64,000 nucleotides of DNA, taken from assembly GCF_022458985.1 (NCBI RefSeq), contig NC_061770.1, positions 34,949,599-35,013,598 on the forward strand. The letters run 5' to 3'. The translations under genes were made by a program, and so were the position numbers. Positions 1 to 64,000 of the stretch are shown here, piece after piece; the stretch's first letter is position 1, and every line of letters starts with the position of its first letter. The DNA comes from Mugil cephalus. Its lineage: Eukaryota; Chordata; Actinopteri; Mugiliformes; Mugilidae. The notes under the pieces are model-generated. The model saw only the letters and a list, made by a program, of their open reading frames with translations. It ran no database searches and had not been told where the DNA came from.

Positions 1-134
1 AATACTGATAAGCTGCTAACGCTGCTGCTGCTGTTCCGTCACAGTCGTGGGCTGAGGACACGCGGTCCTGCGTGGAAAACCAGGGCCCCACGGAGCTCCA
101 GCTCACAGTGTTTGGACCCGGGGATCCCACGAAG
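1..134 (+). other. Possible last coding exon of an upstream gene
   Basis: A polypyrimidine-type acceptor (TTCCGTCACAG, ending at 44) is followed by an open frame reading SWAEDTRSCVENQGPTELQL and on to GPGDPTK before it meets a TATC microsatellite. A second frame is also open here. A good AATAAA at 593-598 fits the end of a plus-strand transcript. The residue mix is unlike random sequence, but I do not recognise the protein and cannot place the stop codon, because the frame runs on through the microsatellite. It could equally be 3' UTR. Confidence 0.3.
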
Positions 135-197
<63 letters not shown>

Positions 198-198
198 G
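135..198. repeat. TATC tetranucleotide microsatellite
   Basis: About 16 uninterrupted TATC units, directly after the possible coding tail. It produces an artefactual open frame (repeats of IYLS). Confidence 0.97.
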
Positions 199-1210
199 CT
201 TTATTACATAATATAATATCTCTCTCTCAATGTATATACATATATATTTTTATAGATTATATATATGTATATATATATTATATATAGATTAGATCCATTT
301 TTATATTATTTTTTATCGCACTCTGTAAATAGACTAATTATCACCGAACATCTCTACGTCAAACAGTTTTAACACGACGCCCCCGAATCATCTTCACAAA
401 AAACAGCCAATAAGTCAATGGACCTTTGTCCAAAGCCTCCAACTCAGAAAACCTTGGACACTGCGAGTAGCCTCGTGTAATCTCTTTGTACTTTTTCCAC
501 CTAATGTGTAAATATTTCATTTCATGCTGAATCAGTCTCTTGTTCCATGTTGAGGTTTTTTCATCCAGACGCTGAAATGATGGATTTAGTTAAATAAATG
601 AAGTGAATCATGATTTGGTCAGAGGTGGAGTTTTGTTTTTTTGTAATGCATCCTGGTGTAAATGTAAATGTAAAGAAGCGTGAGTACACATTTTACATTA
701 ATACGTACCTTAATAGATATAGATATATGTTTACAGTATATTGTATACCTTTATATATCTTATATATGCTTTACCTTTATATATATATACTATTTTTAAA
801 TGTTTTTTGTATATTGTTTTAATATTTTGTATTCTGTTGAAATACTTTTATATTATTTATATATACTTGTATTATATTTTTATATATTTATTTGCATATT
901 TAAATATACTTTGAATATTTTTGATCGTTTTTTATATTTTTTTATATATATTAATAATTTTATATTTTTTTATATATACTTGTATATTTTTTTTACATAT
1001 TTTTTATATAAACATACTTGAATATTTTTTAAAAATTTAGTTATACTTTCATATATTTTTTATATATATATATACGTGTATATTTTATATATTCTTTAAA
1101 TATTTTTTGGTAGTTTTAATGCTTTGATTTTTCTAAATATTTCTGTATATTCTTTGGACAATTTCTTCATATATACTTTGGTATATTTTATATACACATT
1201 TATAAATCCC
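199..1210. other. AT-rich low-complexity spacer
   Basis: Except for a more mixed part at about 300-600, this stretch is TATATA, TTTTATA and similar runs. I see no supported gene. The short open frames (Tyr, Ile, Phe and Leu only) are composition artefacts. Confidence 0.8.
593..598 (+). promoter_or_regulatory. Candidate polyadenylation signal of an upstream gene
   Basis: AATAAA is followed within about 30 nt by a GT-rich stretch, the usual cleavage-site arrangement. It would end a plus-strand transcript entering from the left. Confidence 0.4.
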
Positions 1211-2644
1211 ATCTCACTACGCTAAATCACTTATTTTATGTTTTGTTTCGTCTTTTTACGTCTCTTTTTTTTATGCCGTATCCATCCGTCAGTGCTGGTT
1301 TCCACACACGCATGCGCACGCAAAACGCGGACGCGCACGCACCGTACGCGTCCAGGTTTCACATCCTGGTATTTTCTGGCGTTGTCAAGGCAGCCTGGAG
1401 CACGGCCGCGTCCTGGCAAAAGATATCTGTCCACAAACAAAAATACGTTTTGAAAAAACTGTCCCGGAAAGTTAGGTGTGGCCAGAAGGTAACGGACACG
1501 CATGTTTCTTTCCCACCTCGCGTTCTCGGAGCCGCCGCTTTGCGTCTGTTTTTGCGCGTCTTTGTTATTATTGCGTGTTTTAGTCAGGCGGCGGACAGGC
1601 GCACGTCCGTGAGGAGGACGAGAGAGACAGAGAGAGGGGAAGATCTTGTCCATTGTGTCTCCACCAGAGGCAGCTGTGCGGGGACGGTTTGCACGCTAAT
1701 GTGGCCCGTGTTTTCATTATAGCTCATTTATTCTCTATTTCTTATGTCTTAACGTGTCGCCTCGACGCGTTTCCAGTCAAACAGACAGAGAATAAAGAGT
1801 AAAAAAATGGCTCTCGACAGATGTAGTGTGTGATAGAAGGGGACAGGTTTAAAGGGACAGCGACGCCGCTTCCTGGTTTTTCGTGCTGGACTCAAAAAAT
1901 AACACTTAACGGTATTTTTTAAAACATTTGAAACATGCACCTCGCTGATGTTGCTTGAAAGTGTGCAGAGATTGTGTTTCCTGCAAACCTGACAGAGGTG
2001 ATTGTGTGTTTTTTTTTTTTTTTTTTAGTCTTGCACATTTCTTGCATGCAAATATATGTTTTTAACTATGATAATTAAGGAAAAGGTTGACCTTTTGTTC
2101 CCTTTGTTGATTTAAGGCTTTACAGCTTCTCACATGATAAACGGTGCAAGTTTTGTTCATATTTAGGACAAAGAAGTGTTAATTCTGCAGCGTATTTTAT
2201 TAATGAGGCTGCATTGTCAGATAAATCAATTAGTTTCCATCTTGCATCATATCATTACAGCCTTACAGGCGGTTTGGGCTTCTACGTCAAGTTGACGTAG
2301 AAGTTACGGCGTCGTTCAGCTCCTGTGACTTGTCTTTTTGCTAGTAGCTTGTCTCCACTTTTGTATTTCCATCCTCGCAATATCCAAACAGACTAAAGAC
2401 TCGTAAGATTAACTGAGGACGTTTGGAGATATTTGTATTTGTATTTCAGTCGCCATTGTTGAAAGTGAAGTAGGAACAAAAAAATAACCCCGATCTCACC
2501 CGACTGACAAAAAAAGACACAGCGCTGATAAGTGTTTGGGTGGAGTTGTGAACCAGACCGACAAAGGTGTGAGCATGAACTTTCTCTCACCAGCATAGGC
2601 TGCGTACGTGAATGAGCATTCACAACTGTCTTCTCTTCCCCCAG
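1211..2644. other. Upstream region of the six-module zinc-finger gene
   Basis: About 1290-1680 is clearly richer in CpG than its surroundings (repeated ACGCG, GCGCACG), a possible promoter or untranslated first exon for the gene starting near 2.6 kb. I cannot fix a transcription start or a donor. Open frames here overlap on both strands and look like composition shadows. A T-run lies at about 2010-2026, and a perfect short palindrome at 2279-2303. Confidence 0.4.
2279..2303. promoter_or_regulatory. Perfect palindrome with TGACGTA half-sites
   Basis: Two 12-bp arms (CTTCTACGTCAA and its complement) flank one central G. The arms contain TGACGTA, which resembles a CREB/ATF half-site. It lies about 340 bp upstream of the acceptor of the large exon. 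Confidence 0.4.
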
Positions 2645-2810
2645 GACGCCCTCATATCAAACGTGATGTCTGAGAACTTCGGTACCGCTGGTCCCACCAT
2701 GAAGTCGGAGGCGGCGGCAGGACTCTGCACCCAGCTGCTGAACTGAATTAGCCGCGAGCTAACCGCCGCTGTTGGATGAGAACTGATGGGTGGCCCAAGC
2801 TGGCGGAAGC
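2645..2810 (+). promoter_or_regulatory. 5' leader with upstream ORFs
   Basis: A strong acceptor (CTTCTCTTCCCCCAG, ending at 2644) suggests the large exon begins at 2645, so this part would be spliced 5' UTR. It holds a 26-codon ORF at 2666-2746 whose internal ATG (in CCACCATGA) has a strong Kozak context. Another ATG at 2776 opens a frame that overlaps the main ORF out of frame. The main frame has a TGA at 2784-2786 just upstream of its ATG. Confidence 0.5.
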
Positions 2811-5800
2811 ATGCCAACTGCAAAAGGTAAAGGCGCCGCGACGTCTCACCGTTACCGGCCCGCCGCAGAGTATGACGACGCCACGCTGGCCCAGAAAAGA
2901 GAGTACTGGAGGAACAAGAAGCGCGAGCAGAGGGCCCGTCTCTCGGAGCGGAGAGGGAAGCCGGCAGCACGGGAAGGGAAAAAGCTCCTGCATCTAAATG
3001 CCTCTGCAGGGACTTATTCGGGTTTATGCAGCTTCACTGCTTTGGCCTCGTCTTTGCAGAGCAACGACGACTCATACAATTCTGCATCACAGAGCGGACG
3101 TACGGCGGAGGACGGTCGCGCACTTGCAGCCGCCGAGAGTCAGGATTGGCTCGAGACGGTGAACGACAACAATATCTTGCCTCGGGCGCCGGTATCGTGT
3201 TCCGTCTCAGCCAAAGCCGCTGGGTGCGACGCGGCCGCGGTGACGTTGCCAACAGCGAGGGGCGCCGCGAGCAGAGCTGTTACCTCACCCACGTCCAGTG
3301 GGACCCAGCTGAACACCAGCTCCTTAGTGCCTCCGGTCGGAGTGGCCAGGATTACCAATGGCAGCTCGACTACTACAGCGCCTCAGCCATGTGTGTCTAT
3401 GCAGGGCGCACCAGACCCCAAAACCCAACCTAAGGCACGAGTTGCGTTACCAATCGAGCGAAAACTGGGTATGATTCTTGCGTCGTCTCCGCTCCGCCCT
3501 CTCTCCGTATCGGAGGACAAAACGACGAGCGCGACACCTCAGAGTTGTGCGAAGAGGGCTAAAGGTGCCGGTGTCGCACAGCCTGCCCTCGAGTCTGAGG
3601 AGGAGAGGGCGGCTAAGCGCAGGGAGCACTGGCGGATCAAAAAGCGAGAGCAGAGGGCAAAGCTGGCGGCTCAGATAGTGAAAACGAGAGAGAGGGCGCA
3701 GGGTGTGGAGATGACGTATCAGAGGCTGACGTCGCAGAAGGCCGGGCTCGCGGGCCGCTCGGTTCTTCTCCCGTCTCAGTCGCTGTCAAAAGGAGTTGGG
3801 CGGAAGCAGTGCCCCGCTAAGGTCAAAGCAGCATTCACATCTGGAAGAAGGGAAAACGGTAAAGTGCAATGTGAACCAGCGACTGTTGCGATGGCTAACA
3901 CGGATCACATCCAAAATTCACATGGGAATAGTTTAACACCAGACATCACGTCTGATCCCGGCATAAAAAAGTCAGCGGATCCACACAGGAAGCTTTCAAA
4001 TTACGTGCATCTTTATAATGTGACCCGAGGGATAGCGCGGTGTAAAACGCCCCGACAAAGACTCATCGAAGCGCAGAAATTTTTTATGAATCAGAGAAAC
4101 CTAAGGTGCAAGTCCCTGTTGGCGTCTTCTTCGTTGGCGTTCGGCACCAGGACTATGCCCAAAATCGACCCCAACGACACGCCTGAGCAGATAGTAGCCA
4201 AGCGCAGAGAGTACTGGCGGATGAAGAAGCGAGAACAGCGGGCGAAGCTGTCGTCGGAGGTGAGGGTCCGGCTGAAGGAGAAGGACTCTGTGACGCGAAG
4301 GGTGAAGCGTTACCAGAAGATACTCGAGGAGATGAGGAGAGCCCGAGCAATGACGCACTCGCCGGTGAGCGTCCTGACGCACGCCTCGGAAACCATCGGA
4401 GGGTTCATCAAAGAAGACGGGACTCTGACCTCGAACATCCCTCTGGGTCCTGCAGAACACAACATGACGGACAACATGAGTGAGGAAGAGCTTCACATAG
4501 CTTCTAAGTATAACTCCATCAGGCAGCAACAGAGTCAACCTCATAGTAAACGGAGAGGTGTTGCTCCCGTTAGGATGAACCAGCCGCCCCCTCCTCTACG
4601 CCTAGCTCAGGTGAAAGTCGCGTTTCCTCTCGGCGGAAAGTCGGCCAACAAGCCTCAACGACTGCTTTCAGTCAGACCACGGCCTCAGCTTGAAAGGACA
4701 ACCGGTCCGTCTGAAAGTCAAGCGGTCGCTCAGCTCACGCTCACCCGTCCTCAAACCCTTCAAAACGCCGCTTTGGACGAACCTGGCTTGAAACAGGGCG
4801 GCTGCGTCATGAAATTAGCCGTATCCAGTAGCGAGATGTCGCTGTCGGCGCTGTCCCTGGATCCGGGTTTGACGGAAGAGGAGAGGATGGCGAAGAAGAG
4901 GGAGTACTGGAGGATAAAGAAGCGCGAACAGCGAGCGGCTCGGGCTGTCCGGCTGAAGCAGGGCGTCCTCCAAGCGAGGGCCGGGGCAAGCTTGCAAAGG
5001 AGGAGGGCTCAGAAGCAAGTCGCGGTGGCGGCTGTGCAGCTGAGCAGGAGTCTGAGTGGACGTTCAGGAAAAGCGGCGCCTCTTGGCGACAACGGCGCCG
5101 CGATGCCACTCGCAAGCGACGTGAAACAGGAGAGGGAGTCTGTGCCAGCAGTTGACCTAAATTCCCAACCAGAACAAGCCATCTGTGAAGATATCGACCC
5201 CCCGATCTCACCATCGCCACCTCCAGAGCCTCAGCCAGAGTTTGACCCGGCTCTGAACGCAGACAGCCAAGCGACGACGCTGCTGGCTGTGGCCTCCATG
5301 AAGAAACTCCTGGAGGAATCGCTCAGCACAGTGACGGAATGTAAAAACGAGCAGACGGACATCACGATGAATGCGACGGAAGAGCAAGACATGAAGCCAA
5401 ATTTACCTCAGCTCTTTTTCGACAAGGACGACTTGGTTCCCATCACCGCTGACCTGACGCTGCAGATAAAAAGCTGGCAGACGGATAGCGACGTCTCGGC
5501 AGATTCGCTGAACCAGGAGCTCAGGAACTCGCCTCAGATTGGCGAGAAATCTCCACCCTTTCCCACCTCCAACGATGTGGCGCTCAATCCCACCTGTGAG
5601 CACTCGTCCCAGACGCCTCTGAACTTCATCGTGAACCCGTCTGCGGAAACGTTCGGTGGCTCGTTGTCATCGTCGCCGCCCACAACCCAGAGAGTCTGTC
5701 CCAAAAACGAAGACCTTCAAAGCCACCGTTCGCCGGAGCCGCCGGAGCTCCACGACGACGCGGCCACGTACCTGGATCGGCTGGAGCCGCGGCATGAGCA

Positions 5801-6026
5801 ACGCCGCGAACAACCGAGCCAGACGGAGGAAGGACGCCAGAGCAACATCTCGCCATCGGCGCAAACTTGTCCCGGCGCGGTGACGGAGAAAGTCGGCCCG
5901 ACCAGTCTGCAGAGCAAGAGGGAGTACTGGAAGCTGATGAAGAGGCAGCAGAGGGCCCGGTTAAAGGCCAGGCACAAAGACCGACACGGAGACGGCAGCA
6001 GTCACCTTTCTTCAAGAAACCTCCAG
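2811..6026 (+). CDS. Coding exon 1: five KREYWR modules
   Basis: 3216 nt, 1072 codons, phase 0 at the donor CAG|GTGAAG. Module starts at nucleotides 2895, 3615, 4200, 4893 and 5916. Module 5 is the most diverged (KREYWKLMKRQQRARL). The frame stays open 28 codons into the intron, ending with TAA inside a transposon copy. Confidence 0.9.
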
Positions 6027-9000
6027 GTGAAGTATTCCACAACACACACATGTGCACCAATCAGACACAACATCATGGCCACTGAGAAGAGAGTCAGATG
6101 TTTTAAATAACATTTAAAACATCTTGTGACAATCAGTGTTCTGCTGGGAAACTTCTGGACTTTGGAGTCATTCTTGAGGATGTTACTTAGACATGTAGCC
6201 CCCACCTAGACCAGACCAGACCAGACACCTCCACCCCAGCAGGATGCACATTAAAAAAACACTCCAGGAACAACTCAGAAAATGATCTGGCCTCCAAATC
6301 CACTAGATCTATAGAGGATGATCCTCTGTAGAGGCCCATCCCCTGAATCCATAGGACCCAACGACCCCCTACTAACAGTCAGGACACCTGCACAATATTG
6401 GAAAGGTGGTCGTAATGTTATAGCTGATCGGTGCACACAGAAAACAATGTTCCCCTTTCACACTAATACACAAGTATCATTTATTTTCCTAAATAAACTT
6501 TAAATGCGACACCAAGGTCTTTAGAAAACTAATTATTTCTTTGCTAATGGAAGCATCCAAGTGTTGTTCTGTTTCCCAGACGAGTCCAAGGATTTAGAAG
6601 AACCACTTGTGAAGCATTCAAAGCTTTAACCTGACACTAAATCATTTTGCTATGTCGGTTACAAGGCTGTGCATGTAACGATTATGATATTTCGCTTATT
6701 CATTTGCAGCAAAATATTTTTTTTTCCCCCCCTAGTGGTTCAGCTTTTCTTTCTCATCGAGTGTTTGCTTTCCAGACACATGAAAGAACCCTCTTGTGAG
6801 CAAACCTATTGAATTTGAGAAGCTTGTGGAAACAAGAAGAGGGAGGGTTTTTTATTTTTTTTCCCCCCTCCCTCTATATATAGAGTTGCAAAGGAGCGTT
6901 TCCAAGTGTGCACGGTGAAAATGTTTCGCATGTCGCCACAATCTGGTGCTCAACAGAAACTTAAAGAAAAACAAGGAACTAGTCGAAGCTCCGTTGAGAT
7001 TCTGTACATAGGAATAATTGTTTTCTGCTCCGGAGTCCAGTCCCGCTCTCTCAGGCTCAGCCAGATGAAACCTGAATCACTGCACCACAAACCCCTCTCT
7101 GGTATTTGACACTCGAACATCAAAAATAGAGGAGTGTGACTGAGTGGGGCCCCACTTAAAACTGGATGCAGCTCACTTGCGCTTCTTTCTGAAGGAGAAT
7201 TGCCTTCCAACCCTTCTGCAAAATAACACGTTGCATTGTTTCTCCCTCAGGGTTCAGGGCTCCTGGTTAATCCCGTTAATAAGGGAGCGAGTCCTCCGGC
7301 TAAACCGGTCCTCCGACCTAAACCCCCCACGTCTTCTGGTGGGGCCGGCGTCCCCTCGGTCCAGGCCGTCAACCGGACGCCGTGCGACGCCGATCCCTTC
7401 CGGGACGTCCACTCTTGCGAAAGTTCTCCCGTGTCCCCGCAACTTTCGCAAGAGTGGACGCCTGGAAACGCGGACCTGGACCTGGACCTGGACCCGGACC
7501 CGGCGCCCTCTCCCCCGACTCTGCAGCCCCCGGACAACCCGCTGTCGAGCATCAACCTGCAGCCCATCGAGCCTCCGGGTCAAAGTCCAAACGCCGTCCT
7601 GAGTCCGATAAAAATCCCCTGTGCTCAGCGGCAGAGCCCCACGCGTGCGACGCAGTCACCGACCAACATGGAACCTCTGAGCAACGTGGCCCCTCCGAAG
7701 CCCATCCGGGGCGAGTCCGAGGAGGACTTCCTGAGGAGGAAGAGGGAGTACTGGAGGATCAAGAAGAAGGAGCAGAGGGCGAGGAAGGCCAATCGGGACA
7801 AGGGGGTCTCTGCGAGGAGAGCCTGCAACAACTGGAGGCCCATCCTGCCAGCACACGACCTGCAAACACAGGTGAGACGCCCAGCGGCGTGTGACGCCTC
7901 CGGCTAATCATTGAACTCAACTCATCCTTAAAACGAGACGATAAGGAAACGGTTGCTGGTAGAAGTGCCCAGATGTTTTATGTTAGCAAAGAAGTGAAAT
8001 CAACCAAAGTTTTATCTGAAAATGGATCAAAAATATAATTTGGAGCAAGCAATTGATTATTATTAGTATTATTATTTGGATTTACATGTAATAGTCAAAA
8101 CTGTCAGAGGGTTCAGTCTGTTTCTGTTGTACAGGAGGGGAAGTAGTAGATGGGGAAGGAGGGAGAGTAGAAAAAGGAGGAGGACAAGAAAAGGGGAAGA
8201 GGGTTTGAGTAAGAAGAAGGGAGAGGAAAATACAAAGGGAAAATGAGGAAGTGGGGAGAAGACGAGATGAAAGCAGAGACAGAGGAGAAATAGTAGAAAA
8301 AGAAGGAGAAGAAAGAAGACGAGAACATTAGTTCAGCGTTTAAAGGTTCTTGTTTTTTTAATCCCGTCTGTGTAGGAGTCTGGTCAGTGGGTGAACTCTC
8401 CAGAGGAGCCAGAGCATCAAATGAGGTGGGAGTTTGTTTCAGTGTTTTTATTATTTATTTTTTAATTTTTAGCTCTGTTGAGGATCATGATTCTCTTTTC
8501 TTTTTTTTTAACAGCGCGTCGGTCGACACTGATCCAGGATCCTTCACTTACGCCGGCTACTCGACGCCAGTAGGAGGTGAAGTACCAGACATGTCGTTTT
8601 AATCCCAACCTCACACGATTAGTTTTATTATCGAGTGGTTGTGATGTCTACTTCCTGTTGTGTTGTGTACACCGATCAGCCATAACATTATGACCACCTA
8701 TTCTTAACATTGTGTAGGTCTCCACCTCTAGTGGCTCATCAGAGAATGGACATGGGTCTTCTGAGAGGGGTCTGAATGTTGTTAGTGAGGGGAGGGGTCT
8801 CTATGGTGGATCATCCCACAGATACTTGATCAGTTTGGGATCTAGTGAATTTGGAGGCCAGGTCAACACCTTGTGCTGTTCTTCATGTTTTTTGAGTTGT
8901 TCCTAAACCGTCTTTGTGGCTGATGCCATCAAGGAGTGTCATTGCTATGGGGTGGGGGTGTCTGGTCTGGTCTAGGTGGGGGCTACATGTCTAAGTAACA

Positions 9001-11074
9001 TCCACATGAATGACTACATGACTACCAGGTTCCAAAAGTTTCCCAGCAGAACATTGAATCATCTCAAGATGGTTTTAATGTTTACGTACTTGGCTCCTGT
9101 CGGTGGTCATAATGTTACGGCTGATCGGTGTAACCTCCAACTAGGTCGACCAGGCGAGCAACATCTGGACTTTGCACCCTGACATCAGTCCAAACTCTGA
9201 CTTAGAACACAGCCTTCACAAGTCTTGAGAGATCAGGATCAGAGCCGACCTCTGGAATTATTCCAAACCTCCAGAAACTAAACTAGAAACTAAAAGAAAT
9301 CAAACACAAGTGGCTCACGCTTCTCCTCCGACCCTTTTCCTCAGACGACTCCGAGATCATTTTCGGCGACTACGAGAGCAGCCCCGGCGAGGACGGCCCC
9401 ATCTCGGACGTGGTGTGGAGAACCCGCTACCTCATGGACTACGACCCCCTGAACCAGCTGCTGGTGTGCATGGTGTGCGGGGAGCTGCAGTACTCCCACG
9501 GCCTGGAGGGGGTCAGGGTCCACATAGACGAGTCCCACCCCCACACCATGACCCTGGAGCCGGCCGAGAAACGGCGAATACTGGAGGCCTGGGACGAGCA
9601 GGTGTCCCAGAGGGAGCGCTTCTTCACCAGTCAGCTGCAGCAGCACAGCGGGGCCCTGGCAGGTACGGTGGGACTACACTGGGGGGGGGGGGGGGGGTCG
9701 GTACTGGTCTCTGATCACGTGACAATAACAACATGGACGTCTCCTAGAAGACAGGATTTATTATTATATATGTTCCTTTATCTTATTTTGATGGACCATT
9801 AATGGACTTTTTTTCCAAAATCATTGTTGAATTATATGGTTAAATTGTTTTATATTGTAATTAAGTAAAATGTTTGTTTGCCTAAAATATTTTTCCACCT
9901 CACGAAAAGGCTAAATTACAAAGTCATTCAATGATGACATTTCACGTAAGAAAAAAAAAAAAGGGTCGGTATCTGTATCGGCGATACCAGCACCGTATTT
10001 ACATGGTATCAGATCGATACCAATTTCCCAGTATCGGCCACCCTTAGTATCGACCCACTGGACTCCTCACCTGTCTCCTGGGAGGCGTCCATGTTGTTAT
10101 TGTCACGTGACTCTACTCTACTAGTTTCTACTGGGTTTTTATTACCTGTTTGGCTGTAGAGAGGACAGGGTTAAACTTATTGTTCATGGTATCATTAAGT
10201 ACTTGCTGCTTTAACCACAGATACAAACTTCATTCCAGACTCCGTGAATACAATGAAGCCCAAAAGCTGCAGTTCATCAAGTGGCCACTAGAGGCCCCAT
10301 AAGGAAGCAAATCCCCATAGACTCCAATGTTAAAAAGACCAACTTAACAACAATATTAAACATGTTTACAGCCTGGTACAAAAAACGGGTTTAGTCTCAA
10401 TAGTTAATTTCACTTTTCATGACAAATGTACGGGGGGTGAATTATTTTCTAACTCATTCGTTTAGTTTTTTTTTATTAAGGTTTAAAATTCCCGCTCTGA
10501 GTGACAGGTGTTAGCCTGAGCTAACAGGTAGCGTAGAGTTGGGTGGGCGGGTCACAACTTCCGAACCACCCATGGACATATTTGGAATATCCACGTGTGG
10601 GCGGAGTAAAGCTCATCCAACATGGCGACTGCCGGCTCCGCCCACTTTAGGCTTCATTTTCGAGGTTCAGAATCGGGTTTGTCCATGATATAAACAGCCA
10701 ATGATCAGGGCACATTGGTGTCGTCAGTAAACAGTTTGTGTATTTTTATGAACAAAACAGTGATACACACAAACACAGTAAAAAATATAAATAAATAAAT
10801 TAAAGGGTAGGAAACAAAGAAGAGAATATCTAATAATCCAGATTTAAAAGAAAACTCCAAGATACCTAAACCCTGAAGGGCTCAATAGTTCGTTTTCTGC
10901 AACTTGCAGCATCAGCATCTCAAGAAATAACACATTTTCTTTTCTTTTTTTTAATAAAATTGTCCCTATGTGTTTGCCGTAGACTGGCGGCCCGTCCAGG
11001 ACGGACCCCAGGACGGACCCCACCTCTCACCCAGTGACATCGGGGACAGACTCCAGCCCCCAGACGCCCTCTAG
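2811..11074 (+). CDS. Large protein with six KREYWR modules and a SPINDOC/ZFTA-type zinc finger
   Basis: Six exons join in frame: 2811-6026, 7251-7871, 8376-8425, 8515-8576, 9345-9662, 10983-11074, giving 1452 residues and a TAG stop. The ATG at 2811 is the first in frame after a TGA, with A at -3. Basic modules of about 16 residues start near residues 29, 269, 464, 695, 1036 and 1236, mostly preceded by acidic residues, within long Ser/Pro/Gln-rich stretches that look disordered. A single C2H2 finger has Cys1358, Cys1361, His1376 and His1381, with WRTRYLMDYDP before it and KRRILEAWDEQ after it. This pattern is shared with SPINDOC and ZFTA (zf-C2H2_12 family). From the basic modules and finger I infer a nuclear, chromatin- or nucleic-acid-linked protein. 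The function is unknown to me and no symbol is given. Confidence 0.85.
6053..6435 (-). mobile_element. Mariner-like MITE in intron 1, family A, reversed copy
   Basis: The left end resembles CACCAATCAGACACAACATC and the right end GGTCGTAATGTTATAGCTGATCGG. The inside matches the 8.67-kb copy in reverse orientation. It starts 27 bp after the splice donor at 6027. Confidence 0.8.
6436..7250 (+). other. Rest of intron 1 of the six-module gene
   Basis: AT-rich sequence with T/C runs at about 6716-6733 and 6848-6872, and a normal polypyrimidine tract before the acceptor. I see nothing else. Confidence 0.6.
7251..7871 (+). CDS. Coding exon 2: sixth KREYWR module
   Basis: Acceptor TCTCCCTCAG, donor CAG|GTGAGA, 621 nt, phase 0 at both ends. 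It encodes a Pro/Ser-rich stretch with an alternating Asp-Leu/Asp-Pro run (DLDLDLDPDP) and then the sixth module (starting at 7740) preceded by ESEEDFLRR. It also contains the perfect inverted repeat at 7406-7460. Confidence 0.88.
7406..7460. repeat. Perfect 20-bp inverted repeat inside a coding exon
   Basis: Arms at 7406-7425 and 7441-7460 are exact reverse complements (left arm CGTCCACTCTTGCGAAAGTT), separated by a 15-nt loop. Both arms are read as protein, the left giving VHSCES and the right QLSQEW. The mRNA should be able to form a strong hairpin here. Confidence 0.95.
7872..8375 (+). other. Intron 2, with purine-rich tract
   Basis: About 8135-8330 is a long, nearly all-purine stretch on the plus strand (GGAGG, AAGAAG and AGAGG repeats). 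No coding sign. Confidence 0.6.
8376..8425 (+). CDS. Coding exon 3
   Basis: 50 nt between CTGTGTAG and AG|GTGGGA. It reads ESGQWVNSPEEPEHQM and leaves two bases for the next exon. Confidence 0.75.
8515..8576 (+). CDS. Coding exon 4
   Basis: 62 nt. The acceptor follows a T-run ending in AACAG, and the donor is GAG|GTGAAG. It reads SASVDTDPGSFTYAGYSTPV and leaves one base. The phase matches exons 3 and 5. Confidence 0.75.
8668..9132 (+). mobile_element. Full-length mariner-like MITE, family A
   Basis: 465 bp bounded by TA on both sides and by inverted ends (CACCGATCAGCCATAACA and its complement, continuing to about 28 bp). It has no coding capacity. This is the best reference copy of the family, inside intron 4 of the six-module gene. 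Confidence 0.88.
9345..9662 (+). CDS. Coding exon 5: C2H2 finger
   Basis: 318 nt from TTTTCCTCAG to GCAG|GTACGG. It carries the whole zinc-finger domain, with Cys-x2-Cys, 14 residues, then His-x4-His. This is the most family-like part of the protein. The intron that follows starts with a run of 17 G about 20 nt from the donor. Confidence 0.9.
9681..9697 (+). repeat. Run of 17 G
   Basis: Uninterrupted G tract 18 nt into the intron after coding exon 5. It could form a G-quadruplex in the pre-mRNA, and its length is prone to sequencing error. Confidence 0.95.
9955..10070. repeat. Fragment of a dispersed 'cgatac' repeat
   Basis: Sequence built on GGTATCGATACC-like words. Related sequence occurs near 28.08, 49.68 and 53.3 kb, which points to a dispersed element. 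Confidence 0.45.
10236..10690 (+). mobile_element. Non-autonomous element, family C, copy 1
   Basis: Ends ATGAAGCC and GGCTTCAT in inverted order. The inside matches 39.66-40.13 kb along its length (GCAGTTCATCAAGTGGCCAC, then TGAGTGACAGGTG, then CATCCAACATGGCGAC in this copy). Confidence 0.75.
10983..11074 (+). CDS. Coding exon 6 (last) with stop
   Basis: The acceptor TTTGCCGTAG leads into DWRPVQDGPQDGPHLSPSD and then IGDRLQPPDAL and TAG. The phase-1 join restores an Asp codon. The short duplicated QDGP unit reflects a DNA duplication. Confidence 0.78.
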
Positions 11075-11886
11075 AGGACGAAAAGACTGAACTCTTCACT
11101 CTGGACTCCCTGAGCCTTTTTTAACCCCCCCCTCTAAAGACCTTAGCATCCTTCATATTTAAGTATCTGATGGGCGTTAGCTTCTTCTTCTTCTTCACGT
11201 ACACAACAAACACCACCACACACATCATCAACACAACTTACCCCCGGTTTAGTTTATTTCCTGCCCTCACTGCCCCCGGGCTGCGTCGTCACTAAGTCGT
11301 CCGTCTTATATTTTTCTCAGGGTTTGTTTGTTTTTCGTTTCATTTTCCAATCGTTTTGCAGAAGCACACGGGAACTAGAGCTGCAGCGGTGAAAAAAAAA
11401 ACAAAAAAATAAAAAACGTCATTTTATTTTTATTTATTTATTTACTGTGTCACCTTTAAAAGAGAATGTGTTTTTTTTTTGTTTTTTTTTTTAAATACTG
11501 AAGCTGCTTCATATGAGATTTTTTTTTGTGATATTTTAAGTAGAAGCCTTAGAGGGAAGAAACACGGAGCGGATGTAAAAGATTTAAAGATGATGATGAA
11601 AATACAACAGAACAACAGTGTGACGAGAAAAAACATAAAACCTGCGAAAACGATTTAATTTAAAGTCACATCAGACCAGGTTGATCCTCTCACACATTTA
11701 ATTCACACTCAAGTTTCCCCATTTATCTTGTTATTAGTTAAATAAAACGCCTCATCTCCTGCGTGGAGGAAAAATAGATTTTTTTTTATTATTATTTCTC
11801 AGGTAAAACTCCCCCCCACACCAATGACACTGTTTGATGGCAGACACACAAAAACGGTTTAGACACGACTCAAAAAACCATAAAGA

Positions 11887-12019
11887 GCAGCACAAGGTGT
11901 TGACATGGCCTCAAAATTCACTAGATCCCAAACTGATCACGTCTCTGTGGTTTGATCCACCATAGAACCCCCACTAACAACATCCCACTGGTCATAATGT
12001 TATGGCTGATCGGTGTATA
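11887..12019 (-). mobile_element. Truncated family A MITE
   Basis: Matches one half of the element (AGCACAAGGTGTTGACATGG through to the terminal ATGTTATGGCTGATCGGTG), reversed. Confidence 0.75.
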
Positions 12020-12795
12020 ACACACCAACCATTTGTTTTCGGTTTAAATCCCCGAGTCAAACACGTGCAGCACAGGAATTAAAACACTGTTGTTTGTTAT
12101 TTCAGAGCTGATCACTTGGACGTTGTTTTGTTGTGTTCAGGTCAGATTTTTTTTATTTTTCTTTCGTTACTGCACAGGAGCCTGGAAACTGTTCCCTAAG
12201 TTTCTGTTTCTGAACCTTAACTGTACATAAACCACATCCACACATGGCATCTTTTATTTTTTTTTTATTTCTTACTGTAAACATTATCTTCCGTGCTGTA
12301 AATACACAAACTACGGTGGCTACGAGATGCCAAATTTATATATTTTTTTGTTTGCTTTAAAATTGTGCCGTTTCATCGCTTCTGCTCCAAAGCAACTTTT
12401 ATTTATTATTTATTGAGTCTCCTGTCGATATAACCGCGGACATCATCCACGCCTGTAGATAAATTAGGAGTCTCGTCTGTGTGTCGAGGATTAAAAGGTT
12501 TTTATTTTTGTTTTCCTGCATGAGTAGTAACATGGATGAACATGGTGTGATGTATCGGCCGAGTGCTGGACTGCATTCCCAAGTGTTTCTTCTTCTGTTT
12601 TTTTTGTAATGCTGATGTAATCTGCTGTTTGAGCACAAAGATGTAGGCATCTGAAAAAAAACAACAACAAACAAAAAAAAAAAAAACAGTTTGCAGAGCT
12701 GGAAACGACCAAGTTAATTCACCTCCTGAGAATGTAACTGGAGACTTGACGGCTTGTTTACCAGTTCAAAGGGAATGTTTGAATGCCTTTTCAGT

Positions 12796-12801
12796 AATAA
12801 A
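12796..12801 (+). promoter_or_regulatory. Candidate polyadenylation signal, six-module gene
   Basis: AATAAA followed by a T-rich stretch and CTGGTGATGG, about 1.7 kb after the stop codon. Confidence 0.45.
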
Positions 12802-12859
12802 CTTTTTCTACTGGTGATGGAAATCTCATTTTTACAACTGGATATTAGGTTAAATAACG

Positions 12860-13512
12860 CCGGATTCCCGAGATTAATGTCAGTATTCTGAGAATAAAGT
12901 CAGAATTACGAGAATAAATCAGAATTCAGGGATTAATGACAGAATTCCAAGAATGTCAAAATTCTGAGATTTCTGAGAATAAATCAGAATTCTGATATCT
13001 ATGACAGAGTTCCGAGAAAAAAAATCGGAATTCTGAGAATGTCAGAATTCCTTGAATAAAGTCAGAATTCCGAGATTAATAACAGAATTCCGAGGTTTAT
13101 GTCAGAATTCCGAGGTTTATGTCAGAATTCCGAGAATAAAGTCAGAATTCCGAGAATGTCAAAATTCTGAAATTTATGACAGAATTACGAGATTTGTCAG
13201 AATTCCGAGAACAAATCAGAATTCCGAGAATGTCAAAATTCTGAGATTTATGACAAAATTCCAAGATTTATGTCAGAACTCCAAGAAAAAAAATCAGAAT
13301 TCCGGTAAAGTCAGAATTCCGAGATTAATGACAGAATTCTAAGGTTTATGTCAAAATTCTGAGATTAAAATCAGAATTCTGAAATTTATGACAGAATTCC
13401 GAGGTTTGTCAGAATTCCGAGAATAAATCAGAATTTCAAGAATAAATCAAAATTCTGAGATTTATGACAGAATTCTGAGAAAAAAATCTGAATTCTGAGA
13501 AAAAAGTCTGAA
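12860..13512. repeat. GAATTC-rich minisatellite between convergent genes
   Basis: About 30 degenerate units of roughly 18-24 bp alternating TCAGAATTCCGAGAATAAA and ACAGAATTCYGAGATTTATG types. Most units carry GAATTC. The array lies between the 3' ends of the six-module gene and ecsit. Its 96-residue open frame is an artefact of the repeat. Confidence 0.92.
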
Positions 13513-14070
13513 CTAAAAAAAAAAAAAGATAATTCTTTGCTCCATAACTTCATTTTTTTTTCCAGTCGCCCTAATCTTGTTCTTTGTGTTTTTTGTTCAC
13601 ACGTTGACGTGAGACATTTAATATTTTATGGAGCAACAACAGAGACGTGGTTCAGTGGCGGATTTAACAACGGGTGGATGAAGCAGCGTACGTACGTAGC
13701 TTAGCACAGAGTTGGCAAACATTTAGCCTCGACGAAATATTAGAAAAATTAACAAATTTTTAAATAAAATTACTAATTTGTCCACTAGGGGGCACTCACG
13801 TTATTTTAGTCATGAGTTGTGTATGGCCACGATAAAAATCACATAGAAGAGTATTAGTAGAGCAAAAATAAACAGTAGCTTCACTTCCATGACATACTTT
13901 TACTTCCTGTCATTAAAAGGAGAAAGTTAATAAGTTATAAAGTCATTATTTGCACGGGACTAGTTTTCACCTTTATCGTACTGTAGAGTAAACATTACAC
14001 AAATAACTTACCCCATTACTCCAAACTCAGAGGTGTTTTATAAAGAAATAGTCAGATGAGCATTTTTCTT
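13513..14070. other. Spacer at the ecsit 3' side
   Basis: Unique-looking AT-rich sequence with no gene that I can support. Confidence 0.6.
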
Positions 14071-14071
14071 T

Positions 14072-14089
14072 TTTATTTTAGTTTTTATT
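14072..14089 (-). promoter_or_regulatory. ecsit: Candidate ecsit polyadenylation signals
   Basis: Two AATAAA hexamers on the minus strand (complement of 14072-14077 and 14084-14089), about 300 bp beyond the ecsit stop codon. Confidence 0.5.
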
Positions 14090-14391
14090 TCAAGGAATAA
14101 ACAGATGAGAGGCGACATCTTAACTCGTATCTTGCTTGTAACTACATTTAAATTTGAGACGGAGACAGAGGAATCAATCTTCTCTAAAGAGGGAAGAGAT
14201 GAATGAAACAAAGAACATTTTTAGACTGTGGTTTTAGGAGAGATGAGACCTCTCCATAAAATCAGAAGGGAACCATAAATAAATAGAAAGATGACGTGAT
14301 TACTAAAATGATCCGTCTGGGGTTTAATGACTTGATATCTTTACCAATGAGGATCAGCTACAGTCACGTTTTATCCTCGTTCATCCTCCGT

Positions 14392-14442
14392 TCACTGCTT
14401 CATCCCGTGGCTTCTCCTCGGCTCCTCTTCCTCCGTGGCCTT

Positions 14443-14479
<37 letters not shown>

Positions 14480-14687
14480 TCTCCGGGCGGCGGCTCTTCT
14501 CTCCGGCTCGACTCGGAATAATCGGCCTCCGCCCCCTGCAGCTCCCGGGGTCCGGCGTCCAGGCGGAAGAGCGTGGGGACCCGGCCCAGGACGGGGTTGT
14601 CCCTCTGGAGGCCGGAGACCCACTGGTTGAGGGTGGCCTGGTCCCCCTGGTTGGTCATGCACATGGCGAAGACCGGACCCTCGTCCA
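14392..14687 (-). CDS. ecsit: ecsit coding exon 7 with stop
   Basis: 296 nt. After the conserved [10 protein letters not shown] and VFRL-type segment (TLFRLDAG) the tail becomes Glu/Arg-rich with a Gly-Ala run, ending HGMKQ and TGA. Confidence 0.95.
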
Positions 14688-17600
14688 CTGGATGAGGACG
14701 CAGAGACGAGACGTGAGGGTGGAAAATGAAACGCTGGAAAATGAAAACACGTTAAAAAAAAAACGTCTTACGGTCTTCAACGTCGAAAGACTCTTCGTCC
14801 CCGAAGTCCCGGTCTAAATCGAGGTCGAGCTGCAGCGGGTACTGAAGGCTCCTCTCCGGGTCGTACGGCTCCTCTACCTGAGGGACGAGATTCACCCATG
14901 TAAGGGAAACCAGGTACGTCGTGTTTAACCTCATCGTTGTTTTATTTAAACCCACCTTCTCTTCGGGTGGCGTGGGGTCGGCTCTGAGGACGTAGTAGTA
15001 GACGCACGTCTTCCTCAGCCACAGGGGGAAGGGACCCTCCACAAACACCGGCCTGTTCGGGTTGTGCTTGGCCAGAAGCTCCATCTGACTGGGGCTCTGG
15101 ACGCCTGGAGGCAACACGAGGAAAGGAAGTTAAAGGAACTTGACGGTAAAAACAAAAACCAAAAAAAAAACAGCGTAGACATGATAATAATGATGCTTCC
15201 ATACCTACGATGTGTGGGAGCGTGACCTCGGAGCCGCTCTCTGTGACGTCTGTGCAGGGAACCTAGAAGGTAAGAGGCAACGAGGAGACGTTATTTAACG
15301 TAAAAGAGAAGAAGTAAAGTACTTGATTTCTGGTGGTGTCAAACATAGACTGTATATAAATATGGACTAAACACGTCTCCACTTCCTCTCATTGGCCAAA
15401 CTGGGGATACGGGTCAGAGGGCGGAGCCACGATGTCGATGCCCCGCCCACACTTCCTCCAGACTCAAGTAAAATGTTGGATTACAGGTCGGCATGGCAAC
15501 CGGTGGTTGCCATTATGTCACATCCTGTTTCTGTAGCGTCAAATAACGAACTAAAACGTAAAACAGCGTTTTAGTGTTTTAGTCCATTTACCTCGGAGGT
15601 CGGAATTAGCGGCGTTCCAGTTACAGAAGTCGGAAAATTAGATGGTCTGGAGAAAACTTGGTGTGTTCAGTATTTACATTTTTTGAGTACAAAGTGATTG
15701 ATATATTTGATTTTTACTAGTTTTTTTACTAGAATTATTTACAGTGATGAAATCTACAAGACCACACAAGGCAGAAAATTGAATAATTTTTAAAAAGAAA
15801 AAAGAAAAACACAATTAATCACAGTTTGAGCCAGTTTGGCTCTGTTTTGATTTTACCAGGCTATTGTTTTTAGCCGTTGTTAGCTTATACTTTCCATATA
15901 ACACATGAAAAACTTAAATTACACTGAAACAGCATTTTAACGTATGTATTGAGAAAAAATCTTGTCTGTACAACTGATTTAACGCAACAAAAACTAATCA
16001 GTAGAGCTAATAAACGGATTATTACATGAGCTTCTAATGGCTGTTTACAAACGGGGCGGCCATCTTGGAAACTCAACACGGGGGTAGTGAGGATTCTACG
16101 ACTTTCTGAGTAGAAAATTTCGACATTCTAGCTGAAAATTCTAACTTTCCGAGTACAAATGGAACGCACCAAGTCCCGCCCACTAACATGGAGGGGGTGG
16201 AGCTTATGACCTATACTGCAGCCGGTCACCAGGGGGAGCTCTACTTGCTTTAGCTTCGCTTTAGAGGAGCCGTCCATCTTTATAAACAGTCTATGGCAGC
16301 TGCTACAAAACCCCTCAGTTAGAGACGTCACCGAGCTGAATAAACTCGTAGTATTCAGAAATCTGAATATATAAGCTTTAAAAGAGGTGACAGTAGGACG
16401 ATTTCCCTGCTATGTTTTGAATCTTAGCTGAAACAAGCTCCAGCTGTACCTGGTAGACGGTGACTTTAGCATCCAGGTCGTTAGCGATGCGAGTCAGGCT
16501 GAAGCGAGCCAGGTCCACCGGGTCTTCGGGGAGCTGGTGGGGGACGGGGAACGGGTTCACGTGCTTGAACTTGGGGAACCAGTACATGATGCGCTGGTAC
16601 TTCCTCACGGGGTGGCCCTTCTCTCCAAAGATCTGGACCAGCAGGACTTTGGTCTCGACGTTGGGCATGACACCTGAAGGACGTGGAAGACGTGAATAAA
16701 CGTGCATCGAGAAGTTCCCTGTGTAACATGATCAGCTGACGCGTTCTCACCGTAATTCTCCATCTGCTCCAGAAGCTGAACTCCGCACTCCTGCTGTCTC
16801 GGATAGTGGTTGAACATTCGCTGGATGAAGTTCCTGGGCACAAACACTTCTTTGGGGAAGACGTCCAGCAGCTTGTTGTAGACGGCGAGGTCTCGCTCCA
16901 CCCCGAACTCGGGCATCTTCTTCAGGGCGGCGTAGATAAACTCCACGTGGCCCCTGCGCCTTATGTCCTTCTTGTTGAAGACCTCGATCACCTTGTTGAA
17001 CGTGGCCTTGGTCTTGGCGTCTTTCGCCACCCGCTCAAACAGGTCGTCGTGGGCGACCAGCGAGCTGTCCTTGCTCTTGTCTTCGTTGCCAACGAACTTC
17101 GCGGGGCGGGGCTCTTGGCCCTTGGCCCGTGAGGTGCTGCCATGGAGATGCCTCAGCACCTACAAGTGACATCACAGTAGGAGTTAGTTCAGACACAACC
17201 CTGATGTAATATGTCAGAATAACAGCCCATTAAAGCATCTTATGGTTTAGCTAGTTTCACTAATTCCAAGGAACATTTGTTTACCGTAACTCTTTGAATA
17301 AAGACGAAACAAAATACGGGCTAAGTCGATTGTTACTAATAAAAACATCTTTGCAACAACTAAATATTATGATAATGCACATATTGTTTATTTACTCCTT
17401 CTAAAACCTCAGGATGCCACACTGGAAATACCAGACTATTCTGATGTGAAATTTCAGAATAAATGCCTGTTAAAGTGTCAATTTAGCCATTTATTTAAGA
17501 ATTCTTTGTTTCCACAGACTAATTACATTCCACACTGATCAGGATATTGTGATGTGGAATTAAAGATTGAAATCTAACACGTTTTAATGTGGTTTCATTC

Positions 17601-18429
17601 TGAAATTCCACATGAGCTGAGGGGTTTTCTGGTACGATACATTCAGACGCTCTTTGACGAGTCCCAGTGCCAGGAAATAATAGCTTCTGGAGTTTGTCTC
17701 AAAATTAAATCTGAGGGTTCGTACCATAGACCGTATATAAATATGGACGGCGGAACTGCTTTTCTGAAGTGAAGCTAATGCAAGTAGAGCTCCCTCTGGT
17801 GGCTGGAGGCTGCATTATAGTTCATAAGCTCCACCCCTTCCATGTTAGTGGGCGGGACTTGGACCTAGAAATAAAACACTAAAATACATGTCAACTAAGT
17901 TGTTTTCAAGGATGTTTTCTGTCATTTTTTCTGATAAGTTTCGTTTTTGTTCGTTATTTGACGCGGTAGAAACGGGATGTGACACGATGGTGACCACCGG
18001 TCGCCAACATTTCCTTGTAACAGGTGGAGGTGGAGGTGGAGGTGGAGCAGAGCGTAGTGTTAATTAAATTAAAACATGAGTGAATCTGGAAGACGTGTGA
18101 GCGGGTCTCGTATTCCTGGGAAAATCATCATCAGTTTGGCCAATGAGAGGAAGTGGAGACGCATCGTCCATATTTATATACAGTCTATGTTCTGAATGAA
18201 GTTGAACTATAACTAATGACTGATCTGACTGTCATCATAAATATATGATTTAACCTCTGGACATGTCTGTTTTCAGGTGTAATAATAACGTTATTTGGAC
18301 ATTAATGGAGCAGAATAAAACGTTTACCTGGAGCTGGGGCTGATGGAGCACACTGGCCTTAGTGACGGGGCCGGTCTGGAGCTCGTATGTTCGGCCCAGG
18401 AGCCGCAGGATGCAGCGGGTACATCTCAT
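14392..18429 (-). CDS. ecsit: ECSIT, complex I assembly factor and Toll-pathway adaptor
   Basis: Seven minus-strand exons join in frame: 18429-18328, 17159-16751, 16673-16450, 15262-15205, 15104-14956, 14877-14772, 14687-14392, giving 447 residues, close to the usual family length (about 430). ECSIT is known as a mitochondrial factor for complex I assembly and as a TRAF6-linked adaptor in Toll signalling. Diagnostic stretches include [65 protein letters not shown] and [10 protein letters not shown]. The N-terminus ([14 protein letters not shown]) is Arg-rich without acidic residues, as in a mitochondrial presequence. The C-terminal tail has a Gly-Ala repeat. The start is the less certain end: the frame is open upstream, and a spliced leader is likely. 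Confidence 0.95.
14443..14484. repeat. GGCTCC hexanucleotide repeat in the ecsit coding tail
   Basis: Six GGCTCC units plus a GTCTCC variant (plus strand), read on the minus strand as a (Gly-Ala)n run. Hexamer changes keep the frame, so the length may vary between individuals. Confidence 0.93.
14772..14877 (-). CDS. ecsit: ecsit coding exon 6
   Basis: 106 nt, [20 protein letters not shown] to DVED, donor C|GTAAGA. Confidence 0.93.
14956..15104 (-). CDS. ecsit: ecsit coding exon 5
   Basis: 149 nt encoding [20 protein letters not shown] and onward to [10 protein letters not shown], in the C-terminal ECSIT domain. Confidence 0.96.
15205..15262 (-). CDS. ecsit: ecsit coding exon 4
   Basis: 58 nt reading [19 protein letters not shown] and leaving one base. 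It matches the family segment that ends PHIVG. Confidence 0.93.
15346..16300. mobile_element. Non-autonomous element, family D, copy 1
   Basis: Starts ATAGACTGTATATAAATATG and ends at an inverted match (CCATCTTTATAAACAGTCTATGG). It carries Pol II-gene-like words (GGCGGAGC, CGCCCAC) but no ORF. It fills most of ecsit intron 3. Confidence 0.7.
16450..16673 (-). CDS. ecsit: ecsit coding exon 3
   Basis: 224 nt. It begins in the Gly of [19 protein letters not shown] and ends KVTVYQ|GTACAG. It contains [17 protein letters not shown], typical of the family. Confidence 0.96.
16751..17159 (-). CDS. ecsit: ecsit coding exon 2
   Basis: 409 nt from the acceptor TCACTTGTAG to TACG|GTGAGA. It encodes the conserved N-terminal ECSIT domain ([34 protein letters not shown]). 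Confidence 0.96.
17160..17728 (-). other. Part of ecsit intron 1
   Basis: AT-rich, with short words (ATTCCACAC, GATGTGGAAT) repeated in both orientations, suggesting an old degraded inverted-repeat element. No coding sequence seen. Confidence 0.45.
17729..18190. mobile_element. Non-autonomous element, family D, copy 2
   Basis: Shares termini (ATAGACCGTATATAAATATG and CATATTTATATACAGTCTATG) and internal sequence with the 15.3-kb copy, in the opposite orientation. It lies in ecsit intron 1. Confidence 0.75.
18328..18429 (-). CDS. ecsit: ecsit coding exon 1
   Basis: 34 codons from MRCTRC to PQLQ, donor CAG|GTAAAC, phase 0. It contains the probable targeting sequence. Confidence 0.75.
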
Positions 18430-18757
18430 GGTCCACCCATCACCCTGAGCTCCAGCGACAATGACATCATCCAGAAATGTTAAATTCATCAACACTACAG
18501 CCGTATACGTGTAAATATAAACATTTTAACAAGTACGAAAACCAGTACATGATGCGCTAAAGGGAAAGATATTATGTAAAGTTTTGCACGGGAGGGGAAT
18601 TAACCCAAACTATCAGGTAAAATATCTTTTTATCTGTTCTTATTTTCAACAATTACATGAATTAATACAATTACATCAATCACTAAATATAAATGTGACG
18701 ACATTAAGACCCACCAATAACATTTGACTGAAAATCGTGCGCAGAAGTTGGTCTCCT

Positions 18758-18787
18758 TCACAAGACGCGTATCATGGACGCCGCCAT
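18758..18787 (-). promoter_or_regulatory. ecsit: Short upstream ORF in the ecsit leader
   Basis: Minus-strand AAGATGGCGGCG starts a nine-codon ORF (MAASMIRVL, stop TGA). If transcription starts above it, this would be a uORF. It might also be a spliced alternative N-terminus, because GTGAAG inside its stop could act as a donor. Confidence 0.4.
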
Positions 18788-18870
18788 CTTGGAAAGCCGG
18801 CGGAGGATTCTGGTCCGTCGCTCATTTCCTTCCCTCCGGAAACATTCGGATAAAATCGTTCCGGAAACTT
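18783..18870 (-). promoter_or_regulatory. ecsit: Probable ecsit core promoter
   Basis: Contains GCCATCTTGG (YY1-type site) at 18783-18792 and two CCGGAA (ETS-type) sites at 18836-18841 and 18861-18866, with more CpG than its surroundings. No TATA box. This arrangement is typical of housekeeping and mitochondrial genes. Confidence 0.5.
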
Positions 18871-20902
18871 CTCAAGCCTGAACAGTAAACACAGATTTAA
18901 GAAGAAAAATGTTCCCACTTTCTCCAAAAATAATAAATGAATAAATAAATGTAGAATTTATTTATTTATTTTTTGAGGAACGTATTGAAATAATCAGGAC
19001 GTACCCATCTCACTATAAGGTATTAAACAATATTTACCAATGACTTTCTTAGACAATGGTTTAACATCTCTACTAAAAATAATTGTGCATTTTCTGATAC
19101 TGAAATTGAAACAATATTTATTAGTATTACTGTGATTTAGTTTTCATCCAAAATTGGAAAAAAAGTACACTCAGTAAAAATAAATTATGATTCCATTAAA
19201 TAGACAATTACTGGTAGACAATTATTAAAAATAAACCAAAAATTATAAAATATCAAAGAATGCAAAGAATTGTGTTTTTTTCTTGTTTTCCAAAAATGCT
19301 CAAATATGACAAATATGAGATATGTACAATACGCTAATTGTCTTGGCCTGACAATAATACGTATATGTCATCTTATTGAAAATTACACCACTGTTTTGTG
19401 TTTTCTTAGGATTGAGATATTGGATTTTAAGAAAGCACTTAAATGTGTGTGTATATATACATGCTCTTTGTTTTACTTTGTTTTAATACTTTACGTCATG
19501 TAGTCATGCTCCGTCTGTTTTGTCTGTGTTTTATATTATTTCCATCTCTTTACTTTGAAACTTTAAAAATAAAGTTAGAGGAAGAAAATACCACCAATAC
19601 ACAATGTTACGTGTTAATACTTTGTACACTCTCCTCTAGATATTGAGCATAAAAGTATTTAGATTAGAAGTATTTGTTTTGGTTTTTTATTTAGAGGTTA
19701 AATAACACAGTATTGTCTCGTTCAGAGGTGAAAACAAGAAGAACGAATCATTCAAGTTATTTTTGTTGTTATTTTTAAAATTAACTACCGCTGTTTAAAT
19801 AAACGTATTAAAATTAAAGGTGACAAATTAACTAAAACCTAAAAAAGTGACATTGTTCCACTAAGGGTGCGATGCGCAATCCCGCCGCGGGGTGGCGATA
19901 AATCCCTTCCAATGAACTTCACTTCAAGTTTAAGTTGTGCTGTTAATTCCGCGTTGAATTCCTCCGGTATGACACATCAGACGCTCTTTGACGGGTCCCA
20001 GTGGCAGGAAATAACAACTTTTTTTGGAGGGAGTTGAAGGACTCAGCGTTGACGAAGCAGCCGCCATCTCTGATTGAGAGGAAATGCGCCTTTATTCTAA
20101 TGTTTACGGTAAACAAATGCGCTGATATTTCCTGATTCTTTGCCGTGAAGTGGAATTAGACCGTGGAAAACGTGGAGTTCCCTTTAGATGTTAGGTTTTT
20201 CTTGAAATAATTTTTTTTTTCCAGTAATTTCAAACAGCCCAATATTTGTATAGTTAGTCCCATTTTTTTTATTGTTACGGTATCAATAATAATTAGTTAT
20301 TTATTATATAATCTTTTTTTTTATTCTGTGCCATCAACTGATTGGCAGAGTGAATTAATTATTGTAAAATTACTTAACTTTCATTGTTATTACTATTATT
20401 ATTATTATTATTTTCGAAAGTTTTTTTCACTTTTTCTTTTGAGTGGATTTACCGTAACACTTCGAATATGAGGACAAAAGAAGCAAAAAGAAACCGTAGT
20501 TGTCTGCGCATAGTTTCTTCCGTGGGTGCAGTAAAGTTAACAGCGACAAGGTATTAAACTTCCGGAACCTACTTTCAAGTTTCTATGCGGTGTTTTTTTT
20601 TAATTCCACTTTGTTTCCTTATTCTTTGTAATTGCGTTGCTTTGTGTTTTACAACTTAATGACACATTTTTATTCGTTTTTTTCCCCTCTCTCTCTCTCT
20701 CTCTGTGCTTTTTTTCTTTCTCTTCGTGCTGTTTTTATTACCAGGAATAACTTCCTGTATTCTCACTAAACCCGTGCGTGGACGGTCTCTGTCTCCCCCA
20801 GTGTGAGTCTTAGTTTGTGACACTCCTCTCTCAGCATGGAGTACACACCTTAGCGCAGCTGGCTCACCTTCTGCACAAACACACCGCTCCACGTTTCGGA
20901 TT
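18871..20902. other. Intergenic region between ecsit and eml3
   Basis: Divergent spacer of about 2 kb, mainly AT-rich. It holds a GACGCTCTTTGACGG-type word also present in ecsit intron 1 (near 17.65 kb), an ATT microsatellite at about 20393-20413, and a CT run at 20686-20704. The eml3 promoter and 5' UTR probably lie in the last few hundred bases, but I cannot mark a start site. Confidence 0.5.
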
Positions 20903-20927
20903 ATGGACTCCTCCACAAACAGTTTGG
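20903..20927 (+). CDS. eml3: eml3 coding exon 1
   Basis: 25 nt, MDSSTNSL plus one base, donor G|GTAAGT (consensus). The leftover G joins AC of exon 2 to make Asp, keeping frame. No other ATG is supported between here and exon 2. Confidence 0.65.
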
Positions 20928-23900
20928 GTAAGTAAATAACCACAACGCGTCTTCTTGTTTTGTTTTTTTTGTTTTTTTACTGACAACAACAGCAGCAGCA
21001 GCATTGTGGAAACATGACTCAATGTGTGTGTGTGTGTGACTTCGGAAATGCCGCTCACATCGTTAGGACGTGAACACATTTCACAAACGACTATAAAACA
21101 AAAAAAGAAAAAGGAAAGAAAAGGAGTTTGCGCTTTCTGGGCACACGCACGTCAGACACCATCTTCACAAAAAATGTCAAACTATTTTTCGTAAATAAAA
21201 AAAGATAAATGAGTGAGCGCACGTTTGTCTTTTCATTGCGCATCTTTTCGGTGTACTTTGACGGCGGAATCTGAATCAAATCGCTGCACAGACGTTTGAA
21301 AAAAAAAAAAAAACGTGAGTTGAGTTTCGATTGAGGCGCTTTTTTTTTTTTTTTTTTTTTTTTCCTGCACCTCACCTGGCTCCTGGGAGACTCTGACAGC
21401 GGCTCGGACCCGGATCCAGCCTCCGCAACAGGCTGCACATGTAGAAATGTAGCGCAGTGTGTGCGGAGACTGGAGGCACATCCTGGTGTGTTGGTAAACA
21501 GAAACACACACACACACACATAATCCCCCCTGCACGAGAGTTTTAATGCGTGAGGATTTCAGCCTTGTCCTCAAACAGCTGCCTTTTGTTTTGGCGCTCG
21601 GGGTCGAGGAGGTCAAAGTCTTCTGCTTTTTTTTTTATTATTATTTTTATATCACTCTTTTATGAGGCTGTAAAATGCGGCAGAAAAGCGTGATGGGCTC
21701 TTCTCCCACTCGGCAGCTAAACACACCTTCCTCTTCGACTTTTCTTTTCTTTCTTTTCTTTCTTTTCTTTTTTTTTTCTTTGCAAAACCGAGCACAGCTT
21801 CGACAGCTCCACCCGCTCTGCCCCCACAAACACTGAGTTCTGAGCCGCCGCTGTTGTTGCACAATGCTGCTTTTGTTTGTTGCACATCTGTACAGGGCCC
21901 CGCCGTCCCACCGTACGTGCTGTTTGCGTCGACTTGTTGCACAGCGGCGGGGTGCAGCAAAGGGGCACTGAGGGAGCAGTAAAAAGCGAGGTGATGCATG
22001 TGTGAAGTCTCCTCGAAGGCCGTTGTGTTGACAGACAGACTCCATCTGATCCACCTCCAGACCGTATCATGAGTTACGTGATCGCTGCTGGTAAACGAAA
22101 GAAAGATATCCACAGTTTTTCTGGGCAAACGTGACGTATTTTGTAGAGCAAGTTGAGACGTAACATCATGACCACCTTCCTGATATTGTGTCGGTCTCGC
22201 TTGTTGCTTCCGGAGTTCCTCAGGGAATGGACGTGGGTCTTCTGAGGTTCCGCATGTACAGGTGCAGTAGCTACATGTAGCGTGAATAGTGTGGCACATA
22301 TAAGAGGTGTGGTAGTGGTTGGTTGTACAGCATGTGGAAACCTAATAGGTGCAGGTATGTAAGCGTGGATTATTTGTATTTGAGAGGAAGAAAAACAGCG
22401 ATATCAATGAATGATTGGGCCTGGATTGAGTGACGTTCAGGTGTCCGGGTGAAAAGTCTGTAACAGAGGAGGCTCTGACTGGACCAAACACGACTTAAAT
22501 GCATCATTATTTTTGTCGAATAGATTATAATATATAACTGGGTTGTGGAGGCAGCAAATAACGTTTGGGAGGGCAAACATTAGCATTCGTCTGTTAGCTC
22601 GCAAAAAAAAAACACCTATTTTGAAATTTATTTGAATACAAACACTTGATTCTTTGCACACATCTAGTGTAAACCATTTATATATATATGAGTGAGCAAG
22701 ACACACAATGACTAACTATGAAGATGCTATACACACGGCTTTGTGCGTTAAACGTAATTTGACTATAAACAGGAGCTATTACATAATTTCCACTAGAGGA
22801 AATGGGCAGGTGATAAATTATGAGCTACAAACACAGCTAAAGTGAGCATTAAATAAATAATAAGCAGCAGTTACGTAACGTTTCTACAATATCTGGAATA
22901 TTCGGTGCACATTTGCTACGCCCCTCTGCACTTTCACTGGCTGTGCAAGTGTGTTTTTTTTTTTACGCTGGGTTTAATCACCTTAACCAGCCACACCTGG
23001 GGAGACTGAATTAAAAGGCCAAGGAGGACGACTTTTCAGCTTCGGGACCTCACCGTGTCTCACCTGTCGTCCTTTTTGTCTTCTTCTTAATGGACTAAAT
23101 CCTTATTTTCGTAACCACGTCACGTGTCTTCGCTCAGTGTCGCGCCTCTTTATGTGCAAACAGGTTGTTTGAAGTGTCCAGTGGTGACGGTGTTGAGTCA
23201 AGGACACATGGAGGAGTGTCATTGCTATGGTCTGGTCTCGATGGGTGCTACATGTCTAGTAAAATCCACATGAATGAATGAATGAATGAATGAATACCAG
23301 GTCCAAAGGTTTTACTAGAAGAACACTCAATTTACTTTTCCTTATTTCTCTCGGTGGTCATAATGTTGTGGCAGATCGGTGGACATACACCACGCACAGT
23401 GAGCGCAGGATTGTAACATGATGTAGTGGAAACACCATCCCACCCTCCCACCCCCCAGGGCAAAGTCATTATAAAAAAACAAATACAACAAACCACAATA
23501 AAAACAACCACCACATACCAGCTAAATATCTGCTCTAATTATCTTCTGAGCCTTAAGTGTCTGTGCTCTGCAGTCATGCACACCATTGTGTGTGTGCAGC
23601 ACAGTCAGATGATGCGCATTGCAACATAGCTCGCATGAGTCCCAGTTGCTAATGGTCCCTTGCTTCATGGGCAGGTGATACCAAGCTACTCCTTTTGTTG
23701 TGTGTTCATCAGATAAGCAGGTAAAAAAGTTTGGAAAGAGCTGCCGAGAAACCACCACTTCTCTTTGAATGTGGTGTAAAAGTGAGTCAGGTTAAGCCAC
23801 AAAATCAACAGCAGTCAATCGCAGAGATACCTGGAGCGTTAGGAGTGGCCACATCAGCTGGTTCATTCTGGGAAAAGGAAAATAATGGGAGCAGCATGAG

Positions 23901-26900
23901 AAAATAAAAAGCCCTGGACTTCCACGGAAAAGCAGCAGCAGTGAGTGATGATGATGAGTCCGTGATGAAAAGCCTTTTTACAGTAGCAGCCATTCAGCCG
24001 TGTGAAGAGTCCTCTGCGGGAGGTAGGCATGTCATTATCCCAGTCGACCACAGAGACAAGTCTTCACAAGAGGAAATAAAAAACAAGGTGCAGGCCGGTT
24101 CTCTGAGAATAGAAAGACCAAATTAGAGATTGCCAAAAATTGCAGACTAGTTGTGGTGGAAGAGATCAACCTGAGCCAGGATTAAGGAAAGGAGCATTTT
24201 AAGTTCATGTGTTTAAAGTCGTAATTCCAGTATAAATCCAGAAATTACTTCCTAAACTTTAAGGATGTCCCGAACAAGTCGTATTTTGCCTCCTAATCCT
24301 GTTCTGAGTCCTGATCTGATCTTAAATGAACAAAACATCCTCCCTTGGAGATTCATAAAGTCTTTTTTTTTAACTAGCAACTCCATACGAGATAAGTAGA
24401 AAACACTAATTCGATAGAAGATAACTAGCAAACAAAACTAACTCGATACAAGATAAATACAAACAAAGCTAACTAGATACAAGATAAATACAAACAAAGG
24501 TAACTCGATACAAGATAAATACAAACAAAGCTAACTAGATACAAGATAAATACAAACAAAGCTAACTAGATACAAGATAAATACAAACAAAGCTAACTAG
24601 ATACAAGATAAATACAAACAAAGCTAACTAGATACAAGATAGCAAACAAAGCTAACTCAATACAAGATAAATAGCAAACAAAGCTAACTCGATACAAGGT
24701 AAATAGCAAACAAAGCTAACTCGATACAAGGTAAATAGCAAACAAAGCTAACTAGTTACAAGATAAGTAGCAAACAAAGCTAACTGGTAACTAGCAAAGC
24801 TAACACACACATACACACAATGATAATGATTCATTTTCCAGAGTAAAGTTCTTCTGCACGGCAGACATGTTTAGTCGCGTGCCGTTTTTGGTTCCTCTTC
24901 TTCTTCTTTTGTTTGCTTTTTCAGAAGCTTTGATGCTAACCACCAAAAAGGAATAAGACCTTTTGTAGCTGTTAGGACGTGGTTTTGTTTTATGACAGAC
25001 CTAAAATAAATAACTGTGAAAGATCAGGCTTTCAAAGAAGCCCAATACAGATTCAGATAGTTTTAAAAATATGAGCACCGATATAAATCTTAACACAGCG
25101 TTATCACAACTTTTTGAGATACCTAATAAGTTGGGAGGAGGCTTTACTGTTGTGTGGTTTAAAGTTTTAAACGGTCTGGAATTAGTATATATGTGGATTT
25201 GGGACGTAGGGCAGTGGTGCAGAGAGATGCAGGAAGTTGCATCAGGGGCTTTTTCCCAGAATGGTGTAATACTGCTTCTTTTCAGAGGAGCTCACATGCT
25301 GTTTTGCTGGAGCCTGGAGGGTAGACGGTAAATTTTCCCTGTGGTGTGTCTCGTGGCTCAACATTAAACCTTTAGACACTTTAGTGCACTGAGTGAAATC
25401 AGCGAAGGCGGCACAGCAACATGGTTCTTGGCGACTGGGGCCTTAATGTGTGGAGTTTCCATGTTCCCTGTGTCTTTGTGGGTTTTCTCCAGGTTCTCCT
25501 CCAGCTTTCCCCCAATGTCCAAATACATGCTCGTTAGGCTCGTTAGCTATTCTCTGGACCTGCTAGCTGCACAGGGATGCAGGACCTGGCTGGGACTCCC
25601 CAAGCAGACGACTAGACCACTTGAAGTTGTTTGAATGACCTATGACCCTAAAGGAAAAGCCAAAATGGATGCAGTATAGTAGTCAGTGGAGGATTAAGAT
25701 GGGATAAGGGTGTGAGTTTTTTTGCCCACTTGAAGACTCAAATGATGTACGGCCTACTGCTGTTGGCTAGGCTAGTTAGCAAGCTAGTTAGCTAGTTAGT
25801 TATCTCATTGTTGGTTGCTAGCTGGTAGCTGACTGCTAGCCTGACTCCTAACGTCTTGCAAAACCGAAAAAAAAACTTGAAGTTTCATCACATACCAGCC
25901 ACTGCCAGTCGTAGACAACTCTGGTTTGGTTTTTGCGATTAACCGAAAGGATTTGAGTGAGAAAATCAACAACTACATGCACACTTGATATCAGGTCAGA
26001 TTAATATGTAATACATCTTCAGTTTCAGCCTGGATAACGTTATGAGTTAGAATAAATCATGACTGAAATTACATTCAATTAATCATTATTTGGGAAATCC
26101 TTGTTACAGGATAATGCTAATGCTAAATGCTAGGTAACGCGTCGTTAGTTGTATATTTCTGGGGTGTCCAAGCAGAAGTTGCATTTACTACGTTACCCTC
26201 CTCAGTGGTTCCACTTACTTTTTGTAATATCTTTGTTGGAGAGGCTTCACTCTCTGTGTCCTTTGGTCAAATCGTCCATCCAGTGAGTGAGAGTGTAGGG
26301 GTCGATAAATATAGTCCCATCAGAGTCAGAGTCAACTTTTTAAAATAACACTCACGGTCTCGGGGAGTGATTGTATTAATATATTCTCTAAAATATGTGT
26401 TTTCCTCGTCCTTTCTTGGCAAAACAAATACGCTAACCACCGTTTACAGGCTATAGTGTTTGAGATGTTTTGCCTCCAGCTAAGCCCCGCCCCTCAAAAA
26501 ACGTCACACTGTTTACAAACTGTGAAGGGGTCTACTGATTGTCTACTAACCATGTTTTTAAGTGTTTTGTGAATGAGTTTGTGTATCTTGTATCTTACTG
26601 GGTACTATGCTCCGTGTGTGATGCTCAATATGAAGCAATATGATGGCTTTAGTGTGGTAGTGTGGACTCACATGCCAGCGCCCAGATTGTCATACAGTAT
26701 GTGATATGTGGCGCTATCGTCGCATTGTGGTACAGTTTGGCTGAATCGGCAGTTAAGTTATTGCTAATAACTGACAGCTGGGATAGGCTCCAGAGGACAA
26801 GCAGCTACAGAAAATGAATGAATGAATGAATGAAATCAGTGATGTGCGTGGTGGTTTGAAGGCTTGTGATTGGTCAGATTCACAATTAGATTGGCTGCTT

Positions 26901-29900
26901 CTAAACTAACTCATAGTATAGTAGAGTAGCAGAGATAAGGTACCTATTTTTTCTTATATATATATATTAGGTTGTTTCTAAATCTTTCTTTTAATACAGA
27001 CTAAAGCTCTTCTATTTGAAACACACAGGGATTTGTGACCATAACAATGAGCAAGATGACCACATGTAACTTTTTGTTATTGTTGTTTTTGGCCCTGAAT
27101 TTCTTAACGTCTGCAAAGTTTCATGAGTTCTTTAGCAGATAACATTTCACAACTTCCATTTCTTTTGTTCGAAATTATTCAAATTATGCTCGTCAGTGGT
27201 ATCGTGTCCTACTGGCTGCACAGATTTGTGTTTCTCTTCAGATATCTCCATCCAGACCAAGCCTTGCATAACGTTGCCTGCTGCAGCTCTTGCGCCAAAA
27301 TCCTCGAGCTTGCACGTCGACTGTCTCCAACGGCTCCTTTTGATTGTCATCTTTTGGATGCCTTTATCCCCTAAGACACCAGTGCATTCACCAGCCGAAT
27401 CTGAGTCTGCTCGAGAGTCTAACAAGCTCGAGTGTAAGAAGTGTAAATCGTCTGTTTGTGGCTTTACGTCGCACAGAGTCGTCTGAAGAAAGAAAATAAG
27501 CTGCACGAGTTGTTTTCTTGTCTGCGGTGAGGGGCAGACAAGAACTCTTACTTACTTGATGCTGATACTTGCACTTTTTTTTACCAGGCGATGTGCTCCT
27601 GCTGAAACTGTGTCGTTGACTTTTTCACAGTTCAAGTCAACACGGATGTGAGCTGGCCGCAGGGCAGCGGGGCCTCTAGCCACCGACATCACAGGATGCC
27701 GCTGGCCGAGTGAGGGGATGTAAACAGTTGAGTGAGGAAGCAGAGGCAGGGCTGCAGGGGGCGGGGTCTGTGCAGGGCCGACTTCCCCATCCATGCACAA
27801 CATAAGAACCCCATTCCTCACTCACTTGTGCACTTCCCATTAACTCTTCTGCGCCCTAGACACCACAGATAGGTGGAATCAGGTTTGCGTGAGGATTTTT
27901 CTTTTAATGAGATTTGAATGAAACAAACACGTGAATAAGGACGAGTGGAACCAAAGAAAAACTTTACCAAGGATTAAGTTGAACAAAACAAATCCAGATT
28001 CCCTACATTAACTCGTTAGCAACCGAATATAAAAGGTTAAAGAAGAAAAAGAAAACTAAGTGCAGCCTTTGCTCCAGTTGTAGAGATGGGTATCGTTCAG
28101 ATTTTATCTGACCGGTACTTTTGAAACGGGTGCTGGTGCTTAAAGAATGAAAACATACAAACTCTGTCCAAAAAACAGTGCCTTTTTATTTTTAAGGCAT
28201 TTTGTGGCATGCAAGTTGAACAGAACATTAATTTAAATGATATAAATATAACTAAGACTAAGAGATAAATGAACCGATCTTAAGACGTTTACCCAGTCTG
28301 CATCTCTTGAGGTGAAATCCAGCCAAACTTTTGACAAACTTTTGGTTTTAGACAGTTTGAAGGTTCACTTCCATCCATGCAGGTGAAGAATTGATGTCAG
28401 GTCACGTGTAGCGTTAGCAACAGAGCTAAGAGGGCTAAGCTTATTACCAATGCAGTAGCACCGAAATCTACGTTGCCTTTCGTTCTGGTTACTACGATTA
28501 GCATCAGCCATTGCGGTACAGAGCACCATTGTGCATTACCCAATTAGGGGATGCACTATTTCAGATTTTGATTTCAGAAGTTGATGCCAACCAGAAAGAC
28601 CAGAATAGAAACACAGTAGAGAGTAGGAAATGGCCGATAACTTATCGTACCGTCAAGAACAATCCCTACGCTGAGAATTAGCCAACGCCAATGCAAGCAC
28701 GCAGGCTAACAATGCCGATGCCCGTACTGGTCGGTATCATCTTAGAGCTCTCAAGACAGAATGTAGTGACAGATTGAGTCAAAAACATGGATTGGATTTA
28801 TTTTTGTAGCCCATCCCTACTTTATTCCCACACACTTGTTATGTTTGTTGCTAGTTTGCTGCAACGTCCCACTGGACTCCTCAGGTGTCTTCTCAGGGCA
28901 GCAGTCTGATTGGTTGCACCGAAAGAATGGGAGGTGGACCAGGGATGAACCAGGAAGTCAAAAGTGTTCTCGATCTTGAAGTTCACTCAAGCAGATTGCA
29001 TGCACACACACACACAGTGAAATGCTCCAGGGCCGTACAAATGCACAAAAGCCAACTCGCTAGCTAGTCTCCAACGTTGTCTATTCACTGCTGCAGCCGG
29101 CTGATAAGGTGTGGATTTGAAAGGAGCTTAACGCAGCTTAACTCCTTTACATTTAACTGGAATCTGTGTAATCTGTCACACGTGTAAACATTACGCAGAT
29201 TAAAGCGATGGATCTGTAGCCACAATCTAGATGATAATACCTCGCGCAGCTCAGCGGCAGAGGCCGTGCAGCCGGTCGCACGTCATGCAGCGGGGAAACA
29301 GAGAGCGCGTTTCTCACAGATGCTGCTCCTCTTTCGTTTCGCTTATCAGACGGGACCTTGAGCGCTCATGCAGGGGCGTGCAGGATGTTGAGAGGGTGGC
29401 GAGGCGTCAAAAATCAAAGAGAGAGCGGCTTCTGTAGGTGGTTGAGGTCATTGCGCAGCACCTTGAGGTGAGAGGTGGAGGTGAGTGGGTGGACATAAGC
29501 GTGTGAAATGTGATTGTCAGTCGAAAATGCTGCAGGAGGCTTTTCCTTTTTAAAGGCACATATGGAGATTTTACAACATGCTGCCTGTAGAATAAGTTCA
29601 GCACACGTTTTGGGCAAGAGGCAGTGGGACAGATTTACAGTAGGAGATTTACAAAAAGTAAAAGAGGAACTCAATCTTGTGCACCAGCCGGCTGCAGGAA
29701 AAGGGTTGTGCAGCGGCTTCCAAAGAAAATCCTGGATCAGTCTAAGAGGCTGTGGATCTGACAGGCAGCCAGACTCTCACAAGACCTGGAGTGACCCGAG
29801 AGCTTTTCAGAAAAGGGGGAAGAAAAAAAAATCAAATAGTAGATTTACACTTTTAGCTTTGGGCACAAACTCTCCTGCTTTTCTTTTTTTTCCTTCCTAT

Positions 29901-32900
29901 TTTTAAGATGATAATTTATGTGCGGCTTTTCGTCCTAATACCACCTAAAATCTCGGAGGCCTTGCGCTCACATGCACGCGCTATGATTCACCAGTGAAAT
30001 ATGTTTCTGCAGAATTGTTCTGATTCATTTCCCTTCACATTCTGAATCATAGATTTATAATAATAACACGGGCCAAGACACTTTAGCCTCCATCTACAGT
30101 GGTGTGAAAAAGTGTCGGCCCCCTTCTTGATTTCTTATTTTCTTGCACGTTTGTCACATTTAGGTGTTTCAAACTAATTTAAATATTAGTCAAAGATAAC
30201 ACACGTAAACACAAAATTAAGGTTTTTATTATTAAGGGAAAACTAAATCTATGGCCCTACATGGCCCTGTGTGAAAAAAGCGACTGCCCCCTTAACCTAA
30301 TAACTGGTTGGGCCACCCTTAGCAGCAACAACTACAATGAATCTTCCATAGCTCCACTCTTCTATAGTTCCACTCATCTCTGCAGAATTGTTCATGCTGG
30401 GTTTTCCAGCATGAGTTGCTTTTTTAAGGTCATGCTACAGAATCTCAATAAGATTGAGGTCAGGACTTTTACTCGGCCACTCCAACGTCTTCATTTAGTT
30501 TCTCTTCAGTCATTCAGAGGTGGACTCGCTGGTGTGTTTTGGATCATTGTCCTGCTGCAGAACCCAAGTTCTCTTCAGCTTGAGGTCACCAACAGATGGT
30601 CGGACATTGTCATTCAGGATATTTTGGTAGACAGCAGCAAGTCCTCCAGGTCCTGAAGCAGCAAAGCAACCCCAGACCATCACACTACCACCACCACCAC
30701 CACCAGATTTTTACTTTACATATTATGTTCTGTTTCTGAAACGTCTCAGATGTAATGGGACCCACACCTTCCACAATGTTCAACTTTTTTCTCGTTAGTC
30801 CACCGAGTATTGCAAATTTCCCAAGAGTCTTGAGGATCATCAAGATGATTTCTGTCCAAACCGAGATGAGTCTTTATATTCGTTTTGCTCATCAGTGGTT
30901 TTCATCTTGGAGCTCTGCCTTGAGGCCATTTAAGCCCAGTCTCTTTCTTATGGTGGAGTCATGAACACAGACCTTAACTGAGGCAAATGAGGCCTGCAGT
31001 TCTTTGGATGTTGTTGTGGGGTCTTCTGTGACCTCTTGGATGAGTCCGTCGCTGCGATCTTGGGGTAATTTTGGTCGGCAACTCCTGGGAAAATTCACCA
31101 CTGTTCAGTGTTTTCACCATTTGTGGATAATAGCTCTCATTGTGGTTCAGTGGACTCCCAAAGCTTTAGAAATGGCTTTACAACCTTTTCCAGACTGATG
31201 GATCTCAGTGACTTTCTTTCTCATTTGTCCCTGAATGTCTTTGGATCTCAGCATGATGTCCCAATTTTGAGGATCTTTTAGTGTACTTCACTTTGTCAAG
31301 CAGGTCCTGTGAAAGTGATTCCTTGATTGATAACAGGTGTGGCTGTCATCTGGCCTGGGTGTGTCTAGACAAATCGAACTCAGGTGTGATAAACCACGGT
31401 TATGTTTAACAGGAAGGGCAAACACTTTTTCACACAGGGCCACGGACTTTAGCTCACTAGATAGAATAAAAGTAATACTTCAGATATTAATGAATACCTG
31501 TCTTATCAGCTAAACAAACACCACTTTCTTTGTGTAAGTGTATGTAGTAGGTGATTTGTTCCAGAGAGTTCATGTAATTGATGTTGTTAATAAAGAGATC
31601 AGTAGTGGGACAATTTATCTGAAGTCAGGTTAGTACTCGCTGCCAAGAACATCTTTGTGAGAGGCTAAGTATCCTCTGTACTTGAAAGATGGAGACGTAT
31701 GAATGTTGTGCTGACGGTAAAACCCAAGATTTTTTAAATTACTGTGGACACCTCTTTCCAGAAAATCAGAATAAATGGACATGGCCAGAGAATGTGATGC
31801 ACAGCTAAGAGTTGCGTGCCAGCTGTTGAGGTTTCTGCTTTCAGGGTGATGAAAGGTTTTTCCTACTGAAATCTCTACTGAAAGTCCGAGAATTGGTGGA
31901 CGACTGCGTACAACACTAGAACTTCAGATTCTTTAAAATCGACTGTTATGTGATGAAAGTCAAGTGAACACTGACGAGTCTCGGATGACGTCACACATTA
32001 AAAACCCAGTAGAAAGTAATTAAATCTATATTCTTGACCTGAACACATATGCCGAGAACAGACAGCTCATGTTCTACATGCTTTGTGCTGCAGATATTTA
32101 TATCCTGGATAAAAACAGGCTGCAAGTCAGCACCAAAGCCACCAACAAAAAATGTGATATATCTCTGAAGTCTTCTCCGTGTCCTGCAGCTACAGGTCTA
32201 ATACCTTTATCTAACAGCTGATGTGGAGACTCCTTCTCTGCTGGCGTTGGACCGTTCCTCTTCTAGTATTAGCAGATGTCTTTTCAGATGCATTGCAGTA
32301 GGACTGTAATTTTATTTCAGGACTGTCATGTCACGGTAGTATGGGTTTCATCTTTAGTAAAATATTTCCTCATACCTAGGGTTAGGCCTTAGGGTTAGAG
32401 TTAGGACTTAGGTTTAGGGTCAAGGGTTAGGCCTCAGGTTTAGGGGTTAGGGTTAAGGGTTAGGGTTAGGCCTTAGGGTTAGGCCTTAGGGTTAGGCCTT
32501 AGGGTTAGGGTTAAGGGTTAGGATTAGGCCTTAGGTTTAGGGTTAGTTTGCTGCAATGAACCAATGGACTCCTAGGAGGTCTCTGTGTTATATTTAGGTT
32601 TACTTTCACTTCTATTTAAAGAAGCCACAAGATGAGGTTCCTGCAAATCACCTTGCAAATGTTTATGATGGTGCCTTCAGGGCCTAATGCAGCTAAAGCT
32701 TTTAAAACATTTAAAGAGATGAAACAAGACTCTCTGTTCTACATTGTCCATTTCTGTGCATCATTTCTTCTTTTTGTGATACCCTTTTGGGCACAAAAGT
32801 GTGACACTGAAACGCACAGACACAAAAAGAAGCATTCATGTGACACTGGAACATCAAACTCCTCACCTTACACGACACTATTAGTGATATAATCTCTGTT

Positions 32901-35900
32901 TTTGTCTAGTGCTTTTGACTACTGTGTGAACAAAACACTGCTATGGTGTAAAGAATTCAATGTGGATCAAAAGTCCTGCTTCTCCAGAGCTGTTGCCAAA
33001 CAGCCATGAGTCACTCGCAGTCTTGGCTTGCAACTGAAAAAATGAAAACAAGAAAACCAGACTCTCAAAGTAGAGCGGGAAAGCAGTCATGCATGCAGAC
33101 ATGTGTGTGAGTGAGAGTGTGTGTTTGTGGATGCGGGTACGCTCTGGTATGAAATGGAAACTGATATGTTGTCTTACGATGTCCTGCTAATGTGTGTGGT
33201 TGTGTTGTGGTTTGACAGTTCTTGCAAAACATGAAATGATACAAAACACAAAAAGTAAAATTATATGGAATACAAACTGATCCATGCTGGATTTATAGTT
33301 GGCTTCAAGATGAAGAGGTCTGTCCAAGCAGGACTGTAACACACTGTGTCTGGTTCTTTGATTTAAAAAGTCAAAAGTCGTACATAATGTTTTCTTGCGA
33401 GAAGTTAACGACAATTTCCGAGGGGCCCTTTGAGATTCGAATGTTGGACGAAAGATCAAGACGTTGAAACAAGAAAACAGAATGTGTGAAAACTGTTATT
33501 GTTTTTGAAGGTCAGCAGTGATCCAGGGTTTGCAGGCGAATTATTGCATGTTGTTTGTCGTAAAAGTTAAATTTTCAGAGATACACTGATCAGCCACAAC
33601 ATTAAGACCACTAACAGGGAAGTAAATAACTTTATGACCATTTATGTGTGACAATTCAATGTTCCACTGGGAAACTTTGGTCCTGGCATTCATTCATTTG
33701 TGTGGATGTTACTTATACATATAGCACTCACCTAGACCAGACCAGACACCCCCACTTCATGCGCCATGACGCTCTTTGATGGCAAGAGTAATCTTGCAGC
33801 TTGTTCGTGACACCTCTACTGAGCAGAACTTTTTTCTTGTGTGGTATCCAACAACTATTCTGTGATTGGTCAGAAATTGGAAGTGGATGTGGTTAATGCG
33901 TGAAAGCAGAAGTGCTAGCGTCCACTTTGTGAGCTCCCAGATGTTAATATTCGAGATTAGTGTGACATCTAAACTCTCCTGGGTAGAGATCTTCATCCCG
34001 TGTGTGCATGATGAATGAACGGAGTGTTCCAAAGGATACAGTCGTCATAACAACTGGCCCACATCCGAAAATAATAAGAAAAAATCCTCTCGTCGTCTAT
34101 CTGCTGCATCTCCCACAATGCTTAGTGTGTGTGATGTATTCTGCAGTGGGAGTGGCCTATGAGAACCTCCCCGGAGTTCGTCACTTTCTATAAATGGCTA
34201 TAAATGGCCTGGCCAAAACCCTAGCAGCAAAAATAAATTTCTCACTTCTCACGGAGCATGTAACAAGATTTAGGAATGTTTTAAAAAACAGCACAAGGTG
34301 TTGACCTGGCCTCCAAATTCACTAGATCCCAAACTGATCAAGTATCTGTGGGATGATCCACCATAGAGGCCCCTCAACCTATAGGACCCAAAGACTAACA
34401 ACATTCAGGATGCCCTCAGAAGACCCATGTCCATTCTCTGATGAGTCACAACTGTTTTGGAGGCACAAATTAGACCAACACAATATTAAGAAGATGGTCA
34501 TAACATGATGCCTGATCGTTGTAGAGTGAGTTAAAGTGAGCTACTCTAGATTGACCTTTGTGAGAAAGTGCCTCTCCTTTTCTAAACCAACTTCCCACAT
34601 GGTTTCCTATCATCAACCACCTGCCCACCTCCATCTCTGAGCAAGCTCTGCACTAGTGCACTAGGACTTTCTACAACCTCTTTCCTCAAAGACATTTGTG
34701 TCATTCTCAAATCTTTTGTCCATGGCCTCTAGCATCCTACTGTCACCCTACCGGAAGAAATCTCGGTGTAATTGTTGAGTCTGCTTTTAAATTTGATAAG
34801 CAGATCAGTTCAAGATGTGCTTTTTAAAAGTTAAGTAAATCAAGTCCTACAGCCCCGCACATGATTTTGAGAGGATAATTCCATCCTATTTAGACTACTG
34901 TAACCCTCTGTACATCCGTCTAGACCAGTCATCAGTACGCCTCCTGCAGGCTGTACAGAGCGCAGCAGGAAAACACAAAGAGACCACATTACACCTGCAT
35001 GTGTCTCCGTGCACTGGCTTCCAGTCCATTTTAGGATTCATTTTAAAAATGTGTTACTTGTTTTTAACCATTTACCATGTTGTTTAAACCATCTGACGCA
35101 CATCTGAGGGTATATGGGACATCAGTAGCTTTTTGAACCCATCAGAGCTCTGGACACTATGTGTAATTTTCTTTCTGATTTCATTGCGAACCCAGAAACG
35201 TCAGATTTTTTAACTGTGTGCCGACTTTGATTCCTCAAGAGCAATACCACTTAGATTGATTCTGACTTTTGTGACAGAAACTTTGGAGGCTCGGCCTTCA
35301 TAAGAGATCAAGACCATGCATGAGCTCCACAGTGTTCATGCACAACATTCAACTGACTTTGGGTTTGTCCTCAATGGACATTTTTTATTTTTATTTTTTT
35401 TCCAAAAAGGCTGGAATGTTAAGAGCCTTAATGACTGGGCACCATCTTATCTGTCACAACGTTCGTCTTGCTGGCTGAAGTTAAGCAGGGTATCTTAAAT
35501 TTTAGTTTGGCTCACATTTATTTGTCTTATATTAACAGTGATTGTTGATTTATTCGTATCGTTCTGCTTGTGCAGCGTGTTGACTTTAAATGTGCTTTAG
35601 AAATAAACACTGACTTGACTTGGGTTTGGATGTTGTATCTTCAACGTATTTGTATATATATTTGGGCATTTACTTATTACCTCATCCGTGACCAGTAAAA
35701 CCCAACAATAAAACATTCCATTCATGTAGAAAACCAGCCGCTTAAGTACGAGATCCCACTGCCAAAAACGGATCATGTGAAGAAGCTCTTGTGCAGCCGC
35801 AGTGGGTGTGGTCCCACCGAACCCAAGTTAGTCGTCGCCTCGCAAGAAATAAAACATGTCCTCTGTGAAAGCAAAGGATCGATTAAACAGAGCGCTCATG

Positions 35901-38900
35901 AATAAGTATTTAAAGATTTGTATCGTGCTATGTGATGATTAAGATATCAAAGGCCTTGTGGAGTCTTTTCCTGGGGGGTCCACTTTTATTGAAAGTTTGG
36001 TATTTTTATGTGCAAGCAGCGGTCACATATACAGAGGACAGTTAATAGGTTTTCTCCCTCTGGGCAAATTCAGCAATAAACTGTGCCTTTGGAGGAAAAC
36101 TCCAGCTTCCTGTTTGGTGTACCTTCCTGTGCAGAGCTGACGTGATAAAGACGGTATGAGACTGTGTCCAGAGTCTGAGTCTGGAGGCAGAAAAGACAAA
36201 TAATCTCACTTTTAGAGACAATGAATTCACTCTGGCAACTTGGAGTCACTGTATTAACTTTTTCTTCCTCTTCATTGACTCACATCAAAGCTGGCAAGAA
36301 GAGGAAGCACGATCACGTGACTAAACATGTCTGCTGCGTGGAAGAACTCTACACTGGAAAATAAAGTCGCTCAGACAGAAATATGTAAATTATGGATGTT
36401 TGGTGAGGTGGCGATGGTTTGGTTATGGCTAATCAATATTTCCAACTTGATTTGCAAAGGCAGCACAGAAGCTTCACCCGTTTTCAAGTTAAAATATGTA
36501 AAAAAAAAAAAAAAAAAAAAAATTTTCCTTGATTGTATGAGGACGAGCTTTCTAACACGTTACAAGTGTTAAAAGAAGAGAAAAGAGAGCGTTAGTGAGT
36601 TTATGGCAGCACTGGATGACCAGAACATTTATGGACTACGGCTACGAGCTACCCTCTTGAAAGCTAGGAAGAGCTACCATAAGGTAAGAAGCTAGAGAAA
36701 GATACTGTTAGCTGGGATCCTAGGAAGCTAGGAAGAGATTAGCTGGGGGGCTAGCAAGAGCTGCTATAATTTAGGAAGCCAGAGAGAGATGCTGTTAGCT
36801 GGGATCCTAGGAAGAGATTAGCAGGGAGGCTAGGAAGAGCTGCTATTAGCTAGGAAGCTAGAGAGAGATACTGTTAGCTGGGATCCTAGGAAGCTAGGAA
36901 GGGATTAGCTGGAAGGCTAGGAAGAGCTACAAGCTAGAGAGAGATGCTGTTAGCTGGGATCCTAGGAAGAAATTAGCTGGGAGGCTAGGAAGAGCTGCTA
37001 TTAGCTAGGAAGCTAGAGAGCGATACTGTTAGCTGGGATCCTAGGAAGCTAGGAAGGGATTAGCTGGGAGGTTAGGAAGAGCTGCTATTAGCTTGGAGGC
37101 CAATAATCTGGGAAGAACAACAACAAACATTGAATGGAGCGTTTAAACGAAGGAAAAGTTTCCTGGAGTTTAATCTTCCAGAGAGGGTTAAGGAGTTTAT
37201 GGCAGAACATTTATGGAGTAGAGAACACAAGAACAAGCTCCTCTCGCTACATTAACTTTGACTTAAAGAAAGGTTTATTGGACCAAATCCAGTCAACTCT
37301 AGGAGAAGACAAGGAAAGACTTTAGGAATCTACTGAGGAGGGCATTTTCTTTATTTAACATCCAGTCGATACTGAATATTAAAAGATCGATATCTTCAAG
37401 TCTGGAGACGCATTTTGATACCGGGTGGGAGCACGAGTACAGATTGAGAAGGTCGGATGTTAATGTGAGATCTGCTGATAGGCCAGTTAATGTCACATCA
37501 CTTTATTTGTTCCCAAGGGGCAAAAGGGGGCGGGTAGCTAAAGATAGACATAACCACAATGAATAGACACGAGGGGTGGGTTTAGGCAGGGACTTCACGA
37601 TACGATATGTATCACGATACTTGAGTCACGATACGATACTTCATTGCGATATTGTAATGTATTGCAATATTCTACATAGTTCACTGAGAAATTTGTGGCT
37701 TAAAATACACATCGTATATATGTACATCAGATGACATCAGTGATAATTCATTGGACAAATTGAGTCAACAAACAACATTAATCCAAATGATCCATTTCCA
37801 ATTTATTGCACTTGTACAGAAAAAGGCCCAAAACTCAAAACTTTTCGGTTTCTTTTAAAATTGATATTAACACATTCAAAATAAATATTGTATTAGAACA
37901 AAAACTATCGCGATATATTTTACATATCAAGATTTTTTCCCACCCTAATAGATATGAAAACAAAAGCACACATGTACCGCACACAACAATCCCAATAATA
38001 AGACAGCGGCAAAGGCGGAGGATTAGGATATATTTTTTCTGACTAGCTTTGCAGAAAGAAAGCATTGAACATAAACAATATCATCTTTCAAGAGATCACC
38101 ACCGCGTTACTAATTGTCTGTAGTTTTGCGTTTCCTTCTGTGTTTCTGTGCAGCTGTTGTTTATCTTCTTGGCCCGTCTCCAGCTTAAAGCGTTTCCCGT
38201 CTCTTATCAGGGGTCTGTGCGGCAGACTGAAAGTAAATAGGTGACGTGTGTTTATTGATGGTCTTAAGAATCCGTAACACCTGGGGATGAGTCGGGACGA
38301 TGGCATCCATCAACCAGACGCAGGGCCGACCGTGTAAAACTGTAAAAACCCAACATGGGCTAAAGTGCGAAAAACATAAACACAAAAAAAAAAGCTTCAC
38401 GGATGTTGTTAATCCATCAGTGTCTGAATGTTACAGTCGGATCGGGTTCTCGCGGGCTTCAGAGTGTTTATTTGCTAATGACGGCGAAGTCTTTGATGGT
38501 GCTCGCTGACTGATGAAGCCTCCTCCGAGGAACAAGGTTGGAGGTTTCAGCTTTCAGCATGTGTTTCTGCTTTTCTCGGCCCTTTCCATCATTAGCCTCG
38601 TTAAAGGAGGGCTGGAATGTTTTAATTGTTTATCATCAGGTAATAAGGGTTTAACACGGCTGTTAAAGCTCCAGGCCACTTTCCATTAAACACAACGAGG
38701 CTCAGTTCCTCCCCTAGTCTGAACTTCGGTCTGTTTGATTTTCTTTTAGACTATTTTGAAATTAGAAAACTAATTAGCTTGACGTTCAGTGGTGATCGAC
38801 CGCATGAACACAGCAGAGAATTTTAAAAAGCCTGGTAACTTTGATATGGAAAAGTTAACATCCAATATGAGTTATGGACAAGGTTTAAACAATACAAAAC

Positions 38901-41900
38901 CAAGACAGCAACTTTGAGTATTAACCCCACTAACACAAAATGACACAAGAATCTACTGCTAACTACATCCAGGCATTTTAAAAATGATCAGAGAGGTATC
39001 AGGCTTCAACAAAACCCAAACTTTTCTAGTTATTTGGTTTAGGTCTGTAATCAAGGCCAAAGGCATCGTAGTGTCAAAATGTCTTCTTCCTCCTCTGTTT
39101 TAAATGCGGCTGACGAACATCAAAGCTGCCAAATATAGAAGAAGAAAAGAACCAAAAGCACGTGACTAATCTTGACTGCTGTGAGGAAGAACTTTACGAA
39201 AAAAAATAAGTCAATCAGAAATTTGTAAACCAAAACAAATGCTGAATGCTAAAAGAAGAAAAGGACAAAAATATTCCAGAGAGGGTTGGGGAGTTCATGG
39301 CGGTCATTAAAACATCAGTATCAGATCGGGGGCAAATCAAATAAAAACAAAAACAAAAAAACAGTCGTTCTTGGTTCTGAAACAGCAGCAGAGCTCCACT
39401 ACAGACAGCAGCTGTTAAAATATGAATAAGGTATAAAAAGTATGAAGGCTAAAATGACTGGATCAGTGGCTTCAGCTCATTTTAGGTCTGTCATAAAACT
39501 GAAACCGAAACCTGTAGCGTCACACTTTCTTATTCTACTTTTGTTTTTGTGCCGGTTGGGTAGCATCAAAAATATAAGAACATGTCATGTATAAGCATGT
39601 CTGCTGAGAGCTACAAATTGGATGTTTGGTGAGTTGGTAGCAGGGGGCAACCTCCGGGCTGAGCAATGAAGCCCATGCCTAAATTCAAATAGCTGCAGTT
39701 CATCAAGTGGCCACTTGAGGCTCCAAAAGGGAGCAAATCCCCATAGATCCCCATGTTAAAAAGCTCAACTTCAAAGCATGTTTACAGCCTGGAACAAAAA
39801 AAAACTTTTCACTATCACTACTATTTCACTATTCATGGCAGCTTTACGGGATGTAAATTTATTTTCTAACTCATTCGTTTATTTTTTTCTTATTAACGTT
39901 TAAAATTCTGCACATTTAAAGGAGTTCCTGCTTTGAGTGACAGGTGGTAGCCTGAGCTAACAGGTGGCGGAGCGTTGGGTGGGCGGGTCTCAGCGTCCTG
40001 GCTGGTTTAGCTCCACCCCAACACGACCTCCGCAAGGCCATATTTAGAATATCCGAGTGTGGGCGGAGTTAAGCTCGTCCAACATGGCGACCACAGGCTG
40101 CGCCCATTTCTGGCTTCATTTTATGAACGGTCAACGTTTGGTAGTAGTTGATCGTCATTCAATACTACCAACTTGATTCGGGTAATTGTCCTCGGCTTCT
40201 GCGCATTTTTTTAGTGACAGTGTTCAACAAGAATGGATAATCCCGACGGTCGTATCTGCAGGACGGTTCGTTGACAACTTTTAATCAAACTCAAATAAAG
40301 ACACAGACTGCTTAGACAGATGGTTTTATTGGATGTGGGTTCACATTCCTCTAATTAGCTTTTCAGCTAGCTGACGTCTGCTGCACGTTTGTGCAATCGC
40401 CCGTAGGATTACCGTAAACACATCATGGTTGACCAAAAGATTCCAGCGGTTTCTGAAAGCTGAGGCGTTGCCGTTTAAGGCTTTTATGGGTTTATTACGG
40501 TAATTTCACTTTCTCCTCTCCCACAAGATTAATACACTATTATAACATGCGGTAAATTGCAAATAACTGACAGACATTAAAAGTTTCAGGTATCCTGAAA
40601 AAGTTTCATGACCTTTTTAAGGTAAAATGAGTTGAGGCTGAGGAGTTAAAGGGTTACCATGGCAGCCACATCCTCCAAACTCCTGGCAAAAGTGGGCAAA
40701 GATGTAAGTAATTGTATATATATATATATATAAAACACTCTAGGCACAGTAGTCATGAACAAGCTATTTTTGCACCGCGCTGTAAAACACGTTTTATTCC
40801 TGCTGTAAAGCCAGGTATTTTAACGTGGAAGTCTCTGGGTGATTATTCTTCTGGTGCCAGCTTTGTGAGGTTTTGGCACTTCCATTTTTCCTGCCCTCAG
40901 GTTGCTGTTTGGTAAGAGTGTTTTTTTTTTTTTCATCTACACCGCATCCCAAGTGCTAATAGGCAATGAGCGAGGCAGAAAGATAAGAGACACCGATCAG
41001 ACACATAACATTATGAGCACATTCCTAATATTGCGTATGTCTCCTTTGAGTTGTGACTCACCAGAGAATGGACATGGGCCTTTTTAGGGTGTAGCGGATG
41101 TTGTTTTAAGGCATAGTGGGGGCTTTTGGGTCCTATGGGTTGGTTCCGTAAGCCATCCCCCGGCATCCTATTGGGTAATGGCCATCAAGGAGTGTCATTG
41201 CTATGGGGTGGGGGTCTAAGTAACATCCACATGAATGAAGTTCAGGTTCAAATGTTCCCCTACAGAACACTGTACCAACCGGTGGTCATAATGTTGTGGC
41301 TGATGCCCTCAGTTTCAGTGGTTGTTAAGGTCGAGGTGACTTTCCTGATATTCTCAAGCTAACGCCATGCAACGTATGACAGAGCTGTCGAAGACGCGGT
41401 CGGCGAAAGGCAGAACAATGACACGCCTTCACAGAGCGGCGAGTGAGGAATCATGTTGCGCAACGGGCTGTCATCACAGCTGTTAGAGAGGCCTCGTCAT
41501 GTGCTCGGCTTTGAACGTATCGGGAGTTCCAAGTAGGCCTAATTGTTCTAGGAAGATTTAATGGCTGCCAAGATAGAACAGGTCTGGTTGTCAGGCAGCG
41601 GCGCTGATGATGAAATCCCCTCTCTGCTCCGCTGGAAACGTCTCTCTCGTAAATGGCAGTGATTCACAAACCTGACGAGCCAGAACATCCCACGAGGCCT
41701 CGGTCTTACACTCCTTACCCCCCAACCAGCTTGAGACACATGGAACCGTTGGCTCCCAAACGAATTTGGGTTCCATTTACAATACGTTTATGAAATATGT
41801 TCCAGTAGCAGTCAGTCGTAATTTGAGGGTATTGACAGGAGCCATTTTTTTATACACAGATGGCTAATAGGTGTATTTTATATATTTATTTTTTTTAACC

Positions 41901-44900
41901 AAAAGATTTACAACACCGCCTGAAATGCCGAACAAATGCTAATCAACCGACCGTTGGGTTTCTTTTCTATTTTTGGAGGTTTCATTTTCAGAATATTTAA
42001 TGCTTTATTGCTGGTAGTAAATCACCACTGAGCTCGTAGAACTCACTGGACCGTTGACTTATAGTCGTTGTCATCCTGTATATCTTATCAGAACTTATCA
42101 GAAAGTTTATCATTAGCCGGCTTCCTAGCTCAGCAGTTGATGCCTAACCTTATTAATGTTTCCCTCTGAGTTTTATTTGGCTTGTTGAGCTTTATTTATT
42201 CAGGTAACCGCCGGCTCAAGAGTCGAGAACTAATGAGTTATAAACAAGAAGGTAACATTTAAAATCACTCACTCAAAGCAATTAACAAAGAAAACAAATA
42301 TTATTGCAAATCGAAAGCTTAAGAGGCTTAATGAACACCAACTGTCAGCAGAGACAAGGAAACAGGTTGAGATAAAGGGACGTTAAAAAAAAAAAAGGAG
42401 TGGCCATTCACACATGAAAGAAAAACAAATCTCCTGGATTGAAATGAATTAACAGGAGTGCCGAGTGAATGGCTGCCGTATGGGAATTTGCGCAGTTTGT
42501 TTCGAGGCGATGAGTCACACCGTTTGGAGTTCGGGGGAAACACTCAGATTTGATATTTGATATCGGCCCACAAGATCTGAGAAAGTGGTAGGCGGTTGTG
42601 TTGATCACAGAAACCCTTTTGTACCGAAGCCTCTCATGCATGCCGAGGATCCCGGGCAAATACATTAAGCTGTTGTTTTTAATCCTGGAAGCTTTACTAA
42701 GGCGGTCCCATCAAATTTTTTTGTCTGTTTTTTTGCCCCCACTCCTAGTTGAGCTGATACAAATCTTTTAGTGTTCAGTGTTGTCCAACCGAGATCCAAT
42801 CTGATCTAAGATAAGCAAAAAGTTAGTTAGTTATTCATAAAGGCTTGTCTTATTGTACTTGTTGTACTTGTAATTCTCCTGGATCACATGTGCATTGTGC
42901 AACTGGATAAACTCCAGTAAACTGTCAAAGCTAATGTAGCGAGGACAGGGAAGCTGCTTCTCTACTGGAGGAAAGGGCTGGACGAGTTCCACAATCCTCT
43001 CTGTGAGATTTTTGTTCCTGATGCCGTGTCTTGAGACCACACAGCGTTCAGTTTTTATTGTTGTTGTGTGCAGCACAGTTGGGGTGGTAATTAACACTCA
43101 GTGCGTTGACATGCACACTTTAATGGGGCTCAAAATTGGACTTTCTGAATGTCCCAGTTTACATGCAACCGAGAAAATCAAATAACTGACGGGAACATGT
43201 CCTCCTCCTCCACACTAGGTGGCGATATGTGTCTTTTTAGCGGGTTAATACAGACCCCTTTCCGGTTGACCTTTTAAGTCAAATAATAATAAACGTGGAG
43301 CATTTCAAACAACAACCAGATGGATAATAGTTCAGCTTTTTTAATCCCGTATGTAATGTGCACTACTTCTGCCGCAGATAAGATGGCGCCATCCCTCACG
43401 TACTTCTTCTACCAGCTCTGTTTACCTTCTTCCAGGGTCACTCCTTGTCCAGTTAAAGCCCGATTAAGGCGAATACATGCCGGAGAAAATTGATTTCCAA
43501 TCTCATTATCTGAGTGTCTTAGTTGGATAAGGAGAACGTGTTTACATGAACTTAAATTGTCCAGTTAAAGTCGGATTAAGGCAATATTTATTTATTTTTT
43601 TTTACGTGCATGTAAACCTACTGACTGATACCTCACTGGACAAGGTTCTGGGTTCGAATCCATCGGCTTTCTGCATTCTCTCCAGGTACTGCAGCTTCCT
43701 CCCGGTCGCCCAAAGACGTGCTCATTAGGTTCATCGGTGATTCTAAACTGGCTGTAGGTGTGAGTGTGAATGGTTGAGATAGACTCAGCCTTTCCCTGAG
43801 TGTAGTCAAATCAAATCAAGTTGTTAGCATAGATTAACGATCACATGCTATCACCTCGCCAAACATGTGCATCAGACAATTTCCAAATGATTGAGTAAAA
43901 TACTTCCACGCAGCAGCCAAGTTTAGTCGCGTGATTTTGATTCTTCTCCTTCTTCATGGAAGTTTGGCAGCTTTAATGCTAAAACAGAGCGTCTTATAAG
44001 TACAAAAGATTCCACTAGAGGCAGTTCCACTGATTTTGTTCCTCCCAGGTTTAAGTGTAACATGGGGAAGGAACGTTTTTTGTATGTTGCGGTAACTTTA
44101 TGGAATAGATTGCCGGGAAATCTTAAAACCATTTGCAGCTAGACAGGTTTATGGTTTTTTTAATTTTTTTAAAGCTGGATATTAAGTTCTACTTCTTCTA
44201 GATAGACCCTGATTTCTAAGTGATCATCTGAGGGGTTAGTGAGACGTGAGGTTTATGTATGATGATATATTTATCTCTGATGAACATAGATTTAAATTTG
44301 ATTTAAGATTTAATTGAGTGTTGGGATGGACCACGTCTGTAGTGATTGATGTTGTTAATACACAGAAAAGCTTGTTGAGTGTAATTGTATGACTGCCTTC
44401 GATTAACGTATGCACCATTCTTGCCTTGTTAGATGCTTTGGTAGAGTTGGTGTTATTTTAAATGAAATTGTCAAATAAATCAATCTGGGTGGTGAATGAA
44501 AGTTAATTTGCGATGACAAGCAGCCAGTGAAGGTGGTCAACACCTCTGAACGCGATGGGTAACTTCCATTAGAGGTTTTCAAGTGCGAACGGTTGCCGGG
44601 CTTCAAGTCCTGCTCCCTCGGTTGTTGGTGTTTCGGGGAGTGGTTCATTAGCACCAACGGCTAACCCCTGGATTGATGTGATGTGTGGTTGGTTTGGTCG
44701 GTTGAGTTGAACATAGGTTTGGTTTGACTTCGGGTTGTCTTGAGTTCTGACTGTTGCATGTCCAGAGGCTGGAAGCGGAGCCGGAGGCTGTAATTACCAG
44801 CACTGTGTAATTCCAGCTTGTGGATCTTTGACTATTCGCCCTTTTTGCTAAAATAGAGTCTGTGACTCTTTTAAAGGATTTGTGCAGAAACCAGTGGTGT

Positions 44901-47900
44901 CTGTGGGAGCCGACTCACCTACTTATTACTTCGGTTAACGCCTGCCTGCGCTGCGTAGGATTGCAGTGAAGAAATATAAAACAACTCTTAAAATGGCCCA
45001 GTGAGACTTGAGTGGCCGAGTAATCGCACAGAATGCAAACACAACTGAGGCGTGGCTGGAGTGGGAAAGTGTCATTCGTATCCTGTGACACAAGAACAGG
45101 AGGAGGCGTTCGACATAGACAAACCTTTTACACCAGAACGAACACAAACTGTAGCTCCACTCCACGTGCAGTAACGTCTTCTAGAAGCTTTAGACACTGT
45201 TTGCTGTTCAAACACAAACGTGTATAATCCCCAGAAAACACGTGTATGTTTGTCTTTCTTTGCATACACATTAAAATGCTCTTTTACATAGTTGTTTGCA
45301 TGCAGTTCAGTCCTAACCCCATCCCTTCCATCCAGATGTGAAACACATTTTGCAAAGTCCTGTTACATTAAGGGGAATAAACCTTCAGCTGGACCGAGAC
45401 TGAGTTGTTTAACTTCCTGAACGTTTAAATGGTTGGAAAGGCTGAATGTGTTTTTTTTTTTTGGACTCTCTTACTTGTCATCGAAAGACAGAAATTGCAT
45501 TTGGCAAGATGAAGTAAAACCCAAAACTTGAACCCAAAACCAGAGCGCTACAGAGAGAATGGAATCTGTGCTTTATTTTGGCGAGATAGAACTTAATTCT
45601 CAGTCCTTCGTGTCCTATGGGTTGAGGGGAGGGGTCTCTATGCTGGATCATCCCACAGATACTTGATCAGTTTGGGATCTAGTGAATTTGGAGGCCAGGT
45701 CAACAGCTTGTGCTGTTCTTCATGTTTTTTTTTTTTTTAGTTCTTCCTAAAGCTTTTTTGTGTGTGTGTCAGGCTGCATTCTGCATGGGATTGGCTGCTT
45801 CAAACCATCAATGAGTGTCATTACTGTGGGATGGGGGGTTCTGGTCTGGTTTAGGTGCCTGGTACATGAGTCCATGGGCAGTAGACCACATTTATACCAA
45901 CATTTAGCATTATAGAGACATTCGAGATGGGTGAAGGAAGGTTAAATCCTACACATACAGCAGTATCTTCATTGTCATTGGTCGATGCTATTTACTTCTC
46001 CTGATAGTGGTCATAACAAAACATAGTGTGACCATGTGTAATCATGGTTTTCATGTCGGTGCTAGAGAAGGCGTGGAAGCATTTTAATAGAAGCTCAATA
46101 TCTTGATTTCACTAGTATTAAAATGTGTTTGTGTACATTTATTATGTTGTTTGGATGTTCAAATACTTTAGGGAATGTGAGCTAGACGGCATTTTGTCAT
46201 ATCGGACGACATATTGAGTGATTAATTATTGTTTATTGCCGCCCAAATTGTGCAAATGATTTGACCTTTGTAGATGTCTGTGAAGGTGGAGAAAGGCATC
46301 CGGACTTATGGAGTTTCTTGAAGCCGATTCATCCGAGTAGCTTCCTCAGGTTCTAAAGGACTGGTGCAAGAGTTGTGGTATAAATAGGAACATCTGCGGG
46401 TGTTAACCATCAGAAACTAACCTAACTTCTGTCTGTTAACCACCTGTTGTTGGAGAAGACAGTTTGACCCTGACCTCTTCCTCCACTTTGCAGACGATGT
46501 CTCGGCGGACAGCAGCGCCGAGTTCCCGGACCGGGCGTCCATGATGGAGGTGCGCCTGCAAGCGCAGGAGGATGAGATCACGCTGCTCAAGTCCTCGCTG
46601 GCCGACGCTCTGCGCAAAATCCGCATCCACGATCAGCTCCTCCCGTTGCTGAAGCAGCAGCTCATAGCGAGTGGGTGACGTTCACGGACTGCATCCGTCC
46701 AGTGCGGTGGTGTCGCTCAGAGCTTACTAACCATTTCCTCTGATACCCCCCTCAGTAAACCCGGGCGCTGCACGGGTTCTCAACCAAGTGTGCGGCTCAG
46801 ATGGTTGCACCAGTGTCAGGAAACTGTCCTCCAGCTCAGCCTTCGATGGCATCCGCCACCCTCCAACCAGGTACTGCACCGTCAAACCAGGGGCTTACAG
46901 AGACACAAATGAGGATGGACCATTGTTGTATCATTGTGCCTTAGTGGTGTCCGTGTACTTGTGTTCATATCTGTGCGTGATCTTCCTATATGACTGTTGT
47001 CTGGTGCTCTCAACCCTTGAACTATCTCTAGCCAACCTTCAGACAGCATTGTACCCAATGCTAACGGCCACACAGGAACCCCAATGTCCTTGGAGTTCCG
47101 AGCCAGACCAGCAACACTGGACCGGTCGACCCAGACCGAGCCCACCCCATCCGAGCAGGACAGGGTCCCTCTCCCCAGGCAGGTCCAGAGCCTGCAGCTG
47201 GAGGATGCCCTCCTTCCAGGGCAGTCTTCGCTTGAAGGGAGCCGGGCCAAGCTCCACCGGATCCCCGGGATGGAGGAAGAGGACGAGGAGCAGGAAGAAG
47301 ACGAGGAAGACGGAGGGGAGCAGGAGAAGGACCTGACTTGGACGTCGTCGGTGGAGGAGCCCATCCAGCCCACCACGATCCGAAGCCTCCAGAGGGAGGA
47401 CTTCCAGGACGGGAGCTGCTCTCCAGAGGACCCAGGTCCTGCCTCTCTGAGAACTTCAGACCAAAACCTCAGCCCCCGATCTGGACCCCTGTCCCCCATC
47501 CAGGAAGGACAGAAATCACTGTGCGTTCGTTCGTCTTCTCGCATCGTCGCCGCTTCCTCCGTAACCGTAATCATCTTTCCCCAAATCTGATTGCATGATT
47601 CGCAACTTGGATGAATTAACCGTAACACTGTTTCCCTTAATTCTCACTCTGCAAAGCCCAGTTGTGCTGCAAGCAGCATGAAGCCTTCAGCCTCAGGTAG
47701 CCAGGGTATGATTACATAGAGCCGGAAACCCAAGGGAGATGACATGTTCTGTCGTCGTGTGCTTTCTTTTCCATTTGTTTGAGCGAGGGCTCTCGGGGAG
47801 TGGGGAATGGAGGAGGGGGGGAGGGCATAAAGCTGTAGCAGAGCATAATGGTGGCACTTGTTCGCAGCAATCGCACTGACACAGAGATTTGAATCCAGTG

Positions 47901-50900
47901 GAAAATGTGACGTCAGGATAATTGACTGCGGTACAAAAAAGAAAAAATACAAAGCAGGGTACGGTTTTGGATTACAGCTTGGCCGAGAAAGGTCGCCAAG
48001 GCTGTACAGATGTAACGTTTGCGTGAAGTGAAAATGCTTAGATGTAGAATATCCGTCTAAACAAGCTGCACCAATGTTATTGTCCGTCGGGGTAGACCGT
48101 CCAGACTGGTCCTCTAAGTTACGACTTCACTGTAGCCGCAAAGGATTAGAGTTGAAGGCTCTGTAAGGAGATGCAGATGTCGGGGGGATTTGCAAGTCAA
48201 CTGGGTTTTGCAGAAACACACAAATTGCTAATGCAATTCCACACTAACCTTTTAATCCCTCCTAACGGCGTTGTCCTCAAACAAAATCAACCTCTTTCAT
48301 GCTGGGATCAGTTTTCTTCCGTGATCCTCTTTTTCCCAAATGATTTCCTCTCTGACAGTGAGTTTTGGACCACTGCTGCTTTTGTTTACTGGTGCCGTGG
48401 GTTTGTTTTTGTTCAGTTTTCTTTCTCCCGTTCTCTTGTTTCTCATGAGATGTTTCGTCTGAGTTTCACTTCCTAGATCTGAGCCCGGTGACATAAACAG
48501 CAGAGTTGGTTTTATGTTCTGTAAGTCTTGCTCTGGTGAGGCTGATGGTACACCAGGAAACCTTACAACTCACCGCATGTTTGTTCTTATACGTCTAACT
48601 CTAATTCAGTACCAACTCTCTCCGTCCTCTGCAAGCTGATCCTTCAGGGTTATGATCGGCTTTGCCTCAGTATAGTTTTAGGAAAGAGATGAATGACTTT
48701 TACATCATATTTAAACCCTGCACATTGATGAACTGCTGAAACAAAACCTAATAATGATCATATAAACCACCTAGTTTGGAGGAGAAAAGGAAAATGAAAC
48801 TCGACAAGGTGTAAGTGAAAAATCTGTTGAAGAGTTTTAGAGCTACTTCCTTCTCGGGATATAAATAGGTAACAGGGTGCTGGTTTGCTTTAACCTCCTG
48901 AGACCCAAGCATTTGTTTGGAATGCATCTTAATTTCTTTAAGATGAGAATAAGATCTTTAGGTATTTAAGGATTAGTAGGAAGCATAAAAAATAAGCATC
49001 ATCTTTGAACTGGAAGTAGGTTTCAAAAAAATATGTGAACACAGGGATTATTTAATAACAGTTTAAGTCACCAACGTGAACCAAAATATAAAAGGGTTTA
49101 TTTTAATACAAAAGAAGAATTGGAAACAATGAAATCCCAACGTCCTCAAACGTGTACGTGTGAATTTGTTACATGTTTCATGTCACATCAAACTAGAAAA
49201 GTTAATAAGAATAAATAAACAAGTGCATTGACCCTTCGCTATAAGTACATGACAGACAAAAGTGTCTCCTTATGAAGGCAACAGGTCTAAATGAAGCAGA
49301 ATAAGAAGCTGCAACAAACCTAAAACATAATGTCCCCATATGAGGACGCAAGGTCTCAGCAGGTTAAAATGGTAATATTATCAAGCAAGGCTAACATGTT
49401 GAGAACCTAAACCTTCTGTATGACAGACTTGGGTTTGTTTTCATTCCTTTTTTTTTCCCTCAAAAAGTGAATATGATTTGAAAATACTAACAATAAATGA
49501 TGAACTCCTCTTGCACTGTACTAATAACAGTTTCCTTTCTTTAAATTTTTAAATTTTCTGCATGAATCACCACCTACTAACTTTTTCCCTTGAACCTGTC
49601 AATGTTTAAGATATTTAGAGTTTTCTATTATTGTAGTATGTTATTTAAATGAAATTATTCTATTTCAACTAGAGGTGGGCGTTACCGGGAATTTTGGTAT
49701 CGATCCGATACCAAGCAAATACAGGGATAGTATCGCAGATGCCGATACTTTTTTACTTGAAATATCATGATCATTGAATAACTTTGTAATTTTGCACAGA
49801 CTTGGAGAGAATGAAATCTGTGAGGAGTAATTTACTGGACATACAGGAGAGAAACTGTAACAAAATTATCGATCTCATCGTGCTAGTATCAATCCAATAC
49901 CGATACTAGCCATGGGTCAATACTGTTGATATTTCGATATATTTATCGATCGATATTCCAGCCCTAATTTGAACCTTTAAACCCAGAATTTAGCTACCTG
50001 TGCACACTATTGGGTCATTTACCTGCACAAAAAATCATAATATTTCAGTTTCATTAGTTTGACAGGGTTCTCTGTGAATATCCGCTGATACTTTCAGGTC
50101 ATTTTTATGCAGAAAAATTTCTTAGACGTGAATAAATCATTTAAGCAGCGCGGTCTGTGGACTCGTTGACACGTGTGTGTGCTGACTCTTGTCCTGCGAT
50201 GCTCCAGGGTTCGCAGGAACAGCGAGAAACTCGGTAACCCAGAGAGGCAGAGGAAACGTCTGGACAAAAAGGCGGCGTCCTCGGCCAACCTCCTCACCCG
50301 CTCCCCCAGCCTGGAGAAGTGAGTCTCGCAGCACATCACTCACACCCGTCACAATGTCTCAGTTTTTCCTCTGGCTGCCGTAGCCTGTCGCATATCTCAC
50401 ATATCTCAGCAAAGAAACACTCGCTGGAACGTCGATGGCCCCCGTGAATCATAATAATATTAATAACAAACGTTCCGTTCTCCTGAAGCCCTCACAGAAG
50501 ACTAATGTGTACGAAAGTGATGTCCTGCATCTGTCTGACGTGGTTGTTTTCTGTCTACACAGTCGCGCTAAGGACCTGATCACCAATGCAGGTGAGGTCA
50601 TGATACTCTTTCTGTTTTTGGAAACTTTAATTGCCTAATGTGATGCAAAATATCCCAGCATTTGGTTGTTAACTCAGATTTTCTGCAGCTCTCATAACTT
50701 CATGACTCCTGATGATTCCTTCAGTATTTTAATCATGCGCGTACAAAAAACTATATTTATGTCACTTATTTTACTTTAAGTTCAGACTCACTGGGTTTAA
50801 AGTGAGTGTGAAGAGGGGAGCTGTGTTGCTTAGTCGCTCACATATCTGATCGGACACTTCCTTACACTACTCAGAAACCCTCTATCAGATCAGTCTAATT

Positions 50901-53900
50901 CTGTTTGAGTTGCTGTACCTCTCAGGTAAAGGCTTTGTAACAGTGACCTTTTTTCGCCATCCCAAGAAATTTGGTGTTGGTGGTCGTTGTTTGTTCTGTT
51001 TGAAAATGAAACTCAACAAGGTATTTGTCCAAACAGTTTAGCTGCTGAGACGTTCCCTTGGGTTCCTCTGGGTCCCTCTGGTTCCTCTGAGACTATAGGC
51101 ACCTTCACAGTTTGTAAACAGTGTGACGTTTTTTGAGGGGCGGGGCTTAGCCGGAGGCAAAACATCTCAAACTCAATAGCCTGTAAACACGTGTTAGCAG
51201 AGTGGACGAAGTCTGGTCTGTCTTTATCAAGTGAAGCCTCTCCAACAAAGATATTACAAAGAGTAAGTGGAACCACGGTGGAGGTAGTAAATGCAATTGG
51301 ACATCCTTGAAACATACATCTAATGTTGAGTTAGCTAACAGTTAGCATTAACATGTAACAAGAATCCCCCAAATAATGATTAAGATGAAATGAATAATTA
51401 TAGATTATTACTTAATCTAACCAATAATGTTATCCAGGCTGAAACTGATGATGTGTTACATATTAATCTGATCTGATTAATCTGATAAGAATGAGCGTCT
51501 GAGTGTAGTTGTTCCTTTCTCTTATTCGCCAAAGCCGAACCAAAGTTGTCTGCGACTGGCAGTGGGTGGTATGTGATAAAACTTCAAGTTAGTCATTTAG
51601 ATTTTTTGGTTTTGGCCCCCTAAATACAGCAAGATGTCATTTTCATGGTTGAAAGTGACAGTGTTTGCCTCAAACTTCCCACAGGGTTTTGCCTCCAGCT
51701 AATGTCACAGCATTTTAGACCGTGAAGGGGTCTATTATGGAGTGATCTTTGTCGTCTTCAGTCTGTCTGACTGCAGATTAGACTGCAGATTATTTGTGGC
51801 TTCCAAACTCTTTAGAGAGGGATCAAAAAAGAGAAAAGATTGCAGTTTGCAAAAAAGTATAAAAAGTCTTTATTTAAGACCTGCCTACGCACACATGGTC
51901 CGGTATCAAGGTCACCTCGGAGAAATTAACACAGACAAAGAGCTGCAAAGAGAAACTTGTTGATTGCAAACATGTAAGTAAAGTTTGTATAGACACCAGT
52001 GATTATCTGCACTGCGAGTGAGAAGCTGCAACGCAACACGTGCAGTTTGCATTATCCCACGTCCATGTGTTTAAATGAGGGACTTTTCCCACGTGCTGGT
52101 GCGGCCTGGCTTCAGTTTACACGAGGCCTGAGTTGAACTGTACCTTCTGTTCTTGTGCCCAGGCAGCTTCTCTCCGGTTCACACATGTAGCCATTTGTAG
52201 TCAAAAAAAAAAAATAAAAAAAATAAATAAATGAGTGGATTTCCCAACTGACCACACTTGTGGTTAGCGTAGCTTTTATGAGTCTGTTGGCCTTCAATCT
52301 GGTTTGGGTTAGACCCGTTTTTAGGCCTCATTCCTTCAGCAGAAGACGGTCTCTCGCATGATTTGTGCAAACAAAAAGCATTTCTCTCGAGCTTGTGGAA
52401 TTCTTTGAATAGGCAGTTGCTTTATAGTTTCTAAACATTGTCAGCTGTTCACTAGTTGCAGCGGTTAGAAAATTATCACAAACTTGGAGGCAAATGTGGC
52501 CGATGCTGATTCTGCTGAGCAGGATGGTTCCAGAGAGAGAAAAATTTAAACAGATGCGACACCTCAAACTTCCTGCCCCAGTTTAACATATCTGGAGTTC
52601 CATGTTAGTTTTTGTTTGAGGAATATGTTTCTAATGCTATAGACCCTTTCATGGCCTACGTCACTGTGATGTCACAACGTTAGCTGGAGGCAAAACAGAG
52701 GGAAGGAGGCGAACACTGTCACTTTCCCACAGGGAAAATGTCTCACTGCATTTGTGGGGCTAAAACCAAAAATCAAAAAACTAACTTGAAGTTTTATTAC
52801 ATACCAACCACTGCCAGTCGTAGACAGCTTTGGCTAACGCTGTTGAAAGAAATGACTGGAGTGAGACAATCATCAACAACTCTTTGTTTGCAATGCACAC
52901 TTCATATCAGATAAGATTAATATGTAATGCATCATCAGTTTCAGCCTGGATAATGTTATAAGTTTGACTAAATTGCAACTGAAATTACCATAAGTTGATC
53001 ATTATTTGGAGGATTCTTGATACATGCTAATGCTAACCACTAGCTAACTCAACATTAGCTTTATGTTTCAGGGGTGTCCAAGCAGAAGTTGCATTTACTA
53101 CGTTACCCTCCACAGTGGTTCCACTTATTTCTAGTAATATCTTTGTTGGAGAGGCTTCACTTGATAAAGACAGACCAGATTTCTTCCCCTCTGTGTCCTT
53201 TGGTCAAATCGTCAGTGAATATAGTCCCATCAGTCAGAGTCAGCTTTTTTTATTAGCTCGGCTACATAGTCAATGAGGCCACTTCCTTAATATACTTCAG
53301 AGATAGATACCGATACCGTTTTTGTTTTTTTTACATCAGCCCTGGCCGATGGCCGATACCTGGTGCCGATTTTTCTGAGCCGACATTTGAAGCTGATACC
53401 GCCTTTGTCCCTCCATTGATAGTAGAGCTCCAGCCAGTCGCTGTTAAAAACAATCTTCCTCAGTTACTTATGTAGAAATGTTGTGAGGATGCAGGTTGTG
53501 TTTCAGTTTCCTCACAAAGTGCAGTCTCTGCTGGGAACATTTTTTTTTATTTAATGTGAGTTCTTGTGAAGCCAAACACTGCAGGGCCTGTTCAGAGAGC
53601 GAGAGTGGGCGCTGCCTGGAATCACGTTCACTGTGGTTAGCCGAGACGCTGCTCCACTCCAGCTCAGCCGACAGGATGATGGATGGCCAATTTTTGCAGC
53701 GTAGGGTGCCACAAAACTAGTTTTCCTCTGATATGTCTTTTGATCGGTTTGAGTGTTAGCTGTGCAGTGTGACGCTGGACTGTCAGTTCCTGAAATGCAG
53801 AGAATAAAGGTTTGTGCACAAATAAATGGAAGAAAGGAAGCTGTGGATATATTTGTGTAAATTTTCATGTATTGACACAAAGGGACAGCGCCTCCTGTAT

Positions 53901-56900
53901 CGGAGGCGTCTAGAGCGTGAATATTTCTCATGTTAGCATGCTAAGCTAACATCTTACCTATCTCTTGAATGGAATTAATCTACAACAACTGTTGTCTTCC
54001 AGTTGCTTACAAAGCTGTAAAGTAGCACAATGGATTTAATGTTCAGAGGAGAAATACGTGGATCCAGCATAACATTATGACCACCTTCCTAATATTGTGT
54101 AGATCTCCATTGTGCCTCCAAAACAGCTGTGGCTCATCAGAGAATGAACATGGGCCTTCTGAGGGTGTCCTGCATGTTGTTAGTGGGGGGGTCTTTGAGG
54201 GGAGGGTCCTCTATGATGGATCTTCCCACAGATACTTGATCAGTTTGGGATTTAGTGAATTAGGAGGCCAAGTCAACACCTTGTGATGTTCTTCATGTTT
54301 TTTTTTAGTTGTTCTTAAACCGTTAAGCTGCTGCCATCAAGGAGGGTCATTGCTATGGGCTGGGGGTGTCTGGTCTGATCTGGTCTAGGTGGGGGCTACA
54401 TGTCTATGTAACGTTCACATGAATGAATACCAGGTCCAAAAGTCAAAAGTCTCCCAGCAGAACATCGAATTCACTTCTCCTGTCAGTGGTCATAATGTTG
54501 TGGCTGAAGACCTCAGCTAAGGGCCTTGAGGTTGAGGAATCGAGTTCGTTTTCCTGACCGTCCCATGATTCCTGTTGTTGTGAGATTAAGGAAGCCTCGT
54601 TTCCCGTTCGGAAAAGCGTATTTCACGCTCCTCGGTTGTCCATGGTAACGGACCCAAAGAAACGCAGCGAAAAAGAAGAACCCAGCTTTAAAATGTCAAA
54701 CTTCATAAATCCAACTCGTATAAAAGCTCGTAGATTTAACGTTGGGGAATCGTGAAGTCAAAGTCGGGTCAGCGCAGTATGATTTAAAGCTCACGTCTTT
54801 TATTTGTCTGGCTAACCTCATGGTTTCATTTGATCACAGGATCCCCAGGCTCCAGAAGAGGAACCTACAGCCAAGGTAGAAGCTGCTACTACGTTGTTTT
54901 GTATATTTATCTCTATTTTTTTTAAACTTCTAATTGGGGAAAATTAACAGAACATATATATATATAGTACATTTTCTAAATTTACATTGAATTAACTAAT
55001 TTAGCCATGTATTAGCATATAGAAGGTGCTTATTATGAAGTGCTCTTTGAATTACTGCAATCACATCAATGGTGTCTGAAAGCTAAGACGTTGCATTTTA
55101 CAACCAGTATGGTGTCATTCGGGTAATTACACTCCTCCTATAAGGTTATTACTCCCATAACATTCAGCAAATTGTAATCAACTCCCAGATATTGAAATTT
55201 TAGGTGAACAAGGGCAAAAGCACTTACTCACGGAGCATTTTCTAACCTTTTTACAGTTAAAATAAGTAAAATTATACCAGAATAATAGAGAGAACAATAA
55301 ATATCTTTCTGGAGACGACCTGAAAATCACTAAATATGTCGTTACTCTGTTGGTACGAAAACTGACTCTTGGCAATTGGAAGAAACTGTAAAGATGCACA
55401 AACGCGAAAAGTTGAGATTCACAAAGCCTGGCTCCTAATAATGATATTTTAATTAATTTCATCAACTATTTTAGAACTAGGTTGTAATTCCCCCTGTTTC
55501 TTACAGGCACTCCAAATGAAATAGAAACAGATGAATGTTGTTGTATGTTAAGAATGTCTGATAAAAATTGGTATCATGTAAATGGTGGTGTGAAATAAAA
55601 TAAACTAAATACTTGTGTACTCTGCTTGGTTTTCCAGGACAGTCGATCAAAATGTTCATCCGAGGTCGTCCCATCACCATGTACATCCCCTCCAACATCC
55701 AGAACTACGAGGACCTGAAGATGGAGCCGCCCTCCGAGAGACTGGAGCTGGACTGGGTGTATCCTTTTCATGAAATGCCACAGCAGAGCGCGACTCGCCG
55801 TTGTGTCTTTGTGAGGCTCGTGTTACATTCAGACTGATTTCACGGCGCTGGCATTCCTTGGATTGGAGCCACTCGGGCTGCATCGGAAAGGGTCCCTCTG
55901 GCTGCCTGCTGTCGTATCTGGTGTTTTTAAAATGTTAATTCGTGTCCGTCTGTGTCCGTCAGGACCTGGTTTTGTTTGTCATGTGTGAGTTGACACCTTG
56001 ACTTTGTCGGCCTAGCTATGGCTACCGGGGACGGGACTGCCGGGCCAATCTCTACTTCCTGCCGACCGGCGAGGCTGTGTACTTCATCGCCTGCGTCATC
56101 GTGCTTTACCACATCAACAACCGCACACAGCGCCACTATCTCAAACACACAGACTGTGTCCGATGGTCAGTGGAACAGCAGAAATGCATCCACACTAGGG
56201 GGTTGCACAACTTTGGAATATTTCATTCAAGTCGTCACCAATGAAAAACACTAGAAAATGTTTAAATCTATGGCAACTGGTGCCATTAGTCACGTCCTGT
56301 TTCAACAATGTAAAGTAACTAAACTAAAACGAAACATATCCAAAAAAAACTGACCCTTAAACAAGCATCAACACTATGTTAACTTCCTAAAATGACAGAA
56401 ACCATCCTTAAAAAATAATACGTGACGTGTATTTTAGTGTTTTACTTTGGTCCAACTTTGTCATTTTAACTTGTAAGAATTTATAGTTTTATCCACGAGA
56501 CAGGTTTTTATTAAAATAATCATAACCAGCGTGTTTTATTTCACATAATTCAATGTATAATCATATTTAAATACTTCACTAGACATGAAGCTGTGTTTTA
56601 TTGCCTATAGTTCATATTTATTTGTTTTATATTAACGTGCATTGTTGAATTATTTATATTGTTCTGCTTGTCATGTCATGGTAGTATGGACTTCTTCTAA
56701 AGTGATGTATATCCGCACAGGGTTAAGGCTTAGGATCCATTCTTAGGGTTCATTCTTAGGGTTAGGGTTCATTCTTAGGGTTAGGGCTTAGGGTTAGGGT
56801 TCATTCTTCGGGCTTAGGGTTAAAGGTTAGGTCTCACAGTTAAGGCTTACGTTTCGTTTGCTGCAACGATCCAATGGACGCCTCGTCTGTCTCCTAGGAG

Positions 56901-59900
56901 GTCTCCATGTTGTTATTGTCACATGATCAGAGACTAGTCGACCGGTTCGTGCAACTCCTTATGTGTAGAGTTGCCTTTTTTTAGGTTTAGGGGTTTTGTA
57001 TATAAAATGTGTAACTTGACTCTCCAAACAACAAAATCTACTTCCTGTTCAAAGATGATGCTCAGTTTTTATACTTCTTAGGTCCTACTAACCCCAAATT
57101 AAAAATGCATACCAAACAAAACCCCAGGTCTCAGGAGGTTAAGTTAAAAATATGTAAAAGATATTTGGTATTTGACAATGGTAAGAGATAGAGACAGATA
57201 AATGAATGCAATGGCTTCGTGTCTAAAAGCATTCTACAATCCTGTATTGTCATATATCTAAATTATCTTATTATTTATTTTTTGCAGTCTTACCCTCCAT
57301 CCTGACAAAGTGCGAGTGGCATCTGGCCAGACAGCAGGAGTGGATAAAGACGGCAAGGTGCCTATTGACCTTTTTAATCTTTAAATCTTGTATATTTTAT
57401 ATATTTCTGCACTTTTAAAACATAGCATCTGTGCATATATCAATTAAACAGCTAGTTTCTACTCTCTGTAATGTGCACCAGCCTCTGCAGCCATGCGTCC
57501 ACATCTGGGACTCCACCACCCTGGTCACCCTGCAGCAGATCGGCCTGGGAACCTTCCAGAGGGGAGTGGGATCGGTGGCGTTTTCCTTCGCTGTAAGTTA
57601 AGACACTGTCAGCTCTAATTGGGACAAGAATTTTACTGTAGCAGTCCCTTGGATTGAAAACGACTGAGCAGCAACTTTATTCACTAAATCCTTACGGCAC
57701 ACTGAAGACTCTATTGAGACATTCACAGACGACAAACATTTCACTATTGGGTTCCCGTGGTAGACACAAATAAGGTCCCGATTAAGTTCGTATGTAAATA
57801 ATTCCTCAAGTTTTATACATCCAAGGAATGCAAACAATAGATACAATAGTACTTTCTTCAGCTATTAAACGTGTGGACAACAGGTAAAAAAAAGATGAAG
57901 CTTAATATTGTGCAAATTAAGTGCAAAGTGGCTGTACTAATCCAACCAGGTGTTGTGAACTTGAAGACGGAGTGAACAGTAGGACAAATTTCAACTGTAC
58001 AAGTGCATAGGGTTACACACAGGTTACATTAAAAGCATACAAAATTCAGAATATTTAAGATGTTACTCAAATTGGAAATCTCAATGTGGTCCTTCACACT
58101 TAAAACTGGAAATGTCCCGATCTGATACCCGTCTCTTAATATTCAGTAAATTCAGCCCTAAAATGATCTTAAATGAGCAAAACGGCCTCCACTGGAGATT
58201 CATAGAGTCTTTCCTTGTCTTCTCCGAGAGTGGACTGGATTCAGTCCAGTAAATATTTCTGTCAAAGTTAATGTAGTGTGGAGAGGGGAGCTCGTACCTT
58301 GGCTCCAGAAATGTTCTGGTCATCCAACGCTGCCATAAACTCCCTAACCCTCTCTGGAAGATTTTCCACCTGGATGTTGTCAGTGCAGCCTTTGCCTAAA
58401 GCCCTGCAACTGACCCGGGTTTTTCGCTCTGATGTTGATGTATCTGCCTGTTAAGTTCTGATTTTGTCACTCAGCGGCCTGACAGACTCTATCATCGTAG
58501 AAGCTTCAGCTCAAAAACAAGTTTTGGTCTACTCCCATAAAGACTGATATCTGAAGGGCAGAGATTTATGTTCCTTTTTTCAACCAAACAAATCAAATGT
58601 GTTGTTACACGATCGTTAATGGAAGCGCATAGGTGAATTAGTCCTACGTCATGTTTGGGAAATTACATCGACGGGGGAATGCATGAGCGACTGGGTTTAT
58701 ATACAGCTTGCTTTTTAATGATCATGGCAGCGTTCTGCATCCGAGGAGAAGAGGAGATTCGGTGCCAGATATTGGGCTCCGTACAGGACACAGTGATTTA
58801 TTCTAGTATCAGCAGCCTTTTGAAAGAGCGAGGGTTTCACCGGTCCATTCTTCAGGTCATCAGCAAACTAAACTAAAAGCGTTAAAAAATACACCATGCT
58901 GCCCATCGTTTACCTGCAATGTACATGCTGACGTATTAGAGGGAGGAAAAAACAAGCACGCAGCTCTCACAGCTGGAGGTCCGACCCGGGACTTTAAATG
59001 TGAAAGTGGTTTAAGTTTTAATCGCGTACTACGACCTCATCAAACATCACAAATTGGTAAAGTTTGTCAATGCAGCACACGTGTTTAGACATGTAATTTT
59101 GCTTCCTGTTCTTCTTCTTACTCATATTTGTTTCCACTAAAACTGAAGAGGATTAAGGAGTTTTGACATGGGCGTGAGTTTTGGTGTTTGCTTTAGGCCT
59201 TTTAAAAAGTAGTGAGTAGCATCTTCAGTTCTAAGAGACTGTTGGGAAATTTAAGTATGAACCTAAAAACTCAGAAACTTGCTTGACTTGTTTCTGTAAG
59301 AACCAGAAACTGTTGCAACTTATTGCCATTAATGGTTGAATGGCTAACGAAGCACCAGTCCCAAGCTGTGAATGAGGTTGAAACTTCTTGGGGACAGAAG
59401 TTGTAAATTGATGGTTGATTATATCTCAGTCCACTTCCTCTGTTAAGATGATGCTTTAGGGTGTTTTTTCTTGTTGTTGTTTTTTTAAAAAAAATCTTTT
59501 TTAATCAAATCTGAAACCAAAATTCCAGTTGAATGAGGGTTGGAGGGACACGTTAACTTCAGCTCCAGAACAGATTTTGATTGGATTCAGGTCCTTACTC
59601 TGACTTGGCTAGAAAAGAGCTTTAATTCCCAGCTTGTTGTGATGGAATGCTTCAGGTCATTACCTCGTTATCTCGTTATCTTGTTGTCTTTCTCTACACA
59701 ATGTTCTTCCAGAGTTTCTGGGCAGGCCTCAGAATTCCTTCTGTTTTCTCATCTGTCCATAGAATCTACAATGCTTTGGGTTTGTCCACATGTGTGTTGG
59801 CGTTGCCTTTTACCTAATTTATCACTCTTGGGGGATTTCTTTTTTTTGCAGATAGTTAGAAGCTGCAGACATGTTGAACTTTCTCCGTTTGTAGAATGTT

Positions 59901-60389
59901 TGCTTCTCTCTGTGTGGAGCTCAGCTCTTTTGGTGATTATCTTATAACGTTCCCTAAACATACCTGCACAACCCGATGTGTCCTCATTACCTTCTTTCTT
60001 GTGTCGTCATGGTAAAAGTAAAACGTTCACACACTGACCACTGAGCACGTTTGTGCGTTCTCCCCGGATCAACGTTGCCAACATTAATAAAAGTAAACAC
60101 TTCCTGTACAGATGTTTTACATTAGGAAAGTCACTCTCCCTACCTAACATGTGTTATAGACTGTGTGCGTGTGTTTTCATTTAATTAATCAGTTTTTTAT
60201 TGGCTTCATTTGTCCAGACACAGAGCCAAGACACACATTGCTGTTGTTGTTTTTGTGTTTTGTTTTCTGACTTGTTTCGATCCGCTGTTTCAGGACTCTG
60301 GAGCTTCTCTGTGTGTCATCGATGACTCTAATGAACACATGCTGTCGGTGTGGGACTGCGCCAAGGGCACCAAGCTGGCAGAGGTCAAG
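20903..60389 (+). CDS. eml3: Echinoderm microtubule-associated protein-like (EML3-type), N-terminal 510 residues, continues past window
   Basis: Twelve phase-consistent exons are in view. EML proteins bind microtubules through a tandem propeller (TAPE) domain and trimerise by an N-terminal coiled coil. Here the coiled coil is about residues 25-65 (MEVRLQAQEDEITLLKSSLA), then STQTEP, an acidic run near 185-200, a basic Ser-rich stretch (RQRKRLDKKAASSANLL), the HELP motif from about 328 (SIKMFIRGRPITMYIP), and WD/propeller sequence (LDWVYGYRGRD, CVRCLTLHPDKVRVASGQTA, VDKDGKPLQP, DDSNEHMLSVWD). RVASGQTAGVDKDGKPLQP and HMLSVWD fit recalled EML3 better than EML1, 2 or 4. The rest of the propellers lies beyond 64000. 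The first exon is assigned by phase only. Confidence 0.88.
20928..22900 (+). other. Start of eml3 intron 1
   Basis: Contains poly-A/T runs (21300-21313, 21341-21363), CA repeats (about 21504-21520), a TTTTC array (about 21741-21780) and a GC-richer patch at 21790-21990 that could be regulatory. A truncated family A MITE is at 22150-22245. The minus-strand frames here come from the simple repeats. Confidence 0.5.
22150..22245 (+). mobile_element. Truncated family A MITE
   Basis: Matches the left part of the element (CATCATGACCACCTTCCT, then GGGAATGGACGTGGGTCTTC). Confidence 0.6.
23200..23373 (+). mobile_element. Truncated family A MITE, right half
   Basis: Runs from GGAGTGTCATTGCTATGG to GGTGGTCATAATGTTGTGGC, with a GAAT microsatellite grown inside (about 23271-23296). 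Confidence 0.75.
23374..24394 (+). other. eml3 intron 1 segment
   Basis: No gene supported. The piece at about 24255-24370 matches a dispersed repeat also seen near 37.3 and 58.1 kb (GATCTTAAATGA, then GGAGATTCATA). Confidence 0.5.
24395..24795. repeat. 31-bp minisatellite
   Basis: About 13 tandem units built on AAAGCTAACTAGATACAAGA followed by TAAATACAAAC. The 31-bp period is exact in the middle (24561 to 24592). The right-hand units use AAATAGCAAAC and differ in length. It has no spacers, so it is not a CRISPR array. Confidence 0.93.
25860..26540 (+). mobile_element. Non-autonomous element, family B, copy 1
   Basis: Shares CCACTGCCAGTCGTAGACAA, GCAGAAGTTGCATTTACTAC and ATATCTTTGTTGGAGAGGCT with copies at 51.1 and 52.6 kb. 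The right end is TTTACAAACTGTGAAGGGGTCTA. The left end is degraded. Confidence 0.8.
26541..30096 (+). other. eml3 intron 1 segment
   Basis: No supported exon. It holds a GAAT microsatellite (26812-26835), a GC-richer patch at 27640-27830, a 'cgatac'-type repeat near 28083-28200, and a CpG-bearing patch at 29240-29400 that might be an alternative promoter. Frames such as 27196-27486 have no family resemblance I can see. Confidence 0.4.
30097..31443 (-). mobile_element. Degraded Tc1-like transposon
   Basis: The left end has two direct copies of a terminal motif (GTGTGAAAAAGTG at 30101 and CTGTGTGAAAAAAGCG near 30268), and the right end carries its inverted match (CACTTTTTCACACAGGGCCA). This fits the IR/DR terminal layout known in fish Tc1-like elements. 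The inside is a broken transposase on the minus strand. Confidence 0.85.
30640..31255 (-). pseudogene. Tc1-like transposase remnant
   Basis: The minus strand reads HQSGKGCKAISKALGVH, a stop, and then NFPRSCRPKLPQDRSDGLIQ and KRLGLNGLKAELQDENH, typical of the paired-type DNA-binding part of Tc1-like transposases. Several in-frame stops interrupt it, and the catalytic half is not intact. It is inactive. Confidence 0.8.
31444..33582 (+). other. eml3 intron 1 segment
   Basis: Apart from the TTAGGG-bearing repeat at 32325-32600, unremarkable AT-rich sequence without a supported exon. Confidence 0.5.
32325..32600. repeat. Degenerate TTAGGG array within a dispersed repeat, copy 1
   Basis: About 180 bp of GGGTTAGG, TTAGGCC and TTTAGGG words (32375-32550), flanked by GTCATGTCACGGTAGTATGG on the left and GCTGCAATGAACCAATGGAC on the right. 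The same flanks recur at 56.67 kb. Confidence 0.8.
33583..34525 (-). mobile_element. Family A MITE split by about 500 bp
   Basis: 33583-33790 is one half (ACACTGATCAGCCACAACAT to CGCTCTTTGATGGCAAGAG). 34290-34525 is the other (CAGCACAAGGTGTTGACC to TAACATGATGCCTGATCG), in the same reversed orientation. The sequence between them is unrelated, so another element probably inserted. Confidence 0.7.
34740..35620 (+). mobile_element. L2-type LINE 3' fragment
   Basis: Broken frames read LDYCNPLYIRLDQSSVRLLQ and AVQSAAG, then a HW/CTGFQSILGFILKM-type stretch, as in the end of L2/CR1 reverse transcriptase ORFs. The tail GCTTTAGAAATAAACACTGACTTGACTTGG is typical of L2-like 3' ends (shown in part; positions about 35593-35622). 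Frameshifts and stops make it dead. Confidence 0.7.
36290..36660. repeat. Dispersed repeat E, fragment
   Basis: GTTTATGGCAGCACTGGATG and CCAGAACATTTATGG match 37.19 and 58.33 kb. It is followed by an A-run at about 36500-36521. Confidence 0.55.
36655..37105. repeat. Tandem array, ~80-bp unit rich in TTAGCT
   Basis: Five copies of CTGTTAGCTGGGATCCTAGG, starting near 36705, 36792, 36871, 36947 and 37026 (spacing 76-87 bp), with GAGCTGCTATTAGC in between. Confidence 0.9.
37130..37420 (+). repeat. Dispersed repeat E, second copy
   Basis: Shares GAGGGTTAAGGAGTTTATGG and CTACATTAACTTTGAC with the minus strand of 58.1-58.4 kb. One frame reads RYINFDLKKGLLDQIQSTLG. Confidence 0.6.
37590..37700. repeat. 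'acgatac' low-complexity repeat
   Basis: CACGATACGATA and GATACTTGAGTCACGATACG words, typical of a decayed dispersed element. Confidence 0.5.
39664..40128 (+). mobile_element. Non-autonomous element, family C, copy 2
   Basis: Full-length match to 10236-10690, with the same inverted ends (ATGAAGCC, GGCTTCAT) and the same AACATGGCGAC word near the right end. Confidence 0.75.
40995..41305 (+). mobile_element. Family A MITE
   Basis: ACACCGATCAGACACATAAC at the left and GGTGGTCATAATGTTGTGGC at the right. Internally deleted relative to the 465-bp copy. Confidence 0.78.
41306..43100 (+). other. eml3 intron 1 segment
   Basis: No exon supported. A minus-strand frame at 42831-43097 contains CPRYISFDSLLEFIQLHNAH, which resembles the peptide read from dispersed repeat E at 58.1 kb. 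Confidence 0.4.
43100..43630. repeat. Probable MITE-like element
   Basis: GTCCAGTTAAAGYCSGATTAAGGC occurs twice (43449 and 43559), and TTTACATG words lie in inverted order at the two sides (TTTACATGCAACC, GTGCATGTAAAC). Boundaries are uncertain. Confidence 0.4.
43990..44160 (+). repeat. Possible LINE-end fragment
   Basis: Reads ERFLYVAVTLWNRLPGNLKT, like the conserved end of several non-LTR retrotransposon proteins (an LWN-LP motif). Short and isolated. Confidence 0.4.
45610..46020 (+). mobile_element. Family A MITE lacking its left end
   Basis: GGGGAGGGGTCTCTATGCTG through AGTGGTCATAAC, matching the inside of the 8.67-kb copy. It ends about 470 bp before eml3 exon 2. Confidence 0.7.
46494..46670 (+). 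CDS. eml3: eml3 coding exon 2: coiled coil
   Basis: 177 nt from TCCACTTTGCAG to GCGA|GTGGGT. It encodes DDVSADSSAEF and the heptad-bearing segment QEDEITLLKSSLADALRKI. Reading past the donor gives a stop within 9 nt. Confidence 0.88.
46756..46870 (+). CDS. eml3: eml3 coding exon 3
   Basis: 115 nt, NPGAARVLNQVCGSDGCTSV to RHPPT. Acceptor CCCCCTCAG, donor CAG|GTACTG. Confidence 0.8.
47032..47520 (+). CDS. eml3: eml3 coding exon 4: STQTE motif and acidic linker
   Basis: 489 nt. The acceptor ATCTCTAG (not the CAG 11 nt later) is chosen because only it keeps phase. The exon includes DRSTQTEPTPSEQ, an acidic run EEEDEEQEEDEED, and ends GQKS plus two bases before GTGCGT. Confidence 0.82.
47521..48889 (+). 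other. eml3 intron 4, first part
   Basis: Unique-looking sequence with no exon in phase with its neighbours. Confidence 0.5.
48890..49367. mobile_element. Non-autonomous element with TTAACCTCCTGAGACC ends
   Basis: The left end TTAACCTCCTGAGACC is inverted at the right end (GGTCTCAGCAGGTTAA). One terminus of the same family is at about 57118-57142 (GGTCTCAGGAGGTTAAG). Confidence 0.65.
49670..49970. repeat. 'cgatac' dispersed repeat
   Basis: GTATCGATCCGATACC at one side and CAATCCAATACCGATAC plus ATATTTATCGATCGATATTC at the other. Similar to 9.96 kb. Confidence 0.5.
50208..50318 (+). CDS. eml3: eml3 coding exon 5: basic Ser-rich linker
   Basis: 111 nt reading VRRNSEKLGNPERQRKRLDK and then KAASSANLLTRSPSLE. 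ASSANLL matches the EML3 linker as I recall it. Donor AA|GTGAGT. Confidence 0.87.
50563..50591 (+). CDS. eml3: eml3 coding exon 6 (29-nt microexon)
   Basis: NRAKDLITNA between TCTACACAG and G|GTGAGG. Both flanking phases agree. Skipping it alone would shift the frame. Confidence 0.75.
51093..51736 (-). mobile_element. Non-autonomous element, family B, copy 2
   Basis: About 644 bp in reverse orientation, with inverted ends (CCTTCACAGTTTGTAAACAG; CCGTGAAGGGGTCTA) and GGAGGCAAAAC next to each end. It lies in eml3 intron 6. Confidence 0.82.
52639..53265 (+). mobile_element. Non-autonomous element, family B, copy 3
   Basis: TAGACCCTTTCATGGCCTAC at the left with GCTGGAGGCAAAAC. The inside is shared with copy 1 for about 450 bp. 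The right end looks truncated. Confidence 0.78.
54063..54513 (+). mobile_element. Family A MITE, nearly full length
   Basis: CAGCATAACATTATGACCAC to GTGGTCATAATGTTGTGGC, about 450 bp, 330 bp upstream of eml3 exon 7. Confidence 0.82.
54840..54875 (+). CDS. eml3: eml3 coding exon 7 (36-nt microexon)
   Basis: GSPGSRRGTYSQ between TGATCACAG and CAAG|GTAGAA. The exon is symmetrical (phase 1 to 1), so it can be skipped without a frameshift. SPGSRR agrees with EML3. Confidence 0.78.
55638..55758 (+). CDS. eml3: eml3 coding exon 8: HELP motif
   Basis: 121 nt, GQSIKMFIRGRPITMYIPSN to RLELDW. Acceptor TTTTCCAG, donor GGGT|GTATCC. Confidence 0.93.
56016..56165 (+). CDS. eml3: eml3 coding exon 9
   Basis: 150 nt, YGYRGRDCRANLYFLPTGEA to HTDCVR. 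It is the junction between the HELP motif and the first propeller. Confidence 0.95.
56670..56960. repeat. Degenerate TTAGGG array within a dispersed repeat, copy 2
   Basis: Flanked by GTCATGTCATGGTAGTATGG and by GCTGCAACGATCCAATGGAC, as in the 32.3-kb copy. The array here mixes TTAGGG with CATTCTTAGGG. Confidence 0.8.
57288..57357 (+). CDS. eml3: eml3 coding exon 10
   Basis: 70 nt, LTLHPDKVRVASGQTAGVDK and DGK, phase 0 at the donor AAG|GTGCCT. Confidence 0.95.
57482..57592 (+). CDS. eml3: eml3 coding exon 11
   Basis: 111 nt, PLQPCVHIWDSTTLVTLQQI to VAFSFA. A typical WD strand set. Donor GCT|GTAAGT. Confidence 0.95.
58100..58400 (-). repeat. Dispersed repeat E, longest copy
   Basis: The minus strand reads EPRYELPSPHYINFD and ESSPLSEKTRKDS in one frame. 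Nucleotide matches occur at 24.3, 36.6 and 37.2 kb. It lies in eml3 intron 11. Confidence 0.6.
58401..60293 (+). other. Rest of eml3 intron 11
   Basis: No exon supported. 59460-59960 has a long frame with stops around it and resembles decayed transposon sequence, without a firm assignment. Confidence 0.4.
60294..60389 (+). CDS. eml3: eml3 coding exon 12, last in window
   Basis: 96 nt, DSGASLCVIDDSNEHMLSVW to KLAEVK, phase 0. The next exon lies outside the window. Confidence 0.95.
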
Positions 60390-60454
60390 GTAAAAAACAA
60401 AAACAAAAACTGCAAGTGAACTTAAATGTCATAGTCAAAAGAATATTTCAACAC

Positions 60455-61255
60455 GTATCAGCTTATCATAAGCTTAGCTTAGCTTAACTTTCACTTACCT
60501 TAACTGAACTGAATCTTAACTTCAACTCACAGCTTAGGTTAGCATAGCTTAGCTTAGCTTAGTTTACCTAAACTTACTTTAACTTCACTTCACGTTAGCT
60601 CTAACTTCAACTGAATTTATATTTACTTCACTTCACATCTTAGCTTAACTTAATTTATCTTAGTTAAGCTTTGCTTAAATTACATCAACTTGACTTAATG
60701 TAACTAACTTACCATAACTAACTTAGCTTAGCTTAACTTAACTTGGCCTAGCATAATTGAATTTAATTTATCTTAAGTTTAGTTCACATCTTAGTTTATC
60801 TTAGCTTAATTTGTCTCAACTTTCACTTAGCTTAGCTTAACTTAATTTATATATCTTAACTTCACAGCTTAGCTAACATCGCTTAGCTGAGTTTATCTTA
60901 CCTTAACTTAACTTTTGCTTAGCCTAGCTTAGCTTATCTTAACTTAACTTAATTTCACATTTCACAGCTTAACTTGAGTATATTAATTTAGCCGAGCATA
61001 CCTGAACTGAATTTCTAATTACTTCACTTCACATCTTAGGTTACATGCTCAGCTTAGCCTAGCTTAGCTTACCTGAACTTGCTTTAACTTCACTTCACAT
61101 CTTAACTTAATTTATCTTAGTTTAGCTTTGCTTAAGTTACATCAGTTCAACTTAACTTTGGCTTAGCTTAGCTTAACTTTGTTTTATTTACCTTAAGTTA
61201 TTTAACTTCACTTCATGTTTTAGCTTCACTTAATTAACTTAATTATTTAAAACTC
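60455..61255. repeat. Degenerate CTTAGCTTAACTT array
   Basis: About 800 bp of AGCTTAGCTTAACTTAACTT-type words with interspersed TCACTTCACATCTTAG, starting about 65 nt after eml3 exon 12. Confidence 0.92.
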
Positions 61256-62439
61256 CAGCAGTTACCTGAGAACCAGAACTTTTTGTAAAAAAAAAAAAAA
61301 AAAAAGTTGTGTATTCATCCCTGGGTACACAGCAAACAGCTAATTTATACATATTTAAGGTGTAGTTTAATAAGGTGCTAATGTGTGTTAATATGGTGTA
61401 TGACTTCCTCGGGGTGATATCATTCTACAGTTTGAGACGCATCATCAGACTTTTACGAAATTAGCAGCTACTTCCAGGTTTCACGGCAGCAGATCAGGTC
61501 GGCTGTGTGCAGAATGTGCAGATCCTTCCTCTGAAGGAGGTCAGGAAGGGAGAAGCTGGTGGCCACGTCTATGCTTTTATAGGCTTTTATCCCAAAATGC
61601 CTCAACTTCCTTGAGAGCAATGTCAGGATAGCTGCCATGGCAACAGTGTAAATATTTTATACGGTACATGTGTTCAACTGGGTGTATGTATATGTATGTG
61701 TGTGCTCTCCAGTGCAGCGGTGTGAACGTATAAGTGGGTGTTTGAACTTGTTTGTCATATGAATACAAGATTTTTGTTTTTGTTGGCGGGGAGGGGGTGG
61801 GAGGGGGCTTGTGCAAAACTAAAAAAACTAAACAAAAAAAACATATCGCATGTTTTTCATGTTTTGTGGAACATCCAGAGTGCATGGATTGAGTGTGAGT
61901 GCTGGACGGGCCAACGTTTGGCCCACGCAATGTAAACATACGAGTTCATCCAACAGGAACAAGATGATTATAACCCCCCCATTCCTCCCCCATTCCTCCC
62001 CCTCCTCCTCCATCCCTCCCACTACCACAGCAGTGGAATAGTCCATATGCCTCTTTACAGCAGGGCCATGAATGGAGCTTTTTGTGTCAGTGATGTGAAA
62101 TGATGCTCCTGTAACTGTGTGCAGTGAACGCACAAGAACCTCGAGGAACAGAAAACCCCATTATCTATTGGGAAAATCAACAGTTTTTTAATTTATTTTA
62201 ATCACAAATTCTACCACACCCTCTGATTTGTGGGTGTTTTTTGTAGCCAAGCAGTTATTGACAGGTGATGCGTGAGGTTGCGGCGCCAGTCGTGCTGTAT
62301 GTGGAGGCCTGTGCAGACGCTGTAAACTAAGAATGAATTCAGAAATACAGATAATATTTGTATGAATTTACAAAATGCAAAGTGAGCAAACAACAGAAAC
62401 ATCGATACCAAATCATAAAACTGGATATGAATCCAGACG

Positions 62440-63285
62440 ATGCGTCACCACTTCCTCGTCAGCCAAACTGACGCTATTTTTCCGGAGATAAGGGCGGCGC
62501 CATCTTGCTACTTTGGAGCCAGAGTCTGATCAGACTGGAGCCACGTGGATGACGCTTCTTCCTCCAGACTCACTCTCGTTTTCATTTAATGAACACTACG
62601 CTCTGCTGGGCAACTGGTGGTCGCCATTATGTCCCATCCTGTTTCTATGGAAACTAAAACGGATCCAAAAAATTGACACGAGTACATGCAGAAACCATCC
62701 TTGGAAAAATAATATTTGATGTTTATTTTAGGCTGTGTCCAAAATTGTGTCCAAAATTTCCCTACATAACCCCTTTATAGTAGCCTACTGTATATAGGGG
62801 TTATGTAGAGTAATTTTGTAACGGCCATGATTTTTGTACAGGCCATTTTGTAGTGATGTCCAAAACCTCAGTGATCAAATTCTATGCCCTACAGAGGGGG
62901 CTCAAAATTTCCCATAAAGCATTGCAAAAAGTCAACAGGCGATGGATATCCCATCATGCATCACGTCTCTAGCTCAGCCGCCGTTAGTGGCTGTTAGTGA
63001 GACACATTTTGAAGTTTCGTCGCAAAAATATGAAGCTTTAAAAAAAAAAAAAAAAACATACCGCTAAATAATGATACATGTAGCGTCTGAAAGCTGTTGA
63101 GTTCAATATGGGGAGTAGGAATTAGGAAGTGAGGGAACAATTTCGGACACAGGTGTTTTAGTTTGGCCCAAGTCCTAACACGGAGGAGGTGGAGCTTATG
63201 ACTTATATACTGTATATATAGCCTCCAGCCACCAGGGGGAGCGCTACTTGCTCTGGCTTCACATCAGAGGATCTCTATACAGTCT
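62440..63285. mobile_element. Non-autonomous element, family D, copy 3
   Basis: Carries GTGGAGCTTATGACTTATA, GCCACCAGGGGGAGCGCTACTTG and CAGTCTCTGC as in the 16.2-kb end of copy 1. It is interrupted by another element at 62731-63152. Confidence 0.65.
62731..63152. mobile_element. hAT-like MITE nested in family D copy
   Basis: About 420 bp with inverted ends (CTGTGTCCAAAATTGTG and CAATTTCGGACACAG) and similar TTTTAG-type flanks on both sides, as a target duplication would give. Confidence 0.6.
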
Positions 63286-63657
63286 CTGCATCAAACCATT
63301 TCTTATCGGGACAAGTTGCACAAAGTCAGAGGTTTCGTAGAACATGTGCAAGTTTTACCTAGAACAACCTTGATTGAACTTTCATCACTTCAGGGTAAAG
63401 TTTTAATATCTCGTTAATAGCGTCATTTAGCAACTTTGCTCCTTTTTTTTTTCCTCGAACCCAGCCCCCCTTCCTCTTTAGCTAGACGTCGCCTAGCAAC
63501 GCAAACAACAGAAACTGTGAGGCTCAGTGGTTTTATTTTGTCACGTTTAAATTAGGAAAGTGAAATCAGACCTCGGCATGTGGAGCGGTGCAAGGTTTCG
63601 TGAGCCGTGCTTGTACTGGGATGGAGGTGCGACCCCCCCCTTCGGAGAATGAATGGT

Positions 63658-64000
63658 TGCGATCAGCCATAACAATATGACCACCTTCCTAATATCATGT
63701 AGGTCTCTCTTGTGCCTCCAAAGCGGTTGTGATTTATCAGAGAATGGACATGGGCCTTCTGAGGGCGTCCTGTGGTGTCTGGCTTTGAAGGGAGGGGCCT
63801 CTATGTTGGATCATTCCACAGATACATGATCAGTTTGAGATCTAGTGAATACGGAGGCCAGGTCAACACCTTGTGCTGTTCTTCATGTTTTTTTGAGTTG
63901 TTACTAAAGTGTCTTTGTGCGTGTCTGCCATCAAGGGGTGTCATCGCTATGGGGTGGGGGTGTCTGGTCTAGGTTGGTGCTACATGTCTAAGTAACATCC
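63658..64000 (+). mobile_element. Family A MITE, cut by the window end
   Basis: GCGATCAGCCATAACAATAT at the left and the usual inside (TGGACATGGGCCTTCTGAGG). The right end is beyond the window. Confidence 0.8.

Follow-up and report, generated by a model that had tools for sequence, protein, structure and literature searches.

The closest described relatives of the gene analyzed here carry zinc fingers of the Spin-doc type (PF18658). SPINDOC (C11orf84) works with Spindlin1 (SPIN1) and PARP1 (PMC8568969; PMC10400593, both in excerpt), binding Spindlin1 through residues 251–293 and PARP1 through residues 115–165 (excerpt of PMC8568969), and its Spindlin1 binding is abolished when residues 253–280 are absent (excerpt of PMC7878818). 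Fusions of ZFTA (C11orf95) drive more than 95% of cortical ependymomas; finger 1 of this protein binds a PLAGL-type site, as tested on DNA holding GGCCCC, and binding is lost upon changing a zinc-site Cys and His (excerpt of PMC12431856). A working analogy of another kind is provided by the STPR of FMBP-1/ZNF821, which likewise consists of repeated short basic units; in the silkworm, these become helix-rich on DNA (excerpt of PMC4821344).

We analyzed a 64,000-nucleotide stretch (the window) of contig NC_061770.1 of the grey mullet, Mugil cephalus, a percomorph teleost. An earlier note had described a 1452-residue protein in which six basic KREYWR modules are joined to a single finger. Rebuilding the gene from the window confirmed this description, giving six forward-strand exons joined in one frame, with GT-AG at every internal border: the coding part of exon 1 (2811–6026; residues 1–1072, modules 1–5), an open frame ending in a GT donor, followed by exon 2 (7251–7871; residues 1073–1279), exon 3 (8376–8425), exon 4 (8515–8576), the finger-bearing exon 5 (9345–9662), and a doubtful last exon (10983–11074). 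By script comparison, the rebuilt protein is letter-for-letter identical to the RefSeq entry "si:dkey-28a3.2 [Mugil cephalus]" (P0002), which shares this last exon. The layout is therefore already predicted in RefSeq, contrary to the suggestion that it was undescribed, but a literature search found no paper on si:dkey-28a3.2, its KREYWR module, or a function for the gene; what it did bring up concerned, judging by the listing, plant C2H2 families and C11orf95-RELA. We conclude that the mullet gene is real, conserved, already predicted in RefSeq, and apparently unstudied. Its convergent neighbor is ECSIT (about 14395–17159, minus strand), the two genes lying tail to tail.

The REYW tetrapeptide of the modules occurs at residues 30, 271, 466, 697, 1037, and 1237 (REHW in copy 2), i.e., at spacings of 241, 195, 231, 340, and 200 residues, such that the six modules span about 1,220 residues. 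Six RE[YH]W sites compare with a mean of 0.003 expected from 2000 residue shuffles of the protein. The 16-residue cores, all on the forward strand, are KREYWRNKKREQRARL (module 1; 2895–2942, residues 29–44), RREHWRIKKREQRAKL (module 2; 3618–3665, residues 270–285), RREYWRMKKREQRAKL (module 3; 4203–4250, residues 465–480), KREYWRIKKREQRAAR (module 4; 4896–4943, residues 696–711), KREYWKLMKRQQRARL (module 5; 5916–5963, residues 1036–1051), and KREYWRIKKKEQRARK (module 6; 7740–7787, residues 1236–1251). They share 56–88% mutual identity (mean 73%), carry a charge of +6 or +7 per 16 residues, and contain Trp and Gln in all six copies. These values and the shuffle test bear out the proposal of six near-identical dispersed modules; modules 1–5 fall within the 3.2-kb exon 1, and module 6 falls in exon 2. 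An acidic lead-in had also been noted before most copies; this holds for most of them but fails for copy 5, which is preceded by VGPTSLQS.

Whether the module is a known named domain, which would have undercut its novelty, is answered in part. No Pfam domain reached its curated cut-off over the module in 30 relatives scanned at E 0.5. A weak sub-threshold match to CCDC-167 was seen in eight of these 30 (best E 0.074), including P0002 (residues 459–510, E 0.12, 13.1 bits, the cut-off being 27), and other sub-threshold matches occurred in single proteins only. The module likewise found no match among solved structures, and these searches thus gave no relative whose function could be transferred to it.

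A protein search returned 285 matches, of which 120 were listed. Among the matches listed, we took the 84 proteins of 1250–1700 residues from P0001–P0121 (P0002 included) as full-length relatives, a selection by length that favors complete proteins. All six modules were counted by profile in 82 of the 84 and five in the other two, a count that is partly circular as the profile was built from modules of the same family. Across the 84 aligned proteins, the mean frequency of the most common residue was 0.934–0.984 for the six cores (those of modules 2 and 3 being set one residue later in this count than in the coordinates given above), 0.880 for the finger, and 0.704 elsewhere in the protein. The claim that the cores are far better conserved than the linkers is thus upheld against the linkers as a whole, but one non-module stretch exceeds every module: residues 823–838, TLLAVASMKKLLEESL, form the most conserved 16-residue stretch of the protein (frequency 0.995). 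With the preceding residue, this stretch, TTLLAVASMKKLLEESL, occupies 5274–5324 on the forward strand (residues 822–838) within a predicted helix (residues 817–841). Further conserved stretches, RLKEKDSVTRRVKRYQ and THASETIGGFIKEDGT, follow module 3. From these alignments, the image of a loose chain with conserved beads holds, but the beads are of more than one kind.

Module copies are more similar within a slot than between slots: in a subsample, identity averaged 0.87 for the same slot across species versus 0.45 between slots, means that omit copies missed by the anchor pattern (37 of 82 in slot 2 and a single copy in both slot 3 and slot 5). This difference indicates that the module duplications are old and that each slot has been kept separately. 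By the same comparison, the modules of P0185 are closest to slots 1, 4, 3, and 6, those of the Albula protein to slots 1, 6, and 6, and a paddlefish protein (P0158) combines the finger with two modules, whose best resemblance, a weak one, is to slot 6 and slot 1. The modules seen here come from ray-finned fishes, including the non-teleost paddlefish; of the 120 matches listed, two are labeled as ferret in one source but also bear the label Oreochromis. No modules were found in Panthera SPINDOC (P0178) or in four ZFTA proteins (P0180, P0181, P0182, and P0184).

The exon 5 frame alone matched PF18658 with E 4.4e-25 (87.6 bits against a gathering cut-off of 27.3), in agreement with the earlier assignment of a single SPINDOC/ZFTA-type finger. 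The domain lies near the C-terminus, at 9416–9598 on the forward strand (residues 1341–1401), and is of C2H2 type, with ligands C1358, C1361, H1376, and H1381; these four positions do not vary across 24 aligned sequences, one of them a SPINDOC, and the finger was detected in 27 of 30 relatives scanned. The mullet finger is 62–80% identical to five other si:dkey-28a3.2-type fingers, 40% to one SPINDOC finger (Panthera, over the aligned stretch), and 27–41% to 17 ZFTA fingers. In a tree of the 24 fingers, the six fish si:dkey-28a3.2 fingers group together (95/95), and the placement of SPINDOC rests on a long branch that drew a program warning. Judged by their sequences, si:dkey-28a3.2, SPINDOC, and ZFTA are most reasonably regarded as three branches of a single family.

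Each branch has its own architecture. SPINDOC resembles the mullet protein in having one PF18658 finger and in sharing HPHT and ILEAW segments with it, but is only 385 residues long in the Panthera copy and lacks modules. By offset from that copy, we estimate that the PARP1-binding residues 115–165 correspond approximately to the end of the finger and the C-terminal helix, where ILEAW is shared. ZFTA proteins share the PF18658 signature YLMDYD...LVCMVCG but have several fingers (P0180 has five and P0184 four, these being the two that were Pfam-scanned) compared to one in mullet. The presence of a ZFTA protein in one catfish (P0184, Tachysurus) and of a module-plus-finger protein in another (P0156, Hemibagrus) suggests that the two are paralogs. 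The full-length fish si:dkey-28a3.2 orthologs seen share the mullet architecture, except that the C-terminus of the mullet RefSeq protein differs and is probably mis-ended. As a third branch of the finger family, bearing six conserved basic helices, these proteins offer a natural comparison for identifying the working partners of the finger.

We also considered whether exon 1 (modules 1–5) and exons 2–6 (module 6 and the finger) represent two genes or transcripts joined only by annotation. Two sets of models point this way: the Nematolebias entries are split (P0117 and P0128, whose listed contigs are equally long), and of the Lates isoforms, one lacks the finger (P0013), whereas another, short one is limited to module 6 and the finger (P0126). 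Against this, the frame runs through the exons, the sequence flanking the exon 1/2 joint can be aligned in the 19 relatives viewed, and module 6 and the finger occur in one protein even in the split models. The earlier note had asked whether the finger exons belong to another transcript; this is answered in part by the presence of the finger's end in 79 of the 84 length-chosen full-length proteins and by paddlefish P0158, in which modules and finger are combined. A two-gene or two-transcript origin therefore seems very improbable. Alternative products that separate modules 1–5 from module 6 and the finger are nevertheless possible, given that the Lates isoforms and Nematolebias models part them in this way.

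An AlphaFold run on the 1072 residues of exon 1 (44 aligned sequences, mean pLDDT 47.9) yielded helices only, at residues 23–48, 263–310, 414–432, 458–515, 689–743, 817–841, and 1032–1059. All five exon 1 modules fall in these predicted helices (modules 1 to 5 in the first, second, fourth, fifth, and seventh, respectively, that of module 3 being long), as does the extra conserved stretch at residues 822–838; module 6 lay outside the run and is placed by sequence. The remaining predicted helix (4050–4106, forward strand; residues 414–432) contains no module and overlaps a conserved stretch at residues 407–422. The helices sit between linkers with pLDDT below 50, a value assigned to 766 of the 1072 residues, and the linkers are probably disordered according to this model. 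For the finger, the prediction (24 sequences, mean pLDDT 81.9) gave two strands along with short helices and, at the C-terminus, a long helix (72–103). Comparison with solved structures found no meaningful fold match. Conservation within the module favored no single helix face (2369 of 10000 shuffles were as strong) and hence no binding face can be read from it.

Taking these observations together, we tentatively favor, at somewhat less than even confidence, the interpretation that si:dkey-28a3.2 encodes a nuclear protein of the SPINDOC/ZFTA family in ray-finned fishes that uses its finger and six basic helices for multivalent contact with DNA or chromatin. The reading draws on DNA binding by a ZFTA finger, the partners of SPINDOC, and the behavior of the STPR. 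In such a mechanism, the protein would reside in the nucleus, where the finger may dock on DNA like ZFTA finger 1 or on a chromatin partner like SPINDOC; since its identity with the ZFTA and SPINDOC fingers compared is only 27–41%, it does not necessarily share the DNA binding of ZFTA. Each of the six basic helices would hold on to a nucleic-acid or chromatin surface of the same type, such that six weak, equivalent contacts could let the chain hold chromatin at many points at once, and the non-module helix TTLLAVASMKKLLEESL may recruit a cofactor. The STPR analogy has its limits: FMBP-1 has four tandem 23-residue repeats (excerpt of PMC4821344), compared to mullet units 195–340 residues apart. 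A bolder version would make the KREYWR module a helix of an undescribed class that binds nucleic acid or nucleosomes. The protein, which joins it to a ZFTA/SPINDOC-type finger, would then be a chromatin scaffold with six hands, present in ray-finned fishes and lacking a counterpart in tetrapods; we regard this version as unlikely. The module is short enough to be studied as a 30-residue peptide.

The composition of the modules bears on three other functions. Glu, Tyr/His, Trp, and Gln are near-fixed within the core across the family, with the proviso that the pattern used to collect modules itself required Trp and some basic positions. The occurrence of Glu, Trp, and Gln within the basic core of nearly every copy exceeds what charge alone would need and fits docking helices for a single acidic or folded protein partner, e.g., the nucleosome acidic patch or a Tudor- or PARP-type protein, which the six copies would cluster. 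The same possibility is supported by the family relative SPINDOC working through protein partners (251–293 for SPIN1 and 115–165 for PARP1; excerpt of PMC8568969), but the Spindlin1-binding SPINDOC peptide (7CNA_B, 7E9M_B), a short query, had no match in the mullet protein at E 10. We rate docking on a protein as a serious though rather unlikely alternative to multivalent DNA or chromatin contact.

Viral and phage arginine-rich peptides bind RNA as helices, and an Arg/Lys-rich helix with Trp and Gln and a charge of +6 or +7 would suit an RNA scaffold. No Pfam RNA-binding domain was found in the proteins scanned, however, and the sole domain with a name is a finger, of which the relative that has been studied binds DNA; an RNA-binding role is accordingly improbable. 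The KREYWRxKKREQR runs also fit the general composition of nuclear-localization signals. That the modules serve mainly as repeated signals of this type, with no other role, is scarcely credible: import would not call for six copies placed 195–340 residues apart, all of them retained by 82 of 84 proteins and nearly constant at Glu, Tyr/His, Trp, and Gln. Contact with DNA or chromatin through finger and helices remains the reading that we prefer.

At the 3′ end of the gene model, the earlier end coordinate, 11074, is probably wrong, as the 30-residue tail encoded by 10983–11074 was found in no relative seen. Many relatives instead end in SGALAEAHRN or similar; E[ATV]H occurs near the stop in 41 of the 79 proteins with the finger's end, and those of the others that were viewed mostly show tail variants or earlier ends. 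In the window, a forward-strand exon at 11362–11378, TTTTGCAG|AAGCACACGGGAACTAG, is in the right phase and gives ALAEAHGN followed by a stop, with AATAAA then at 11408. Given the matching exon in phase, the tails of relatives, and the AATAAA, the true mullet protein probably has 1427 residues and ends in EAHGN; the 10983–11074 exon is probably a mis-prediction or a lineage-specific alternative.

Several other features of the gene and its surroundings were recorded. Coding exon 2 contains a perfect 20-nt inverted repeat with a 15-nt loop at 7406–7460; the corresponding RNA hairpin (7395–7470) has a folding energy of −47.7 kcal/mol (z −9.4). It sits where mullet lacks approximately 20–35 residues found in most of 25 relatives viewed, and a template-switch deletion might account for both the hairpin and the loss. 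Ends of a dispersed repeat (GATCAGCCATAACATTATGACCAC) have 10 matches in the window at three or fewer mismatches (zero expected), with locations including 6404–6439 and 8664–9132; the copies in intron 1 and intron 4 are oppositely oriented. Tandem arrays occur at 12868–13512, 24379–24785, and 36663–37097, with units of 20/77, 31, and 87/155 bases, respectively, and telomere-like, TTAGGG-rich interstitial arrays at 32378–32546 and 56726–56831. Finally, a GC-rich segment at 46885–47643, with no Pfam match above cut-off, contains long overlapping open reading frames on both strands.
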